From IMG/VR virus record IMGVR_UViG_3300023109_003296, positions 1-64,000 of that record: DNA of 64,000 bases. One strand, written 5' to 3'. The stretch's first letter is position 1, and each line of letters starts with the position of its first letter. The notes beneath the pieces are model-generated. The model made no database searches, was not told the DNA's origin, and saw nothing but the letters and a program-made list of their open reading frames with translations. Below are positions 1 to 64,000 of this stretch, in pieces. Both the position numbers and the translations under genes were made by a program. Origin of the DNA: a virus.

Positions 1-448
1 TGTCCTCGTATCTTACTTTTAGATGTCTTTTGAGCCAATTTCTATAGTTGGCTTTTTTAAAAACCCTCTCTATATCTCCGTATATTTCATTTACACCAAA
101 ATAATCAAAGGCTTCAAGCATTTGTTTATAAAAACAGAGACCTACATACAAAGGACCGAGCCTTCTTGTCGACTGATTAGGAAAAGCATAGCTAAGATTT
201 ATGCCGTCTTTTTCTTTTTTGAAGAAAGTAAAAAACATATAGTCATCTTTATCAGTGACGCATATACTTAAGTCACTCTCTCTTAAGTCATTCAATAGAG
301 ATTCCGAACCTTTAATCCTAGAACATATTGTTTTCATAAAAGCTGCATCCCCATATGGGAATGAATTTAAATAATAAAAAGAGAAAAGTCTTTGAAATTC
401 CTTGTCGTCAAAATCTATATTTTTTAGAATTAAATCTATATGGTTCAT
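1..448 (-). CDS. Partial hypothetical protein, paralogue of the next gene
   Basis: Reading the minus strand from an ATG at 448, the frame stays open for 149 codons to the left edge, so the C-terminus lies outside the window. The protein begins MNHIDLILKNIDFDD. It shares a pattern with the product of 449-1000: a charged FFKKEKDG stretch, then a hydrophobic strand ending in AFPN, then about 20 residues later a helix followed by a GVNEIYGDIER segment that matches GFEKIHGTIQR in the neighbour. The ATG follows the upstream stop codon directly (449-451), which supports the start. The pair looks like a tandem duplication that has diverged. The function is not recognised; a GNAT-like fold is possible but only a guess. 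Confidence 0.75.
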   Translation of the reverse strand, partial: MNHIDLILKNIDFDDKEFQRLFSFYYLNSFPYGDAAFMKTICSRIKGSESLLNDLRESDLSICVTDKDDYMFFTFFKKEKDGINLSYAFPNQSTRRLGPLYVGLCFYKQMLEAFDYFGVNEIYGDIERVFKKANYRNWLKRHLKVRYED

Positions 449-1000
449 TTATAGTTTGTTTTTATAAATTTTAATTAATTTACTATAGGCTTTTAATAAA
501 CTTTCTTTAGTCCCAGTAACACTTTTGAACATGTCTCCATCAATAAGTTCTATATCAAACATATTACGACCAAACCTATTTAAAGCTCTTTCATATTCGT
601 TCTCCCTGTTTTTTCTTTGTATCGTACCATGTATTTTTTCAAAACCAGACTGTTTAAGTTGATCAAGCAACAAATGACAGAAACAAAACGGCCATCTACT
701 CAAGAAAACATTACCTTTAATCAGGTTGGTGTTAGGGAAAGCAAAAACAATATCTAAACTTTTTTTGTCTTCATCTTTCTTGCAAAAAAGATAATACAGG
801 TTTTCTCCCTCACTAGAAATAAAACAAGAAGAGTAATCGCATTCAAGTAAATCCTCTTTAATGAAAGTTTTTACAGTTTTTTTTAGAAACGGCTCCGACA
901 TTTGATCACTAAAACCAGAATAAGGTCGTGATTCTACAAGGTATTTCTTTAAAGATTTTAAGAAATGTTTATCTTCAAAGTTTACTTTTCCTATTTTCAT
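449..1000 (-). CDS. Hypothetical protein, tandem paralogue
   Basis: 183 residues, no signal peptide or membrane segment seen. The middle holds FCKKDEDK, then a strand ending AFPNTN, then GFEKIHGTIQRKNREN, all with counterparts at similar spacing in the gene at 1-448. The final third (helix-rich and basic) resembles the end of some acetyltransferase-like folds, where a conserved asparagine and aromatic residues precede the last strand, but I cannot assign a family. Its start overlaps the stop of the 64-residue gene upstream by four bases, and its stop abuts the next start, so all three should be co-transcribed and translationally coupled. Confidence 0.7.
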   Translation of the reverse strand: MKIGKVNFEDKHFLKSLKKYLVESRPYSGFSDQMSEPFLKKTVKTFIKEDLLECDYSSCFISSEGENLYYLFCKKDEDKKSLDIVFAFPNTNLIKGNVFLSRWPFCFCHLLLDQLKQSGFEKIHGTIQRKNRENEYERALNRFGRNMFDIELIDGDMFKSVTGTKESLLKAYSKLIKIYKNKL

Positions 1001-1191
1001 TTTTTTGTCCTAGGATAGACTTTTTCAGAAGACTCAGTAAGCCCAAATTCATTAACTGTATCTTTATGCACTGTACCTTTTGTCAGTTCTGCACAAGAAA
1101 TAGCCCAAGAGTAAGCTCCTTTAAGGTTTTCTGAATAACTTTGTTGATACTTACCTTTTTTATCTTTAACTCTATAAATGATTTTTTTCAT
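997..1191 (-). CDS. Small hypothetical protein, 64 aa
   Basis: A basic 64-residue protein beginning MKKIIYRVKDKKGKYQ. The alternating strand-like start and the AYSWAISCAELTKGTVHKD segment suggest a small mixed alpha/beta fold of the kind common in phage accessory genes. It is the first gene of the leftward three-gene unit and faces the tail tip operon across a 110-base gap. The four-base overlap with 449-1000 supports it as real. No function recognised. Confidence 0.6.
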   Translation of the reverse strand: MKKIIYRVKDKKGKYQQSYSENLKGAYSWAISCAELTKGTVHKDTVNEFGLTESSEKVYPRTKK

Positions 1192-1301
1192 GTTATTTGT
1201 TTCTTTGAAATATAGTAAAGAAATAAAGCAATAAGTCTATTATTTTTTTTAAAAATACCTTTTAAACTGTAGTATATAAAAAATAGTGTAAGGTATATAG
1301 T
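1192..1301. promoter_or_regulatory. Divergent intergenic region, likely promoters
   Basis: 110 bases of almost pure A+T between the leftward small-gene unit and the rightward tail tip operon. Both operons must start here. TATA-like hexamers occur at about 1275-1280 and 1296-1301 for the rightward gene and near 1209-1214 (TATATT on the minus strand) for the leftward gene. No convincing -35 partner is visible, so either a different sigma factor (one is encoded at 40646) or a late-type promoter may be used. The exact promoter is not resolved. Confidence 0.35.
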
Positions 1302-3695
1302 ATGGGATTAGAAAGGTCTAGGGATAAAATAAGTAAAGCTGTGTTCGATATGGAACCAACAGCTATTATAGAGTTGTATAGAATATATCCAAATACAGTT
1401 TCAAAACCAACAGCTTATATAAACATACATAATGGTTCTGTTTTTGGAGGAGGTATATATTGGCAAGGGGAGTTGTATTCCCCAATACCAATGGAGACAG
1501 AGGGCTTCTCTGTAAGCTCCAACACCAAACCTAATAGACCTATAATGAGGGTTTCTAATAAAGATTATCTAATTACAAACCTATTAAGTAATAACGAAGA
1601 TTTTAGGAACGCTAAGATTGAGAGAAGAAGGACGTTTTTAAAATACTTGGATGATGAAAATTTTGACGGTGGTAACCCATGGGGAGAACCAGACCCAAAC
1701 GCTGAGATAACAGTAGATTTTTACCTAGTATCACAAAAAAGACAAGAAAATAAAGTTTATGTAGAACTAGAAGTAACATCTCCATTAGACATAGAGGCGA
1801 GAGACTTAACTAATAGAAAAGTATTAGCTAAATACTGCCCATGGGGTTATAGAGGTGCTGGCTGCGAATATAAAGGAACTGTTATAGAAAGAGAAGATGG
1901 TAAGCCATTCACTTCAAATTCAAGTGGCGCACAAAACGTGCTTAAAAGTACAGGGTATACTGCGAGAAATGAAGCCATTGCAGACGGAAGAAGTTTTCTA
2001 AACATGGAAAATTTCGGTTATGTTTTCGCTTACCAAAACCCAAAAGACCTTTATAATCCAGATAAATTTTATCGACCTGGGCACATAGTATATACAATTA
2101 ATGATAGGGTAAGAATACAAGACAACGAGGATGCTAGTATATTCAGACCACTTTTAACTTATTACGTAGCAAGAGATTTTGCCAAAAGAGGGCAAAACCC
2201 AAGAGAATTTCCTGACTTATGGGACAAAGACGGTTGTGGTAAGAAAGTTCACCAATGCAAGTCTAGATTTGCAAAATATGATAAATATAAAAAATATTTA
2301 GAAAATGACTCTTACAGCCAGCAGTTGTGGGATTTAGAATCTTACCGACCAGGAGAACATCAATCCTATATAAAGCCAACATCTAATAATAATGATGTTA
2401 TCAACAAAGTTAAAAATTTATTTAAATATAGCCTAAATAGATGGGGTTACACTCACCGAGCAAATCAGTATTTGAATTATAATCAAGAGAGTCTCTACGA
2501 AAACGCCTTTCCTTTTTCAGCGACAGAAAGAGATAACTGTAGCGCTCTTAGTGCTCCATTTACTACCATAAGCGAGACAGATTTAAATAAAGAATTTACT
2601 ATACTACTTGATATACCATATTTAGGACCTCCTCAAAGATATCCATATTTTCTACAGGGAGAAGAAGATAATGACGATGAAATATATGAAGATGTAGACC
2701 AGATAATTTTAAAAACAGGAAGATCGACTGTTGGTTATAATAAAAACCATAGACAATTTGTTCTGGGTCTTCAAAAATATCCATATGTTGAATTTCCTAC
2801 ATATGCACCATACAAGAACAACAACAGTTGCTCAGTTAGAGTGCACAGAGTTCCTTTGGTTGGAGACAGAGGACCAGGAGATTTTTTTAGAGCGAAAGAT
2901 GAATTTGGGAACAGGATAGTACCAGAGAGTGGCTTTGATGTTAAAAACAGTAAGAATTTTGTTTTTTCATTAAGAAAAGATGTTTACGCTGGTAAGCCTA
3001 GATTCAGAGCTAACTGGTCTTGTTTAACTTACCCAGCAAACGAAGAAAAAACTACTGTATTTGTAGAATGTCAAACAACATTTTTTGTTAAGAATATGCA
3101 CACTACAGATGTAGATAGGCTTGTTTTATTTGGTGGGAATACATCAATGCCAGTATTTAACTTTATAAATAATCCAGATATTGACGCTGCAACAACTGAA
3201 GCAGACCAATACATAGACAAGTGGTCCACTCAAGACATGAAAGTTGCGGCTCTTGCTATTTGGGATAAGTCTCTTTCCAATGGGGATTTGAATGCGTGTA
3301 AAACCTTAGAAACCGTAGAGCTATCTAATAAAGCATGGGATGTAGAAATGGTTAAGAAATATAGTGCTATAAGAAATGTAGATAAGGATAGGGATCCTGG
3401 TACAGAACGCTTGCTTAATAATTTGGTGTTTTGGCAAAAGCCATACAAAAGCGATGGCTTTTGGTATGTAACGGACCACAAGAATGGAAAAAGATTAGTT
3501 TACTCAGGAAGTAATTATTCTTATGCAGGAGGTGGATCTGGGGCTTTTACAAGAAGCGGTTATGATTTTCTTAATGTAGATGCCTCATTACTGAGGGCGC
3601 CCGTAGTTGGAAGGCCAGTAACTGTAGAAGGTTTTTTCGGAACGCTTCACTTCGGAGGGTTCCCTGGTACAGATGGATATCCTTTTAGAACATAA
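1302..3695 (+). CDS. Minor tail protein L homologue with large insertions
   Basis: Lambda gpL is a tail tip protein with a C-terminal iron-sulfur domain held by four cysteines. Residues 1-200 match the family, with the paired cysteines C179 and C188 in CPWGYRGAGCEY. The second pair, C312 and C319, sits in DGCGKKVHQCKSRF. The family's closing FGGFPGTD motif is at the very C-terminus, about residues 784-791. In lambda the protein is near 230 residues; here 797. The extra length lies between the two cysteine pairs (about 120 residues) and mostly between CKSRF and FGGFPG (about 460 residues). The late part of that insert (near ALAIWDKSLSNGDL) resembles a LamG/concanavalin-like sandwich. First gene of the L-K-I-J order. 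Family assignment strong; the nature of the insert is inference. Confidence 0.85.
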   Translation: MGLERSRDKISKAVFDMEPTAIIELYRIYPNTVSKPTAYINIHNGSVFGGGIYWQGELYSPIPMETEGFSVSSNTKPNRPIMRVSNKDYLITNLLSNNEDFRNAKIERRRTFLKYLDDENFDGGNPWGEPDPNAEITVDFYLVSQKRQENKVYVELEVTSPLDIEARDLTNRKVLAKYCPWGYRGAGCEYKGTVIEREDGKPFTSNSSGAQNVLKSTGYTARNEAIADGRSFLNMENFGYVFAYQNPKDLYNPDKFYRPGHIVYTINDRVRIQDNEDASIFRPLLTYYVARDFAKRGQNPREFPDLWDKDGCGKKVHQCKSRFAKYDKYKKYLENDSYSQQLWDLESYRPGEHQSYIKPTSNNNDVINKVKNLFKYSLNRWGYTHRANQYLNYNQESLYENAFPFSATERDNCSALSAPFTTISETDLNKEFTILLDIPYLGPPQRYPYFLQGEEDNDDEIYEDVDQIILKTGRSTVGYNKNHRQFVLGLQKYPYVEFPTYAPYKNNNSCSVRVHRVPLVGDRGPGDFFRAKDEFGNRIVPESGFDVKNSKNFVFSLRKDVYAGKPRFRANWSCLTYPANEEKTTVFVECQTTFFVKNMHTTDVDRLVLFGGNTSMPVFNFINNPDIDAATTEADQYIDKWSTQDMKVAALAIWDKSLSNGDLNACKTLETVELSNKAWDVEMVKKYSAIRNVDKDRDPGTERLLNNLVFWQKPYKSDGFWYVTDHKNGKRLVYSGSNYSYAGGGSGAFTRSGYDFLNVDASLLRAPVVGRPVTVEGFFGTLHFGGFPGTDGYPFRT

Positions 3696-3696
3696 A

Positions 3697-4122
3697 ATGA
3701 AAAATAAAAAATTAAAAAGCATACAAGAAACACTGCAAGAAGTCGCAACTTTTTGCGAGGGTTATCTTTCTAATGAAGTCTGTGGCTTAATTGGCTACGA
3801 TGGGGAAGATTATGTGTTTGAAGAGGGGAAAAATATTGCACCTGATACTAGAAGTAATTTTGTTCTAGATCCACTACAATATTTAATGTTTAAAAATAAA
3901 TATCAAACTATATCTATTTTCCATAGTCATGTGATAGGCAACGAAGAACCTTCTGAATTTGATATATTGATGTCAGAAAATAGTTGCGTTCCTTTTTCCA
4001 TTTACGCACTTAATACAAAAAAATATTACGTGCATAAACCAAGAGAAATAGAGAACGATTCAAATCTGGTAGACAAACTTGAGCAAGAAATAAACGAGTA
4101 CAATAAAAAAACAGATGACTGA
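3697..4122 (+). CDS. Tail assembly protein K homologue, MPN/JAMM peptidase
   Basis: A 141-residue JAB1/MPN-type metalloprotease. The JAMM zinc signature is complete: E27 in NEVCGLIG, then H76-S77-H78, S86 and D89 in HSH-x7-S-x2-D. In lambda gpK this domain is followed by a NlpC/P60 cell-wall peptidase domain; that second domain is absent here, so the protein is the MPN half only. It follows L and precedes I, as in lambda-type tail tips, where K is required for tip assembly. I chose the ATG at 3697, one base after the L stop codon. An in-frame ATG at 3673 would add eight residues and overlap L. Neither has a clear ribosome binding site. Confidence 0.85.
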   Translation: MKNKKLKSIQETLQEVATFCEGYLSNEVCGLIGYDGEDYVFEEGKNIAPDTRSNFVLDPLQYLMFKNKYQTISIFHSHVIGNEEPSEFDILMSENSCVPFSIYALNTKKYYVHKPREIENDSNLVDKLEQEINEYNKKTDD

Positions 4123-4762
4123 AATAAAATTACATGGTATTTTAGCTAAAGAATTTGACCCGACTATGATGGTTAGTTTTGATGGTCTAATAACTTTGAT
4201 TGACGCTATAGATGCTAATAGACCTGGTTTTTTGGCAAAGTTAAACAATCTTGCTGAAATTGGCTTAGATTATTGTATTGTAGTAGATGGTGAGATTTTA
4301 AAAGAAAAACATCAAATAGACAGTAGTCAGCCAAAGACAATAGATTTTGTGCCTATTGTTTGTGGTCATGGTGTTGCTCTTGCTATTGCTGGGGTTGGAT
4401 TGATGGTAGCTGGTTCAACTGCCTTCCTTGGAATAACTGCGTTAAGTATTATAGGTGGCGTCTTGTTATCGACTGGTCTTTCTATGTTGCTGGCGCCAAA
4501 ACAACAATTCCCAGATGCGGTAGCTGCAGAAAGCAGCGTCACAGGCTTGGAAAAGTCTTTTGCTTTTGCAAACAGGGCTAATATTGCCGCTCAGGGTGTC
4601 TCTGTACCTATAGGATATGGAAGAATGAGAACAGGCACTAAAGTTATACAAGCCACAGTTAAAACTTACCCACAAAACACTACGCCAACAGACGCTATGC
4701 TTGCAAATCCATTTGCATTAGATAGAACTATATCAGAATCAGAAAGTGAAATTGATAATTAA
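4115..4762 (+). CDS. Tail assembly protein I homologue
   Basis: 215 residues, matching the lambda gpI family. The N-terminal ubiquitin-like half starts MTEIKLHGILAKEF and includes the usual I-D-A-I-D-A-N-R-P-G-F region. It is followed by a glycine-rich hydrophobic pair of segments (about residues 83-128), which the family uses to interact with the tail tip or membrane. The C-terminal half has the signature GVSVPIGYGRMRTGTKVI. It overlaps the K gene by eight bases and sits just before J, the standard order. Gene I is needed for tip assembly but is not found in the mature lambda tail. Confidence 0.85.
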   Translation: MTEIKLHGILAKEFDPTMMVSFDGLITLIDAIDANRPGFLAKLNNLAEIGLDYCIVVDGEILKEKHQIDSSQPKTIDFVPIVCGHGVALAIAGVGLMVAGSTAFLGITALSIIGGVLLSTGLSMLLAPKQQFPDAVAAESSVTGLEKSFAFANRANIAAQGVSVPIGYGRMRTGTKVIQATVKTYPQNTTPTDAMLANPFALDRTISESESEIDN

Positions 4763-4765
4763 AAA

Positions 4766-7700
4766 ATGAAACACTTAATAAAAAAATTCACATACGCTGG
4801 AGCAAAAAAAGGCGGTAGCAAACCACCTCCTCCAAAACCACCAGTATTAAAACCACCTAGAGTTGGTTCTTACAAGATCGGGGCTTCTTATCAGTTTTCC
4901 GAAGCTGTGGATTTAATATGTCATGGCCCTATAGATGGTTTATGTAATAAATTTGGTTCAAGACTTGACAATAGCCAATTACTACAAGGCGTTTATTTAA
5001 ATGATGTCCCAGTAGAACAATCTCTTTCATCAGAAAAAATAAGAGTTGGCAGCAGGTCTTTTGAAGGTACTGGTGGTGAGTCAGATATCATAGAAAAGTT
5101 CAAGTATATAGGAGTGGTAATTTCAGATAACAATAGAAATATAAGACTACAACCAGCATATAGAACTTCTTTATCGGTAGTTGTAAGTATTTCAACTGGA
5201 AAATATAAAACAAAAACATACGCACCTTTTACATGGAAAGAAAATATTTTAAACAAATCAGGTTTTTCTTGGAGCACTTCTAAACCTATATCTTATTGGT
5301 TTGCAGGTACGTTGGTCAATAGATATAAAGGTGGAACACAATCAAAGAAAGCTTTTCCTGCTCAACACTACGGAGATCAAAGATTTACAGCTCCAACCAA
5401 CGGATCTTTTAAAGGGTTGGGTTGGCCAAAAATGTCTAACTCAAAATTCTTCCAATCTAGCTCGCCTTATAAAGCGATAAACGCAGGAACAATAACTGCG
5501 TCGTTAAGACACGAATTTTGTCCAACCTGGGCTCTTATAGATCAAGAGATTTTTAGGGGCTACAATTATCTATACAAGGAGGGAACCTGTTCCCCTGAAG
5601 CCTACGATGATTCAACATGCTCAGTAGGATATCAAGAAGGCGGTTCCTATAAAAGAGATGTTTCTATTGCTAGACACGGAATCAACCAACTTTCTAATAT
5701 TTATTCGAACAGGAATCAAAACCCATACGAATGGGAATACTTAAGGGCAAAGTTAAAAGCCTATGGTTTTGGAAATACGCAATTTATTCAAGACACATTT
5801 ATATCAGAGTTTAAACAAAGGTTTGGAGGAAGAGCTAGTAATGATGAGGTTTCATTCAAAAATGCTGGATCGGTTGATAATTTAGCTAAACCATACATGG
5901 CTTTTCAATATCAATCCACTTATGTATTGGAAGGTTTTAATCAAGGGGATGATCAATGGACTTTTATAAACGAAGTACCTGCACTAACTATTGAAGAGCG
6001 TGTTAGAAAAAGAGATATTGATTTTGTTTTAAAAGATTACCCTGGCTCCTTCCCTTGGTACCTAAGAGATATAAATACTGTTAATATGTTGATTCCAGTT
6101 TTAGATGAAGACACTGGGACATGGAATGGAAAAACCAAGGGTTTTTATTTAACGTTTATAAATGCAGAGTCGAAACAAAGAAAAGGAGTTGCTTATGCCC
6201 AACCTATAAACGGCAATACTACCTGCGGACCAGAAGGTACGTTAAAAGCATTTGGTATGGCTAATTCAGATGTCAATTTTTATAGGAACATAGAAAGCTT
6301 AGGGATTTTTAAAATGCCTAGAACTACAGAAGGTTTAGCAGGTAAATATAACTATACAAATATTTTAGCTGAGTATAGAGCTGGCGACTCAGCAGAGAAA
6401 CAACAACCTTTAAGTTATTTTAAAGATGTACATTTAGATAGAGATATATCAAAGAGACTCTTAGGTCCATTTAATACTGACCCATCAAGAAGAATGCAAT
6501 CTCTTCAGAATTTCCGTTCTGATGGTATATATTTAACTAGTAATGGAAACCCTAGACAGAGATCGTTAATTGTGTCCGAAAAAAACGCAACTAGCAATGG
6601 TAATGGCGTAAATGTTGGATACAGTGATACACGAGATAATGTTGTTGGAGTACCCGCTAAGGACACCATACCTGCAATGCGAGTCAATGTAGATTCTGGG
6701 GAACAGGATTGGTTGCTTGCGCTTGATGAAGGTAGTAGTGATGCCAGACCATCAGTTGTCAAAGAGCTTGGATACAAAACTTTTGAGTTCTCATCATGGA
6801 ATAACTTCAAACAAGATTATAACGAAAAAGCACAACCCATAACACACGTTATATATAACCCAGATGCTGAATCATGCTACATCACTCTTACTATAGAGGG
6901 TTTGTGGGACACTCTTCATGTTGATCAAGTAAGTTGGGCCAATAGTAAAGAGGTGGGCACAAAAATGCCAGGAATAGTAAACTTTAGAGTAGAGGTCGGT
7001 TATATATCTCCTCAAAGTAATTCAGACAAAGGACGTTTCGTGAAAAGTTATGATCGTTTTTTTAGAGTAATATCTTTAATAGAAGGTGGCGCTGGAGTAG
7101 ACATAGGAAATCCAGATAATGCTGGAGAATCTGATAAGATAAATTATGTAAAAGAGCTTTATAAAGATTCGAGCTCCAGTAGTGAATCTGAATACACTGG
7201 GTCTCTTGTGGAACCTTTTGAACTGCCTACTGCAAGATTTGACAATAGTTATGGATATGAGGAAATTTATCGAGAAAGATACATAAGGGTTACTAAATTA
7301 TCTACAGAGGGAAACTCTACTTTAATACAAAAGGTAGCAAACCTTGCTAAAGTAACAGAAATTGTTCCGAGAACTTTAAATTATCCACTATCAGCATTAG
7401 TGGGAACAAAAGTAGATGCTAGAACTTTCGGTGAAATACCCAAAAGGTCATATGATTGTAGGTTGAAAAAAGTAAAAATTCCAACAAATTATTTTCCTTT
7501 GAATCCTGGAGGAACAGATAAAAGATTTTGGGAAAGCGCCGAGGATCTTGAGGAAGCTGGAAAAACAGACGAAACAAAAGTTTACGATGGAGATTGGGAT
7601 GGTACATTCAGATATGGATGGACAGACAATCCAGTTTGGATATTATATGATATGCTTACAGACCCAGTGATTGGTCTTGGAGATGTTTTAGAAGAATCAA

Positions 7701-9739
7701 ACATAAATAAATGGCAACTATATAAAATAGGAAGATGGTGTGATGCTGTTGATGCTAACGGTTATTTTGTGGGGGTAACAGATAATATTTTACAAGGGTC
7801 AAATTATTCAAATGGTCTGTTTCGAACTATTAAACAAGCAGGAGGTAGACAACCAAGGTATTCTTGCAACACCATATTCGACAGAAGCATAAAAATATAT
7901 GACGCTTTAAGCCTTGTTTCGAGTAACTTTAGAGGCCTTATGTATTTTACTGATTCAGTCGTATCGTTTTCTGACGATAGAATTAAAGAGCCCGTAATGA
8001 CTTTTACTAACGCTAATGTTGTCGAAGGTATTTTTAACTATCAATCTTTCCTGAAAGACGAACAATATAATGCTATAGAAGTAGCATATAACGATAAGGA
8101 TGATAACTATGAAGCTAAAATAGAATACATAGAAAACGAAAACGATATAAGAGAAAGAGGTATAGTAAAAACTAGACAAGACGCCTTTGGCGTAACATCA
8201 AGAGCTCAAGCTAGAAGATTCGGGGAACATGCTTTGTATCAAGCAACAGAAGAAAATGAATCAGTTTCATTCTCCACTGGACTAGAGGGAATACTTGTAA
8301 GACCTGGAGATTTAATTATTATTGAAGACGAGCTTAAAACTTTAACGAGCAATTTTGGCAGAGTATTAAATGTAGATACGAATGAAAATACAATAAGAAT
8401 TACTGATATTTATGATAAGAGTAATTTTGAGGGATATTTAACTGTTTATATACCAACTGGAAGTCAACAAGTAAGGGATATAGAAGATGTATTGTTGTTA
8501 GATAGAAACAGATATGATTCTTTTGAATTGTTTGATAAAAATGGATCTGCTTTAGGCAATTTAAATTTAACTGGAGAGTTCTCTTTCGATAGTTACCAAT
8601 CAGGATTCAGGGATAAAATTCAAAATGGAGAAGATATACCAGGAGGAAGAGATCAATACCCTTATTACACTGGAGAAGGAAGGTATATGTGGTATTCAAT
8701 AGAGTTTACTGGATGGGTTCTTTCAACTGGAAATGAATCTGTTTCTCCAATGAACAGAAAATGGGTGCATAATAACACATACGACAAAATCATAACGCCT
8801 ACTTCTGCAGATATGCTAGACGAAGAAGGTAATGGGTATTGGCATGATGATATTGAGATATATGATAGCGCAGAATTAGATATCAAATGGAAAGTTTTTA
8901 ATGTTAACCAACCAGAAGGTAGAAATTCTACCAATTTCACAATGGCAGAGAATTTTGTTAACCTTTCAAACAATTACAATGGAGCTGTGGTTGATGCTGA
9001 TGTAAGAATAAACGAAACAAAACAAATACAAAATATAAAAATATTATCTGGACAAAATCTAGATGAGAATAGTATAGGAGCAAAGCTCTTCGTCGACATG
9101 AATGATGATAACTCTATATATCTACCTTTAATACCTCAAGGTTCTGTATATAGATTTAAAAATAAAAACACAACAGATAGAGTTTATAAAGTATCCACAA
9201 TAAATGAAGACGACACTCATTCATATGAGGTTATTGCCTCTCTCTATAAGAGTGGAAAATTCAGGACAATAGAAGAAACAAACTTCAGAGATGTAGACAC
9301 TTATATAGAACCATATGAAAGTCTATACTCTATTGATGAAGGTTCTCAAGAAAGCAAATATTTCCCTTTGCCTTCTCCAGGTAATGTTAGTTGGGTAGCA
9401 AGAAATATTCAACAACTTGGAGGAACATTAACAGTAACATTGCAAGGAAGGTGGAATAGGGTTAAAGGAGCAACTGGTTACAGGGTCGGCATAAGATCCT
9501 CTTTTGATACTTCTTTTGATTTCTATGACACAGTAGAAACATTTTACGATATAGAGAATGTTAATATAAATGGTCAATACAGAATGTCTGTACAGGCATT
9601 AGGTGCTGTCTGGGATAACGAGAATTTTTATACACACTATCTTGATTCCCCATTAGTATATAAAACAGTAGATATAGACCAATTTGAAGAGGCTGTATTA
9701 ACAGATGGAGCTGCAATAGACTTTGTAATAATAAATTAA
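4766..9739 (+). CDS. Tail tip protein J homologue, host specificity protein
   Basis: 1657 residues, longer than lambda gpJ (1132). The N-terminus shows the family pattern EAVDLICHGPIDGL followed by VYLNDVPV. The hub domains carry NPVWILYDMLTDPVIGLG, then CDAV, and later IFDRSIKIYDALSLVSSNFRG and SRAQARRFGEHALYQ, all characteristic of gpJ. The extra length comes from a roughly 600-residue region (about residues 120-850) between the N-terminal motif and the hub, rich in aromatic and Asn/Ser residues. Near the C-terminus there is a fibronectin-III-like stretch (about residues 1540-1640). This protein forms the central tail fibre and should contact the host receptor. Starts three bases after the I stop codon, without a Shine-Dalgarno sequence. 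Confidence 0.9.
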   Translation: MKHLIKKFTYAGAKKGGSKPPPPKPPVLKPPRVGSYKIGASYQFSEAVDLICHGPIDGLCNKFGSRLDNSQLLQGVYLNDVPVEQSLSSEKIRVGSRSFEGTGGESDIIEKFKYIGVVISDNNRNIRLQPAYRTSLSVVVSISTGKYKTKTYAPFTWKENILNKSGFSWSTSKPISYWFAGTLVNRYKGGTQSKKAFPAQHYGDQRFTAPTNGSFKGLGWPKMSNSKFFQSSSPYKAINAGTITASLRHEFCPTWALIDQEIFRGYNYLYKEGTCSPEAYDDSTCSVGYQEGGSYKRDVSIARHGINQLSNIYSNRNQNPYEWEYLRAKLKAYGFGNTQFIQDTFISEFKQRFGGRASNDEVSFKNAGSVDNLAKPYMAFQYQSTYVLEGFNQGDDQWTFINEVPALTIEERVRKRDIDFVLKDYPGSFPWYLRDINTVNMLIPVLDEDTGTWNGKTKGFYLTFINAESKQRKGVAYAQPINGNTTCGPEGTLKAFGMANSDVNFYRNIESLGIFKMPRTTEGLAGKYNYTNILAEYRAGDSAEKQQPLSYFKDVHLDRDISKRLLGPFNTDPSRRMQSLQNFRSDGIYLTSNGNPRQRSLIVSEKNATSNGNGVNVGYSDTRDNVVGVPAKDTIPAMRVNVDSGEQDWLLALDEGSSDARPSVVKELGYKTFEFSSWNNFKQDYNEKAQPITHVIYNPDAESCYITLTIEGLWDTLHVDQVSWANSKEVGTKMPGIVNFRVEVGYISPQSNSDKGRFVKSYDRFFRVISLIEGGAGVDIGNPDNAGESDKINYVKELYKDSSSSSESEYTGSLVEPFELPTARFDNSYGYEEIYRERYIRVTKLSTEGNSTLIQKVANLAKVTEIVPRTLNYPLSALVGTKVDARTFGEIPKRSYDCRLKKVKIPTNYFPLNPGGTDKRFWESAEDLEEAGKTDETKVYDGDWDGTFRYGWTDNPVWILYDMLTDPVIGLGDVLEESNINKWQLYKIGRWCDAVDANGYFVGVTDNILQGSNYSNGLFRTIKQAGGRQPRYSCNTIFDRSIKIYDALSLVSSNFRGLMYFTDSVVSFSDDRIKEPVMTFTNANVVEGIFNYQSFLKDEQYNAIEVAYNDKDDNYEAKIEYIENENDIRERGIVKTRQDAFGVTSRAQARRFGEHALYQATEENESVSFSTGLEGILVRPGDLIIIEDELKTLTSNFGRVLNVDTNENTIRITDIYDKSNFEGYLTVYIPTGSQQVRDIEDVLLLDRNRYDSFELFDKNGSALGNLNLTGEFSFDSYQSGFRDKIQNGEDIPGGRDQYPYYTGEGRYMWYSIEFTGWVLSTGNESVSPMNRKWVHNNTYDKIITPTSADMLDEEGNGYWHDDIEIYDSAELDIKWKVFNVNQPEGRNSTNFTMAENFVNLSNNYNGAVVDADVRINETKQIQNIKILSGQNLDENSIGAKLFVDMNDDNSIYLPLIPQGSVYRFKNKNTTDRVYKVSTINEDDTHSYEVIASLYKSGKFRTIEETNFRDVDTYIEPYESLYSIDEGSQESKYFPLPSPGNVSWVARNIQQLGGTLTVTLQGRWNRVKGATGYRVGIRSSFDTSFDFYDTVETFYDIENVNINGQYRMSVQALGAVWDNENFYTHYLDSPLVYKTVDIDQFEEAVLTDGAAIDFVIIN

Positions 9740-9743
9740 TTAT

Positions 9744-11420
9744 ATGATATACAATATAAAAGAATTCGAACCTGATTTTAATCATGATTTAGATGATTTA
9801 AACTCACAGGGTACAGGTAGTGGAGTCCACAAAAAAGAGGATGTAGAAGTCGTATTCAACATAATGGATAGAGATGGCTATTTATTGAAAACAAAACAAG
9901 ATGTTATAGATAGTAAATTTTGTAGCGCTATAGTTTTTGATATCGCTGATAAAAATGGAACTATAGTAGAGCCAAATTTTCAAAGCGGAATAGATAATAA
10001 AATAATTATAACAAAAACTCAGAACGAATTGATATTTGGAGATTATCAAAAAGATTTTGGCATTAAAGCCACAGTCATAGATGATACGAGTTTGTATACG
10101 CCATCTGGTTACCTAGCTTTATATGGAAATAATTTAGAAATAAAAAATGTAGAGACTATAGATAGCAGCGGAACAACAAAAAACACAGAACCTAACGGTG
10201 TTTATTTGAGCGGAAATCTACAGCCGTCTGGTTATATATATAGCGGTAAATTATATGGGTTGGACGGTTATGATCTTCCTTTGAAATATGGAGCATCTGG
10301 AAATGTAACTCACGAAGGATCTGATTATCTTTGGGAGGCATATTTATCTTGGGAAACTCAGCCTGAAGATTTGTCTGGATTTATTAGTTATGATAATTTT
10401 TCATCAGACATAAATACTTTTTCAGGCAACAACGGATCTTGGAACCTAGTAATAATGGACTACAGTCCAAACGAATCATTCCTTATAGCTTCTGGGTCAA
10501 AAGATTTTTACAATCCATTTGGTGCTTATATGGATTCACTGGGTAGTGGATATATAAAAGAGCGTTTAAATGAGCCTGAAATAATACCAAGTGGAAAAGA
10601 TACATACCCTTACAGAGGTATACCACAAGATAGGATAGATATTAAAGTAAATCTATTAAATAAAGCTGATTATACAGAATATTCACATATTGACATTTTT
10701 GCATACCAAGGAAAAGAAATAGACTTGAACGGTTTTACTTTTACAAAAAGAGTAGATAACTTAGAAGACTCTTCTTATTTGGCTTATGACGAAGGGCTTG
10801 GTCTGCAATACAATACAAAGACCTGGTTTCAGTATAAAGCTTATTCAGTATTGGGACCTGGGGAGACATGGATAACTGGCCCATTTGTAATGGAAAAAGA
10901 AATAGAACCTATTGAAAATATCAATAGTTCAAGTCAACTTAAGGTATCCTCGACTGAGAATGCTGCGGTAATAGACTTCAAGGAAAGAGAAGTTGATTAT
11001 GCTGTCTATTCTGGTTCGGGTATACTAGATAAAATATTCGTAAACCAAACCAGTCCTTACACACAAACAAATATATATGATTATCAAGAAGAAGGAATAA
11101 CAGAAGCATCTCCTGATTATTACAGCATGACAATAGATGAAAAAGGCAAGTGGAGAAACACCACTTTCGATTATACTTTTGAGTTTAGAGAAGAGAATGA
11201 TTTCTATTCTGTAGAAACAAGAAAAATAATAGTAACCCCAACTGGATCCTCTAAAGAGTCAGGTAATTATGGATACCCACTATTCAAAATAAAAGATGAT
11301 TTTGAATCTGGTAATAGTGTTAATTTTAGTTTAGAATATTTTGATAGCGGGTTCATGTTGCTATGCAACACATCTGGAAACCCCTTTGATGTTTATAAAT
11401 ATTATAAAACTTCAATGTAA
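9744..11420 (+). CDS. Putative tail tip or fibre protein downstream of J
   Basis: 558 residues starting four bases after the J stop, last gene of the rightward tail operon. It is acidic and rich in Tyr, Ser, Gly and Asp, with many short beta-like segments and repeated S-G-Y or P-S-G turns, typical of phage fibre or baseplate proteins. Two weak Ig/FN3-like regions can be imagined (about 310-400 and 400-510). No coiled coil, peptidase motif or transmembrane segment. It may be a continuation of the J fibre made as a separate polypeptide. Not recognised as a named family; role assigned by position and composition. Confidence 0.6.
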   Translation: MIYNIKEFEPDFNHDLDDLNSQGTGSGVHKKEDVEVVFNIMDRDGYLLKTKQDVIDSKFCSAIVFDIADKNGTIVEPNFQSGIDNKIIITKTQNELIFGDYQKDFGIKATVIDDTSLYTPSGYLALYGNNLEIKNVETIDSSGTTKNTEPNGVYLSGNLQPSGYIYSGKLYGLDGYDLPLKYGASGNVTHEGSDYLWEAYLSWETQPEDLSGFISYDNFSSDINTFSGNNGSWNLVIMDYSPNESFLIASGSKDFYNPFGAYMDSLGSGYIKERLNEPEIIPSGKDTYPYRGIPQDRIDIKVNLLNKADYTEYSHIDIFAYQGKEIDLNGFTFTKRVDNLEDSSYLAYDEGLGLQYNTKTWFQYKAYSVLGPGETWITGPFVMEKEIEPIENINSSSQLKVSSTENAAVIDFKEREVDYAVYSGSGILDKIFVNQTSPYTQTNIYDYQEEGITEASPDYYSMTIDEKGKWRNTTFDYTFEFREENDFYSVETRKIIVTPTGSSKESGNYGYPLFKIKDDFESGNSVNFSLEYFDSGFMLLCNTSGNPFDVYKYYKTSM

Positions 11421-11421
11421 G

Positions 11422-11580
11422 TTATTTATTAATCATTTCATCAATAGACTTTAAAAAATCATCTCTAAGTTTACTTGGAACCTTTAAGTATTGCTTTTTG
11501 GTTCTTCTGTATACTCTTTTGGTGATTTCATCTCTTGGATTGATTATTCTTCTTATTTTTTTTGATGTGCTTCCGCTCAT
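11422..11580 (-). CDS. Small basic protein, 52 aa
   Basis: A short gene on the minus strand: MSGSTSKKIRRIINPRDEIT at the start, ending SIDEMINK. 14 of 52 residues are Lys or Arg. Its ATG overlaps the TGA of the upstream acetyltransferase-like gene (ATGA at 11577-11580), the coupling used throughout this block, which supports it as a real gene. It ends one base beyond the stop of the convergent tail gene. The basic N-terminal half could bind nucleic acid; there is no recognised domain. Confidence 0.6.
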   Translation of the reverse strand: MSGSTSKKIRRIINPRDEITKRVYRRTKKQYLKVPSKLRDDFLKSIDEMINK

Positions 11581-12038
11581 AATTTTGCAATAAATGTTGA
11601 GGAGTCTTTCAAGAACCCCAGTTTTTTATAAAACGATTCGTTTTTTTTACAGTTTTTTGTTTTCTCTACGCTAGATATTGATATGTATTCAAACCCCTTT
11701 TCTCTTGCGAAATCTATAGCCTTCTTAAGTAATTTATATCCAACTTTTGGATTTTTAGACAACCAAACAAACTCAGAAAAAATACTTGTATTGAATTTAG
11801 CATTTTTATCATTAACAAAAATTACTACAGCATCGTATTTACCTTCAACGTTCTTGTTAGCCCACACAAACACATCCCATTGAAGTAAGGATGGGTGACC
11901 TATATTTCTAACTATAGACTCTTTGTCATGAGTAAGACCACAGACATGAGACTCATGTTCGTTCTCTTCGCCAAACAAAGAGAAGATATCGTCAGCAAGA
12001 ATCTTAAACTTAGGTGCTGTTAATACTCTTTCTATCAT
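11577..12038 (-). CDS. GNAT-like N-acetyltransferase
   Basis: 153 residues. The C-terminal half fits the GNAT fold: a VWLSKNPKVGYKLLKKAI segment where the acetyl-CoA pyrophosphate-binding loop and helix would lie, then FEYISIS as a strand and ESFYKKLGF as the conserved motif near the end of most GNAT proteins. The usual Q/R-x-x-G-x-G/A loop is degenerate (KNPKVGYK), so cofactor binding is uncertain. It could modify a small molecule, a peptide or a sugar. Overlaps both neighbours by four bases. Confidence 0.55.
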   Translation of the reverse strand: MIERVLTAPKFKILADDIFSLFGEENEHESHVCGLTHDKESIVRNIGHPSLLQWDVFVWANKNVEGKYDAVVIFVNDKNAKFNTSIFSEFVWLSKNPKVGYKLLKKAIDFAREKGFEYISISSVEKTKNCKKNESFYKKLGFLKDSSTFIAKL

Positions 12039-12856
12039 TTAGAAATAATACTTATTAATTTTCTAGCTTCTTTGGCGGAAATGTCTGCAAAACCATTCCA
12101 GTTTTTAACGTCCTCATTTAAATATTTTTCAGACTTCCATAGATCCCTTAAAAGCTCTTTGAATGATTCGAAGGACTCCACGCTATGCTTTTCCTTCAAT
12201 GTCTTCTCAAGCAAGCCAGAAGGCGTTATGGGAGCATTGCTGGATGGTTGAGTGAGAGTTGAGCTTTGGCTCTGCGTCGATCTATTAACAGACTTATCAA
12301 TCTCATCAGCACCGACAATATTAATGTTTAAAAAGTTGCGAATACAACGAACAAAAGCCCTGTTACAAGCGATGGTTTCAAGAAACTTGTAGCAGAAGTC
12401 GTCTGTGTTTTCTGATGTAGCATTAGCGACATCCTCATAAAGAACATGCTCGTTATTGCTTTCGTAATTAGGAGACCATGTTATACAACACTTTGCTGTC
12501 ACATAATCACCTTCTGTTGTCGTATCAAACTCAACGCTATGAAAACCCCTCAAACGAGCAAGGTCCTTTATACCACCAAGCATAATTAAAAGCTGATTGT
12601 CTCTAAGTCCCTCTGTAGAGCTAGGAACTTGTTGCCCCCTCATATCAAACCAACCCTTATTTGGATAAAGAAACTCAGGCTTGATCATAGCCCTCCAATT
12701 CACAGAACCGTCCTCGTTAAAAACGTAGTCTACAGATTCAAGAAGACCATGATTGTCTCTTTTATAAACATCTGGGCCAAAAACTTTTTTAGCTTCTGTT
12801 TTTGTTTTTGTAGTTGTTTTCTTTGCGGTTTTTTTCTTAGTTGTTTTCTTGCTCAT
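12035..12856 (-). CDS. Hypothetical protein, possible single-strand annealing protein
   Basis: 273 residues. It starts with a very basic Lys/Thr-rich tail (first 24 residues), then a compact domain (about 25-190), a polar Ser/Gln/Thr/Pro linker (about 190-215) and a helical C-terminus. The segment ETIACNRAFVRCIRNFL resembles the helix conserved in Rad52/Erf/RecT-type phage annealing proteins, where an A-x-T-R-A-x-x-R-A-L pattern follows the beta core. A linker and small C-terminal domain are also usual there. The resemblance is by eye only. The setting next to DNA metabolism genes is compatible but is shared with glycosyltransferases. Confidence 0.35.
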   Translation of the reverse strand: MSKKTTKKKTAKKTTTKTKTEAKKVFGPDVYKRDNHGLLESVDYVFNEDGSVNWRAMIKPEFLYPNKGWFDMRGQQVPSSTEGLRDNQLLIMLGGIKDLARLRGFHSVEFDTTTEGDYVTAKCCITWSPNYESNNEHVLYEDVANATSENTDDFCYKFLETIACNRAFVRCIRNFLNINIVGADEIDKSVNRSTQSQSSTLTQPSSNAPITPSGLLEKTLKEKHSVESFESFKELLRDLWKSEKYLNEDVKNWNGFADISAKEARKLISIISK

Positions 12857-13997
12857 AAATATAAAAGTAATCTAATTCTTCCCAATAACTAATATTATCC
12901 AATACATTATTGTCAGAGTCAATCTTTTTCTTCCAATGAGCTAAAGATTTATAAGCTTTATCACCTTCTACAACTGTTTTAAAAGATATAAATTTATCAT
13001 TAAGGTCAATATCAGAAGGTTTTTCTTTTATTAAGTCAACGTATTCAACATTCTGTTCAAAATAATCCAATCTTAATTCATCCAGTATGTCTTTATTGCT
13101 AGTCAAAAACAAAAATTCTATTTCCATTTTTTTGAGCAAATCAAAATAGGCTTCTGGTATTTGTTCTGGCATGACAGTAGCCCTGAAGATTATTCTCTTT
13201 ATGTTGTTGCTTATTTTTCTTAAAGTTTCTGGAGACGGCAAAAAATCTTTAGTGATTAAATTGCATGGGTGATGAGCGCAATAAAGAAATAGGGCTTTCT
13301 CATCAACGACACCTTGATCTAACCTTAGGTTGATAACATTCCTATCAAACAAAGAAGATCTTACATAATTAGTAGGTATCACATCTACTTGAAAATGTTT
13401 TGTTTTATTTCTTCTTTTGGTTTTAAAATTTAAATCGAAATCACCTTTGAAGCCTAGAGATTTTATAATTGATGAAGCAATATCCTCCACTTTAATTGTA
13501 TTGATCGAATCTTTTGGGTCTATCAAACCCAGGCATGGTTTTTTATCCCACTCTGGCTCAATATCAATTTTGTTCTTCTTGTTGGACCAATATGAAGTAG
13601 TTATTGATGAGTATATATTACCATACAGATTAACAATAGGGACCCCACACGAACTAGCATACTGAGTTAGTGCATTATCTACCGAAATAAAAGCAGAAGC
13701 CTTAGAGATAACATAACAGTTTTTCCTGAACGATAGATTTGGATAATAGTAATCAGCACCTTCAATTAATTTTTTATCAGAACCAATGACAACAATTTTG
13801 TAACCATTGGAATGAAGAACTTGTTTAATTAAACCTATGACTATTTGATAATACTCATAGTTTTTTGATTGGATGTCCCTCTCATTATATAAGACAATAA
13901 ATTTATCGGGAGCAATAGGGTAAAAGTGCTTATTGACAATCGGCTGGCTTGGCTCAACGCCAAGGTTTTTAGAATATTCTTTTAATAAATGTGGCAT
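12837..13997 (-). CDS. C-terminal half of a GT9-like glycosyltransferase
   Basis: 386 residues from the ATG at 13997, which lies one base after the upstream stop; the frame itself is open to 14087. The first half matches the nucleotide-sugar-binding half of GT9 (heptosyltransferase-like) enzymes: KIVVIGSDKK strand, then AFISVDNALTQYASSCGVP, equivalent to the family's D-S-G-x-x-H-x-A-A motif, then IVNLYGNI. The N-terminal Rossmann half is missing but is found at the end of the preceding gene, so the domain is divided between two reading frames. The last 200 residues are not recognised. The usual catalytic residues cannot be confirmed. Confidence 0.6.
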   Translation of the reverse strand: MPHLLKEYSKNLGVEPSQPIVNKHFYPIAPDKFIVLYNERDIQSKNYEYYQIVIGLIKQVLHSNGYKIVVIGSDKKLIEGADYYYPNLSFRKNCYVISKASAFISVDNALTQYASSCGVPIVNLYGNIYSSITTSYWSNKKNKIDIEPEWDKKPCLGLIDPKDSINTIKVEDIASSIIKSLGFKGDFDLNFKTKRRNKTKHFQVDVIPTNYVRSSLFDRNVINLRLDQGVVDEKALFLYCAHHPCNLITKDFLPSPETLRKISNNIKRIIFRATVMPEQIPEAYFDLLKKMEIEFLFLTSNKDILDELRLDYFEQNVEYVDLIKEKPSDIDLNDKFISFKTVVEGDKAYKSLAHWKKKIDSDNNVLDNISYWEELDYFYIYEQENN

Positions 13998-13998
13998 G

Positions 13999-15858
13999 TT
14001 ATTTTCCGTTATGAATGTAACAAGGTATTTTTTGTGTCGTTGTACATGGATAGTACGCAGCCTCAAAGAAACCTTCGTGTTCGCCAAAACCTTCTAGTGA
14101 TATTGGATTATCTAAAGCATTAGAATAAGGTATGCACCTATGAATATATGTGTTGTCTTCTATATATTCAAAATACTCAGGTTTTGTGAAAACATATATG
14201 TTGTGATTTTTGTGCTTCTTGCTTAAGTTTTTTATAAGAGAATTAAGCAATAGTAAATCGGTAGCAGAACCCTCTGCAACCACAGCAATCCTTTTCCCTT
14301 TGTCATCCTTTGAAAGAGTATCTTCAAAAGAGATAGGTTTTTTTAAGTTCTCTCTCTGAGCTATACTTATAAAATGATGATATAAAGAATTCTGATCTAC
14401 TTGACCATACATGATTTTTGAAAACCAAACTTGATAACCTTTGTTGTTTTCATCAATATCATCATTTAATATGTTTTTGTATAAATCTATGATAAAGTCT
14501 TTATTAGAAAGACCCTCTGGCATCTCGTAAAACTCGTTGTATTGTTGGTTTTTAATGTCTTCAGATTCATCCAAATAAGGAATTGAATCAATGATTTCCT
14601 CAAGCTGCTTGCCAATAACTTCGATAGAGAAGTTATCAATAACCCATTGCCTTGATTTTTTACCTTGCTTTTCTTTTTCTTTTACAGGCATGTTGTAAAC
14701 AGTATCTAGCATTTGCTTTATACTATCAGCATCAGTAGAGGCTTTGATAAACTGAGTACCAGGTTCTCTATATTCATGCCAACTTAGAGGCAGACCACCG
14801 CTCTCTTCAGAACAGCTGTCTTCACCGCAAGAGTAGTTTGTAACCAAGGTTATAAGCTCTGTGAGCTTCGCTTCTTGAACTGGTATTTCTTGCCCCCCAC
14901 TTGTAAATGGGTGACAGTATACATCCATCAAGTTGTAAACCTCGTTTAACTGAGACTCGGAAACACCTTTTGAAACACTAGTCGTCTCAGATTCTGTCTG
15001 ACCACAATGCTTACACTTCTGTTTCCCTTGGACAAAAGGTTTAATTTCATAACCCCCACAAGAAGAACAGAAGTATGTTGTTAGTATATCGTCGTTTAGT
15101 ATTCCTTTTTCTTCTAGTAATCTTGGTATGTCCCAACCTTCACCCCAGTGTGTGTGCAAAAGCAGTTTAGCTTTTTTGTTGTCTTTTTTAAATAGCTTAA
15201 AGCCATCTAAAATATTGGGCACTGATTTTCTCAACTGATTTCTAAAAACGAAGCCTATAATAAAATCATCTTCCTTAATTTTATTTTGATTTCTTAATTC
15301 TTCTCTAGACTTGTCATCAAGCCTATAAAAAGTATCCGTGTCTAACGAACCTCTAAGGGTTTTTATATGATCGTAACCATTTTTTTTAAATTCTTTTTCA
15401 GCGAATGAAGACCAAACATAATAATGTTTGAGTTTAGGAGCAAACTCTACAGCTTGAGGTAGTAGGGGTAAACTATCAAGAGTAGTCCAGATCATTGGAG
15501 TAACCTTATTCCACCAGGGTTTTTTATTAAAGTCAGTAAAAGCCCATATGTCTTCTATACCCATATATATATCTGGACGAACCTCTTGTACGATACTATC
15601 AATAGACAAACCGCCATAACCAGCAATACGTTTTTGCTCTTCAGGGAGAGATCCCATATTGTTTGGGACCGTGCCAAAACATTTCCACGGAAGTTTTTCA
15701 AGGGCAGGATCTCCAACCTGCCTCATGTTAGCCGCTTCGACTATGTTGTATTTGCCTGTCTTATACAGGTATTTTAAAATGTTCTTGCTGTTCTTGCCAA
15801 AGCCAGTAAAAGCCTTGCAGAAATTAGAATGTATTAATACTGTTTTTTTCTTTTCCAT
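13999..15858 (-). CDS. GT4-type glycosyltransferase with zinc ribbon, GT9 N-half at the end
   Basis: 619 residues. Residues 1-430 look like a retaining GT-B (GT4) glycosyltransferase: IIGFVFRNQLRKSVPNIL where the donor-domain strand and lysine lie, and GGQEIPVQEA as the family's E-x7-E region. A small zinc ribbon is inserted in the donor domain: C264, C267, C282, C285 in two C-x2-C knuckles. From about 510 a new domain starts, KRIAVVAEG then LLLNSLIKNLSKKHKNHNIYV, matching the N-terminal half of GT9 enzymes. That domain stops at 619 and appears to continue in the next gene in the +1 frame. The target sugar and acceptor are unknown. Confidence 0.6.
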   Translation of the reverse strand: MEKKKTVLIHSNFCKAFTGFGKNSKNILKYLYKTGKYNIVEAANMRQVGDPALEKLPWKCFGTVPNNMGSLPEEQKRIAGYGGLSIDSIVQEVRPDIYMGIEDIWAFTDFNKKPWWNKVTPMIWTTLDSLPLLPQAVEFAPKLKHYYVWSSFAEKEFKKNGYDHIKTLRGSLDTDTFYRLDDKSREELRNQNKIKEDDFIIGFVFRNQLRKSVPNILDGFKLFKKDNKKAKLLLHTHWGEGWDIPRLLEEKGILNDDILTTYFCSSCGGYEIKPFVQGKQKCKHCGQTESETTSVSKGVSESQLNEVYNLMDVYCHPFTSGGQEIPVQEAKLTELITLVTNYSCGEDSCSEESGGLPLSWHEYREPGTQFIKASTDADSIKQMLDTVYNMPVKEKEKQGKKSRQWVIDNFSIEVIGKQLEEIIDSIPYLDESEDIKNQQYNEFYEMPEGLSNKDFIIDLYKNILNDDIDENNKGYQVWFSKIMYGQVDQNSLYHHFISIAQRENLKKPISFEDTLSKDDKGKRIAVVAEGSATDLLLLNSLIKNLSKKHKNHNIYVFTKPEYFEYIEDNTYIHRCIPYSNALDNPISLEGFGEHEGFFEAAYYPCTTTQKIPCYIHNGK

Positions 15859-16316
15859 TATTTTTGAATTGGATTAAATTCAAACACCTTGTTTAATACG
15901 AACTTAAAGTATTCACAAAGGGCGTATGCCTCAGATGTTTCTAGACCCATGCCAAATTTGTTTGATGAGTTTCTAGAGAGCGTAAAAGAAAAAGCTTTAG
16001 TGCCATCCTTTTTTTGATAAGGAACCAGAGAAATACTAGTTTTATTACCATCAAAACTATGGAAGGTGCTATATTTTTCATAGTTTTCTATAGCATAAAT
16101 AAAACCACCTACCTCAAATTCATTGAACTTAACTGTAGCAGACTTGTCTGGATCCTTTGCGTTGGCGGAAAAAGAACCGCTTCTCTTCTTAGCATCCCAA
16201 GAAGACTGTTTCACAGCTGTCATATATAAACATGGTTTTTCAGATTTCCCTTGAGTACCAATTCTAAAGCCGAAAGCCGTACCTGTGTTTTGAGAGTTTG
16301 GTTTATAAAATTGCAT
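15858..16316 (-). CDS. Hypothetical protein, possible nucleic-acid-binding fold
   Basis: 152 residues, basic, with alternating strands: GTAFGFRIGTQ, LYMTAVKQ, ATVKFNEFEVGGFIYAIE, TSISLVPYQ and KAFSFTLSRN, ending in an amphipathic helix with GLETSEAYALCEYFKF. The order of four strands and a helix, with Phe, Tyr and Trp on strands, resembles Whirly/PC4/PUR-type single-strand-binding folds reported in phages and plastids. This is shape-level similarity only. Stop overlaps the GT4 start by one base. A TATAAT hexamer lies at 16330-16335 on the minus strand, 13 bases before the ATG, but no good -35 is seen. Confidence 0.4.
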   Translation of the reverse strand: MQFYKPNSQNTGTAFGFRIGTQGKSEKPCLYMTAVKQSSWDAKKRSGSFSANAKDPDKSATVKFNEFEVGGFIYAIENYEKYSTFHSFDGNKTSISLVPYQKKDGTKAFSFTLSRNSSNKFGMGLETSEAYALCEYFKFVLNKVFEFNPIQK

Positions 16317-16369
16317 TTTGTTATTTAGAATTATATTAAATAAAGAATGTCGTTTTTCTAGTTATTTAT

Positions 16370-17440
16370 TTAAAGAATTTTAGTTGGGCTTCTGCATATT
16401 TTCTTGAATTCTTTTTGTATGTCTTTGTAAAAAGGCATCGATTCAAAGCACCACTCTAGGTTAGTGAAGCACTGCAGCAACTCAACCATTTTGTGTTGCC
16501 TTTTGTTTTCGTAAACGCATTGCTCTACAAGAAACTCGCTAAACTTTCTATACATAAAAATACAACAAGCGGCTTTTAAACAAGATCTGAAAAAAGGTTT
16601 GCTGGCATCATAATTTAAATCATGCATATCACAAAAAGTCTTAATCATATTATTAAACATCAGTTTATTAAAATTAAAATTCAAACATGTAAACGAAACA
16701 TCTAAAAAAGGGTTTCCACGAAAACAAAAATTAAAGTCTTCGGCTTTAAATAAGTTTCCATTGGTTGATATGTTTTTAAGATTTAAATCACCGTGACAAA
16801 ATGCATCACACTCAAAAACAGAAAAATCAAAAGATGAATAAAAATACTCTCTGATTGTTTTTAATATTAAATCGACAGACTCTTTAGAGTGGGCTGGATA
16901 TATATATTTTTCACTTATTTCTGGGATGGTATTTGGCAAGTCAAAGTGTTTAAAAACAAAATCCGCATAATCGATAAAAGAAGTTTCGCTTTTGAAGTTC
17001 ATCATAAGGGAACAACATTGGAGAAACATCCATCTTTTTTCATATATAAAAGAAGATCCGACATCCTCTAAAGAGACACCTCTATCAACTTCGTGTATTA
17101 AATATAAAATGTCTTCTCCGATTTTGTGAATACCAGAACTAACATATTTAGGGAGCATTGTAGACTTGTTGTTTTTTAACAAATTAGACTCGTTCTTTAA
17201 TAAAAAGTTATCTTTATCAAAGGAGAGTTTTATACAATATGTTTTATTATCAGTCTCTACAAGAAAAGAATCAAAATCTAAATTAGAATCAGCTGGGGTT
17301 ATATTCAATACTTTTTCATTGATCTTGTCTTTCTTAAACAATTGATCAGAGACTTCAAAATATAGATTATTATTATCCGAAGTCAATCCTTCTAATTCAG
17401 AAAGAAATAGTCCGTTGTTAAAGTATTCTTTATCTATCAC
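16370..17440 (-). CDS. Aminoglycoside/choline kinase-like phosphotransferase
   Basis: 356 residues with the APH/choline kinase catalytic core. FCHGDLNLKNI at about 220-230 is the Brenner motif H-G-D-x-x-x-x-N, and KAEDFNFCFRGNPFLDVS follows where the family has I-D-(F/W)-E and the L-D metal-binding region. The Asp in KAEDF is present. The N-lobe is degenerate, with a candidate lysine in TYCIKLSFDK. Such kinases act on small alcohols or amino sugars (choline, homoserine, aminoglycosides); near several sugar genes a sugar or lipid headgroup substrate is plausible but unproven. The start is GTG at 17440, six bases after a TATAAT box, so the mRNA would be leaderless. Confidence 0.65.
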   Translation of the reverse strand: MIDKEYFNNGLFLSELEGLTSDNNNLYFEVSDQLFKKDKINEKVLNITPADSNLDFDSFLVETDNKTYCIKLSFDKDNFLLKNESNLLKNNKSTMLPKYVSSGIHKIGEDILYLIHEVDRGVSLEDVGSSFIYEKRWMFLQCCSLMMNFKSETSFIDYADFVFKHFDLPNTIPEISEKYIYPAHSKESVDLILKTIREYFYSSFDFSVFECDAFCHGDLNLKNISTNGNLFKAEDFNFCFRGNPFLDVSFTCLNFNFNKLMFNNMIKTFCDMHDLNYDASKPFFRSCLKAACCIFMYRKFSEFLVEQCVYENKRQHKMVELLQCFTNLEWCFESMPFYKDIQKEFKKICRSPTKIL

Positions 17441-17446
17441 TTTAGT

Positions 17447-17474
17447 ATTATAAAAAAAGGCCTAGGTATTTCTA
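17447..17474 (-). promoter_or_regulatory. Promoter for the phosphotransferase gene
   Basis: On the minus strand TATAAT (17447-17452) lies 16 bases after TAGAAA (17469-17474). The -35 overlaps the GAAA loop of the terminator hairpin at 17453-17483. The -10 is six bases before the GTG start, so the initiating base would fall at the start codon. The same terminator-plus-promoter arrangement occurs at 43029-43067. Confidence 0.5.
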
Positions 17475-17483
17475 CCTAGGCCT
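17453..17483 (-). terminator. Rho-independent terminator
   Basis: Perfect 11-base inverted repeat (arms 17458-17468 and 17473-17483) enclosing a four-base loop that reads GAAA on the minus strand, followed on that strand by six or more T. It lies just after the 74-residue gene at 17505-17729 and should end its transcript before the phosphotransferase gene. Confidence 0.85.
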
Positions 17484-17504
17484 GGTGTTTGGTTTTAATT
17501 AATT

Positions 17505-17729
17505 CTAAGATACTCCAATCTTGGTCTCTCTCAGTTTGAGACCTGAGAGACTTGTCTTTGCAAGCTTACGGTTACCCTTTTTATTTCTATCATATACAGT
17601 CACATACTGAGGACTCTCAGAAACAAATTGTGCGTTCAGGGATTCGCCAGCCTTCGTATAGAGACCGAAGAAGCGACCTTTACTGCTACGAATTGCTTTC
17701 ATGATCTTGTTTTGTTTTGTATTTGTCAT
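17505..17729 (-). CDS. Small basic protein, 74 aa
   Basis: 74 residues with about 16 Lys/Arg. The central GRFFGLYTKAGESLNAQFVS followed by a VTVYDR strand and a basic turn looks like a small SH3-like beta barrel, a fold found in many phage regulators. It is a single-gene unit: a strong promoter in front, a strong terminator behind. That independence suggests high expression, as for an early regulator or a DNA-binding packaging or host-takeover protein, but no family is recognised. Confidence 0.65.
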   Translation of the reverse strand: MTNTKQNKIMKAIRSSKGRFFGLYTKAGESLNAQFVSESPQYVTVYDRNKKGNRKLAKTSLSGLKLRETKIGVS

Positions 17730-17738
17730 ATGTTATGT

Positions 17739-17767
17739 ATATTAATATACATTGATTTTATTGTCAA
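17739..17767 (-). promoter_or_regulatory. Consensus promoter for the 74-aa gene
   Basis: Minus strand TTGACA (17762-17767), 17-base spacer, TAATAT (17739-17744). The ATG at 17729 is nine bases past the -10, so the leader would be only a few bases. The promoter lies inside the 3-prime end of the ClpC-like gene. Confidence 0.75.
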
Positions 17768-20198
17768 CACCTTTTATGAATATTTCTTCGTTTTTATTCT
17801 TAGAAAGAACAAACTTTGATACTGGAACTTTAACTTCCTTTCTTATGAAGTTTTTAATGTCTCTGGCGTGAAGTTTTTCAAGCTTGATTTGCTTGAAAAT
17901 GAAATTAATTGTTTCTTTTTTGAAGTTAAATTTAATTTTTTTAGAGTTTTGTAGGTTGTTTTTAATTTTATTTAGTTCATGCTCGATTATAAGTTTGAAC
18001 TCAACCTCAGATAGGTCTTCAAAAACAAAGATGTCACTTATTCTTGCAACTAGCTCTGGTTTAAGTTGCTTTTTTATTGAGTCATTATAAGAAGAAACCT
18101 TATCTTCATTATCATTAATAAAACCCATGCTCTTCTTGCTTGCTTCTTTATGACCTATATTGCTAGTAAGTATAACTATAGAGTTAGAGAAGCTAACCTT
18201 TTTGTTCTTGTTGTCTTCAACATAACCCTCATCTAAGATATGAAGCAAAATATTAAGAATGTCTGGACTCGCCTTCTCTATTTCGTCAAAAAGAACTACA
18301 GAGTTTGGATTCTCACTTAAAAACTTAGTAAGCATACCTCCTTCTTCATAGCCAACATACCCAGCATTAGAGCCAATTAGCTTGCTCATACCAGTCTTGT
18401 CTTGAAGCTCGCTCATATTCACTTGTAGTATAGCCTTCTCGTTTCCAAAAAAGTGCTTCGCTATCTTCTTTGCTGTGTATGTTTTGCCGACACTTGTAGG
18501 GCCAACAAAAAACATACTAGCTAAAGGCTTGTCTGAATCAATCAAGCCAGCCTTGGCGCAGGATAGAGAATTGTTTATTTCATTCAATATTTTATCTTGA
18601 CCAAAAACTTCTTTAGACATTCTTCCCAAGAAAGAACTAAAACCCTTGGAAGAATTTTTAACTTGATCTAAAGAAATACCACTCTGCTCTGAAATGATTT
18701 CGTTGATATCATCCCTCTTAATTCTTATTGTTTCGCTATCGCAAGGTTCAAAAACAGTTCTAACCGTCTCAATTACATCTTTAAATTTAGATCTTACTTC
18801 GTCCTCAGACAAAGATCCGTCAAGCATAGATTCTATGAATTTCTTCTGAGGCAGAAGAATCTCCTTGCTCTTCTTACTGTTTCTTATTTTAACTCTAGCA
18901 CCCGCTTGATCTAGTATATCAAAAGCTTTGTCTGGGAATTTTTTGTTCTTTAATAAGAGGTCAGACGAATCTACTATGTAATCAATAATGGGCTTGCTAA
19001 ATTTAACATTATGAAATTTTTCATATTTAGACTTACAGTTATACAGTATACTTTTGGTATCTTCTTTTGATGGCTCTTCAATTTCTATTTCAAAAAACCT
19101 TCTTTTCATTGCTGCATCCTTATTAAATATTTTTAAATATTCTTCTTTGGTTGTAGAACCTATGCATTTTATATCCCCTCTAGCCAATAATGGTTTCAAC
19201 ATGTTTACAGCATCAAGGCCCCCTTCTTGATTACTACCAGCACCAAATAATGTATGAATTTCATCAAAGAACAAAATTATCCCTGGGTTTTTCTTAGCTT
19301 CATCTAAAATTGATTTGAACCTTTGCTCAAACTGACCTCTGTATTGAGTGCCAGCTAATATAGAGCCCAGATCTACGCTAAGTATTTCGACACCAATCAA
19401 ACTAGAAGGCACTTCTAACTTGCATATTTTAGATGCTAAAGCCTCAACCACGGAAGTTTTACCGACACCAGCATCACCAGTTAGTATTGCGTTACATTTG
19501 TTTTTCTTTGAAATGGTTTCTATCAAAGATGATATTTCTTCGTCTCTGCCATGAACCTCAGGAAGTTTATCATCATAAAATAATTCATTCAAACTAGTCG
19601 CAAAATCTGGCAGAGGATTCTGAGAAAAGCCTGTGGTTTCTCTTTCTTGTTTTTCTTGAGCGTCAGAAATAAACTCTAGATTGCTTATGTAGTCATCCAC
19701 AAAGCTTGGTAACGATGTCGAATCTTCTCCAGCGAGGAAAATAAGCATCTCCTCTTTAAACATCTCAAAATCTACAATAGAATCTTCAAATAAGCCTAAG
19801 ACGTAAGGAGATTTTTCTATAACTGCAGAAAATATATGTTCTATTCCAATATAGTACTGTTCTAAACTGTTAGAGAGCCTGTTGGCTTCTTTAATTACAG
19901 TTAGAACTTCTTTATGCCAAGGGTCTGAGTTTGTGTTAGAAAAAAACTTGTCCTTATTTTTATCTTCAGCTTCTTCAAGGGCATCTAAAACATCCTGTTC
20001 TTTGATTGCTACCCCATTTCTAAGAAGAAACTGTTTAAATTTTGGACAGGAGTTTTTTATACAGCCATAAAAAACATGTAGATTATTAACGTTATTGTGT
20101 TTCAGCTTCTTAGAAAGCCTATAGGCTTCTTCGTAAGCTTTTTTAGCTCTTGGTGTTAAGTTAAACTCTTTAAATATCACATTATTATATACACTCAT
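17742..20198 (-). CDS. ClpC/ClpA-like AAA+ unfoldase
   Basis: 818 residues in the order Clp N-domain (about 1-155), D1 and D2 AAA+ modules. D1 has Walker A GDAGVGKTS at 241-249 and Walker B IILFFDEIHTLFGAG; D2 has GPTSVGKTY (about 565) and Walker B VVLFDEIEKASPDIL, with TSNIG after it. There is no long ClpB-type middle domain. A KSMGF element sits where ClpC has its L-G-F loop for binding ClpP, so coupling to a host ClpP is possible. No ClpP gene is in the window. A phage-encoded unfoldase could remodel host proteins, the replisome or virion proteins. Start overlaps the polymerase gene stop by four bases. Confidence 0.85.
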   Translation of the reverse strand: MSVYNNVIFKEFNLTPRAKKAYEEAYRLSKKLKHNNVNNLHVFYGCIKNSCPKFKQFLLRNGVAIKEQDVLDALEEAEDKNKDKFFSNTNSDPWHKEVLTVIKEANRLSNSLEQYYIGIEHIFSAVIEKSPYVLGLFEDSIVDFEMFKEEMLIFLAGEDSTSLPSFVDDYISNLEFISDAQEKQERETTGFSQNPLPDFATSLNELFYDDKLPEVHGRDEEISSLIETISKKNKCNAILTGDAGVGKTSVVEALASKICKLEVPSSLIGVEILSVDLGSILAGTQYRGQFEQRFKSILDEAKKNPGIILFFDEIHTLFGAGSNQEGGLDAVNMLKPLLARGDIKCIGSTTKEEYLKIFNKDAAMKRRFFEIEIEEPSKEDTKSILYNCKSKYEKFHNVKFSKPIIDYIVDSSDLLLKNKKFPDKAFDILDQAGARVKIRNSKKSKEILLPQKKFIESMLDGSLSEDEVRSKFKDVIETVRTVFEPCDSETIRIKRDDINEIISEQSGISLDQVKNSSKGFSSFLGRMSKEVFGQDKILNEINNSLSCAKAGLIDSDKPLASMFFVGPTSVGKTYTAKKIAKHFFGNEKAILQVNMSELQDKTGMSKLIGSNAGYVGYEEGGMLTKFLSENPNSVVLFDEIEKASPDILNILLHILDEGYVEDNKNKKVSFSNSIVILTSNIGHKEASKKSMGFINDNEDKVSSYNDSIKKQLKPELVARISDIFVFEDLSEVEFKLIIEHELNKIKNNLQNSKKIKFNFKKETINFIFKQIKLEKLHARDIKNFIRKEVKVPVSKFVLSKNKNEEIFIKGVDNKINVY

Positions 20199-22738
20199 TT
20201 TAATTCAGAAAGTTTCATGTAGATTTTTTCTTCTATAGTCTCTATCTTGTCGACAAAAACTATATCGTCACCAGCACTACCAACTATTATGGCAATGCTG
20301 CCCTTCTTAGGTAACTTTTTACCAGAGTTTAGGTATTCTGTCAACCTTTCTTCTCTATCTGAGTCTAAAAATAATCCACACACAGGACCCAACTCATCTT
20401 GCATTTCAATTCTTGCATAATTATTATTGTTTCTGCTCTTTCTTTTTATTATATCTGTCACTTCGCCAACAAACTTCACACGCTTCCTTTCTTGAGCATT
20501 TCTGACCTCTTCTGATGTATTGAACGAAGGTTCATCTCCGCTTGTGAATATCTGCCTGATGTTATAAGAATAACTATAACCAAGAAGTTTTGTTTCAAAA
20601 TACCAGTTAGCAAACTTTATATGACTAGAGTTTTGCTCATATATTTTCTTGTATGGTTCATACTTTTTCTTGAATGTATTAAATCTTCTATCTGGAAACA
20701 AGATTCTACCATCATCAGCTGGTGAATTTTCACTTCTGCAAGAATGAATTGTGTTGAGGACATCATAATTAAACTTTTCACCAAGCTCTATAATATTCCT
20801 TTTCTCCCTGTCTGTAAGTGAATTGAATGCCTGAGCCTCTAAAACTAACCTGCATCGATCATGAGTAACAAAAGAATCAAGAAGTCCAGCCTGAATAAAA
20901 GCTGACATTGCGCCAATATTAACACCACAATCTTTTGCAGCAATAAATACATCGTACTTGTTTTCAAAAGATGATTCTCTGAAATTAATAAGGGACTCTA
21001 TGACCTTATCGGAAACCCCTTTAATAGAATTAAGTCCGTATCGAATATTCTTGCCTTCAATTTTAAAATCAAAATCAGAGAGGTTTAGATCTGGAGGCAA
21101 AAGCTTAATGCTAAAGAAGGGTAACTCTTGAGAAATCTTAGCTATTTCTTCATGAGAATTAGGCTCAAATCTAGACATCTTAAGCAAACTCAAGAAGAAC
21201 TCTTGTGGATAATTAAATTTAAGGTAGACCGTAATAGCTGCTAAGTAAGCGTAAGAGATACTGTGAGACTTGTTGAATGAATAGTTAGCCGAGTCTTCCG
21301 CAACTTTCCATAAAACTTCTCCAATAACAGGGTCTAAATTCTTTTCTTTAATTTTATCTTCGATCTTAGCTTTCCATGCTGGCATGTCTTCGACCTTCTT
21401 CTTCCCCACGATGCGCCTCAACTGCTCTGACTCGTCCAAGCTAAAGCCAACCTTAACAGCCATCTTCATCAACTGCTCTTGATAAAGCGGAATACCTCCA
21501 GTATAACTAAGTATGTCGTCAAAGAACTCATGCACAGATTGGAAGTCTCCTGTTCTGGCATAATCAGCATACCTATCTTTAAAGTCTAAAGCTCCTGGAC
21601 GAGCGATAGCTACAACAGCGGATAGTTCCTCCAAGCTTTTAGGTGATATTTGTTTGCAAACCTTGAAATTTGTATCAGCCTCAATCTGAAATAACCCTTT
21701 GGGTTGTTGTAGGCAAGCTAACGCCGCATAGATGCTTTCGTCTCCAGGGTCAATCTCAGAGGCTTTGATGCCAATTTGATTACATGTATCATTAACAACA
21801 GAGAGCGTCCTCAAACCAAGGATATCGAACTTAACGCTAAGACTAGCAACATCATCCATATCGTAACCAGAAACTAAAGCTCCATCATTGGTCTTTTGCA
21901 AGGGCATGATATCTCCTTGACTGAAGTAACTGATTGATATACCAGAAGGGTGAACGCCAGTGTTCTTAATTAATCCTTCTAGTTTTTTTGCAATTTTATA
22001 TGATTTTTTATGTTGATCTGCAAACTTTTTGAAAGATTCGCTTTCTTCATAAGCCACATCAAGCTTTGCAACCTTGCCAAAATGTTTAGGTATAGTATCA
22101 CTAATTTGATTTACATCAACTTCAGACAACTCACCCACGATCTTACCACACTCCTTCATGCAGAGCTTAGAACTAAGCGTGTTAAGAGTTAGGATTTTGG
22201 ATGTTTTACCTTCGTATTTATCTTCAATATACTTAATAACTTCAGCCCTCCTATCATAAGAGATGTCGTTATCAATATCAGCAAGTAAAGAGCCGTCAAG
22301 GAGTACTTCACCATCATGAATAATTTTTCTTGCCCTGCTCTTTGAGACGAATCTTTCGAAGAATAGTTCATATTTAATTGGGTCAATGTTTGTTACACTT
22401 AAAAGGAAAAGGACCAAGCTACCAGCCGCACTTCCTCTTCCAGCGCCAGTTGGAATCTCATTAACTTTACAAAAGTTCATTATGTCCCAGTTGAGTAGTA
22501 TATAATCAACGAAACCAAGATCATCCAAAATGTCAATCTCCATCTGGGTACGGTCATAATAATCTTTTCTGTTGTCAGCTTTAATTAAACCTTTATCTCT
22601 AAGACCTTGTCGGCACAGCTGTTTAAGGATGTCTAACGAAGAAGCACCAGGATTCAATCCTAGATCACGGAGCTTTGAGTCGGGGACGCTAATCTCTGGG
22701 AGTTTAACTCCTACAGGAAATGGGGTTTTATATCTCAT
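20195..22738 (-). CDS. DNA polymerase III alpha subunit, PHP-less core
   Basis: 847 residues of C-family replicative polymerase lacking the N-terminal PHP domain. It begins at the PHP/palm boundary. Key motifs: GAGRGSAAGS at 98-107 (family G-P-G-R-G-S-A-A-G-S), the catalytic D-x-D-x-D at D154, D156, D158 in ADIDNDIS, the IPLYQEQLM motif, and NKSHSISYAYLA. After the fingers a helix-hairpin-helix region and an OB fold (VKFVGEVTDIIKRKS onward, about 745-800) follow. The tau-binding tail seems absent. Some 20 residues are inserted between FERF and the catalytic aspartates. It would copy the phage genome with the exonuclease encoded just upstream. Confidence 0.9.
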   Translation of the reverse strand: MRYKTPFPVGVKLPEISVPDSKLRDLGLNPGASSLDILKQLCRQGLRDKGLIKADNRKDYYDRTQMEIDILDDLGFVDYILLNWDIMNFCKVNEIPTGAGRGSAAGSLVLFLLSVTNIDPIKYELFFERFVSKSRARKIIHDGEVLLDGSLLADIDNDISYDRRAEVIKYIEDKYEGKTSKILTLNTLSSKLCMKECGKIVGELSEVDVNQISDTIPKHFGKVAKLDVAYEESESFKKFADQHKKSYKIAKKLEGLIKNTGVHPSGISISYFSQGDIMPLQKTNDGALVSGYDMDDVASLSVKFDILGLRTLSVVNDTCNQIGIKASEIDPGDESIYAALACLQQPKGLFQIEADTNFKVCKQISPKSLEELSAVVAIARPGALDFKDRYADYARTGDFQSVHEFFDDILSYTGGIPLYQEQLMKMAVKVGFSLDESEQLRRIVGKKKVEDMPAWKAKIEDKIKEKNLDPVIGEVLWKVAEDSANYSFNKSHSISYAYLAAITVYLKFNYPQEFFLSLLKMSRFEPNSHEEIAKISQELPFFSIKLLPPDLNLSDFDFKIEGKNIRYGLNSIKGVSDKVIESLINFRESSFENKYDVFIAAKDCGVNIGAMSAFIQAGLLDSFVTHDRCRLVLEAQAFNSLTDREKRNIIELGEKFNYDVLNTIHSCRSENSPADDGRILFPDRRFNTFKKKYEPYKKIYEQNSSHIKFANWYFETKLLGYSYSYNIRQIFTSGDEPSFNTSEEVRNAQERKRVKFVGEVTDIIKRKSRNNNNYARIEMQDELGPVCGLFLDSDREERLTEYLNSGKKLPKKGSIAIIVGSAGDDIVFVDKIETIEEKIYMKLSELK

Positions 22739-23367
22739 AGTTCTATGTCGTAAAGTTGTTTGTGGAATATTTCGAAATTCATTTCTATATCGTAAAGAGC
22801 ATCATGCAACCTTTTAGCGTCGAAGTCAATCTCATACTTTTTAAGTAGGGTTAATTGGGATGTTTTAAGACCTCTCTCTCTATAGTTGAGCCATCTATAC
22901 TGCCAATAGATAAAATCATGATTGGGCACAGGAGACTCTTTGGCAATAGCTGTAGCTATAGCTTTTGTATCAATGATTCTATTAATATAATCTTGATGTA
23001 ACGGCTCTCCAATAAGTTTTCTCCAAACATCAATCATATAAACATCAAAACCCAAGAGATTTTGTCCTACTATTTTATAAGAGTCGTCATATAAATACTT
23101 TGAAAATTCATCCCAAACCTTCTTGGGGTCTTCAGCATTCTTCTCGTAGTGAGATTGGCTGAACCCAGTTATTCTTGCAGCGTCTTTTGATACGTTTAAA
23201 TCGTCCCAATATATAAGCTTATCATACTTCTTAATAATTTTATTGCCCTGCGCAACAATCCAAGCCGCTTGCCAGGGCTTAGATTTAACCAAATTCAAAC
23301 CTTCGGTTTCTGTATCAAAAATTATATACTTTTGATTTCTGTTGTATCTTAATAAGTCGTTGTTCAT
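22735..23367 (-). CDS. DEDDh 3-5 exonuclease, proofreading subunit
   Basis: 210 residues, DnaQ-like RNase T fold. All three Exo motifs are visible: D18 and E20 in IIFDTETEGL, then GQNLLGFDVYMID (Exo II, with N and FD), then HDALYD (Exo III, H-x4-D). It is coded between the PHP and polymerase parts of DNA polymerase III alpha, overlapping both, so it very likely supplies proofreading for that enzyme. A C-terminal helix after the Exo III motif could be the contact with the polymerase. Confidence 0.9.
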   Translation of the reverse strand: MNNDLLRYNRNQKYIIFDTETEGLNLVKSKPWQAAWIVAQGNKIIKKYDKLIYWDDLNVSKDAARITGFSQSHYEKNAEDPKKVWDEFSKYLYDDSYKIVGQNLLGFDVYMIDVWRKLIGEPLHQDYINRIIDTKAIATAIAKESPVPNHDFIYWQYRWLNYRERGLKTSQLTLLKKYEIDFDAKRLHDALYDIEMNFEIFHKQLYDIEL

Positions 23368-24077
23368 TACTTGGTATTTTCTATGTATGATTCAAAACAA
23401 AACTCGTCACTAGAGAAGTGACTTAAGTTAGGGCACGACAATGTAGCTTGTCTGCCAAAGCTTCTATTACAAAGAATCTTGTATGTCTGAAGAGCTTCTA
23501 CATCTTCTTTGTTCTTATAGTATATAGACTTAACATGACTAATATCATAAGAGTCTTCCGCATACTCTAGAACTTTTTGACAAATAAGACGATCATAAGG
23601 TAAGTTGTTATTCTCAACCCAAAACCTAGGATTCAAACCATCAAGTTCAGGTATGCAGTTCTTAAGAAATAGATTGTTTTGGTGGATAAAACTATCATAG
23701 AAAGGAACGACAAAGCATAAAGAATCTTTGTCCCAAAAAGATTTGAGCTCCTCGTAAGTGATACGACCGTCGTTATCAACAAAAGCTTTGGAATATATCT
23801 TATTCATAAGCTTGCATCCGTTATCATCCAGAGCAAATACAACAGCCTTATGGTTCGAATCTTTACTGTCGATGTCATTACACATCGTAATTCTTAATCC
23901 ATATGTTAAATCTATATTGTTTTTAACACAGGCGTTAAAAGCCTTCATGAAGCTAGTGAGATTGTCCTCTACTAAAGTTAATGTTTTATAGTCTTTATCT
24001 TTACATATTTGAATGATATCATCAATACGCAAAATGCTTTTGCCTGTAGAGTAGGTTGACTTGAAAATAGGTTTCAT
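23367..24077 (-). CDS. Separate PHP-like domain of DNA polymerase III alpha
   Basis: About 236 residues. The pattern KSTYSTGKSILRIDDIIQICK followed by KTLTLVEDN and then TYGLRITM follows the N-terminal PHP domain of DnaE (H-x-H-T-x-Y-S, then the A-x-T-D-H strand, then G-x-E). The metal-binding residues are not kept: no H-x-H at the start and VEDN in place of the T-D-H. It is therefore probably a structural, inactive PHP domain. The frame extends to a GTG at 24080; the ATG at 24077 is preferred. Next genes in order are the exonuclease and the polymerase core, giving a three-gene split of one protein. Confidence 0.6.
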   Translation of the reverse strand: MKPIFKSTYSTGKSILRIDDIIQICKDKDYKTLTLVEDNLTSFMKAFNACVKNNIDLTYGLRITMCNDIDSKDSNHKAVVFALDDNGCKLMNKIYSKAFVDNDGRITYEELKSFWDKDSLCFVVPFYDSFIHQNNLFLKNCIPELDGLNPRFWVENNNLPYDRLICQKVLEYAEDSYDISHVKSIYYKNKEDVEALQTYKILCNRSFGRQATLSCPNLSHFSSDEFCFESYIENTK

Positions 24078-24086
24078 CACAACCTC

Positions 24087-24114
24087 ATTATATCATAGGT
24101 ATATAACCTGTCAA
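24087..24114 (-). promoter_or_regulatory. Perfect consensus sigma70-type promoter of the polymerase operon
   Basis: Minus strand TTGACA (24109-24114), 16-base spacer, TATAAT (24087-24092). The ATG at 24077 is nine bases beyond the -10, so transcription would begin within a few bases of the start codon. It drives the PHP, exonuclease, polymerase and ClpC-like genes. Confidence 0.8.
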
Positions 24115-25136
24115 GAACAATGAGCAGGGCAACCAGCATAATATTTCATTTCATACGAACCTCCCTCTGGAACCATGTCCTCAGAAAACTCATCGTCAAA
24201 GCATGATCGGGAAAAGTTACCATCGGCATCTTTGATGTCATAATAAAAGAAATCAAACTTCATGCCACAGTGCCACATGGGTGTTCCATCCTTTTTAAGT
24301 TGACCCTTTTCTTTAGCAAAACCACATAAAAGTTTACAACTAAACGACCCATCTTCAGGAAAACCTTTGTATGCTGCCATGTTTTTTGTAGCCGAGTCTT
24401 CAGTAAAGTTGTCTAAATATTTTTGGATCTCTGTTAAGTGGTGTTCAAAGCCATGAAGATCATCTTCGTCTAACGGCTCCATTCTAACAATGCCGCTTTT
24501 CTTTACATCTGGTATCAAATCAAATTTGAGGAACAGAAATTCACTTTGTTTGTTTTCATACTCTGGAAAAAGATGCTTTACCGCCAAGCTATACATCAAG
24601 TCCTGCATATTGTCCTTAGCATCCTTACCCTTAAAGGTTTCCTTGCTTGTTTTAAAATCCCTGATTAAAGCATATTTTTTGTCCTTATACAAAAACAACT
24701 TGTCAATAAAACCTCTTATCTTGTACTTAACTGTACCATCATTAACGACAATGTGGAAATCTTTTTCCGAATGTTCTTCAGTGGGATCGTCATGAGTATC
24801 ACCGAAGAAGTCATACATTAAACCGTTAAGAGTCATCTCCTTCATCATCTTAACGTTCTCATCGTCGTTGACACCCTCTCTAATTGCGTGTTTCATTACG
24901 AGCCTCTCTATAGAGGGCACACTAAAAATATCAAGAGTTCTAATTATCTCATCAAAGTATTTTTTTCTTTTGGGTTCACCTAAAACTTCAAATATTAAAT
25001 GGCAAATAGAACCTCTTCTAGCTCCATCATTGCTGCGGTCTGGCAGCTTGAGTTTATACTTGCACCAATATAACCAAGAACAACTTTCAGCTGTCTTAAT
25101 CCTACTGGCGGATAATGTTGTTATTGGTTCACTCAT
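24111..25136 (-). CDS. RecB/Cas4-like PD-(D/E)XK nuclease
   Basis: 341 residues. LSASRIKTAESCSWLYWCKYKLKL then RRGSICHLIFEVL matches the N-terminal helices and catalytic histidine of PDDEXK_1 nucleases, and ALIRDFKTSK supplies the D-x-K metal-binding pair. About 200 residues later a cysteine-rich end (CKLLCGF, WHCGMK, RSCFDD, GCPAHC) could, with C17 or C23, hold an iron-sulfur cluster as in Cas4 and AddB, though the spacing is not the standard one. Lies between primase and polymerase genes, so a role in recombination or DNA-end processing is likely. Cas4-like by motif, not by any CRISPR context. Confidence 0.75.
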   Translation of the reverse strand: MSEPITTLSASRIKTAESCSWLYWCKYKLKLPDRSNDGARRGSICHLIFEVLGEPKRKKYFDEIIRTLDIFSVPSIERLVMKHAIREGVNDDENVKMMKEMTLNGLMYDFFGDTHDDPTEEHSEKDFHIVVNDGTVKYKIRGFIDKLFLYKDKKYALIRDFKTSKETFKGKDAKDNMQDLMYSLAVKHLFPEYENKQSEFLFLKFDLIPDVKKSGIVRMEPLDEDDLHGFEHHLTEIQKYLDNFTEDSATKNMAAYKGFPEDGSFSCKLLCGFAKEKGQLKKDGTPMWHCGMKFDFFYYDIKDADGNFSRSCFDDEFSEDMVPEGGSYEMKYYAGCPAHCS

Positions 25137-26167
25137 AATTTTTTACATTTTTTTGCGTGTTCTTTCGAAAAGTTCTGGTTGTTTTTCGATACAAAACTTC
25201 TAATAAACTTCCTTTGTTTTGCGGATTCTGCTTCTTTTTTAGACCATGTTAATAAATCTGATCCAGCTTCATAAGCTTCCCCTAGATCATTAAAGCCTGT
25301 CGGGGGAGTTTTAATAGATAAAGCATCAAGATCAAAATAACTAGATAATTTTAAATAGTTTTTCACGGAAGCAATTAAACCTCTATTGACTTCAGAATTA
25401 AAGTCATTATTACCAGCTATAATTATTTTGCTTAATGTTTTGCCAGACAAATAAGAAATTATTGATGAGCTAACAGATAGACCAAAAATAACAAGGACAT
25501 TTTTAACACCTTGGTCGTAAAGAGCCATTGCATCCCCTATACTCTCGACGAGATAAACTTCTTTCTTTTCTGTAATGATGGAATCAATAGTTTCATTTTT
25601 ATTGGGTGTGTAAGCTGGGTATATCCAGTTGTTCTTCTTTCCTATGTGTTTCCATTTAGCACCATTGCCGTCATCCACCTTACGACCAGAAAATCCTATG
25701 ATCTGGCGATGCTCATTATAGATTGGGAAAACCATTCTTCTATACATGTTGCCAGAGCCAGCTAACCCCACCTTGAATAAGTTTTGGGTATCCTCTGATA
25801 TTTTTTTTCTTGAATAAAAATTATAATTAGGAAATAATTTTTCCAAAATAGATTCATCGTAAACTTTTTCCATTTCTATAAGTGTTGTAGGTTTGTATTC
25901 AGCAAGGCTGTCTGGTTCAGAATCTAAAGATTTTAAAGTTTTTTTTAGTTTGTCTGGTTGGCCTTTTAAGGTAAGTTGAACTAGGTGTTTCAATGGTTTA
26001 TGTCCGCTTTCAGCAACATAGTCAGTCCACACACCTGTATCTTTATATATCTGTATTGCTGTAGAGTTGTCTCCATCTCTATAAACGGCACTAGTCCTCC
26101 AGTGGTTGCCACAGTCAACCAATTTATAGCCAAGCTCTTCTAGGATTTGTTTATACATATCAGACAT
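25133..26167 (-). CDS. DnaG-type primase with altered Toprim site
   Basis: About 344 residues. The N-terminal 60 residues follow the layout of a primase zinc-binding domain (WRTSAVYRDGDNS, then TGVWTDY) but only one cysteine remains, so no zinc is expected. MYRRMVFPIYNEHRQIIGFSGR is the start of the RNA polymerase region; VYLVESIGDAMALYDQG is Toprim motif 4 with the catalytic Glu. The usual D-x-D of motif 5 reads GNNDFN, with one Asp kept. A shortened C-terminus follows. The start at ATG 26167 was chosen because it overlaps the helicase stop; the frame extends to 26188. Works with the DnaB-like helicase upstream. Confidence 0.7.
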   Translation of the reverse strand: MSDMYKQILEELGYKLVDCGNHWRTSAVYRDGDNSTAIQIYKDTGVWTDYVAESGHKPLKHLVQLTLKGQPDKLKKTLKSLDSEPDSLAEYKPTTLIEMEKVYDESILEKLFPNYNFYSRKKISEDTQNLFKVGLAGSGNMYRRMVFPIYNEHRQIIGFSGRKVDDGNGAKWKHIGKKNNWIYPAYTPNKNETIDSIITEKKEVYLVESIGDAMALYDQGVKNVLVIFGLSVSSSIISYLSGKTLSKIIIAGNNDFNSEVNRGLIASVKNYLKLSSYFDLDALSIKTPPTGFNDLGEAYEAGSDLLTWSKKEAESAKQRKFIRSFVSKNNQNFSKEHAKKCKKL

Positions 26168-27674
26168 TTTCAAAGTTCGGAAGTGCATCTACTGGTGACT
26201 CATCTATATCGCCACCTCCTTCTAGAGATCTGGCTATGTCACGAAGATCGCCACGCTCAGTAATATTAAAGTTTTTAAATTCAAGGTTAACAGAATTCTT
26301 TCTAAGGGCATCTCCTATTTGGACAGGCTCCAACGCTCCAGCTACATCTTTACCAAGGTGCCTCGACTTAATGTTAATTAACTTGTGAGTTCCAAACCTA
26401 CCGCCTTCGACCTCAATTTCATCAGCGGTCTTGTTTCTGAGAATAAACATGTGAGAACAAAACTGAATGATTCTATCAGATAGGGAAACAATGCTTTCAT
26501 CATCAACAATGTTTTGGGCGTTTCTGTTGTTAGTGATTCCATATCTGTTTGATTGGACAGAAGTAATCATTGGTATGATGGGCTCTCCATCGTGAAGAAT
26601 TTCTTTTTGAACGCACTTCTTGAATTTATCAACCATCTCTCCGACAATCTGCCATTCGTTCTTGTTGTCAGAAGCTTCGCTTGTGGTCTTAATATAATCA
26701 AAAGAAAATATCATAGGGTTTCCTCTGCCAACTTTAGAATAATAAAACCTCTTCAAAGTATTAACCATAGAATCAACATCCATACCTCCGACATTGTAAT
26801 AATAAAACTCCAAGTTTTTAACCTTCTCCCAAGTCGCCCTAACTTTAGCAACAACATCTTCTCCAGCTTGCCTCCACTTACCGCTTTCTAATAAGTGAGA
26901 TGATATGCCAGAAATAGAAGCACACTGCCTCATGATGAGTTCTTCTTTACTCATCTCTCCATTATCAAAGTGCAAAACAGGGACGTTATATACAGAAGCT
27001 ACTTGTGTTGCATAGTGCATACAGAACTGAGTTTTACCGACACCAGATCTAGCCACAACAACAGTAATATTTCCTGGTCTTAAGATGGAGCCATACATAT
27101 CATTAACCTTTTTATGAGGACCCATCATACCAAATTCTTCAATAGGATTATTTCCCCTATCTTCGATAATGAACTCCATGTCATCATAAATATTGACAGG
27201 TTCATCCTCACCTATCTCGTATAGATTTATTCTAGAATTATAAACATGATCCGCTTTCTCTATAATCTCATGATATGTTGTTTCTGGAGAAATAGATTTC
27301 ATCTGCTTCGCCATGTCTTGAGCGGCTTTATAGATGCCCCTCCTTACAGATATCTTCTTTAGCTCTCTAGCTGTTTTTAGAAGGTTGCCTTTAGGCACTT
27401 TTCGCAACGCCAGAGACTTAATATAATCAGATGGGTTAAGCTTGTCCTCAAAAGACAAACCTATGCTAGATATTCTTTGAGCAATGATAACCTCATCGAT
27501 GGCCTCACTAGATTCTATAGCTTGCTTGATTACAGTAAAGATAGTCTTGTGAAGATTCGATTCCTCCGAATAAAAATCATCATGATCTATAAAGTTTGCT
27601 ATCTCACAAAAAAGATCTGGCTCTTTTATTAAAGCAGCTAACAGTTGCTTCTCTAATTCTAAATTATAAATCAT
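26160..27674 (-). CDS. DnaB-like replicative helicase
   Basis: 504 residues. The N-terminal helical domain (LEKQLLAALIKEPDLF, about 8-140) is the DnaB N-terminal fold. The RecA-like motor has Walker A ARSGVGKT at 208-215, PVLHFDNGEMSKEEL as the family's next conserved helix start, Walker B IFSFDYIKT, then QSNR and a C-terminal GALEPVQIG region. Length is close to host DnaB (about 470). Encoded directly before primase, so a primosome unit. No separate helicase loader is evident. Confidence 0.9.
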   Translation of the reverse strand: MIYNLELEKQLLAALIKEPDLFCEIANFIDHDDFYSEESNLHKTIFTVIKQAIESSEAIDEVIIAQRISSIGLSFEDKLNPSDYIKSLALRKVPKGNLLKTARELKKISVRRGIYKAAQDMAKQMKSISPETTYHEIIEKADHVYNSRINLYEIGEDEPVNIYDDMEFIIEDRGNNPIEEFGMMGPHKKVNDMYGSILRPGNITVVVARSGVGKTQFCMHYATQVASVYNVPVLHFDNGEMSKEELIMRQCASISGISSHLLESGKWRQAGEDVVAKVRATWEKVKNLEFYYYNVGGMDVDSMVNTLKRFYYSKVGRGNPMIFSFDYIKTTSEASDNKNEWQIVGEMVDKFKKCVQKEILHDGEPIIPMITSVQSNRYGITNNRNAQNIVDDESIVSLSDRIIQFCSHMFILRNKTADEIEVEGGRFGTHKLINIKSRHLGKDVAGALEPVQIGDALRKNSVNLEFKNFNITERGDLRDIARSLEGGGDIDESPVDALPNFENV

Positions 27675-27889
27675 GTTACGTCTTCTAATTTTTGGAGGTA
27701 AGATTCAATGGTTTTGATAAGACCCATTTCAATCAGATGGCTTTCGCACTTGTTGTGTATAATTGGGTATCCTTTTTCATTCGAATAAACCAGAACAAAA
27801 CCCTTATACTTGTCAGCAGAACCAGTTAGTTCATACAGCTTGTCTAAGAAGTTTTCTGGTATCGAAAATTCTATATCGTCATTACTCAT
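27671..27889 (-). CDS. Small acidic hypothetical protein, 72 aa
   Basis: 72 residues, acidic, starting MSNDDIEFSIPENFLDKLYELTG. It has an N-terminal helix, a KGFVLVYSNEKGYPI hairpin and a C-terminal helix. It overlaps the helicase start by four bases and the nuclease stop by four bases, so it belongs to the replication operon. A small partner or regulator of helicase or recombinase is possible. Not recognised. Confidence 0.55.
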   Translation of the reverse strand: MSNDDIEFSIPENFLDKLYELTGSADKYKGFVLVYSNEKGYPIIHNKCESHLIEMGLIKTIESYLQKLEDVT

Positions 27890-28293
27890 AAATATGTATC
27901 TTGGTCATTAAATAAGGATGCATTTATCTCATCCGTAGTATAAACCTCTACCAACTTTATATCATTTATTTCACAGAAGTCAAGTTTCTTTTGATCTCTT
28001 TTCAATTGATCCAAGTACTTTAACCTGTTCTTGTGAAAGTGTTTTACAAAACGAACATGCTGATCTCCTTGAACCTCAACTGCAACTTTTTTATTTGCAT
28101 TATAAAAATCCAAAGATAGTCTCGTACCTACGATTCTGAACTCTTCAAAAACAATATCATTACACCAATAATCCTTCAAGAAGTCTTTGACTCTATTTTG
28201 GAATTTACTTCTGCTCTTGGCTTCCCAATCAATCAAATATTTTTTAGCTCCTTTTAGGTTTCTAGGCTTACCTAATGGATCTAGAAACTTCAT
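27886..28293 (-). CDS. Vsr/PD-(D/E)XK-type endonuclease
   Basis: 135 residues. The core VFEEFRIVGTRLSLDFYNANKKVAVEVQGDQH fits a very-short-patch/DUF559-type nuclease: Glu in the first helix and strand, D in LSLDF, E-x-Q in AVEVQG, and HVRFVKHFHKNR with conserved histidines. Then LKRDQKKLDFCEINDIKLVEVY is the typical end strand with Lys. Between RecA and helicase genes, so likely a DNA repair, recombination junction or packaging-related nuclease. Substrate unknown. Confidence 0.65.
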   Translation of the reverse strand: MKFLDPLGKPRNLKGAKKYLIDWEAKSRSKFQNRVKDFLKDYWCNDIVFEEFRIVGTRLSLDFYNANKKVAVEVQGDQHVRFVKHFHKNRLKYLDQLKRDQKKLDFCEINDIKLVEVYTTDEINASLFNDQDTYL

Positions 28294-29408
28294 GAGAATT
28301 CGTTGATTGCTTTTTTAAAGTATTCAACAAGGTAGCTAGATAGCTTAGGGTCATCTTCCAGGCACTTAAAAACTTTATGTTCTCCTTGTAGTTTTTCTGG
28401 GAATTCGAAATCGTTGTCCTTCAACAAATCAGCGAAGTCTTCCGTTACATTAATCCAAGAACCTTTCTTAGAAAGAAACTCCCAAGCAAATAATAAATCA
28501 ACTATTTCTTTTTCTATCCAAATAGAATTACCATCAGACCTACCGTACCTAACTGGGTATGTGATTCTTGAATTAGTTTTCTCGTTAGGAGACTTCTTTA
28601 CTGTGACATTTGCAAAATGACCCACAGGAGGATTTTTTTGCATGTCCATTTTTTTGATTGATGGGTTTTCTAAGATTATATCTTTAGTAAACCTTGGTTC
28701 AAACTCAATAATCCAGTTAGCAAAATGCAATAAAGCGTTACCTCCAGTAGCGCTGGTTTGTCTGATTGGAGCTTTTGTGTATGGATCTAATTTAATGTCG
28801 GCTCTCACTTGAGAAATAAAGAGTGCCATGTGACCTCTTTTAGCTAAAGCAATAGACATCTTCTTCATGAACGTAGCTGCGACAACCGCTCCTCCAGCCA
28901 CCTTAGCTGAGTCTTCGAATCCTTTAGCTTGGTCATTCTTTAGTAACAAGCCGTCAACAGAATCAAGAACAAAACAATATTTGGTTTTATCTTCATTGTT
29001 AATGACAAGTTGCCTCATCAAATCCACAACTGTTTCGTATATATTAGACTCAAAAACAAAACAAGTTCCCTCTACCCAATCGTCAGCATTAAAAACGAAC
29101 TTAATTCCAGAACGCTTTCTCATTTCTGGCGAAAGCCTACCTTCCGCTTTGAAGTAAACGCCCTTTGAGTTTGGTATAGTAATGAGAAAGTTTTTCATAA
29201 CCTCCAAAGCCTCTGAAGTTTTACCACCTTCATTCATGCCACAAAATCTGTGGAGTCCAGGACCAAAGCCACCCCCCAGGTGAAGATCAAATTGAAGAGA
29301 GCCGCTTGATACTTTATAATCAATTTCTTCTTCAAAATTATAGTGGTCTTCTTTGTTATTCTTTAAGAAGTTCTTCAGTAGGTTGCTTGAATTTGTTGTA
29401 TCACTCAT
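28290..29408 (-). CDS. RecA/UvsX-type recombinase
   Basis: 372 residues. Walker A GMNEGGKT at 57-64 (RecA G-x4-G-K-T), VYFKAEGRLS where RecA has the Glu of the ATPase, Walker B YCFVLDSVDGLL, and loop L2 SATGGNALLHFANWI, matching RecA T-T-T-G-G-N-A-L. This makes it closer to bacterial RecA than to T4 UvsX in the loop. It forms the strand-exchange filament for recombination-dependent replication and repair. Flanked by the zinc-ribbon protein and the Vsr-like nuclease in one operon. Confidence 0.85.
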   Translation of the reverse strand: MSDTTNSSNLLKNFLKNNKEDHYNFEEEIDYKVSSGSLQFDLHLGGGFGPGLHRFCGMNEGGKTSEALEVMKNFLITIPNSKGVYFKAEGRLSPEMRKRSGIKFVFNADDWVEGTCFVFESNIYETVVDLMRQLVINNEDKTKYCFVLDSVDGLLLKNDQAKGFEDSAKVAGGAVVAATFMKKMSIALAKRGHMALFISQVRADIKLDPYTKAPIRQTSATGGNALLHFANWIIEFEPRFTKDIILENPSIKKMDMQKNPPVGHFANVTVKKSPNEKTNSRITYPVRYGRSDGNSIWIEKEIVDLLFAWEFLSKKGSWINVTEDFADLLKDNDFEFPEKLQGEHKVFKCLEDDPKLSSYLVEYFKKAINEFS

Positions 29409-29868
29409 TTAAAAAATCTTTTGTTGTTTTTGTTTCTTTTCTAAGGTCTCTATCTTCTCCGACCTTTTCACCAATATTGTAATCGTCATACTTGCTTTTG
29501 TCAAGCTTGTAATTAAATGCTCTCCATTTTTTATCCATGGTGTCCTTAAGCTTTAAGCTAAGAAGATAAGCTAATGAGTCTAGTTTTTTCCAAAACGTAA
29601 CCACATTCATAAATTCGAGAGAGTACCTGTTACATAAATCATTGAGTAACTTCATCTCTCTGGCATAGAACATACGCTTACTTGTTTGTGGTTGATTAAG
29701 CAGTCTAAGAATAATTTTTCTTTTATTTATTTTAGGCTTCGCTGGGACTTTGCTACGCTGCTTCTTGATTTTAGTTGGTTCCCCAAAATTAAAACCACAA
29801 TCACAAGCTAATGTTCTAATGCCGACAAAAATATTGCATTCTGGACATCGTTTTTTACCCCTAGGCAT
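29401..29868 (-). CDS. Zinc-ribbon protein of unknown function
   Basis: 155 residues. One zinc knuckle pair at the start, CPEC and CDCG (four Cys within residues 8-29), followed by a very basic linker and a helical C-terminal domain with FYAREMKLLNDLCNRY and a KKLDSLAYLL helix. It shares the operon with RecA. Such proteins often act as helicase or recombinase loaders, or as transcription factors. Beyond the zinc site I do not recognise it. Confidence 0.5.
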   Translation of the reverse strand: MPRGKKRCPECNIFVGIRTLACDCGFNFGEPTKIKKQRSKVPAKPKINKRKIILRLLNQPQTSKRMFYAREMKLLNDLCNRYSLEFMNVVTFWKKLDSLAYLLSLKLKDTMDKKWRAFNYKLDKSKYDDYNIGEKVGEDRDLRKETKTTKDFLNE

Positions 29869-29877
29869 GAAGAGATC

Positions 29878-30924
29878 TTACGATAGATCTAAATCATTGT
29901 CAATCATCTTTTTAACAAGACCATAGAAATCGGTTTTTCTTACCCAACCCATTTCCTTTTCCGCAAGACTAGGATCGCCAAGAAGCAAGCTAACTTCAGC
30001 TGGTCGGTAATATTTAGGGTTGATTGTCACAAGCACTTGATCTCCGTGCATGTATTTTTGGTCGAGACCTTGACCGTCCCAATGACACTGTTCTGCACCG
30101 AATCCAGCAAAGCCAAACGCAGCCTCTACGAACTCACGAATAGTATATGTCTCGCCAGATGCTAAAACATATTCTCTCAAATCTTCGTACGAGTTTGCAG
30201 GTTGATTTAGCATTAGCCAAATACCAACCACAAAATCCTCTGCATCTGACCAATCTCTTTTGGCTTCTAGATTACCAAGCTCAAGAGGTTTAGGTGTTTT
30301 TCCGTCTCTGATCTCCTTGACGATTCTGGAAACACCTTTAGTTACTTTGCGGGTAAGAAATTCTTCGCCCCTCCTTGTTCCTTCATGATTAAATAACCAT
30401 CCTTGAACAGCATAAAGATTATAACTCTCTCTCCATACTTTTACCAAGTGCCTCGCAGATGCCTTAGAAGCTCCGTATGGGCTTCTTGGGCGCAGTGGGT
30501 GAGTCTCGTTCTGGGGAGAGGTTACAACATCCCCAAACTCTTCTGAGGAGCCAGCATTGTAGTACCTGCACTCTGGACAGTGCTTGCGGATAGCTTCAAG
30601 CTGATATAGTACTGCCATGCAATTTGTTTTCATGTGGTTCTCTGGCATATCCCAGCTAACACCGACAAAAGAATTTGCAGCAAAGTTTATAAAGTAATCA
30701 GGCTTTTCTTCTGAGATCACACGATCAACATTTGATTGGTCGGTTATATCAAGATCAATAAGCTTAAAGCGATCATTGTTCGCTAGGTGTTTAATGTTAT
30801 CGTGGTTTTTTACTGAAAGTCGACGTACGCCAGCAATAATGTCAATGTCGGTGTTCGCCAACAAATAATCAACCATGTGGCTACCATCCTGCCCCGTTAC
30901 TCCTGTTATGATTGCTTTACTCAT
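29878..30924 (-). CDS. gmd: GDP-mannose 4,6-dehydratase
   Basis: About 348 residues of extended short-chain dehydrogenase. AIITGVTGQDGSHM is the NAD(P)-binding G-x-x-G-x-x-G, SSEEFGD matches the SSEMYG catalytic segment (Ser, Glu), YGASKASA has the Tyr-x3-Lys pair, and NHEGTRRGEEFLTRK is diagnostic for GMD. It converts GDP-mannose to GDP-4-keto-6-deoxymannose, precursor of GDP-fucose, GDP-rhamnose or GDP-perosamine. I chose ATG at 30924; an in-frame GTG lies two codons earlier. The start is 7 bases past a -10 box. Last of the sugar genes, next to the RecA operon. Confidence 0.9.
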   Translation of the reverse strand: MSKAIITGVTGQDGSHMVDYLLANTDIDIIAGVRRLSVKNHDNIKHLANNDRFKLIDLDITDQSNVDRVISEEKPDYFINFAANSFVGVSWDMPENHMKTNCMAVLYQLEAIRKHCPECRYYNAGSSEEFGDVVTSPQNETHPLRPRSPYGASKASARHLVKVWRESYNLYAVQGWLFNHEGTRRGEEFLTRKVTKGVSRIVKEIRDGKTPKPLELGNLEAKRDWSDAEDFVVGIWLMLNQPANSYEDLREYVLASGETYTIREFVEAAFGFAGFGAEQCHWDGQGLDQKYMHGDQVLVTINPKYYRPAEVSLLLGDPSLAEKEMGWVRKTDFYGLVKKMIDNDLDLS

Positions 30925-30931
30925 ATACACT

Positions 30932-30959
30932 ATAGTATATAGTTAGTTATTATTTTCAA
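30932..30959 (-). promoter_or_regulatory. Promoter in front of gmd
   Basis: Minus strand TTGAAA (30954-30959), 16-base spacer, TACTAT (30932-30937), seven bases before the ATG at 30924. The transcript would start at or next to the start codon. It lies in the end of the epimerase gene. Confidence 0.6.
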
Positions 30960-31836
30960 GCCATCGTTTAAGTTTTAAAGATGGGCCCCAATCTAATAAT
31001 TTTTTTGCTTTTTTATTGCAAGACAGACTTTCTCTTGGCTCCTGCCTCTCACTCACAAATGTTTTTTCGCCCCCTATTGCATCTGCTATTTCCTTAACTG
31101 AGGTTGCTTGATTTGATCCTATATTTATAGACTCTCCTTTTCCCACGTTTTGTGATGTCATGGCCAACATGTTAGCGGAAGCAACATCACCGACATAAAT
31201 AAAATCCCTAGTTTGATTTCCATCACCGACAATAGTCAGGGGTTTGTGTTCTTTTTTTTGCTTGAGAAACACACCTACTACAGAACTATAATCACCGCTA
31301 ACTGGCTGACCTTCTCCAAATACATTAAAGTACCTTAAGTTGACAGTTTCTAATCCGTATGCATGACTAAACAACCGACAATATTCTTCACTTATTAATT
31401 TTTGTAATCCGTATGGGCTACATGGTTTTTTTTTAGAACCTTCTTTTGTAGGTAAATTTTTTACATTACCATAAACAGCGGAAGAAGAGCTGTTAACAAC
31501 CCTTTTGACTCCAGTATCTTTAGCCCATGTCAAGATGTTTAAAGTTCCGTCTACGTTTTGTTTGTTGTAATTGATAGGATCCTCTATCGACTCTTGAACT
31601 TTTGTTAATGCCGCTAAATGAAAAACCCCATCAGAGCCAGACATCTCCTGTTTAATTATACGCTCGTACATCGAGTTTGAAATGTCAGCAAAACAAACCT
31701 TTGCTTTTTTGTTAATGTTCGCTTTTTTGCCACTTATAAAATTATCGATGACAGTAACTGTGTGTCCTTGGTTAATTAGTAGATCAACAAGACGGCAGCC
31801 TATGAAGCCAGCTCCTCCTATAACTATATATTTCAT
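30943..31836 (-). CDS. NAD-dependent sugar-nucleotide epimerase/dehydratase
   Basis: 297 residues. IVIGGAGFIGCRL is the Rossmann G-x-x-G-x-x-G, NSSSSAVYG supplies Ser, YGLQKLISEEY has Tyr-x3-Lys, and LRYFNVFG is the extended-SDR signature. GalE-like in order, length a little short (usual about 330). It could be a UDP-hexose 4-epimerase (UDP-Gal or UDP-GalNAc), which would feed the GT6 and GT11 enzymes here. A GDP-fucose synthase is less likely, since the family's C-terminal domain is not seen. Overlaps the GT11 stop by four bases. Confidence 0.75.
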   Translation of the reverse strand: MKYIVIGGAGFIGCRLVDLLINQGHTVTVIDNFISGKKANINKKAKVCFADISNSMYERIIKQEMSGSDGVFHLAALTKVQESIEDPINYNKQNVDGTLNILTWAKDTGVKRVVNSSSSAVYGNVKNLPTKEGSKKKPCSPYGLQKLISEEYCRLFSHAYGLETVNLRYFNVFGEGQPVSGDYSSVVGVFLKQKKEHKPLTIVGDGNQTRDFIYVGDVASANMLAMTSQNVGKGESINIGSNQATSVKEIADAIGGEKTFVSERQEPRESLSCNKKAKKLLDWGPSLKLKRWLENNN

Positions 31837-32603
31837 ATTTGAATCCAGTCTTTACACTTAATAAAACTGTCGTTAGTGTTATCTCCAAACCATTTTTTAG
31901 GACATATTACTATTTTGTTTGGGTTTTTATTTAACCAGGCTCCCCACCAACTGAAGCTACTGTTAGCTATGATATTGTCAGAACACAGAGACATATAATG
32001 TAAGTCCTCTATATTTGTATTACCTTCCATAAAAATAACATTTGGAATATTTAAGTTTTCCTTGCACCAATCTATATCGTCAGAAAAAACAAATATGTTC
32101 CCCTTTGGTTTAATCAACTCTAGCGCTTTTTCGTAATAAGATATAGGCTGTAGCGGATGTATATGTTGTAGGCCGACATAGTCCCCACGACGAATATGAA
32201 TAGAGCAAGAGTTTTCAAAATCAAAATCTTTTGCTTTCGGCCAATAGAATAAATCTAATATTTCATCTCTATACTTATTATAATACTCTTCGCACTGCCA
32301 ATAACCATTGAGATAATAATTATTATCAGCTTTTATTTCTGGCTTTTTAAAATTAAAGTCGTCAGTTATTATGTGTGCCGACTTCTGACTAAAGAAGTGT
32401 AAAATATGTTGGTTCGATATAGGTATATTACCTTTTATTATTTTTGGCAATTCGTATTCTCTTGCATCAACCGAGTAATTATGATCTTGGTTTTTATAAA
32501 AAGAAACGTCAAAGTAAACTTCATTGTTCTTAGACAAAGCATATCCATAAGCCCATTGGAAAAGTTGATTGCATAAACCAGCTTGTAATTTAAATATTAT
32601 CAT
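31833..32603 (-). CDS. GT11 alpha-1,2-fucosyltransferase
   Basis: 256 residues, GT11. The N-terminus MIIFKLQAGLCNQLFQWAYG matches the family's G-G-x-G-N-Q-L-F motif. HIRRGDY (136-142) is the GDP-fucose-binding H-x-R-R-G-D, and NSSFSWWGAWL is the second signature. A VFSDD strand is also present. In bacteria these enzymes transfer fucose to galactose in an alpha-1,2 link, making the H-antigen disaccharide. GDP-fucose precursor synthesis (gmd) is encoded two genes downstream. Next to an ABO-type GT6, so the two could act in sequence. Confidence 0.85.
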   Translation of the reverse strand: MIIFKLQAGLCNQLFQWAYGYALSKNNEVYFDVSFYKNQDHNYSVDAREYELPKIIKGNIPISNQHILHFFSQKSAHIITDDFNFKKPEIKADNNYYLNGYWQCEEYYNKYRDEILDLFYWPKAKDFDFENSCSIHIRRGDYVGLQHIHPLQPISYYEKALELIKPKGNIFVFSDDIDWCKENLNIPNVIFMEGNTNIEDLHYMSLCSDNIIANSSFSWWGAWLNKNPNKIVICPKKWFGDNTNDSFIKCKDWIQI

Positions 32604-32618
32604 TAACTATTATTTTAT

Positions 32619-33185
32619 TCATAAAGACCAAGAGCAAACAGTAGGAAATACTGTAGGCTGTTTTTTGTAATTATACTTCTCGTTATCTATAATATTCCAA
32701 CCGTAAAGATTCGGGGCAGTATTAAAATCATGAGCAAAAACAAATTCAATTCCTTTACTAAAAAAATAATTGACGCTTTCCCCTCTACCGTGGAAACCTT
32801 GGTCAACAAAAGCTACATCAATACTAGACAGATCAACAAATGATTCTAGTTCTTCGAAGTATTTTTCGAGTGCAGAAGTATCCCTTACTGATCCGTTGCT
32901 GGAAAGGAGTTTTTCATCAGATTTGTCAATACCATAATGTTCAAAGCTTCTAAAATAGCCATGCCAGTTTTCAAAGTTTTTTAAATCTTCTTCGGTTTTT
33001 TTGTACCAATAATTATTTTTAGCGGTCTCAAAAGAAAAAACAGACTTAAATTCTTCGCATAGTTTTTTTGTCCCTATTCCGCAGCCGAGTTCTATTATGT
33101 TTTTGTTTTTTTTGTTTGATATGGTGTCCAATACTGGATACCAGTTTGTATACATTTCTATTAATGTTTTTTCATCGTAAGTCAT
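32619..33185 (-). CDS. Class I SAM-dependent methyltransferase-like protein
   Basis: 188 residues. KNIIELGCGIGTKKLCEEF is a good SAM-binding motif I (G-x-G-x-G), followed by VFSFETAKNNYWYKK where the acidic residue of motif II should be. IDVAFVDQG and EFVFAHDFN are later strands with Asp. Short for an O-methyltransferase (about 220), so it may have a reduced lid. It could methylate a sugar within the glycan made by its neighbours. Confidence 0.55.
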   Translation of the reverse strand: MTYDEKTLIEMYTNWYPVLDTISNKKNKNIIELGCGIGTKKLCEEFKSVFSFETAKNNYWYKKTEEDLKNFENWHGYFRSFEHYGIDKSDEKLLSSNGSVRDTSALEKYFEELESFVDLSSIDVAFVDQGFHGRGESVNYFFSKGIEFVFAHDFNTAPNLYGWNIIDNEKYNYKKQPTVFPTVCSWSL

Positions 33186-33187
33186 AA

Positions 33188-33910
33188 CTAAATAAAAGAG
33201 GATGTTTGTCTTGGTATTTGATAATTTTTGTTGTTAGGGTTTATTATTACCCCTTTATTGAGGTCAAAAATACAATTTATTCCATAACGCTCATTATCTA
33301 TAGTATCAAAAAGGTATACAATTTCATCTTTTATTTTTAATTTTTCAAAAGGGCCAATTCCATCCGTACTTTTTGAGTATAGGTATTGATACAAAAATTT
33401 AATATACAGCCCTCTGTTATGAGGGTTGTCGTCAGCGGGATTGTTAACGCAAAATCTAATAAGTTCAAGAAGTATGGGGCTTTTTCTTTTTGCGGCAATT
33501 ATACCGTTAGCCATAATTTTTTCAACAGTCTTAGTTTGGCCATTTCTAAAAGTACAGCTAAAACCCTCCGCACCTCTTCCAAAAGAAGTTATAAAATCAC
33601 CCATAAAAGACAACTCTTTAAACGGCAACAAAACTTCTAAGTCAACATCTAAATAAAAACCTCCACGAAGATATAATAGGCAGTATCTCATCAAGTCTGA
33701 CTTATGACAAAGCCTGGGGAGTTTGTCTATTGTTTGGCATATTATGTTCGGGTCTATACCATCAAACTCTTTAAGTATAAGATCTTTACCTTCATCAAAA
33801 TCAAAAATGTTGTAACTGTATGTTGGGTTCAGGGTTTTTATTCTGTCTGTTATTAACTCTGGAACTAATTTTTTGTCGTGGTAGATTTGAAATATGTTTT
33901 TGGGTATCAT
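33188..33910 (-). CDS. GT32-type glycosyltransferase with DXD motif
   Basis: 240 residues. MIPKNIFQIYHDKK at the start, then CHKSDLMRYCLLYLRGGFYLDVDLE, the defining GT32 core: a K-S-D-x-x-R-Y helix then G-G-x-Y-x-D-x-D. The D-V-D binds a metal and nucleotide-sugar. FSCTFRNGQT and NPHNRGLY follow. Members add mannose, galactose or GlcNAc to glycans. Cytoplasmic, no membrane anchor. Between the methyltransferase-like and GT2 genes of the sugar island. Confidence 0.8.
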   Translation of the reverse strand: MIPKNIFQIYHDKKLVPELITDRIKTLNPTYSYNIFDFDEGKDLILKEFDGIDPNIICQTIDKLPRLCHKSDLMRYCLLYLRGGFYLDVDLEVLLPFKELSFMGDFITSFGRGAEGFSCTFRNGQTKTVEKIMANGIIAAKRKSPILLELIRFCVNNPADDNPHNRGLYIKFLYQYLYSKSTDGIGPFEKLKIKDEIVYLFDTIDNERYGINCIFDLNKGVIINPNNKNYQIPRQTSSFI

Positions 33911-33911
33911 G

Positions 33912-34574
33912 CTAAATGTTTCTTTGTATTTGAGACTTTTCTGAATCCATTATAGACTGTGGGACCTTTATTGATATTGAGTTGTCATTTAAATAGTAAT
34001 TAGCAAATGCAAAATCAATATACTTCGGTTCCCATTTTTTCATAATCCTAACCCAATAATCGTAATCCCAACAAAGTCTCATTTCTTCATTGAATTCACC
34101 TATTTTTAAATAAACTTCTTTTTTAAAAAAACAAGATGGCTGCGGAATATAATTAGCTTCCTTCATATCCTTTAGGTTTACTCTTTCTTTGTAATATGTG
34201 CCAGTAGCTTTTCCGTTAACATGGTAATTCAACCTTCCAAAGTACCACTTTGATTCGTCTAAGTTTTCTATTAATGTAGAAAAAGCATTTTCACAAAAAC
34301 AATCGTCATGGTGAAAAACACTAATGATGTCTCCTGTTGTATGCTTGATAGCCTGATTGCAAGCATGACCTAAAGATGAATCTTCGCACGAAATAATCTT
34401 TATTTTATTATGATTAAAATCATTTTTTAGTTTGCCTAGCTCTTCTTCTGTTCCGTTATGTTTTATAACTATTTCCCAGTTATCATAACTTTGATTTTTA
34501 ATTTTATCAATGCAGTCAAAAAGCTTAGTATGGGAATAATCTTTTATAGCTATAATTATGCTTATTAAAATCAT
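33912..34574 (-). CDS. GT2 family glycosyltransferase
   Basis: 220 residues of GT-A fold. ILISIIIAIKDYSHTKLFDCI, NWEIVIKHNGTEEE and LGHACNQAIKHTTGDIISVFHHDD follow the GT2 order; the H-H-D-D replaces the usual D-x-D and keeps an Asp pair. CWDYDYWVRIM is the acceptor-side W-E-D-Y-D-x-W-x-R motif. No transmembrane segment. Overlaps the GT6 stop by four bases. The added sugar is unknown. Confidence 0.8.
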   Translation of the reverse strand: MILISIIIAIKDYSHTKLFDCIDKIKNQSYDNWEIVIKHNGTEEELGKLKNDFNHNKIKIISCEDSSLGHACNQAIKHTTGDIISVFHHDDCFCENAFSTLIENLDESKWYFGRLNYHVNGKATGTYYKERVNLKDMKEANYIPQPSCFFKKEVYLKIGEFNEEMRLCWDYDYWVRIMKKWEPKYIDFAFANYYLNDNSISIKVPQSIMDSEKSQIQRNI

Positions 34575-35254
34575 GACCTTATTTTTGAGTGATTCTTATC
34601 TAATGCTATTAGCTTTGCTTTATATGGTGGGCGCAACGATTCACCATAACAATAACCTGGATCTAAAACTTTTGTCGGAGGATTATCAATAAAGTATCTA
34701 TTCATGTGACTTTCGTCATGCCAAATAGCCATGACGTTATTTTCTTTATCTATGTCTATATTGTCAGAAAGTTTTTTGCACATCTTTAAATATTCGCTAG
34801 AAGAACCCCCATTAAAACCACCAGCAAAGTATTGCATTTTTTCAAATATAGAAACACAAGCTAGTGATTCTGGGTTTGTATCAGGTGTACCTCTCCCACC
34901 GCAAAAAGCTGGATGTTGAGTAGCGACTCTTTCAGAAAGTATTTCATCTCCGACGGCATCACAAAACAGCATGTCAACGTCGCAATAGAAAAGATAATCT
35001 TTACCACATAGTTCTTCTTTGTTTCTCTCAAATATTTTATATCTTCCAAGAGTCATCCAGGGCCACTTTTTGTGATCAGTTTTTATTACATTTATTTTTC
35101 TTTTTGAAGCAATCCCCAAATCTTCATTGTCTGTGAATACAAAGTATTCCACATCAAAACCGCTAAGTAAGAACTCGTCTGCGCTAGTAATAAGATCGCT
35201 TAAAAAATCTGTATACTTATTCGTAGCTATAATTAATAAACCTACTTTTTTCAT
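34571..35254 (-). CDS. GT6 family alpha-1,3-Gal/GalNAc transferase (ABO-type)
   Basis: 227 residues, full match in order to CAZy GT6: LLIIATNKYTDFLSDLI then VEYFVFTDN, WPWMTLGRYKIF, YLFYCDVDMLF, VGDEILSERVATQHPAF, YFAGGFNGG, and IWHDESHMNRYF with PTKVLDPGYCYG near the end. These are the motifs of the ABO blood-group and alpha-1,3-galactosyltransferases. Metal-binding D92-x-D94 is intact. Known bacterial members often have N-x-N there. Catalytic Glu in the FGG and HDES region is compatible. Enzymes of this family act on alpha-1,2-fucosylated galactose, the product expected from the GT11 gene nearby. Confidence 0.9.
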   Translation of the reverse strand: MKKVGLLIIATNKYTDFLSDLITSADEFLLSGFDVEYFVFTDNEDLGIASKRKINVIKTDHKKWPWMTLGRYKIFERNKEELCGKDYLFYCDVDMLFCDAVGDEILSERVATQHPAFCGGRGTPDTNPESLACVSIFEKMQYFAGGFNGGSSSEYLKMCKKLSDNIDIDKENNVMAIWHDESHMNRYFIDNPPTKVLDPGYCYGESLRPPYKAKLIALDKNHSKIRS

Positions 35255-36003
35255 TTTTCTAAAGAGTTAATTAACATCATAAATTCAAGGCACTTTTTAT
35301 CACTAATATCTTGAGGATTCTTTTTGTAAGCAAAATCATTTTGAAAATAATAAGTATGGTCATAATGCCAAACAGTATTGTTTTCATCAAAGCTTATCCT
35401 TACGCCAGCCTCTTTCAACTTAACAGAAAAATCAATATCCTCATTATAATCAAAGCCGTTCAGTTTACCATAAAAAGGTATTTCGTTACTCCATTCTACT
35501 TCATCTAGCAAGGATCTTTTACATACAGAGAAAGCCCCACACTGATAAAGCAATGTATGAGGATCTAATGTCTCATCAAAATCATAAGAAACCATCTTAT
35601 GTCTAGGCAGGTAAATAGCTCTATCATAGTACCGACCTCCATCTGGTAAAAATATTTTAGTACCAAGAACTTTCCAATCTGGATTTTTGCTATTGTATTC
35701 CTCTAGCTTAAACAGCCAATCATTGGGAAAAATAATATCATCATCACAATGGACAATAATATCTGCGCTTGTATTTTTTGTGCCTATGTTTTTTCTCGCA
35801 CCGAGAAACTTATTATACTCGTTGTCTTCTACAAGCTTAACACCTAGATCTTTAAACTGATCTATATTGTCACCAACAATTACAATTTCGTAATTTTCTT
35901 TTACGTTGAAGTTGGCATGTATAGACTTTATACAGAGATTCGTCTCTCTTGGTCTTTCTCCATTAGAAATAATACAGAATGATACTTTAGGCTTTAGATC
36001 CAT
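35251..36003 (-). CDS. GT2 family glycosyltransferase (second)
   Basis: 250 residues, GT-A fold. VSFCIISNGERPRETNLCIKSI is the N-terminal strand and helix; NYEIVIVGDN, GARKNIGTKNTSADIIVHCDDDIIF carries the metal-binding D-D-D. Later GFDYNEDIDFSVKLKEAG is the catalytic E-D-x-D-x-S/x-K/R region. It is the first gene of the sugar island in transcription order, after the gene at 36017-36985, and overlaps GT6 by four bases. Confidence 0.8.
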   Translation of the reverse strand: MDLKPKVSFCIISNGERPRETNLCIKSIHANFNVKENYEIVIVGDNIDQFKDLGVKLVEDNEYNKFLGARKNIGTKNTSADIIVHCDDDIIFPNDWLFKLEEYNSKNPDWKVLGTKIFLPDGGRYYDRAIYLPRHKMVSYDFDETLDPHTLLYQCGAFSVCKRSLLDEVEWSNEIPFYGKLNGFDYNEDIDFSVKLKEAGVRISFDENNTVWHYDHTYYFQNDFAYKKNPQDISDKKCLEFMMLINSLEK

Positions 36004-36016
36004 AAAGGATCATAAA

Positions 36017-36985
36017 TCAAACATCATCGTTTTCAATTATTTCACAATCTTTTAAATGATCGTAGCCGTTGAAATAATCATCGTTTTCAATAACAGAGGA
36101 CTCATCCCAACCCCACTCGCTAACAGCTTCTTCGTCATCCCACTCAAGAGCTTCGGAAGAAACAGATTTATTGACAGGCTTTTTGCTCCACATCTTACAA
36201 GACCAGTAACGAGGTGTGGTTTTGTCTTTTGCGCTATCGCATTTATGTCTGGCTCTAAAGCTACGACGACGATCAGGGTCATCTCTTTTGATCTCCATAT
36301 TTGGGTCGCCAAATTTAACCATAACTACGTTGCCAGTTTTAGAGTTTTTCACATATACTCCAAACTTTTTTTTGCCATCCTTTAATCTAAAAGGCTTGTT
36401 CAAGGTTTTTTTCTCAGCTTCAGAGAACTCAAGCTCTTCAGCTTCTTGGTCTTGTTCCCAAGATTCAATGCCAGCTTTTAATAGATCAATTTTTGCTAGT
36501 TGAAATTCAATTTCTTCGAAGTCCCAGAAAGCTTCACCTTCTTTTTCGAGATAGTATTCTTCAGAACCTTTTGCAATATCGCTGTCAGCAGCTTTGTAAG
36601 ACTTTTTAACTTTGCCACCTCTAGCCATTTTCAGGAAAGTATTTACTCTAGCCATTGCCCATTGACCTCTAGTCATTCCAGGTCTGTGACTAGAACTAAA
36701 TGCACCAGCACCTCTACGATATACTTTTTTAAGTTGAGCAAGAGTAACTTTCTTGGAGTGTTTTTCGTTATGTTCTTTAACTTTTGTTTGTAAAGCAGAA
36801 ATAACTTTATCAGAAAACGTTATTTTTTTACCATCTTTACCAGCACTACCCTTCTCGTTTTTGCTAGAACCTTCTTTTTTTTCGCTTTTTTTAGCAGGTG
36901 TTTGAGCCGAACCTTTTGGTCCTGGTCTTTTTGCTGACTGGCTTTCTAAAAACGTTTTTGCTTGGTCTGAAAAATCGTACTCCAT
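36017..36985 (-). CDS. Conserved phage protein of unknown function with basic linker
   Basis: 322 residues. An N-terminal Lys/Ser/Gly/Pro-rich low-complexity segment (about 18-55) is followed by a helical domain with VTLAQLKKVYRRGAGAFSSS and TRGQWAMARVNTFL, a pattern I know from marine phage proteins of unknown function. A second domain has KFGVYVKNSKTGNVVMVKFG, then RRRSFRARHKCD and PRYWSCKMW, a conserved block found in many phages. The end is very acidic. Such architecture occurs in phage head-associated proteins, but I cannot assign a role. First gene after nrdA, just upstream of the sugar genes. Confidence 0.6.
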   Translation of the reverse strand: MEYDFSDQAKTFLESQSAKRPGPKGSAQTPAKKSEKKEGSSKNEKGSAGKDGKKITFSDKVISALQTKVKEHNEKHSKKVTLAQLKKVYRRGAGAFSSSHRPGMTRGQWAMARVNTFLKMARGGKVKKSYKAADSDIAKGSEEYYLEKEGEAFWDFEEIEFQLAKIDLLKAGIESWEQDQEAEELEFSEAEKKTLNKPFRLKDGKKKFGVYVKNSKTGNVVMVKFGDPNMEIKRDDPDRRRSFRARHKCDSAKDKTTPRYWSCKMWSKKPVNKSVSSEALEWDDEEAVSEWGWDESSVIENDDYFNGYDHLKDCEIIENDDV

Positions 36986-36998
36986 GTTAATTCTTTAC

Positions 36999-37027
36999 AC
37001 TAAAATTTTAAAAAAATGAAATATCAA
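36999..37027 (-). promoter_or_regulatory. Possible promoter for the gene at 36017-36985
   Basis: Minus strand TTGATA (37022-37027), 17-base spacer, TTTAGT (36999-37004). The ATG at 36985 is 13 bases past the -10. The -10 match is weak. Confidence 0.35.
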
Positions 37028-38694
37028 CCTTCACAAGATGTACAATTCATAATAGATCTGGCTAATTCTTGACTAGGATTCATGCTTCTTTGATAATAAA
37101 AACCTTTAAGACCCATTTCCCAACCAAGAATCATAAGTTCGCTAACCTCTTTTGGAGAGGCTTTAGGGTGAATCATTAGGTTTAAAGATTGACCTTGATC
37201 AATATGCTTTTGGCGTTGAGAGGCTTGAATTACAATTTCTTTTTGTGAAATCTCTCCAAAGGTTTTAAATACATCTTTTTCGTGATCGCTCAAGAAATTC
37301 AAATGCTTAACCGATCCGTCGTTGTGGAGAATGGACTTCCAAACCGCTTCCGTGTTTTTACCTTTAGACTCCAACAAACTTGCTAAGTGAGGACTTCTAA
37401 TTGTAAATTTACCTTTAGCTGAGTTCTTAGTATAATAATTTACAGTAGGCTCAATCCCTTGAGAAACCTGACCAAGAATAAGAGAGCTTGTCGTTGTTGG
37501 AGCAACAGCCATTGTTGTTGTGTTTCTACGACCATAACCTTTTAGGACTTCAGGCTCACCAAATACTTCCGCCAATTCTTTCGTAGCTTTGTCCGCTCTT
37601 TCTCTAATTGTTTTGAATATTTCTGCATTTTTCATTTTAGCTTCCATGCTCTCAAACGATACCATATTGCTCTGAAGATAAGAATGCCAACCAAGAACGC
37701 CCATACCTAAAGCTCTATGACGCTTTGCAAAGTTATGGTCAAACTCCATATAAGGAATATCTTCTGTCTTCTCAATATATTCTTCCATAACAGAATCGAG
37801 GAAGTAAACCATTGTTTCAATAGCGTCTGTTTCTACAATCTCATCCCATCTCTCTAGATTTAAGGAAGACAAGCAACAAACAAAAGACTCTGCTGGTGAA
37901 GAAGGTAAAGAAATCTCATTACATAAGTTAGAAGCATAAATCTTCATGTTCTTGTCCTTATATACTTGAGGAGCATTCTTATTAGCTGTGTCTTGGAAAA
38001 ATAGATAAGGATAACCAGACTCAAATTTCTTCTGAATAATCTTAGCCCAGATCTTGCGCTTGTCAATGTCACCATTCTTCATGCCCTCCATCCAGTCGTC
38101 TGTAATTGTAACAGCAAATGACAAATCCTGAATAGCGTGACCATCAGATCTGATGCGAAGAAACTCTTCAATATCTGGGTGATCGACAGGAAGATAAGCA
38201 GCAAAGGAACCTCTGCGAACACTACTTTGCGACACAACAGATGTTACCTTGTCAAAGAGTTCCATGAAGTGGACGGCTCCAGAAGAACTACCTCCAGTAC
38301 TAATACTGTGTCCTCTACCCCTCAACTCTCCAAAATAACCAGAAGTTCCAGCGCCATGCTTTGTTTGCATGCCGACTTCCGATTGTTTGGTTAAGATGCC
38401 CTCCATGGTATCTGGAACATAAACTCCATTACAGGAAACAGGAAGTCCCCTGTTTCTGCCATAATTAGCCCATACAGGGCTAGACAGTGAATAAAATCCT
38501 AGAGACATATAATGCTCAAACTTCTCACACAAGTCAGAGAATTTACCTTTGTGTTCTGTGGGAGCACGAGAAACAAAGTCTTTTTGAAAAGACTCTCCCA
38601 CACTCAACACCCTACCCGTTAAGCTTTCGCCATCAAGGTATCCTCTGTTTAAAATCTGTTGCGAAGTTTCGTTGTTCCAATAATATTTTTTCAT
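37024..38694 (-). CDS. nrdA: Ribonucleotide reductase class I alpha subunit
   Basis: 556 residues, without the N-terminal ATP-cone, so no dATP overall-activity control is expected (cellular NrdA is about 760). Catalytic features are all present: the first active-site Cys in VSCNGVYV, N-x-C-x-E in SNLCNEI, the partner Cys in FVCCLSSLNL, and the C-terminal redox pair in CTSCEG. KQSEVGMQTKHGAGTSGYFGELR is typical of short phage and marine bacterial forms. Reduces ribonucleotides to deoxyribonucleotides. Overlaps the nrdB stop by four bases and forms an operon with it. Confidence 0.9.
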   Translation of the reverse strand: MKKYYWNNETSQQILNRGYLDGESLTGRVLSVGESFQKDFVSRAPTEHKGKFSDLCEKFEHYMSLGFYSLSSPVWANYGRNRGLPVSCNGVYVPDTMEGILTKQSEVGMQTKHGAGTSGYFGELRGRGHSISTGGSSSGAVHFMELFDKVTSVVSQSSVRRGSFAAYLPVDHPDIEEFLRIRSDGHAIQDLSFAVTITDDWMEGMKNGDIDKRKIWAKIIQKKFESGYPYLFFQDTANKNAPQVYKDKNMKIYASNLCNEISLPSSPAESFVCCLSSLNLERWDEIVETDAIETMVYFLDSVMEEYIEKTEDIPYMEFDHNFAKRHRALGMGVLGWHSYLQSNMVSFESMEAKMKNAEIFKTIRERADKATKELAEVFGEPEVLKGYGRRNTTTMAVAPTTTSSLILGQVSQGIEPTVNYYTKNSAKGKFTIRSPHLASLLESKGKNTEAVWKSILHNDGSVKHLNFLSDHEKDVFKTFGEISQKEIVIQASQRQKHIDQGQSLNLMIHPKASPKEVSELMILGWEMGLKGFYYQRSMNPSQELARSIMNCTSCEG

Positions 38695-39668
38695 GCAAAT
38701 ACGCTATCTAGGTCAAATGTTTGTGATTTTTTTGAATATTCTACAGGTCGAGAATGGAAAAAATCTGTCGAATTGTTTCCCATTAACTCCTCCTCAAACC
38801 ACATTGTATCCTTGATTACAGTATTGTCAACCTCAAATGCTTTTTTGAATGAAATTTGTTGTAAGGAGTCATTAATACGCTCTTTGATAAACTCTTTAAG
38901 AAGGGGCGCACTTAAACCCTCTTCGTCAATACCATTAACCATCCAATCAATAATCTTGGCTTCTGCTGTATATGCTTGTTCAGCTTCATGCAAAATTCTC
39001 TGCTCTAACTCTTCGTCAAAAAGCTCTGGGTGTTCATCTCTAATAGTATTGATTATTTTAATTCCTACTTGGGCGTGAATGTTTTCTTCGTTTCTAGTAT
39101 ACCTAACCTGTTGTTCTGTATCTTTTAATACGTTTTTATTTCTAGAGAACCAATTAATTATATAAAACTGGCTCATAAGAGATACGTTCTCAACGAAAAG
39201 TGTAAAAAGAATCAAGGAATATACATACTGCTTCTTACTGTCTTTGTAATACCTGTGATTGTATTTACGTAAATAGTTGACTCTTCCCTCAATAAAATCA
39301 AGTTTTAGATTCTCTTCAAATATTTCTTCAAGACCTAGAACCTTAAGCAATCTCTCGTATGCATTATTATGAATGACCTCAACATTAGCCATTACATAAC
39401 CAAGATCGGTAAGGGCTGGGTGAGGTAAGTTATCTCCTAGTTTAGCCCAGAATTTTTTAACAGCGACTTCAATCTGACCAATAGCAGATAGTGTTCTAAC
39501 GATTATCTCCTTTTGTTGATCATCCATTGATATTTGGAAGTCTTGTATATCCGAGGAAAAACTAAACTCTTTATCTGTCCAAAAGCCATTATGCATAACC
39601 TCTATGAAGTCTTCTGCCCACGGATAATTGTTAGGTTTTCTTGATATTTGTTCCTCGAATATGCTCAT
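38691..39668 (-). CDS. nrdB: Ribonucleotide reductase class I beta subunit
   Basis: 325 residues of ferritin-like R2. Ligand residues: E in IGQIEVAV (first position, usually Asp in E. coli), E and H in NVEVIHNNAY, E in FVENVSL, E and H in RNEENIHAQ. The radical Tyr position, four residues after the first His, is Tyr, so a tyrosyl radical is possible. The C-terminus, which binds R1, ends DLDSVFA. It has its own promoter and a roughly 73-base leader, unlike most other genes here. Confidence 0.9.
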   Translation of the reverse strand: MSIFEEQISRKPNNYPWAEDFIEVMHNGFWTDKEFSFSSDIQDFQISMDDQQKEIIVRTLSAIGQIEVAVKKFWAKLGDNLPHPALTDLGYVMANVEVIHNNAYERLLKVLGLEEIFEENLKLDFIEGRVNYLRKYNHRYYKDSKKQYVYSLILFTLFVENVSLMSQFYIINWFSRNKNVLKDTEQQVRYTRNEENIHAQVGIKIINTIRDEHPELFDEELEQRILHEAEQAYTAEAKIIDWMVNGIDEEGLSAPLLKEFIKERINDSLQQISFKKAFEVDNTVIKDTMWFEEELMGNNSTDFFHSRPVEYSKKSQTFDLDSVFA

Positions 39669-39742
39669 TTCTTTATTTTATTTATTGTGTTTACGTTTCC
39701 AGCAAGGTCGGCTTTCTGCCCCCTAATCCACTCGCTGTCTTA
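39669..39742 (-). promoter_or_regulatory. GC-rich, probably structured nrdB leader
   Basis: About 73 bases between the predicted start of transcription and the nrdB ATG. Two parts on the minus strand pair: CAGCGAG (39731-39737) with CTTGCTG (39700-39706), one G-U pair, enclosing a short GGC-AGAAA-GCC hairpin (39710-39720) and a G-rich bulge AGGGGGC. GC content is clearly above the surroundings. It could be a riboswitch, a protein-binding leader or an attenuator. It does not match a riboswitch I know. Confidence 0.45.
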
Positions 39743-39748
39743 AGTTAC

Positions 39749-39776
39749 ACTTTAGCTAAAATTAAGTGACAGTCAA
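39749..39776 (-). promoter_or_regulatory. Promoter of nrdBA
   Basis: Minus strand TTGACT (39771-39776), 16-base spacer, TAAAGT (39749-39754). The distance to the nrdB ATG (about 80 bases) is the longest leader in the window. Confidence 0.55.
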
Positions 39777-39952
39777 TACAAAAATATAGTGAAATTTTTT
39801 AGTTGAATTTTTTTTTGAAAAAGTTTTAGAAAAAAGTGGAACGGTTTTATATAATAAATCGATTAGTATGAGTCTTCCGAAAAAGTTATTGGTTACGATT
39901 AAATCGAAAACTAAACGTAAGTCGTTTGTATTCGATATTTTAAAAGTCTATA

Positions 39953-39983
39953 CGATAAGTATAACCAGTAATCGATAAGTATA
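39953..39983 (+). repeat. Direct repeats CGATAAGTATA
   Basis: Two identical 11-base copies starting 20 bases apart; the second copy overlaps the left edge of the palindrome at 39980-40004. A degenerate third copy lies about 93 bases to the left. Spacing equals two helical turns, as expected for a protein that binds one face of DNA. Confidence 0.6.
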
Positions 39984-40004
39984 TACTATACGGTATAGTA
40001 TATA
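39980..40004. repeat. 25-base palindrome
   Basis: TATATACTATAC, one G, then GTATAGTATATA, a perfect inverted repeat with a one-base centre. It could be a dimeric repressor operator or part of the origin. It is not a terminator, since there is no GC stem. Confidence 0.7.
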
Positions 40005-40047
40005 TTTAAAATATCTCATTCGAAATTTAAATTTTAATAAAGAAATA

Positions 40048-40075
40048 TTGACACTCACTTTTTATAGCATATAAT
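40048..40075 (+). promoter_or_regulatory. Consensus promoter of the kinase-sigma-SSB operon
   Basis: TTGACA (40048-40053), 16-base spacer, TATAAT (40070-40075). The first possible ATG (40074) overlaps the -10, so the ATG at 40083, seven to eight bases downstream, is the likely start and the mRNA would be leaderless. Confidence 0.75.
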
Positions 40076-40082
40076 GAAAAAC

Positions 40083-40670
40083 ATGTCTGTATACGATTGC
40101 AAAATAATAAGTATATCTGGAAACGCCAGGTGTGGTAAGGACACCATGGGAAATAACTTTTCCTCTGCATTATCAGAGATAGGAATAAAAACAAAAACTG
40201 TCTCCTTCGCTAATGAGTTAAAGAAATCAGTGAATAGTTTTCTCTTGGAACAAACTGGCATTTCTGCTTTTACAGAAGACGATGAAGAAAAGAAAATTAT
40301 AAGACCATTTCTTGTTTGCTGGGGCACAGATGTAATCAGAAAGATAGATAATAACACATGGATAAACAAACTTGAAAAAAACTTATGTGATAAATCTGTC
40401 AACATAATAACAGACTTAAGGTTCCTTAATGAACTCAATTGGGTTAAGTCAAATAATGGATTTTCCATTATGCTTGAAAGAGAGGGTATAGAACCAGCCA
40501 ATGATTACGAAAAGTCAAACAACCACCAAATATCTAAGGAGGTTGACTTAAATTTTTCTGTTGGAAATTTTGAAGATAGTGAGCTTTTGATGTTGACTTC
40601 TGTTCAAATACTTGATAAACTAATTAACAAAGAAACATACGACCTATGGAAAGCGACCTGTCCCTTATAA
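40083..40670 (+). CDS. Deoxynucleoside monophosphate kinase
   Basis: 195 residues. P-loop SGNARCGKDT (about residues 12-21), then an IITDLRFLNELNWVKS strand and helix with the Asp-x-Arg of the dNMP kinase family and FSIMLEREG as the arginine-bearing lid region. Related to T4 gene 1 kinase in motif order. It phosphorylates dNMPs for DNA synthesis. I chose ATG 40083 because the alternative at 40074 lies in the -10 box. First gene of a rightward unit; 25-base overlap with the next gene. Confidence 0.8.
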   Translation: MSVYDCKIISISGNARCGKDTMGNNFSSALSEIGIKTKTVSFANELKKSVNSFLLEQTGISAFTEDDEEKKIIRPFLVCWGTDVIRKIDNNTWINKLEKNLCDKSVNIITDLRFLNELNWVKSNNGFSIMLEREGIEPANDYEKSNNHQISKEVDLNFSVGNFEDSELLMLTSVQILDKLINKETYDLWKATCPL

Positions 40671-41218
40671 AGAAAATACAAGAATCAAAAGATGGGGATA
40701 GTCTGTCTGAATTGATAAATAGACATTCAGGAATATACGTTTATATTGTTGATCAGTATTCTAAAAACGAACGCATCAATACAAACAGGAAGACAATTCT
40801 TGACGAAAAAGATTATATGATATATAAGTCAGCTTTAGAATATGATCCAAATAGAAACAGTAAGTTCTCTACATTCTTGGCAAACCAAACAAAATGGAAG
40901 TGTTTGAACGAGATAAACAAAAAGGAGAAAAGAGATCTCCCTCTCGACAATGTTCATTGTGATCTTTCTGATGAAGAAGATTCTCTTCAAAAACTTTCTA
41001 AAATAGAAGCTTTTGACGTTTTTAATCGTATGCTTTCTGAAGAAAAAGATAAAAGAGTGAAAAAAATTATTGACATCAGATACAATACCAGTAATAATAA
41101 GCTTGTGCCGTGGAAAATAGCAGCCAAGAAGTTAGAGTTAAGCATTCAAGGCTGTATTAACATTCACGATAGATTTATAAACAAAGTAAAAACTAAATTA
41201 GACGAAAATTATGTATAA
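40646..41218 (+). CDS. Sigma70-like RNA polymerase sigma factor
   Basis: 190 residues. Region 2-like: IYKSALEYDPNRNSKFSTFLANQTKWKCLNEINKKEKRD, matching the sigma core-binding and -10 recognition helix (A-x-x-x-Y-D-x-x-x-x-x-x-F-S-T-F). Region 4-like helix-turn-helix: VPWKIAAKKLELSIQGCINIHDR near the end. No region 1.1 or 3, so a compact phage sigma. It probably directs host RNA polymerase to middle or late phage promoters, perhaps the tail operons, whose upstream regions lack good -35 boxes. Confidence 0.7.
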   Translation: MESDLSLIKKIQESKDGDSLSELINRHSGIYVYIVDQYSKNERINTNRKTILDEKDYMIYKSALEYDPNRNSKFSTFLANQTKWKCLNEINKKEKRDLPLDNVHCDLSDEEDSLQKLSKIEAFDVFNRMLSEEKDKRVKKIIDIRYNTSNNKLVPWKIAAKKLELSIQGCINIHDRFINKVKTKLDENYV

Positions 41219-41582
41219 CACAATAGTAGCAGCAGGTCATCTCGCATCAGATCCAGAGATGAGACAAGTAGGAGATAATAAAGTTTGTAAGATCAGGCTT
41301 TGTGTCTCAGGTAAAAGAGCCAAAGAGCCGTGTTTTATTGACGCAGAGCTTTGGAACAAACAAGCAGAAACAGCTAACCAGTATCTTACTAAGGGTAGAC
41401 CCATCATCATTCAAGGCGAATTGAGAAATTCTTCTTGGGAATCAGAAGGCAAGAAATACAATAAGATGTTTATCTCTGCTTCTACCTTCCAGTTCATTGG
41501 CGGATCAAATGATTCAGAGCCAAAAACTGAGAGTAAGCAAGCTGTTAGTGCAGGTTCTGTAGATGAAGATATCCCGTTTTAA
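41211..41582 (+). CDS. ssb: Single-stranded DNA-binding protein
   Basis: 123 residues. OB-fold start MYNTIVAAGHLASDPEMRQV, KVCKIRLCVSGKR, FIDAELWNKQAETANQYLTKG, and PIIIQGELRNSSWESEGKKY, all in the order of bacterial SSB. A flexible middle and the acidic tip DEDIPF at the C-terminus are kept, so it could recruit host or phage SSB-binding proteins. Eight-base overlap with the sigma gene. Acts at the replication fork. Confidence 0.9.
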   Translation: MYNTIVAAGHLASDPEMRQVGDNKVCKIRLCVSGKRAKEPCFIDAELWNKQAETANQYLTKGRPIIIQGELRNSSWESEGKKYNKMFISASTFQFIGGSNDSEPKTESKQAVSAGSVDEDIPF

Positions 41583-42644
41583 ATGAAAATTTTAGTAGAT
41601 GCACCACTAAATTCCTTGAGCCTTGGTAATGTTAGTTATAACATTATCAAGGAGCTTAAGGGCAAGGGTCATGATGTGGCTGTATGGCCAATGAACGAAG
41701 GCAATGTTGATCTCTCTGCTTATAACGTTTCAGACGAATTTAAGGAGTTTTTACAAGATGCTATAGATAAGCGTTTTGATTTTCTATCTAAAGACATACC
41801 ATCCATTAAGGTTTGGCATTTAAACGGATCTGAAAACAGAAAAAATCCAAATCAGTATCTTTATACTTTTTACGAATGTAGTGATCCAACTGATATCGAG
41901 AAAAAGCTTTGCGAAGCTCAAAACAAAACAATATTCAGTTCTTCTTGTTCAGCTGAAATGTTTAATGCTGAGTTTGTTCCTCTTGGATTCGATAGAGATT
42001 TCTTCAAGACTGATAAGTCTTATCTGAAAGATGTAACTCATTTTGGTTTAATGGGTAAGTTTGAGAACAGAAAACATACAGCTAAAATCATTCAAACATG
42101 GGTTAAAAAGTATGGAAACAATAACAAATACCAATTAAGTTGTTGTGTAAATAATCCGTTCTTCAAGGAAGAAGAAATGAATCACCTTATTAACAATTCA
42201 CTTGGTGGACAAAGATATACAAATGTAAACTTCTTGCCTTATCTTAAAACTAATAATGAGGTTAACGAATTATTAAACTCTATCGATATTGATCTTACTG
42301 GTCTTTCTGGAGGAGAAGGTTGGAACCTTCCAGCATTTAACGCTACATGCCTAGGCAAGTGGAGTATTGTTCTAAATGAAACTTCCCACAAAGACTGGGC
42401 AACTAAAAACAATTCAATTCTAATTGATTCTAGTTCTAAGGTAGATTCCCATGACGGAAGGTTCTTTATGAAGGGTTCTAACTTTAATCAGGGTCAATTT
42501 TATGATTGGGATACTGATGAAGTAGCATATGCCATGGAAAAAGCTGAAGAAAAAGTAGGACAAATTAACACAGAGGGACAAAAATTAGCGGACAAATTTA
42601 CCTACTCTAAAACAGTTGATGGTATTTTATCCCATATTTCCTAG
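41583..42644 (+). CDS. GT4-type glycosyltransferase
   Basis: 353 residues, GT-B fold. MKILVDAPLNSLSLGNVSYNIIKELKGKG is the N-terminal Rossmann start; THFGLMGKFENRKH is the donor-domain strand with the basic residue; DLTGLSGGEGWNLPAFNATCLG is the E-x7-E type donor-binding helix start, with G-E-G-W. The last gene of the kinase-sigma-SSB unit, starting directly at the SSB stop. Why a glycosyltransferase is placed among replication genes is not clear; the target could be phage DNA, host DNA or a surface sugar. Confidence 0.7.
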   Translation: MKILVDAPLNSLSLGNVSYNIIKELKGKGHDVAVWPMNEGNVDLSAYNVSDEFKEFLQDAIDKRFDFLSKDIPSIKVWHLNGSENRKNPNQYLYTFYECSDPTDIEKKLCEAQNKTIFSSSCSAEMFNAEFVPLGFDRDFFKTDKSYLKDVTHFGLMGKFENRKHTAKIIQTWVKKYGNNNKYQLSCCVNNPFFKEEEMNHLINNSLGGQRYTNVNFLPYLKTNNEVNELLNSIDIDLTGLSGGEGWNLPAFNATCLGKWSIVLNETSHKDWATKNNSILIDSSSKVDSHDGRFFMKGSNFNQGQFYDWDTDEVAYAMEKAEEKVGQINTEGQKLADKFTYSKTVDGILSHIS

Positions 42645-42653
42645 GTTTTTCAA

Positions 42654-42683
42654 TTGGCACAGTATATGCAATAGTAATATATT
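42654..42683 (+). promoter_or_regulatory. Promoter of the Hsp20 gene
   Basis: TTGGCA (42654-42659), 18-base spacer to TATATT (42678-42683), directly before the ATG at 42684, or 15 bases to TAATAT (42675-42680). The leader would be absent. Confidence 0.5.
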
Positions 42684-43004
42684 ATGACATCAATTATTAA
42701 TGAATTATTGAATATTGACAGGGCTTACCAAGACACAACAAACTTGGTAAAAAGCAGCGATGACGTTTATACCGTTGAATTTGAACTTGCTGGATTTTCC
42801 AAAAAGGATGTAAAGATTACGGTTTGTGATGAAGTCTTAACAATTGAAGCTGAAAAAAGTGGTAAAAAGAAAAAGACCCACAAGGTTTATCTAAAAAACC
42901 TAGTTTCGTTGGATGGTATTTCATCTAAAATGTCTGATGGGTTGTTAACAATAACAATGCCAAAAAAAGAAGTAAAAAAAACCTTAACCATTAACGTCGA
43001 TTAA
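42684..43004 (+). CDS. Small heat-shock protein, Hsp20/alpha-crystallin family
   Basis: 106 residues. The alpha-crystallin domain is complete: YTVEFELAGFSKKDVKITV with the D-x-P-G-like start, LTIEAEKSGKKK, then LVSLDGISSKMSDGLLTITMPK, where G-L-L-T-I-T-M-P is the family's end-of-domain signature. The N-terminal arm is very short (about 25 residues). No I-x-I tail motif apart from LTINV. It is an ATP-independent chaperone, known in marine phages, possibly for folding large virion proteins. Confidence 0.9.
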   Translation: MTSIINELLNIDRAYQDTTNLVKSSDDVYTVEFELAGFSKKDVKITVCDEVLTIEAEKSGKKKKTHKVYLKNLVSLDGISSKMSDGLLTITMPKKEVKKTLTINVD

Positions 43005-43028
43005 TCTCTAGTTATTGTTCATCATGAG

Positions 43029-43057
43029 CGGGTGTAGTTGAAAAACTACGCCCGTTT
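43029..43057 (+). terminator. Terminator of the Hsp20 gene
   Basis: CGGGTGTAGTT and AACTACGCCCG form an 11-base-pair stem (one G-U pair) with a GAAA loop, then TTTGTAT. Coordinates are good to about one base. The downstream T-run is weak. It overlaps the next promoter. Confidence 0.7.
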
Positions 43058-43067
43058 GTATATAATA
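43038..43067 (+). promoter_or_regulatory. Consensus promoter for the FmdB-like gene
   Basis: TTGAAA, 17-base spacer, TATAAT, five bases before the ATG of the FmdB-like gene. The -35 begins in the stem of the terminator hairpin and ends in its GAAA loop. Coordinates to within a base. Confidence 0.65.
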
Positions 43068-43071
43068 AAGT

Positions 43072-43461
43072 ATGCCCATTTACGAATACCGAAATCCAGA
43101 AACAGGAGAGACCGCAGAAGTCATTCAAACGATGTCAGAGGATCATGTTTACTTTGATGCTGAAGGTCTTGAATGGAAAAGAGTACTCGTTGTTCCAAAT
43201 ATGTCTATAGACTCTCAGATTGACCCTAATAGCCAAAAAGAATTCATACAAAAAACAAGTAACAAAAAAGGCTCTCTTGGAGACATAATGGATTACAGTA
43301 AAGAATTAAGTGAAGCTCGTTCAGATAAAAATGGAGGAATAGATCCAGTAAAGGAAAATTATTATAAGGAATATGCTGCTAAAAGGAAGGGTGCAAAACA
43401 CGTAGACCAAATGAAATCCGAAGTTAATAAAAACAGCCAGGTTAATATAGATTTTGATTGA
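43072..43461 (+). CDS. FmdB-like protein without zinc ribbon
   Basis: 129 residues. Starts MPIYEYRNPETGETAEVIQTMSED, the exact frame of FmdB zinc-ribbon regulators (M-P-I-Y-E-Y-R-C-x-x-C-G), but the cysteines are replaced and the protein contains none. A long polar, helical tail follows, ending INIDFD-like acidic. It has a strong promoter right before it and no leader. Similar zinc-free forms are common in marine phages. Function unknown; protein-protein or structural role likely. Confidence 0.7.
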   Translation: MPIYEYRNPETGETAEVIQTMSEDHVYFDAEGLEWKRVLVVPNMSIDSQIDPNSQKEFIQKTSNKKGSLGDIMDYSKELSEARSDKNGGIDPVKENYYKEYAAKRKGAKHVDQMKSEVNKNSQVNIDFD

Positions 43462-43479
43462 AAAGTCGACCGACTTTTT
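43461..43479. terminator. Bidirectional terminator between convergent genes
   Basis: AAAAGTC-GACC-GACTTTTT, a 7-base stem with A on one side and T on the other, so it can stop transcripts from either direction: the FmdB-like gene from the left and the tail block from the right. Confidence 0.7.
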
Positions 43480-43486
43480 ATTTGCA

Positions 43487-43651
43487 TCATCCTCCAGTTC
43501 CAAATTTTTTACCAAATCTTTTGTGCCACTGTTGTATTGCTTCTCCTGCTGAGTGGCCTTTTGTTATAAATTCTTGTCCAAATTCAGATTTATATATAGC
43601 AGTCCAAATTCCTGTTTTTTTATCTCTTTTTAATGACGGTTTAATATTCAT
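43487..43651 (-). CDS. Small hypothetical protein, 54 aa
   Basis: A short minus-strand gene: ATG at 43651, stop at 43487. It starts MNIKPSLKRDKKTGIWTAIY and ends QQWHKRFGKKFGTGG. Its start is six bases after the stop of the 964-residue repeat gene, so it is the last gene of the tail block. Basic, with two aromatic strands and a helix (GHSAGEAIQQWHKRF), perhaps a DNA- or virion-associated protein. Not recognised. Confidence 0.6.
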   Translation of the reverse strand: MNIKPSLKRDKKTGIWTAIYKSEFGQEFITKGHSAGEAIQQWHKRFGKKFGTGG

Positions 43652-43657
43652 ATTAAA

Positions 43658-46552
43658 TTAAGGCATTTCTATTATATCTATATTATTTCCAGAAAAATTC
43701 CATGCGCTATTATAATTTCCAGATTGTCCATTCGGTACGTAAATCTCCGTCAATGCTGGCATTGAATCAAAAGCAGTAGTGTCATCGAAACCTCCTCCAA
43801 ATGTAGGAGCAGGTCCCATAAAGAACAGTCCAGACAAACTGTTACATCTAGTGAATGGATTGACACCCCATTTAGTGACCGTTGAAGGAATTGTTACCTC
43901 TTTGAGGTTTGTGTTTGGATTAGAACTTTCCATTTGTAAGAAATATGAAGGTATATTTTCCAAACCTTCGTTCAAATAAACTCCGCTTATTGTCCTGTTC
44001 TTGCTAAATGAAAAACCCCCCATACCTGTTAACGAAGTGGGTGTATTTATTTCTCCTATCATGCATGACTGAAAACAATAACCAGGTATATACTCTAATC
44101 CATTATTGAAATTCACCACACTTAAGTTTGGCGAACTAATAAACGCTCTAGAACCAATCCCTGTTAAAGAAGCTGGCATTGTAACTTCAGTTATATTATT
44201 GCTTAAAGCAAAGCAGTTGGCTTCTAATTCCGTTATTGATGAAGGTAAAGTTATGCTTGTAAGATTATTACCATAAAATGCACTATTTTTAATCCCTGTT
44301 ATTGTAGATGGCAAATTAATTCCACTAAGTTTTGGACAGTAAGAAAACATGTTATCTCCAATATATGGTATTCCCTCGCCCAATGTAACACCACTTAAAA
44401 GAGAACAAGAAGTAAAAGATCTAGGATAAATATACTGTAAGCTACCCCCTAAGTTTACACTTGATAAGTTTGTACCATTAAAAGAACCGTAATAACTTTG
44501 ATAACTCACATATCCATCTAAACTCTCTATGTTTGGCAAATCAACATGACCAATATAAGGGTTTTGATAGAAAGCATGTCCATCTATTGTAGTTATAGTG
44601 CTTGGTAGATTAATATCTCCACTTATACCACATTGACGAAAAGCCTCTCTGCCTATTCTTTTTACTCCTTCTTGGATAAATACTCCAGACAAAGAATTTG
44701 AACCTTCAAAACAGTAATCATGAATACCATCAGCACCTGAAATCGTTCCTGGTATAGTTACTTCTGTAAGAGAATCGCAATTAGCAAAAACGCTGGAGGC
44801 TAATTTTTCTAATTGATTTAAATCTAAACCACTTAAAGATGAGCAATTACTAAACACACTATATTCCATCTCTTTTAAAGAATCTGGTGCATGAAACCAC
44901 TCAAGACCATTACACGAATTGAATGCTGAGTATCTTATAACCTCTAAAGAGTCCATTCCTTTTATTTCTTTTAATCCATTGGATGAGCTGCAAAATTGTG
45001 GAGGAATTTCCGTTATTAAAGGAGGAATAGTTATCTCTAATAACGAATTACAGAATTTGAAAGTGCTACCATCACCTAATGTTGTAAGACTATTAGACAG
45101 TCTAACACCAGAAAGAGAACTGCAATTATAAAATTGATTGCTTCTATTAAAATTATCTATATACTCCAAATCAATATACAACAAATCTGAACACGAAAAA
45201 AAAGTGTTTCCTCTAAGTTGAGATTGACCAGAAGACATGCTTACCCCACTTATATTTGTATTCTCCCAACAATTTGCACCCATATAAGTTACACTGTCTG
45301 GAATATCAATAAAACCACTAATATTGCTATTAATAAAAGCACTGAAATCAATTGCAGCAAGTGTTGATGGGAATTCAATTGTTTTCAAGCTATAGGTATT
45401 TTGGAAACAACTATTTCCAATATATGATAAAGTATTACCTAAATAAATACCAGAAAGAGAATCGCAGTTGCTGAAACAGCTTTGTCCCAATGATCCCATA
45501 TTATCTGGAAGCTCTACGTATTCAAGAGATTCACAATTATAAAAAGTAGAATCACTTAAAGATAAAACGTTGTTAACTGGATTAAACACAACCTCTCTAA
45601 GACCAGTGCAATCTTGGAAACAATTTATACCAATAGTTTCAAGGCTTGAAGGGAAATACAAACCAGACAAAACATCACAACTAAGAAACGCATTACTTCT
45701 AATTTCTTCAAGCCCCTCGTTAAAGGTAACCCCGCTTAAGTCATCACAAGCATTAAAAGCATTTTCACCTATCCCAGTAATATTTGAAGGTATTTCGACG
45801 CCACTTAAACTAGTACAACCATAAAAACCGTATCTATTAATAAATTCTAACCCAACACCGAAATTAACATAAAGAAGATTAGTATTACCATAAAAAGCAC
45901 TAGCTCCTAAATAAGTTAAACTATCAGGAAGTGTAACCCCAGATAAAGAATAACAATAACCAAAACCAGTTATCCCTATATATTCCAATGTATTAGGTAA
46001 ATTCAATTCCAAAAGAGACTCACAATTTTTGAAAGCTTCATATTCAATTCTGTTCAATGAACTACCAAGGTTGATCCCCGTAAGAGATATACAATCATTA
46101 AATGCTCTCGGTCCCATATCTTCAACAATATCCCCACAATTAACATAATTAACATTTGAGCAAGTTGCAAAACAATTATTACCTATTTCTAAAACTGAAT
46201 CAGGGATTTGTATTGAGGTTATATTGTCACAATTATAAAAAGTAGAAGTTTGCAATACAGATACGCCACTGCCTAGAGTTAATACCCCAGGCATTCCCGC
46301 ACTAAAAAAAGCACTAGTACCAATATTATTAACACTATCGGGTATTGTTATAGGGTGTTTAATTGACTCACATCCTTTAAATGCAGATCCTCTAATTTCC
46401 TTTAATCCTTCGTTCAAATCTACACTTTTCAACTTTGCGCAATCTAAAAAAGATTGCGTTCCAATACCAGTAAGTCCTGACGGCCAATAAAAAGTCTCTA
46501 AATTTATGCACCCGTTAAATGCATTATTATCTATGTGTGTTATAGTATTCAT
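43658..46552 (-). CDS. BspA-type leucine-rich repeat protein, second half of a split protein
   Basis: 964 residues made wholly of LRR_5 (BspA-like) repeats of about 23 residues, pattern L-x-x-I-x-x-x-A-F-x-x-C-x-x-L-x-x-V-x-L-P-x-x-(V/L). It begins mid-repeat (MNTITHIDNNAFNGC) with no N-terminal domain, and ends with the family's C-cap (IYVPNGQSGNYNSAW, then IIEMP). Its ATG overlaps the TGA of the preceding gene, whose product ends in the same repeat array. It is very likely the continuation of that protein. The solenoid should be a long, curved beta sheet, extracellular, suited to binding. Confidence 0.85.
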   Translation of the reverse strand: MNTITHIDNNAFNGCINLETFYWPSGLTGIGTQSFLDCAKLKSVDLNEGLKEIRGSAFKGCESIKHPITIPDSVNNIGTSAFFSAGMPGVLTLGSGVSVLQTSTFYNCDNITSIQIPDSVLEIGNNCFATCSNVNYVNCGDIVEDMGPRAFNDCISLTGINLGSSLNRIEYEAFKNCESLLELNLPNTLEYIGITGFGYCYSLSGVTLPDSLTYLGASAFYGNTNLLYVNFGVGLEFINRYGFYGCTSLSGVEIPSNITGIGENAFNACDDLSGVTFNEGLEEIRSNAFLSCDVLSGLYFPSSLETIGINCFQDCTGLREVVFNPVNNVLSLSDSTFYNCESLEYVELPDNMGSLGQSCFSNCDSLSGIYLGNTLSYIGNSCFQNTYSLKTIEFPSTLAAIDFSAFINSNISGFIDIPDSVTYMGANCWENTNISGVSMSSGQSQLRGNTFFSCSDLLYIDLEYIDNFNRSNQFYNCSSLSGVRLSNSLTTLGDGSTFKFCNSLLEITIPPLITEIPPQFCSSSNGLKEIKGMDSLEVIRYSAFNSCNGLEWFHAPDSLKEMEYSVFSNCSSLSGLDLNQLEKLASSVFANCDSLTEVTIPGTISGADGIHDYCFEGSNSLSGVFIQEGVKRIGREAFRQCGISGDINLPSTITTIDGHAFYQNPYIGHVDLPNIESLDGYVSYQSYYGSFNGTNLSSVNLGGSLQYIYPRSFTSCSLLSGVTLGEGIPYIGDNMFSYCPKLSGINLPSTITGIKNSAFYGNNLTSITLPSSITELEANCFALSNNITEVTMPASLTGIGSRAFISSPNLSVVNFNNGLEYIPGYCFQSCMIGEINTPTSLTGMGGFSFSKNRTISGVYLNEGLENIPSYFLQMESSNPNTNLKEVTIPSTVTKWGVNPFTRCNSLSGLFFMGPAPTFGGGFDDTTAFDSMPALTEIYVPNGQSGNYNSAWNFSGNNIDIIEMP

Positions 46553-48135
46553 GGATTGGTCGTTGTCACTGAAGTTAAACTAGTACAGCCTTGGAAAGCA
46601 CCTTGAGATATAGAAAGCAAATTAGCATCAATGACAAGAGATTCCAAATCATCGCAATTCCTGAAAGCTTTATTACCCATACCTGTAATGTTTTGCGGTA
46701 TGAAAAGTTGTCCAGTTATTTCTAAGTGTTCAAAGGAACTTTCACCTATTGTATCTACTAAACCTCCAAATGCTATTGACCTTAAATTATCATGTGGACC
46801 ATAAATTGGATTTTGAGGGTAAGGTGGATTAATAGGATTATTCATTTTCCAATTATATGGTATTGTAGTATCGAAAGTATAATCGATGATAACATTGCTT
46901 GGCCCAGAGAAGATTCCTGAAGCTGATTCTGCATTTCCATCATACCCATCATAACCATATACTCTGGTTGGTACCTGATCACTTACAGGGCAAGCTTCTT
47001 TTGGTCTATATCTCGACTGAGCATCACATATAATACCTACAGAAACATCTTCAGAGTCTCCTATATCAACTTCAAAAACCAGATCTACAGACTTACTAGG
47101 GCCTATATTAGAAGAAAAATTCTCTGACAAAAGAACTGGTTTTATAAGAGTCCACTTTATTGCATTTTGGTTTTCACAGTCATTTGCTGAAATTGATATT
47201 CTATTACCAAAACCTCCCTCATGACACCTCCTCATTGATTGTGCTAGATCTACAGTTTCAATATTTGACAGTATGGCATTTACGGATAAAGTAGCTCTTA
47301 TTGGATATTCTACAACTCTAGCATATACTCCCTTTGTACCTAAACGTCTTAATTCCTCTCTTGGCATAGGAATTGATAGGTTTGCACTTTGAAGGTGAAA
47401 AGAACCATTGCCACTTGTTTTAGATATAGATTCACCACTTATAACACCATCCAAACCTTCAAAAGTTAAAGTTATATCTCGAGGTTTCAATGCAGTTGGA
47501 CCGCCCTGCCCAGTATTATATGGAGGACATAGTGTAGCCCTGTAACCATCTTCTGAGTATGGTCTAGCGTTTTCCATATTAATAGAGGGTACATCTGCGT
47601 AAATATCAGTTCCCCAAGTACCCTCCCCACTTACAACGGTATTTATACAGTTTATATTTGAACCTTCGCAAGATACATTTACAGTAGGTAAAGATCCAAC
47701 GGAAAGGTCCACGGAATAGTTAGTAATAAAAACATTTCCAATTCCCATGATACTTATATCATCCCCATAATCTAAATCAACGGAATCCAAGCCCTCATCA
47801 GAAGTCAAAATATACAAATTAAAACCATTATTATCTTCTATGTGTTTTTTCGAAAACTGGAATGATTCTTCGACATTAAAACCCAAAGCTTTTTCGTTTT
47901 GTCCGTCACTCAAATAATAAGAAAAATCAAAATTAACTGTAGGCAAATCAAGTATAGAGTCAATTCTAGAAGAGAGACCATACTGATTCACATCAGTTTT
48001 ATTCATAGTAAAGCCATAATTACTACTTTGAATTCTTATCAACTCACAGTGATTCAAATTAGAGGTAGAAAATATGTCATCACTAACATAAATCGACTCT
48101 GATTGATAGATTACCCTGTTTCTTGATTTCTTCAT
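46549..48135 (-). CDS. Tail-tube-like protein entering an LRR array
   Basis: 528 residues. Residues 1-410 are the same domain as the N-terminus of the 3172-residue protein, with IGNVFITNYSVDLSVGSLPTVNV, then YARVVEYPIRATLSVNA. The domain also matches the 273-residue gene at 59536, so three copies exist. The last 80 residues form about three LRR_5 repeats (LFIPQNITGMGNKAFRNC). It has no C-cap: the repeat run breaks at GCTSLTSVTTTNP and picks up in the next gene by ATGA overlap. Likely a virion tail protein of the tube or tip. Confidence 0.75.
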   Translation of the reverse strand: MKKSRNRVIYQSESIYVSDDIFSTSNLNHCELIRIQSSNYGFTMNKTDVNQYGLSSRIDSILDLPTVNFDFSYYLSDGQNEKALGFNVEESFQFSKKHIEDNNGFNLYILTSDEGLDSVDLDYGDDISIMGIGNVFITNYSVDLSVGSLPTVNVSCEGSNINCINTVVSGEGTWGTDIYADVPSINMENARPYSEDGYRATLCPPYNTGQGGPTALKPRDITLTFEGLDGVISGESISKTSGNGSFHLQSANLSIPMPREELRRLGTKGVYARVVEYPIRATLSVNAILSNIETVDLAQSMRRCHEGGFGNRISISANDCENQNAIKWTLIKPVLLSENFSSNIGPSKSVDLVFEVDIGDSEDVSVGIICDAQSRYRPKEACPVSDQVPTRVYGYDGYDGNAESASGIFSGPSNVIIDYTFDTTIPYNWKMNNPINPPYPQNPIYGPHDNLRSIAFGGLVDTIGESSFEHLEITGQLFIPQNITGMGNKAFRNCDDLESLVIDANLLSISQGAFQGCTSLTSVTTTNP

Positions 48136-51100
48136 GTTACTGATACTATTTGAGCGCCATTTGGTAAATTTTGTCTTCCACTAAATGTCGGATTATTATA
48201 TTCATTATATACACTACTATGTACAAAAAATTGAATATTGTTGTTTGTGCTAAGAAAATTACCTGTGCCTTCAAAAATTCCAGTTCCTACGTTTTCAGCA
48301 ATGAATACTAGCGATAAAGAGGTAGAGCTATCAAAGTTTCCTGTTCCCATTGTAGCGTTTGTATCTGTTGTATCTATATACAACTCGGTCAAGTTAGCGC
48401 AATTTTTCCAGTTAGCGTTTCCTATTGTTCCACTAAATCCAGCCCCTATCCTCAATGTTTGAATCCCCAAAGAATCTTGAAAGTTCGAATGATTCATTGA
48501 TTCTAAAGTGCTAGGTACTACAAACGGCTGAGTATCGAAAACCAGGTTTCCAAACTTGCGAGATCCCATCCAGTTATAATTACCTATTGTTTTTAAGGTC
48601 GATGGAAACACAACATCGTCTACTGTAGCATCTCTCCAGTTACCATAATCCATGCTAATAAGACCCTCTGGCAAATCACAACTGCGAAGAGCATTCGAAA
48701 ATCTAAAGTTTTCATAAGTCATTGTTTCTAATGAATTATTTGGAATATAAACTCCGCTCAATTTGGGGCAAGAATAAAAATTCCTATCTTCCCATGTAGT
48801 GGCATTAGGAGCAATTTTAACTTCTTCTAATTGAGGGCATTCTTTAAAATCTTCATTCAGGTGTCCAGTGAAGCTTGTGCATTGAGAAAAATCAATACCT
48901 GTTAAATTTGACTTATAAAAAGTGTTTCCATAAAAACCGTTCCGTTCATTGTCAAGCATACCTATCTTTTCTAAGCTGCTAGGAAGAACTATTCCACTAA
49001 TGTCAGCTTCATAAAATGCTCTATAACTAATAGTATCAACTGAATTTGGAAGTGTAAATGGTAAATTTCCAACCCATGCACCTTCAAATGCACTTTGATG
49101 TATTCTTTCTAAAACAAAAGTATTAAATGTAAAACCAGTTATCCTAGCGTCTTCAAATGACGAGTAGTCCATGACTGTAGTATTAGCCCTCCAATCCAAA
49201 TTGTTTATTATCGATTCTTGTAGGACACTGTAACCAACATTCGTAATACTGGAACAAATTTCTAAAGTATCAATACTTGTGCACTGTCTAAATGCTCTAT
49301 CTCCAAGTGTTTGCAGTTGAGAGTTGCATAGAAATATATCTGTTAAATTAGGATTTTCTCTAAAAGCATAAGCTCCTATAAAATCAACATCTGTTGACCT
49401 AATATCAATTTCTGTAAGACCGCAATTATCAAAAGCTCCATATCCAATACTTGTCATTGCTCCATTATTAGGAAAAGTAACACCAGTTAATTTAGTACAA
49501 CCCTGAAACATCTTCGGGGCGACGGTTGTTATAATGTCTGGGTTTTGCCAAACAACAGACTCAAGATATGGCATGTCTGCAAAAGTAGAATAATAACCAG
49601 GATCAAGTCCAATTTTTGGTAAATTTAACACTCCAGAATGTTTGTTGTATTGAAAGCCTTGATACCATAATCTTTGAGGATTAGCAGTGCTAGGCGAACC
49701 AAAACTAACTTCATTAATTACAGAAGAAAAATCAAGAGTCCAATCAGAATTGTAAAACGCCTGTGTCTTAACTTCTCTTAATCCAGAATCAAAAACCCAA
49801 GTCCTATTGGCTCCTGATCCAGTTTGACGAAAGTTGCTAAAGCATCCAGTTTCAAAAACTTCAAAATTGATATCTGTTAAGTAAAGATTGTTAACTTTGG
49901 CAGAAGCTAGAATCTTTTCATTCATTGTTTTTGAATACTGAGGTCTTGATGGGTCTCCAGACCAATAAAAGTCTTTTGATTCAATTCCATAAAATGCACC
50001 AGTTCCCAAACCAGAAACCCCAGCATGCAAGTAAAAGTCAGCGTCCCTCATATATACATAGTAGAAAGCTGCCTCGCCTATCTCTTCTACACCGCTAGGT
50101 ATTATTAAATCAACTTGTAATCCACTATATCCGTTGGAATGGAATTGTCCAATAGGAGGATCACGATAGTAATCCCTACTACCTGCGTCATAATTAGAAG
50201 CTTCATAGAAGGTGCGATTTTCTATTCTTTTTAATTTGGAACCTGATTGGAATTCAATTCCAGTAAGAAATGCACATTGTTCAAACGCACCTTCACCTAG
50301 ATACTCCACTGAATTTGGTATTAAAATATTACCAAACTTATGTCTTTTAAAAGCATCATCAAAGTTTTCACAATTTTTATAAAAAGCGTAATCACCAATT
50401 CCAGTTAATCCTCCGTCAAGATCAAAAGTTCCACTATTTATAAAATGCTTGCGCATATCGTAAAACATGGAATTTTGTATGTAAAATGCATTTTTAATGT
50501 CTAATCCTGAAGTGTAAAATATATTTTTAAATATATCAACTCCACCATCACTTATATCCCATCCAGAAGGAAGTATTATTTTATCTGGATGCTGCCCATC
50601 TGGAGATTTGCCTATTCCTTGAAATGCTCTCGAACCTAGATATACATCTTGTGGTACATCAATAACATATCCGTCGTTATCATTTTCAATTCCACGAAAT
50701 ATTAAACAATCTCTAAAAGCATCTTTTCCAATCCCAGAAAGGTTATTCCATGACGTAAAACCTCTCAAAAATTCGCAGCTTCGGAAAGCTCCATCATTTA
50801 TAAGCTGTAAAGACTCAGGCATATTAACATAATCCCTTATCGATGATTGCCTGAAAGCATCAATCCCCAAATATTCTAAAGATTGTGGAAGAGTGATTGA
50901 ACTATTTATGTTGTCGCAATCAAAGAACGCTCGATAATTAATTCCACTTAATCCTTCACCAAATTGAATACCTGGCATATTGGCGCTCGTAAATGCTTGT
51001 TGACCTATATATTCCATGTTTTCTGGTAAAACAAGATTAAAAGCGTAATGACTGATCTGAGCGAACGCCTGAAGTTCTATTCTTTTTAGAGAATTTCCTG

Positions 51101-54100
51101 CAAAACTTATTCCTGGGCAACTCGTTAATCCATAAAATGAATAAGGCTGAATAGTTTCTAAAAGTGGCGGCATTTCTATCGGTTCATTTACATTTTCCGT
51201 AGAATAAAAAGCATAAGGCTCAATATCAGTAAGACCTGCCCCCAAGCTTATTTCCTGAAGTCCATTACAGTCATAAAATGCAGCATAACCAATATTAAAC
51301 ACAGAATTAGGTATAATAAGAGGACCTTGAAGCTGCCTACAACTAAAAAAAGCATAATCACCTATACCATCTACAACGACCCCCAAGTCTAACCATGCAT
51401 ATTTAACATCTGTTCCCGAAATATAGCCTTTTTTATTAGTGTCAATATAGTTTCCGTTAGCATTAAAAGGCACTTCTGTCCGAGGATAAGTCCGTAGACT
51501 GCCGTCAGCCCATCTAGTGGGTATTGAATAAGGCTGATTATTTTGAGCCTGAATGACTTCAAAGACTTCGGTTCTCTGATCATTCTTATCATTTATTCCA
51601 GGACCTAACCTTTGGTTAGTTGGTGTCGTGGCATCGTTGTTAATATAAAAAGTAGTGTTAGGATTTCCTACACCGCTAATTTGTATACCTTGAAAGTATG
51701 GTTTTCCGTTTATTAGTGTTGATTCAGCTAAATAATCATTATAGGTCAATGGTCCAACTTCAAAAATTCCACCTACTCCAGCAAATGCATCTTCCCCAAC
51801 AAAAGCATCAACTGGTAAAGTTTGAGTTAATACTCCACTTATTCCAGTGCAACCACTAAATGCATGAGATTCTATTCTCAACAAAAAGGATTTATCTAAA
51901 TTAATAATTCCCTCAAGACCAGTGCATCCTTGAAAAGCACCACTTCCAATCTCTTCTATAAGTGCAGGAATTTCAATTTCACTCGTTAAATTTCTACATT
52001 CAGCAAAAGCTCTCTCCCCTATAATCCTTAAACTATCTGAAATAATTAAGTCGCCATCAAAGCTAGAACAATTTTCAAACGCATAATTTCGGACATTTGA
52101 AACATTATAAGGTATAGTTAAATCACCAATAAGATTCGAATTGTTTCGGAAAGCGCCAGATCCTAAATATGAAGTTGTTCCAGGCAAATATAAATTACCA
52201 GTCAGATTGTAATTATCAAAAGCATTATCTCCTATGGTGGTAAATGGAGAAGTGTCAAACTCAAATTTTAAACCTATTGCAAAAGATTGAAAAGTATCAT
52301 AATCCTCATCAACTATAGCAACGGTTCCAGAGGGGACAAGAATGTTTGCAAAGTTTGTATTAAAGAAAGCATCGTTTCCAATAAACACTCCAGGCTTTAA
52401 TCTCAGGTCGCAATTTAAAGATGAGCAGTTATAAAAAGCCTCTTCCTCTATCAAATTTATATTTTCTGGTATTTTAAATACCCCATCATCATAACACTTT
52501 AAACTTGAACAATTCTTAAATATTCCCTTGGGTATTTGATCGACTCCACTCCCCAATATCAAAAACCCATCTAAAGAACTCATGTCCAAGAAGGCATATT
52601 CCCCCCAACTAGTAACTCTATCTGGTATACACAAATTACCAGTTAAATTTGAATTCCCTGCAAAAGCATAATCTCCGAAAACATCTAAAGAGCTTATTGT
52701 CACTACAAAAATATCTTCTAGTTCCCCATCGTCGTATACAACCTCAGTCAAATTACCAGAAAAACCAAATTCTAAATCTTCTGGCAATATGCAAAGCCTA
52801 AATTCACCATCTAAACTTGACATGTTATGAAATGCACTATGTCCGACTGCGTATGTTGTTTCTGGTATTTTTAAGTCGCCAGAAAGATTGCTGCATCCAG
52901 AGAAAGCATAATTTCCTATAGTTTCATTCAATAAAGGATCAATTGAAAACTCACCATTAAAATCCGTGCATTCTGCAAAAGCAGCATAACCAACATTTAG
53001 ACTAGGAATGTGAAGATCCCCAGTAAAGGAATTACCAGAAAAAGCATAGGCTCCAATTGTTTCTGAGTTTTCGTTTATAGTTAATTTGTTTTCAAATGAA
53101 TAATTTTCTACAAATGCATTTGCTCCTAAGGAGGAAGCAGAATTTGCTAAATATAAATCTCCCACCCAAAACTCAAAAGTGTCAAATTCAGTATCTTCTA
53201 TAAGAAAATCTGAAGAAGCTGCTCTTAATTGATAAAAATTAGTCCCATCAAAGACATTCAAATAAGAAGATATGGATCCAGCTGTAAGATCTGATATTTG
53301 CAAGTAACCATCAAGACCAGTACAATCAACAAATGCCCCGTCTCCTAAATTACTCAATAGACTCGGTATAATTAAATTTCCATTAAGACCAAAACAAGAA
53401 CGGAAAGCGTCTACTCCAACGCCTAATACCGAATCAGGTATAAACAAATCACCAATAAACCCATCACAATTCTCGAAAGCGCTGACACCAATACCAGTAA
53501 GCGAATCTGGAAGATCTATCTCACCAACAAAATTATAATTATCAAAAGCATTATCTAGTATTCCGCTAAGACCCTCTTGGAAAACAACTTCCATGCTTCT
53601 TGGCGCAAAATAATCAAATTCTCCATTGTTTATATTAGCAACAGATTCACTAACAATCAATGTAGCAAAAGGTGAATCATCAAAAGAATTAGAACCTACT
53701 AAACTCGAAGCCGTAACATTAGTGATTGTTATATCTCCACTTAAACCTATACAGCCTAAGAATGCATCTTGTTCTATGGATGTTATATAATCATGTACAA
53801 TAAGATTTCCACTTAATCCTTGGCAATTCTGAAACGTACCAGTTTTAACAGTTGTGTAGTCTTGGTTATTAGGCAGGTATATATTTCCACTCAAACTTGA
53901 ACACTCTGCAAAAGCGTATTGGCCAATACCACTTGTTATGTCCGAGAAGATCAAAGAACCATTCATACTTGAGCAATTATAAAAAGTATATTCCCCTATC
54001 TCTGTTACTGAAGTATTTAAAGTAAGAAATCCATCAACTGAGGTATTATTGTAAAAAGCTCCGTCTCCAATAAAATCTACATTTCTTAAATCTAAATCAC

Positions 54101-57100
54101 CATCTATTAAATTTAAATCATAAAAAGCATAAGGCCCTATATATGAAATATTAGAAGAAGAAAAGTCGTAAGTGCCTTCAAAATTACAACCAGAAAAAGC
54201 TGCCTGTCCTATGTAGTTTAATGAGAACGGTAATTCTAAAGATCCTATAAAAGAATAATTATCAAAAGAGTAACCAGAAATTACCTGCAGACCTTCTTGC
54301 ATTGTTAAATATAAAGGATCATCCTTGAAATAATCAAAATCCCCTTCGACAATAGTTTCTACAGAATCACTTATTATTAAGTCTGCAAACGGCAGTGGAT
54401 CATTAAAAACATCGACCCCTATATTTCTAGCTGCAATATTGGATATAGTAATACTTAGAGTCAAGCTTTCGCAACCCAAAAATGCTCTATCATCTATACC
54501 AAGAATAAAGTCAGGTATAACTAGCTCTCCCAAAAGACCAGAACAACCAAAAAACGTCTCTTCAAGAATATAATCAAATTCTCCAGCAGACAAATCAATT
54601 GTTGAGTTTAAATTTTTACAATTTTTAAATGCTCCAGAACCCAGGTAACCCACATTTCCAGGTAGCAATAAAGGCCCAGTCATTAATGAGCAGTCTTCGA
54701 AAGCATAATTACCTATGTATTCGCATTCACCTACATTTTCTAAGCCAAATTCCCCATCTAAACTTGAGCAGTTATAAAAAGCAAAATCCCCAATGTAATT
54801 GACAGGCGAGGGCAGATCCAAATCTCCAACTGCATTATTACAATTATAAAAAGCATAATCGCCTATACTAATTATATTATTACCAAGAAACAACTCTCCA
54901 GAAACACCAGTGCAATTATAGAAAGCCTCATCTTCCACAGTATAAACCTCTGAGCCTACGATGATATCACCATGTATATTACTACAGTTTTTAAAAGTTT
55001 TTCCTTTTATAACCTCTATGCCGTCCCCTATATCTAATAAATCATCAAATCCAGAACAGTTTTCGAAAACTCCACTACCTAAAGATATTACAGTGTCTGG
55101 TATTATTAGATCACCATCAAAATGACAATTATAAAAAGCATAATCTTCAATAGTCTCAACCTCTTCTGGCAACACAAAAAACCCTGTAATACCATAGCTT
55201 CCAGAAAAAGCTCCAGATCCAATATTTTTACATGTAGATCCAATAACTAAAAGAGCGTCTCTACTTTGATTTGTATACCAGTATGAAGGAATATCCCCTC
55301 TTATAAATTTTATAACTTCTGAAGTATTTGCATCATAAATAACAGTATCTAATGATCCGTAGCAAACAGGCATTCCTTGGTACAAACCAGCAGTCCCAGC
55401 GCTTAAGTAGTCGTTATAGTAAAAAGGAGAGACGAACATACACCCATTTACCCCAGAGAATGAATTACTTCCTTGAAATATCGTCACTGGAGAATTCATG
55501 TATACATCAGTAATTCCAGAGCACCCAAGGAAAGCTTGGTCTCCTATTGAGCTGACTCCACTCGGCATAGTCAAAGAGGAATTTAAAGATGCGCAATTCA
55601 TAAAAGCGTTATCTCCTATACTTTCAATACCTGAACTCAACGACAGTCTACCCTGCAAACCTGAGCACCCAGAGAAAGATGCGTCGCCAACAATATTGAC
55701 ATTAGGCAACATAAGGGAACCATTAAAAGATGAACATCCTTGAAAAGCTCCTACTTTAATTTCATTTACACTATCAGGAATAACTAAATCACCAGTCAAC
55801 GAGCTGCAATTATAAAAAGTATAATCTTCTATAGTTGTTAGTTGGTTGCTTAATGTAAGCTCTCCATTAAAACCTTCGCATTGGTAAAAAGCCTCTTTAC
55901 CTATACCAGAAATGTTATCTGGTATGGTTATTTCAAAACTTAAATTCCTAGCATTTTTAAATGTTTTTTCTTTTATCTCTTTTAAAGAGTTTCCTATATA
56001 AAGCCCCCCTATAAAACCACTGCAATTTTCGAAAGCGCTCTCTCCAAGTGTTAATGTAGTATCTGGTATATATAAACTTTGATTTAATCCAGAACAGTTG
56101 TAAAAAGCTCTTTCCCCTATACTTTGCACATCGGCCAGAAATAATGCTTCTGCGGAATCACACCCCATGAAACATTCTTCTCCTATATCTAGCACACTTG
56201 CTGGAATAAATATATTTTGCAAAGAAGAGCAATCTTTAAAACACCTTTCTCCAAAAGCTGGTATAACACATGAAGAGTCTGTGTAAAAAGAAGGTAAGTT
56301 AGAGCAACCGATAAAAACATCTTCGCCCATCGTTAATATTTGGGGCGGTAAATAAACAGGGCTATTTATATTAGTTGCATAAGCAAAAGCGCCATCAAAA
56401 ACATTGTAAGATCTTAATTCTCCAAAAGCAACTTTATATCCATTTAAATCACCAGATTGCCAATTACTAATAACATCATCCAATATGTATTCGTAAACTT
56501 TATTTTCATCATCTATAAATCTAGTAACTCCTATATCTTGTTCTGTTACAGATGTTTTAAACCCTTTGGTATCTGATATTTGAAAAGAAAATTCTAAGTT
56601 ATACTTTGTCTGTTCATTGACTAAAGTTTGATACTCAACATTTTCTAATTTTATATCTTCAAAATAAAACTGCGAACTTATTTGCTTTCTGCAATCATTA
56701 GTAATGATTCTTAAGTTTGATACTTCGTCACCATAAACCAAACCACTTATAAAACCAGCCTCCATCTGTGTTACCAAAGAAGAAATTGATAAAGTTCCTT
56801 CTATAGGGTATTCTATTTTTCTATCACAAACATAGTTGGAGCCAAGCCTATACACATTAGCCCTGTTAATAGGTATATTAACAGAAAACTCATCTATTCT
56901 ATGGCTTTGAAGATTTATCTTCTGACCACCTATAGATAGATTGTCCATTTCAAATTTAATATCGTAAGGAAGTATGGTTTCTATATCTGATCTATCAAGA
57001 TCGTATATATCCCCAAACTTTCCAGTCTCAAAATAATTAACATTACTTAAATTTATTGATCCAACGCCAATGTTATTACCTGATTTTAAGTTTATTGAGG

Positions 57101-57650
57101 GCGATTCAACCTGCTGGGAGAAATAATTTTCAATTTTTATATTAGAGCAATCAAACTCTACATCAACAGTTGGAAAAGATCCTACAGAAAAATTAACGCT
57201 ATAATTTGTTATATATGCATTGCCAATAGAAACAACCTCACCACCATTAGGAAAAGACGCTCCATTTTTTATGTATTCTGCTCCATCAAAACCTTGTTCT
57301 GGATGGTTGTAAAAATAAAAATTATTAGATACTTCAGACAAACCATTTAATATACTAAACTCTGGTTTATAATCTAAATTATAATTGAAACCAAAAAGCT
57401 CCTCGTTTGCAAAAGTAGGGGTAAAACCATAACTCATTTGCAGTGTTACATCTGGATGCCTTATTATGTTTTTTTCTTCATAAAGCTGACTTCCAATTTG
57501 CTCAACATCAGCCCTTACGTTACTAAAACCATAAGTAGCAGATCTTACACCAGCAAAAACAAATCCAGATTCAGTTGTCGTTTTGAATGATGGCGAATCG
57601 CCTATTATGACAACTGTATTTGCGCTATTTAATGTTACCCTGTTTGCCAT
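48132..57650 (-). CDS. Giant tail-tube-like protein with very long BspA LRR region
   Basis: 3172 residues, the largest gene in the window. Residues 1 to about 430 are the tail-tube-like domain (ITNYSVNFSVGSFPTVDVEF, LGSNYVCDRKIEYPIEGTL). The rest is LRR_5 repeats of mostly 23 to 25 residues, on the order of 100. The array is cut at least twice by C-cap-like segments (YNDYLSAGTAGLYQGMP and YNDYLAESTLINGKP, about residues 745 and 1930), so there are several solenoids in a row. The C-terminus has a cap ending SVYNEYNNPTFSG. No signal peptide. It should project from the tail as arms hundreds of angstroms long. Adhesin or shield roles are inferences. Confidence 0.85.
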   Translation of the reverse strand: MANRVTLNSANTVVIIGDSPSFKTTTESGFVFAGVRSATYGFSNVRADVEQIGSQLYEEKNIIRHPDVTLQMSYGFTPTFANEELFGFNYNLDYKPEFSILNGLSEVSNNFYFYNHPEQGFDGAEYIKNGASFPNGGEVVSIGNAYITNYSVNFSVGSFPTVDVEFDCSNIKIENYFSQQVESPSINLKSGNNIGVGSINLSNVNYFETGKFGDIYDLDRSDIETILPYDIKFEMDNLSIGGQKINLQSHRIDEFSVNIPINRANVYRLGSNYVCDRKIEYPIEGTLSISSLVTQMEAGFISGLVYGDEVSNLRIITNDCRKQISSQFYFEDIKLENVEYQTLVNEQTKYNLEFSFQISDTKGFKTSVTEQDIGVTRFIDDENKVYEYILDDVISNWQSGDLNGYKVAFGELRSYNVFDGAFAYATNINSPVYLPPQILTMGEDVFIGCSNLPSFYTDSSCVIPAFGERCFKDCSSLQNIFIPASVLDIGEECFMGCDSAEALFLADVQSIGERAFYNCSGLNQSLYIPDTTLTLGESAFENCSGFIGGLYIGNSLKEIKEKTFKNARNLSFEITIPDNISGIGKEAFYQCEGFNGELTLSNQLTTIEDYTFYNCSSLTGDLVIPDSVNEIKVGAFQGCSSFNGSLMLPNVNIVGDASFSGCSGLQGRLSLSSGIESIGDNAFMNCASLNSSLTMPSGVSSIGDQAFLGCSGITDVYMNSPVTIFQGSNSFSGVNGCMFVSPFYYNDYLSAGTAGLYQGMPVCYGSLDTVIYDANTSEVIKFIRGDIPSYWYTNQSRDALLVIGSTCKNIGSGAFSGSYGITGFFVLPEEVETIEDYAFYNCHFDGDLIIPDTVISLGSGVFENCSGFDDLLDIGDGIEVIKGKTFKNCSNIHGDIIVGSEVYTVEDEAFYNCTGVSGELFLGNNIISIGDYAFYNCNNAVGDLDLPSPVNYIGDFAFYNCSSLDGEFGLENVGECEYIGNYAFEDCSLMTGPLLLPGNVGYLGSGAFKNCKNLNSTIDLSAGEFDYILEETFFGCSGLLGELVIPDFILGIDDRAFLGCESLTLSITISNIAARNIGVDVFNDPLPFADLIISDSVETIVEGDFDYFKDDPLYLTMQEGLQVISGYSFDNYSFIGSLELPFSLNYIGQAAFSGCNFEGTYDFSSSNISYIGPYAFYDLNLIDGDLDLRNVDFIGDGAFYNNTSVDGFLTLNTSVTEIGEYTFYNCSSMNGSLIFSDITSGIGQYAFAECSSLSGNIYLPNNQDYTTVKTGTFQNCQGLSGNLIVHDYITSIEQDAFLGCIGLSGDITITNVTASSLVGSNSFDDSPFATLIVSESVANINNGEFDYFAPRSMEVVFQEGLSGILDNAFDNYNFVGEIDLPDSLTGIGVSAFENCDGFIGDLFIPDSVLGVGVDAFRSCFGLNGNLIIPSLLSNLGDGAFVDCTGLDGYLQISDLTAGSISSYLNVFDGTNFYQLRAASSDFLIEDTEFDTFEFWVGDLYLANSASSLGANAFVENYSFENKLTINENSETIGAYAFSGNSFTGDLHIPSLNVGYAAFAECTDFNGEFSIDPLLNETIGNYAFSGCSNLSGDLKIPETTYAVGHSAFHNMSSLDGEFRLCILPEDLEFGFSGNLTEVVYDDGELEDIFVVTISSLDVFGDYAFAGNSNLTGNLCIPDRVTSWGEYAFLDMSSLDGFLILGSGVDQIPKGIFKNCSSLKCYDDGVFKIPENINLIEEEAFYNCSSLNCDLRLKPGVFIGNDAFFNTNFANILVPSGTVAIVDEDYDTFQSFAIGLKFEFDTSPFTTIGDNAFDNYNLTGNLYLPGTTSYLGSGAFRNNSNLIGDLTIPYNVSNVRNYAFENCSSFDGDLIISDSLRIIGERAFAECRNLTSEIEIPALIEEIGSGAFQGCTGLEGIINLDKSFLLRIESHAFSGCTGISGVLTQTLPVDAFVGEDAFAGVGGIFEVGPLTYNDYLAESTLINGKPYFQGIQISGVGNPNTTFYINNDATTPTNQRLGPGINDKNDQRTEVFEVIQAQNNQPYSIPTRWADGSLRTYPRTEVPFNANGNYIDTNKKGYISGTDVKYAWLDLGVVVDGIGDYAFFSCRQLQGPLIIPNSVFNIGYAAFYDCNGLQEISLGAGLTDIEPYAFYSTENVNEPIEMPPLLETIQPYSFYGLTSCPGISFAGNSLKRIELQAFAQISHYAFNLVLPENMEYIGQQAFTSANMPGIQFGEGLSGINYRAFFDCDNINSSITLPQSLEYLGIDAFRQSSIRDYVNMPESLQLINDGAFRSCEFLRGFTSWNNLSGIGKDAFRDCLIFRGIENDNDGYVIDVPQDVYLGSRAFQGIGKSPDGQHPDKIILPSGWDISDGGVDIFKNIFYTSGLDIKNAFYIQNSMFYDMRKHFINSGTFDLDGGLTGIGDYAFYKNCENFDDAFKRHKFGNILIPNSVEYLGEGAFEQCAFLTGIEFQSGSKLKRIENRTFYEASNYDAGSRDYYRDPPIGQFHSNGYSGLQVDLIIPSGVEEIGEAAFYYVYMRDADFYLHAGVSGLGTGAFYGIESKDFYWSGDPSRPQYSKTMNEKILASAKVNNLYLTDINFEVFETGCFSNFRQTGSGANRTWVFDSGLREVKTQAFYNSDWTLDFSSVINEVSFGSPSTANPQRLWYQGFQYNKHSGVLNLPKIGLDPGYYSTFADMPYLESVVWQNPDIITTVAPKMFQGCTKLTGVTFPNNGAMTSIGYGAFDNCGLTEIDIRSTDVDFIGAYAFRENPNLTDIFLCNSQLQTLGDRAFRQCTSIDTLEICSSITNVGYSVLQESIINNLDWRANTTVMDYSSFEDARITGFTFNTFVLERIHQSAFEGAWVGNLPFTLPNSVDTISYRAFYEADISGIVLPSSLEKIGMLDNERNGFYGNTFYKSNLTGIDFSQCTSFTGHLNEDFKECPQLEEVKIAPNATTWEDRNFYSCPKLSGVYIPNNSLETMTYENFRFSNALRSCDLPEGLISMDYGNWRDATVDDVVFPSTLKTIGNYNWMGSRKFGNLVFDTQPFVVPSTLESMNHSNFQDSLGIQTLRIGAGFSGTIGNANWKNCANLTELYIDTTDTNATMGTGNFDSSTSLSLVFIAENVGTGIFEGTGNFLSTNNNIQFFVHSSVYNEYNNPTFSGRQNLPNGAQIVSVT
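48200..56370 (-). repeat. LRR-coding tandem DNA repeats
   Basis: A recurring 69-75 base unit, seen on the plus strand as TTATAAAAAGC followed 10-15 bases on by CCTATA; it encodes the AFYNC and IG-x-x-AF segments. Copies vary enough at the DNA level that the array is old, but short perfect stretches recur and could recombine. Confidence 0.8.
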
Positions 57651-57651
57651 T

Positions 57652-59499
57652 TTATAAAACTATATCAAATACCAATTTCCCTGCTGAATCTTTAGCTTGC
57701 CAATACGCAGTATCATACCCTTCTGCACCTATTGGAACATGTATTTTTCTAAGTTTTCTCATAGTACTTAGAGGGAAGGGTTCGCCTACTATATTTGGAG
57801 CTAATGGAGCATTTATATAAATATTATACACCTTATCACAGGCACGAAATGCATTATTTTGTATTGTTTTTATTGTACTCGGGAAATTGACATCAGTACC
57901 AATCCTCTTACAATTCCAAAAAGCTTGCTCTCCTATTACTTCAACGCCAGAAGGTATATCTAAATCTCCATAAAGATTAACACAACCCCTGAAAGTCTGA
58001 TAAGGTATTTCTTTTAGCGTAGGAGGTATAGCAATTTTAGAGTTAATATTCACACAACCCATAAATACTGAATCACCTAAACCTGTAAGACTCTCTCCCA
58101 AACCTAGATCCTCATCAAAACCATCACAACTAGAGAACGCCTCGTCTCCAACATACCTTATATTAGGTGGCAACAAAAGAGGACCAGTCATTGAACCACA
58201 GTTATAGAAAGCTCTAGCACCTAACTCCAAAATACCCCCTCCTAAAATCAAAGAATTATTTAACCCAGCACACGAATTAAAAGCATCGTCACCTATTCCA
58301 GTAACACTTCCAGGTATATTCAATAACCCCTGCAAGTTAGGCGCTGATTCAAATGCGCTTTCTCCTATAAATTTACAACCAGCACCTATTTTCAAATCAA
58401 AAATATCGGGATCTAATTCGAACCAGTTTGGAGGTATATCTTCAGAAGCTTGAGCAAGTAAATTATCATCACCGCCAAACGCTCGTGAAGAAAGAGTTTC
58501 TTCACTATGTTTCACTCTATCGGGAACAACACCAAAAGGATCCTCATCAAGTTTCAAATCAAGGTTATGAGAATCAAAACTGTTCCAAGTATGTGTCCAC
58601 TTCCTACAGACATACACCTTAGGTCTATTAAATACAGTATTGATTCTATGCTTAAACCTCTTATACCCATTTTTAGACTCTAAAAAATGAAGCATAGATT
58701 TTAATTGTTTAGTGCTAATTTCTGAAAAGTTATATTGAAGAGGGAAAGAAGCACTGTTGTCCTTAACCTTTCTTCTGTAAGGAAATCCGTCTGAATCACC
58801 GAATCTTTGAGTTTCCATAGGAACCGTTGCCGACTGACCAACATCAGGTTGCCAAAAAAAGTCTCTAGTCCAGTAGGGGCTATCCTCAAGGCTTGTAGAT
58901 GTATCTTGAGAGGAATCGTGGTCTTCAGTGCAATAATAAAAATTATTTAACCTATCTTGATACTCAAATTCAAGTCTTTGGTCATAAGCTATATCATTTT
59001 CTTCGTATTTTTTATTTTCTTGAACATAATAAATACTTTCTTCCCCTACGTACAAAAAGTTCAAACCAGTCCAATTGAGGTGTCCAGGCGATTCAGTAAC
59101 TTCAAACAAAGCAGATATTTTAAATGTATCGACATCTAATTGAGTTACAGAGTATTCCGAGCAATACCCGTTAACTGGTTTATATACGGTAGGGTCTGTA
59201 TCAAACAAAATCGGATCGATCCCTCTTTTTGATTCAAAAAAATTAGCTAGTTTTCTGGCGTCCTCTTCTTTAGCCTCGTAAACCATCCTATAATTAGCAT
59301 AAACATTATTTATACCAACTGGCATTATATTCAACCAATTATTGTTAGTAGTTAGAGCCTTATCCTTGGCCAAAAATTCTACATTAGAACCTTCTGTAGG
59401 GCAAGTGATATCACTAATACCCTCATAATCCGTTACTCCAGAGAAATTTCTAGTTCTGTCGTAAAGTAGATCATCGCTATCTATGTCTATATAGGCCAT
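57652..59499 (-). CDS. Tail protein M-like, duplicated, with C-terminal LRR domain
   Basis: 615 residues. Two M-like segments: residues about 70-145 (LANFFESKRGIDPILFDTD, then a C-containing strand, then KISALFEV) and about 270-325 (LKSMLHFLESKNGYKRFKHR, then VYVCRKWTHTW). Lambda gpM (about 110 residues) has the same F-x-x-x-x-G-x-x-x-F core and joins tape measure to the tip. The last 250 residues are about ten LRR_5 repeats with a C-cap (LRKIHVPIGAEGYDTAYWQ). M is normally beside L, but here L lies on the other strand about 56 kb away in the window. No ribosome binding site seen. Confidence 0.7.
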   Translation of the reverse strand: MAYIDIDSDDLLYDRTRNFSGVTDYEGISDITCPTEGSNVEFLAKDKALTTNNNWLNIMPVGINNVYANYRMVYEAKEEDARKLANFFESKRGIDPILFDTDPTVYKPVNGYCSEYSVTQLDVDTFKISALFEVTESPGHLNWTGLNFLYVGEESIYYVQENKKYEENDIAYDQRLEFEYQDRLNNFYYCTEDHDSSQDTSTSLEDSPYWTRDFFWQPDVGQSATVPMETQRFGDSDGFPYRRKVKDNSASFPLQYNFSEISTKQLKSMLHFLESKNGYKRFKHRINTVFNRPKVYVCRKWTHTWNSFDSHNLDLKLDEDPFGVVPDRVKHSEETLSSRAFGGDDNLLAQASEDIPPNWFELDPDIFDLKIGAGCKFIGESAFESAPNLQGLLNIPGSVTGIGDDAFNSCAGLNNSLILGGGILELGARAFYNCGSMTGPLLLPPNIRYVGDEAFSSCDGFDEDLGLGESLTGLGDSVFMGCVNINSKIAIPPTLKEIPYQTFRGCVNLYGDLDIPSGVEVIGEQAFWNCKRIGTDVNFPSTIKTIQNNAFRACDKVYNIYINAPLAPNIVGEPFPLSTMRKLRKIHVPIGAEGYDTAYWQAKDSAGKLVFDIVL

Positions 59500-59535
59500 A
59501 TATATTATATATAAAATTTTTAAAAAATAAACAAA

Positions 59536-60357
59536 TTAAGGTAAGTTTTTTCTATCTCCGCCTAAATGACCTACATAAGATAAATTCATCAAAAGTTGCC
59601 CATTTACTCTCTGACTCAAGTTCCTAGATACCAAACTAGCATTTGGTATTTTAATGTATTGCAAAAGTGTTCCGACTCTGCTTTTTACATCTAAAGAAAT
59701 ATCCCTATCTTGCCTTCTGTTTAAAAAATCAAAACTCTGACTATTGTAAGTTTTATCTAATTCTAACTGTACTGACGCATTGTATTTCAAAGGTCTTTTC
59801 TCCTCGATGTTATATGGAAGATTAGATCCTATAGCGTAGGAAACTTCATGATCTATATTTACTGAGTAGTCAAAACCTACAACCCTATTCCCCTGAAAAT
59901 CTTCTGATTCTATAGATATGCTGTCTTGTGTTGGACTATTAACTACTGGGTGCGTTTTTTTGTTTACGAATTCTTTGTACCCACTTTTAATCTCATCTAA
60001 AATCAATAATGAATTATTAACTTTTGGCATCGAACCAACTGCGCAATTTACAGAATAACTCGATAAATAACCGCTTTCAAAACCATAATAACTATCATTT
60101 TTTAAATCATAAACCTGCCCATCAATGACCTTGTCTTTACCTATAAAGTTAAAGAATGGATCATTATAAATCAAACTTCTAGTTAATGACATTGTCTGCT
60201 GTACTGGCCCAGATGACACAGTAAGACCAGCTTCAGTCCCTATTGGGCTAATAACAGAAGCTGAATGTTTTGATGAGATAGATGCAGAGGAAACCCCTGT
60301 CAAATGATATCCATCTAACATCACATAAGATTCATAATCTAAAATAGCTCCAAACAT
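59536..60357 (-). CDS. Tail-tube-like protein without repeats
   Basis: 273 residues matching the N-terminal domain of the two LRR-bearing tail genes: FESGYLSSYSVNCAVGSMPKV, then SYAIGSNLPYNIEEKRPLKY, the counterpart of LGSNYVCDRKIEYPIEG. It ends at LGG without an LRR extension. It lies between the tape measure gene and the M-like gene, where many siphophages have a distal tail protein. It may be the basic version of the fold, with the two LRR proteins as decorated copies. Overlaps the tape measure stop by one base. Fold assignment is inference. Confidence 0.6.
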   Translation of the reverse strand: MFGAILDYESYVMLDGYHLTGVSSASISSKHSASVISPIGTEAGLTVSSGPVQQTMSLTRSLIYNDPFFNFIGKDKVIDGQVYDLKNDSYYGFESGYLSSYSVNCAVGSMPKVNNSLLILDEIKSGYKEFVNKKTHPVVNSPTQDSISIESEDFQGNRVVGFDYSVNIDHEVSYAIGSNLPYNIEEKRPLKYNASVQLELDKTYNSQSFDFLNRRQDRDISLDVKSRVGTLLQYIKIPNASLVSRNLSQRVNGQLLMNLSYVGHLGGDRKNLP

Positions 60358-63300
60358 TACCTAAGAGTTCCTCCTAATCTTCTTTCTTCCCTAAGGACCT
60401 CAAGAACTTTCTGTTTTATTGTCTTACCAAGTTCTTCCCTATACTTATTGTTGTTTGAGGCTCCTTTTTTCTCAACTGTAGCATTACCGTCGGGCCCTCC
60501 TGATGAACCGCCGCCACCACTATTTTCATTACCGCCACCACCTCCATTAACGGTAATGTTGATTTCACCATTATTATCTCTTGTTGCATTTAAGATTTCG
60601 TCCAACTTTTCAATTACTTTCTCTGAGTCTTCACCTCCCCCAGAGTTTAGATTCTGTAAATTATCAGCTCCTACTCTCTCTGTCGCAGCTCTATTTAAAA
60701 CGAACTCGCCACCAGTCAGCATAGTTTGCACGTTATCTATATTGGATCCTCCTCCAGTAACATAACCTCCTGTTGCCAAACTCTGACCAGATCCAGTACC
60801 TCCAAGGTTGTAACCCCTAAGGTTTAATAGACCTCCAGTATTAGTTCCAGATCCAGATGATCCTGGAGCACCACGAAGGAAGGAATTCCAAAAACCTCCA
60901 TTAGCAGCTACACCACCGTTGTTCATGGCTGCACCAATCCCATTTAACCCAGCGGTTAAACCCATAGTGGCAACACTTATTGCCAGCTGCGTAAGCAGCT
61001 GCTTCTTTCTTTCTTTTTCTTGTTTTTTGAGTTGCTCAACAAGCTCATTATATTCAGCAACTTGTTGTTGGTATTCTAGATTCAATCCAAAGGCTTGAGC
61101 TTTAGCATCTTGAGTAGCTCTTTGCAGAGGTGTTCCTCTTGTCCTACCAAAGTTTGTCAATCTAACACTTTCTGGTTCTAAGGATACCATTGAAGCTCCT
61201 GCCGCTTGATTTATAACATCATTTTGACCTCCAGTAAAAGCCTGTGTAGAAAAGTTAAGCAGGTTGCCAGCTCCTTCTATTTGACCTTGTCCATAAAGAC
61301 CAGGTATAATAAAATCCTGCCTACCTGTTTGAGGTGTCAAAGCACCTGATGGAGAACCAAATATATCTGTTGTTTTAAAGTCCTTTTCTTCTCTTGCAAA
61401 TGTAGCTCCAGGTACAAGTCCTCCTTTTGCATATTTCTTAACAGAACCATTATTTATAGCATCAAGGAATGATGTTCCAAAAGAAGAAACAGCATCTTTA
61501 GACATAACAAACTCCCCACCCATGAGTAAAGCTGGATTTTCTTTTTTGTCTTTTGATTCAGATACTCTTAAATTAGTCAACCTCTCATCCAATACACCTC
61601 CAAACTTCGGATCAAAAGATGTTCTTAAGCTGGATTCTCTCGTAGCTTTAGATGCCTCAATTCCAGACTCAGACCTAAACTTAACACTTTGATCTACTCT
61701 TTCTTTTTTTTCTTTAGCGTATTTGAAAGAATCTATCCATTTAGATGCAAAAGCTCCAGAATCAAATCTCAGATCTTTATTTTTAAAACGCTCTTCTAAG
61801 TTATAAACCTGACCTGAGTTAGCTGCTGGTGTGAATTTTGATGCAGTCAGTCCTGACTCTGTTCTGTTTTCTTCTTCCTTCTTTCTCCTTTTTTCGTTAC
61901 TCTCTCTTATTACGTCTGCTTTAGGAGTCCAGTCTGAAGACTTTAATCCAGAATCATTTCTCAATTCATTATTGTCTTCAAAACTTCTTGTCTTTTCTTT
62001 TGCATAATTAGCAGAATCTGTCCACTTGGAAATAAAATTACCAGAATCAGATCTCAATTCTCTATTCTTAAGTCTTTCTTCTTCTTTTTCTACATTAGAG
62101 TAGTTGGATTTAGAGGTCCAATTTGAAGCTACAATTCCAGAGTTAGTCCTCTCATTTTCTCTAGACTTATCAGAATCTTTTTTTGTTTCTCTTGCTTCCC
62201 TTGTTGCTGTAGATGAATTTGCCAGCGGTGTCCATTCAGAAGATTCAATTCCAGATTCGGTCCTAATCCTTATTCTTTCTTCTGTTTTTTTCTTCCTTGC
62301 TTTTTGTATGCTTGCTTCAGCAATCCATTTAGATGCTAGAACTCCAGATTCGGTTCTCTCCTCCTGATCTACAGTCCTCTCTTTATCTTGGTCTTGGTAT
62401 TTTGATGCCTTTGGTGTCCAGTCAGAAGCAATGATTCCAGATTGTGTTCTGTCAGATTCGTTAATACTTCTTCTGTAACCCATGTACTCATTAATAGGCT
62501 CGTTCGATCTTGCTCCACCAACCATACCTCCAGTAGCAAAACCTGTAAGATTCCCAGAGTTTATAGACTCCATCATCCCAGATCCATACTTTTGAACAGC
62601 ACTTTTTCTTATTACATACTCACCAGCCATTAAAACAGCTGGAACGTCATCTCTGACTCCAGATCCACCTGTAACACGACCAGGTACAGAACCACCTTCA
62701 TTAAATCCTATGGCTCCTAAAATAGGACCTAAGACAGGTCCAACTCCAGGTATAAGGCTTGCTAAACTGCCAATAGCTCCACCAAGAAAACCACCGCCAC
62801 CGCCAGTAGAGCCTTGTATACCTCCTCCGCCTCCGCCTCCGCCGCCATTAACGACATTAACAAAAACAGGATTTGATTGAGAACCTTTCGGTCCTCCGCT
62901 TTCGCCACCTAGACCTAATAAACCAGCTACACCACTTATATCTTTTCCGATAACACTGCTAATAGCCTTAAGAGCACCACCTTTTATGTCGATACCGCCA
63001 CTTTCACCTCCGCCACCTTCTGATGTCAAACCTTCCCCATCAGTTGATGTTACATAAAGCGGGCTACTTGAGGTAAGTCCTCTAGCACTATTTATCAAAG
63101 TAGCTCCTGCAGCAGATCCTGATCCTGCACCACTATCCTTTTGACCAAATATTGAACCAAGAATGCCCTGGAATCCACCCTCTCCTTGACCAAAGACAAC
63201 ACCTCTTAGTAAGTTTTTAAGCGAGGTTTTTGCAAAATCTTCTAAAAAGCTTGATGCAGCTTCCCTTAAGGTATCTCTAAGAGACTCCCCTTTGCTTATA

Positions 63301-64000
63301 GAGTCGACTAGACCATCTGATAAAGTGTCAACAAAATTGGTTGCTCCGCTAACTAGAATCTCCCTAATCTCTTTGGCTGACTCTTCTGGGCTCTTACCTT
63401 GTTTTTTAAACAGAGTGCCTATATCAGGATTATCTTTTTGTCTCTCTAAGATTGCAGCTTCTCTTAAGACAGATCCTCTTTCTTCAGGTGTTTTTGCAGC
63501 ATTTAATCTTTCCCTTAAAGCTAATATTTTAAGGTTTATCTCGTATTCGTATTCGAGCTGAACTCTAGATGCTGTATCTATAGTTTTTAAAAGTGCAAGT
63601 TCTTTTTCTTTAGCTAAAACATATTCATTTGCCTGTCTTATTCTATCTAACTGAGTACCTTCTCCACTTTGTAAAATATCTAGCCTTCCCTGATTTACCC
63701 CAGCAGATTGAAGAGCTCCAGGATCAGCCGTGGTTAGAATATCAAAAGTATTCTGAGCTCTTTGTTCTGGTATATTTTCAAACTCAGATCTAATTAAGCT
63801 TGCTAATGTTTTAAGGCTACCAGTGAAATCTTTAAGTGCAGCGTCTGCCCTTAATCTCGCTATTGTTCCTTTGTCTAAAGCTATGCGGCTTTGTTCTAAA
63901 CCTTTTCTATAAGACTCTGTTCCTTTTCTTAGTTCTTCTGATTGTGTTTGCTGTTTCGCTAATCCGATGCCTTCTGCTGAACCAATAAATCCAGTAGTAG
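60357..64000 (-). CDS. Tail tape measure protein, C-terminal part (partial)
   Basis: The frame is open from the stop at 60357 to the right edge, at least 1214 residues, so the N-terminus lies outside. The TTG at 63098 is internal. The right-hand part is helical and charged (LRREAILERQ-like repeats, QLDRIRQANEYVLAKEKELALLK), then a LREAASSFLEDFAKTSLKNLLRG helix typical of tape measure C-termini. Then come glycine-rich linkers, three copies of a G-E-(Y/F)-V motif ending in a glycine-rich turn, and nine repeats at 61624-62450. The protein sets tail length, is part of the tail tube during assembly and may cross the host envelope. Next gene is tail-tube-like. Confidence 0.8.
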   Translation of the reverse strand, partial: TTGFIGSAEGIGLAKQQTQSEELRKGTESYRKGLEQSRIALDKGTIARLRADAALKDFTGSLKTLASLIRSEFENIPEQRAQNTFDILTTADPGALQSAGVNQGRLDILQSGEGTQLDRIRQANEYVLAKEKELALLKTIDTASRVQLEYEYEINLKILALRERLNAAKTPEERGSVLREAAILERQKDNPDIGTLFKKQGKSPEESAKEIREILVSGATNFVDTLSDGLVDSISKGESLRDTLREAASSFLEDFAKTSLKNLLRGVVFGQGEGGFQGILGSIFGQKDSGAGSGSAAGATLINSARGLTSSSPLYVTSTDGEGLTSEGGGGESGGIDIKGGALKAISSVIGKDISGVAGLLGLGGESGGPKGSQSNPVFVNVVNGGGGGGGGGIQGSTGGGGGFLGGAIGSLASLIPGVGPVLGPILGAIGFNEGGSVPGRVTGGSGVRDDVPAVLMAGEYVIRKSAVQKYGSGMMESINSGNLTGFATGGMVGGARSNEPINEYMGYRRSINESDRTQSGIIASDWTPKASKYQDQDKERTVDQEERTESGVLASKWIAEASIQKARKKKTEERIRIRTESGIESSEWTPLANSSTATREARETKKDSDKSRENERTNSGIVASNWTSKSNYSNVEKEEERLKNRELRSDSGNFISKWTDSANYAKEKTRSFEDNNELRNDSGLKSSDWTPKADVIRESNEKRRKKEEENRTESGLTASKFTPAANSGQVYNLEERFKNKDLRFDSGAFASKWIDSFKYAKEKKERVDQSVKFRSESGIEASKATRESSLRTSFDPKFGGVLDERLTNLRVSESKDKKENPALLMGGEFVMSKDAVSSFGTSFLDAINNGSVKKYAKGGLVPGATFAREEKDFKTTDIFGSPSGALTPQTGRQDFIIPGLYGQGQIEGAGNLLNFSTQAFTGGQNDVINQAAGASMVSLEPESVRLTNFGRTRGTPLQRATQDAKAQAFGLNLEYQQQVAEYNELVEQLKKQEKERKKQLLTQLAISVATMGLTAGLNGIGAAMNNGGVAANGGFWNSFLRGAPGSSGSGTNTGGLLNLRGYNLGGTGSGQSLATGGYVTGGGSNIDNVQTMLTGGEFVLNRAATERVGADNLQNLNSGGGEDSEKVIEKLDEILNATRDNNGEINITVNGGGGGNENSGGGGSSGGPDGNATVEKKGASNNNKYREELGKTIKQKVLEVLREERRLGGTLR
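61624..62450 (-). repeat. Nine ~30-residue repeats in the tape measure protein
   Basis: Each repeat is R-[TSNF]-[EQND]-S-G-x-x-x-S-[KDEN]-[WF]-[TI]-x-x-A/S, followed by a charged linker of Lys and Glu, with 26 to 37 residues between starts. Copies: RTQSGIIASDWTP, RTESGVLASKWIA, RTESGIESSEWTP, RTNSGIVASNWTS, RSDSGNFISKWTD, RNDSGLKSSDWTP, RTESGLTASKFTP, RFDSGAFASKWID, RSESGIEASKATR. Confidence 0.85.

Follow-up and report, generated by a model that had tools for sequence, protein, structure and literature searches.

A 3172-residue tail-tube-like ring protein with a giant leucine-rich repeat array, probably a long tail-tip arm of an uncultured phage

The window, 64 kb at the start of an IMG/VR virus record of 89,844 bases, encodes a protein of 3172 residues, g3172, in which a ring domain of the tail-tube type is continued by a giant array of LRR_5 leucine-rich repeats, and which is probably a long tail-tip arm gripping bacteria. 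Relatives carry the same type of arm on different tail-ring genes, and it therefore resembles a movable gripping device. The gene and its parts are as follows.

48132..57650, minus strand: complete g3172 of 3172 aa, a tail-tube-like ring protein carrying a giant LRR_5 array (open reading frame, Pfam, repeat profile)
56535..57650, minus strand: g3172 aa 1-372, tail-tube domain (hhalign against the record's own tube genes; Foldseek)
55347..56534, minus strand: g3172 aa 373-768, LRR block 1, with start cap, 12 repeats and end cap (57-73% identity to orthologues)
51672..55346, minus strand: g3172 aa 769-1993, LRR block 2 (insertions of 650 and 1127 aa after aa 1892 in the two orthologues, G001 and G003)
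48135..51671, minus strand: g3172 aa 1994-3172, LRR block 3, distal (20-41% identity to orthologues)

The sequence-only reading, which suggested a Pfam search and structure modelling as checks, had described a 3172-residue BspA-type LRR_5 protein whose repeat region is divided by internal caps, and our analysis bears this out. The frame opens with an ATG, has no internal stops and matches Pfam LRR_5 (PF13306) over 24 stretches with E=1.1e-293 and 956.6 bits, against a curated cut-off of 27.7. A repeat profile derived from the protein's own family scores 83 repeats between aa 429 and 3131, mostly spaced by 23-24 aa, compared with 1-9 windows above threshold in shuffled copies of g3172. About 2800 aa follow the ring domain and the LRR_5 repeats span ~2700 residues, the scaffold positions F, C, A, L, G and P being the most conserved within the repeats. 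Two cap motifs each recur at three sites, the end cap at aa 716-768, 1941-1993 and 3115-3172 and the start cap at aa 373, 768 and 2024, so that the array consists of three capped blocks. The cap profiles were made from window sequences and matches outside that set alone count as tests; such start caps are present in G015, L083, L069, L101 and the g273 fusion of G010. For aa 1-762, AF2 gives a model with a mean pLDDT of 81, in which most of the LRR part is close to 90 or higher; a second model, of aa 640-1835 and built from three sequences, has a pLDDT of 62 with weak stretches near breaks in the repeat register and is too poor to support statements about shape. The sequence is a metagenomic contig and repeats can mislead assembly, so that the giant frame might be an assembly or repeat artefact. 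This is very unlikely, however, as colinear orthologues of 3918 and 4393 aa lie beside the same neighbours in two other contigs, further ring-LRR fusions occur in others, and the repeats are too divergent for assembly collapse or duplication (no self-match of ≥40% over 80 aa).

The claim that g3172 has a tail-tube-like start is supported by both profile and structure comparisons. Residues 1-372 align with the free-standing tube-like genes of the same record, which lie beyond the window at 74008-75156 and 75184-76308, with hhalign at 99.8% (E 5e-28), and with deeper profiles at 100% (E 8e-47). In Foldseek, the model of this region matches phage major tail proteins, and among solved structures the SH-Ab15497 major tail protein (8xan), 7qg9_G, the P74-26 tail tube and T5 pb6. 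The chain 7qg9_G has 298 residues, belongs to the T5 tail tip and, going by its length, is probably p140. The rings of T5 pb6 and p140 are trimeric and pseudo-hexameric because the tube domain is doubled (PMC10038345), and the alignment lengths suggest that the g3172 ring domain is doubled in the same way; a sequence test for internal duplication of the g3172 tube domain was not significant. The two free-standing genes (74008-76308 of record G000, L007:2009-4309) are adjacent and 58% identical to each other, and it is possible that they are two different major tube proteins, or a tube protein and a specialised ring. The tube domain of g3172 is also common to two other genes of its operon, g528 and g273, as had been proposed, at the levels given in the list of neighbouring tail genes below.

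60357..64000, minus strand: tape-measure gene, 3' part, at the operon head (whole gene 60357-69884 of the record, 3175 aa)
59536..60357, minus strand: g273, tube-like ring protein without extension (hhalign 97%, E 2e-11, at profile level)
57652..59499, minus strand: g615, distal ring protein of the lambda gpM type ending in an LRR tail of ~270 aa (PF05939, 3.7e-13; LRR_5, 1.3e-54)
46549..48135, minus strand: g528, close copy of the free-standing tube gene with the start of an LRR array (49% identity to the tube gene)
43658..46552, minus strand: g964, LRR array continuing that of g528 (ATGA overlap with g528)
1302..9739, plus strand: lambda-type tail-tip genes, L-, JAB/K-, I- and J-like (PF05100, PF14464, phrog_32 and PF13550; J also by tblastn)

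On the minus strand the order is tape measure, g273, g615, g3172, g528 and g964, and since all junctions are ATGA overlaps or gaps of ≤36 bases the run looks like a single operon. Within it g3172 is separated from g615 by a 1-nt gap and overlaps g528 by 4 nt, in keeping with its earlier placement in a tail gene block: it is packed behind the tape measure and adjoins the gpM-like g615 and the tube-like g528. Promoter and terminator scans returned sites no more frequent than in shuffles. The array of g528 passes into g964 across the ATGA at 46549-46552 in a different frame, and the counterpart of the two genes in G003 is a single ORF of 1569 aa in which ~200 aa separate the matching parts. A gene split, reinitiation or an assembly indel could each possibly account for this break. 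We prefer reinitiation at the ATGA or a true gene split, having rejected a programmed frameshift on inspection by eye, as the roughly 30-nt overlap lacks a canonical slippery heptamer.

On the plus strand the tail-tip genes comprise an L-like gene (1302-3695), a JAB/K-like gene (3673-4122), an I-like gene (4115-4762) and a J-like hub gene (4766-9739). Together with g615, homologues of lambda M, L, K, I and J are thus all present, PF14464 covering the JAB part of K only. The L-like protein has 797 aa and PF05100 is limited to aa 48-206, so this protein too has a long C-terminal addition. Elsewhere in the window, a run of sugar genes at 29878-36003 comprises a GDP-mannose 4,6-dehydratase (Pfam E 8e-100) and, after it, one ORF resembling epimerases and several resembling glycosyltransferases, these last assigned by eye. 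Inspection by eye also suggests, at 17742-24080 and 42684-43004, a ClpA-like AAA protein, a protein of the DNA polymerase III alpha type that seems to be spread over at least two ORFs, and a protein resembling small heat-shock proteins. Positions 76382-79521 of the record (L007) hold four successive, mutually similar phosphotransferase/kinase-like ORFs (by eye, motif HGxxxxxN), a tandem family that is an unusual sight for a phage.

All relatives that we found are uncultured contigs. Profile searches of viral contigs returned 54 loci with the tube genes, 24 with the g3172 ring domain and 80 with the gpM-like domain, in overlapping sets; the g528 ring domain gave no match there as a lone-protein query, and a three-sequence profile succeeded. 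LRR_5 is present in 9 of the 38 records searched. The ring proteins are bare in most relatives, and in about ten an LRR array is attached to at least one of the four adjacent ring genes. Extensions of more than 60 aa are carried by 2 of 67 g273-like, 6 of 73 gpM-like and 15 of 63 g3172-like proteins (counts that cover 74 distinct gpM-like loci having a neighbour); one of the gpM-like and six of the g3172-like extensions are not LRRs, and two on g3172-like proteins (L068, L102) match LRR_5 weakly. Where the extension is an LRR array it is always C-terminal to the ring domain, and the same start-cap motif recurs; arrays occur on the g3172 ring in G001 (3918 aa), G003 (4393 aa) and G015 (1944 aa), on the g273 ring in G010 (1733 aa) and G016 (2671 aa), on the gpM-like ring (611-681 aa) and on the g528 ring (1569 aa). 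The relatives of g273 in G010 and G016 do, then, bear arrays, and in G010 the g3172-like protein is bare at 368 aa. On a tree of the gpM-like domain the ten LRR-bearing rows fall into few groups (2 changes versus 9.5 in shuffles); the trait is therefore clustered and the carrier gene varies inside the cluster. Because one branch is very long and part of the loci are fragmentary, we withhold an exact count of moves.

Additions of other kinds occur as well: the g3172-like protein of L117 (11005-13257) carries a C-type lectin domain, and ring proteins in L118, L138, L141, L087, L093 and L119 carry non-LRR additions of about 190-300 aa. Separate LRR_5 ORFs lie away from the ring genes at L066:2222-6494 (G015), L071:8488-10391 (G023) and L070:8089-10800 (G034); G023 has two of them, which are divergent and adjoin L-K-I-J-like genes, and in G034 the LRR is fused to fibronectin type III domains. 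Such separate ORFs, away from the tail operon, would suit a protein that is made alongside the tail genes and acts in or on the infected cell, outside the virion. For g3172 this is nevertheless quite unlikely, as many phages, and four different genes, show LRRs fused to a tail-ring domain, and as the g3172 chain opens with the ring domain and is without a signal-like start.

Comparing g3172 with its orthologues in G001 and G003 separates a conserved base from a divergent tip. The ring domain is about 71% identical, bins of 150 aa are 51-72% identical over aa 450-1800 and 20-41% over aa 1950-3150, and the large insertions listed above follow aa 1892. G001 and G003 are 64-88% identical to each other along their full length, so the tip, fairly conserved between these two, is not hypervariable everywhere. 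Between them, dN/dS rises from 0.07 in the ring through 0.09-0.15 in the proximal array to 0.24-0.29 in the distal part, values that are rough because synonymous change is close to saturation; every region is under purifying selection, which is weaker distally. The lower distal dS of G001 and G003 may mean that their tips are of more recent shared origin. The distal 1223 aa of g3172, used as a query, gave no relatives, and a recent internal duplication of the array was rejected on the same count of zero self-matches used above. As for the host, the terminase has only distant similarity to phages with mostly Gram-positive hosts and the J hub likewise to phages with mostly Gram-negative hosts, so we assign none. 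MAG contigs with tube relatives were discarded as host evidence, since they come from several phyla and may be mis-binned virus.

Taken together, we consider it fairly likely that g3172 belongs to the structure of the distal tail, as a tube-fold ring bearing LRR_5 side arms for adhesion. In favour of a place at the tail tip are the homology and tail-tube fold of the ring domain, the tightly packed genes behind the tape measure, the gpM-class neighbour and the arrays on different ring genes of relatives. In such a model the N-terminal domain would form a ring at the tail tip beside those of g615, g273 and g528, and the C-terminal 2700 residues of solenoid would point outward as long jointed arms of three capped blocks. 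By analogy with T5 pb6/p140 and P74-26, where the tube domain is doubled, the g3172 ring would be a trimer and would therefore bear three arms, each with a reach of roughly 40 nm at about 0.5 nm per repeat; g615 and g528/g964 may supply further arms. The arms would hold the host surface ahead of the action of the J-like hub. The conserved base with a divergent distal end and big insertions, a pattern resembling many fibres, counts for adhesion, as does the C-type lectin domain in the same protein of one relative; against it, faster distal change can equally reflect weak constraint. We know of no phage in which an LRR arm has been shown to bind.

The weak-constraint explanation belongs to a doubtful alternative in which the arms are a shield, collar or spacer round the tail tip without a specific ligand. 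Purifying selection everywhere that slackens distally would agree with this, as would the absence of arms from most relatives; however, binding is the better fit for a length of up to 4393 aa, for the capped blocks, for the lectin domain that a relative has in this position and for the known binding modules on rings of this class. Of the two functions that the sequence-only reading had left side by side, host binding is thus the better supported and shielding the weaker, because the base is conserved while the distal end diverges. It is improbable that the arms instead bind particles, mucus-like gels or the organism the host lives on and so hold the phage close to its prey: binding by LRR proteins is broad, but the arm would sit at the tail tip and not on the capsid, from which mucus-binding decorations are better known. 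In favour of such a role, a vibriophage for which LRRs are weakly predicted has been suggested to adhere to mucus (PMC10945359).

Beyond g3172 as an adhesive arm, we tentatively propose, with rather less than even confidence, a distinct class of adhesion device: single-chain capped LRR solenoids of up to ~4000 residues, portable as cassettes on any of four successive tail-tip rings and forming several tiers of arms, whose distal blocks diverge, insert and exchange to track hosts. The usual explanations of host binding by phages invoke small carbohydrate-binding modules, spikes or trimeric fibres. In this case the LRR solenoid, which in other settings is a recognition fold noted for its versatility, occurs as a giant single chain directly on a tail ring, and the series of bare, short and long forms on varying genes indicates that the array acts as a movable cassette. 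If the arm binds hosts, phage tails gain one more recognition fold, and these phages become a clear case in which to follow adhesion modules as they are acquired, grow longer and change place.

The repeats of g3172 belong by sequence and fold to the family of BspA-type surface proteins (4gt6, 4fs7, 4h09, PcpA 4cp6, TpLRR 6mlx). Unlike in those surface or secreted proteins they are fused to a phage tail ring and the array is several times longer, and in place of the adhesin setting of export signal and cell anchoring g3172 opens with a tail-tube domain in a tail operon. Phage proteins with an LRR or BspA annotation or match have been reported (Vibrio phage pir03 ORF 287, P. lipares, crAss-like cr272_1 and Lachnospiraceae phage PV036455), and we saw no ring-domain fusion in any of these four. 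The pir03 protein is a DUF285 match, the PV036455 gene lies outside the tail block, and the LRR prediction in vibriophage P. lipares, although within the tail module, rests on a 10% HHpred probability. The tube domain, the gpM-like ring domain and the capsid gave no match in a collection of isolate phages, and such LRR_5 matches as the phage collection contains are distant, most of them lying on gut-phage contigs without annotation. In the literature covered, which leaves out most subscription journals, phage LRRs appear only as annotations or very weak predictions and the ring-LRR fusion is undescribed. The claim that BspA-like repeats are without known precedent at this scale in a phage tail gene block consequently stands for isolated phages as searched; it does not extend to related uncultured phages, which have the same fusion, nor to decorated tail-ring proteins as such, which are well known.

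Compared with the lambda tip (gpM, gpL, gpI, gpJ), where gpM is a hexameric ring linking tube and tip (PMC10721106), the present phage likewise has PF05939, PF05100, I-like and J-like genes and a gpM-class ring by the tape measure; it differs in its added tube-like rings between or beside M, the LRR tail on M, the 797-aa L-like gene and the division of the tail-tip genes over two places and strands. T5 p140 is a tube-like protein of the tail tip, attributed to duplication of the tube gene, at whose level the side fibres attach; p140 itself is undecorated and the fibres (pb1 trimers) attach via the p132 collar (PMC10038345). Like p140, g3172 is a tube-gene paralogue coded among tail-tip genes, but in g3172 arm and ring form one fused chain; among the genes identified here, none is p132-like.

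Lactococcal 936/skunaviruses and streptococcal and Lactobacillus siphophages have evolved Dit proteins and CBM-decorated major tail or neck proteins; the carbohydrate-binding domains of evolved Dit are inserted in galectin-domain loops, and moving an evolved Dit into phages without it restored adsorption and full infectivity (PMC6669499, PMC10688798, PMC7291167). Here, too, bare and decorated forms of a conserved tail-ring protein coexist among related phages and modules sit on several different ring proteins; theirs aid adsorption, and for ours we infer binding. The evolved Dit architecture of a distal gpM-class ring behind the tape measure with an added module is found in g615 (PF05939 plus LRR). 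By contrast, g3172 is tube-like and not gpM-like at profile level, and what follows its ring is an LRR_5 solenoid at the C-terminus, which in this family reaches about 4000 residues; among the Pfam matches there is no CBM family, the added part being LRR_5, and the review consulted makes no mention of LRRs. Because it lacks a carbohydrate-binding module and its ring is tube-like, we do not file g3172 as an evolved Dit; by analogy it may be regarded as a variant of the decorated tail-ring proteins that would work like evolved Dit, its closest functional precedent.
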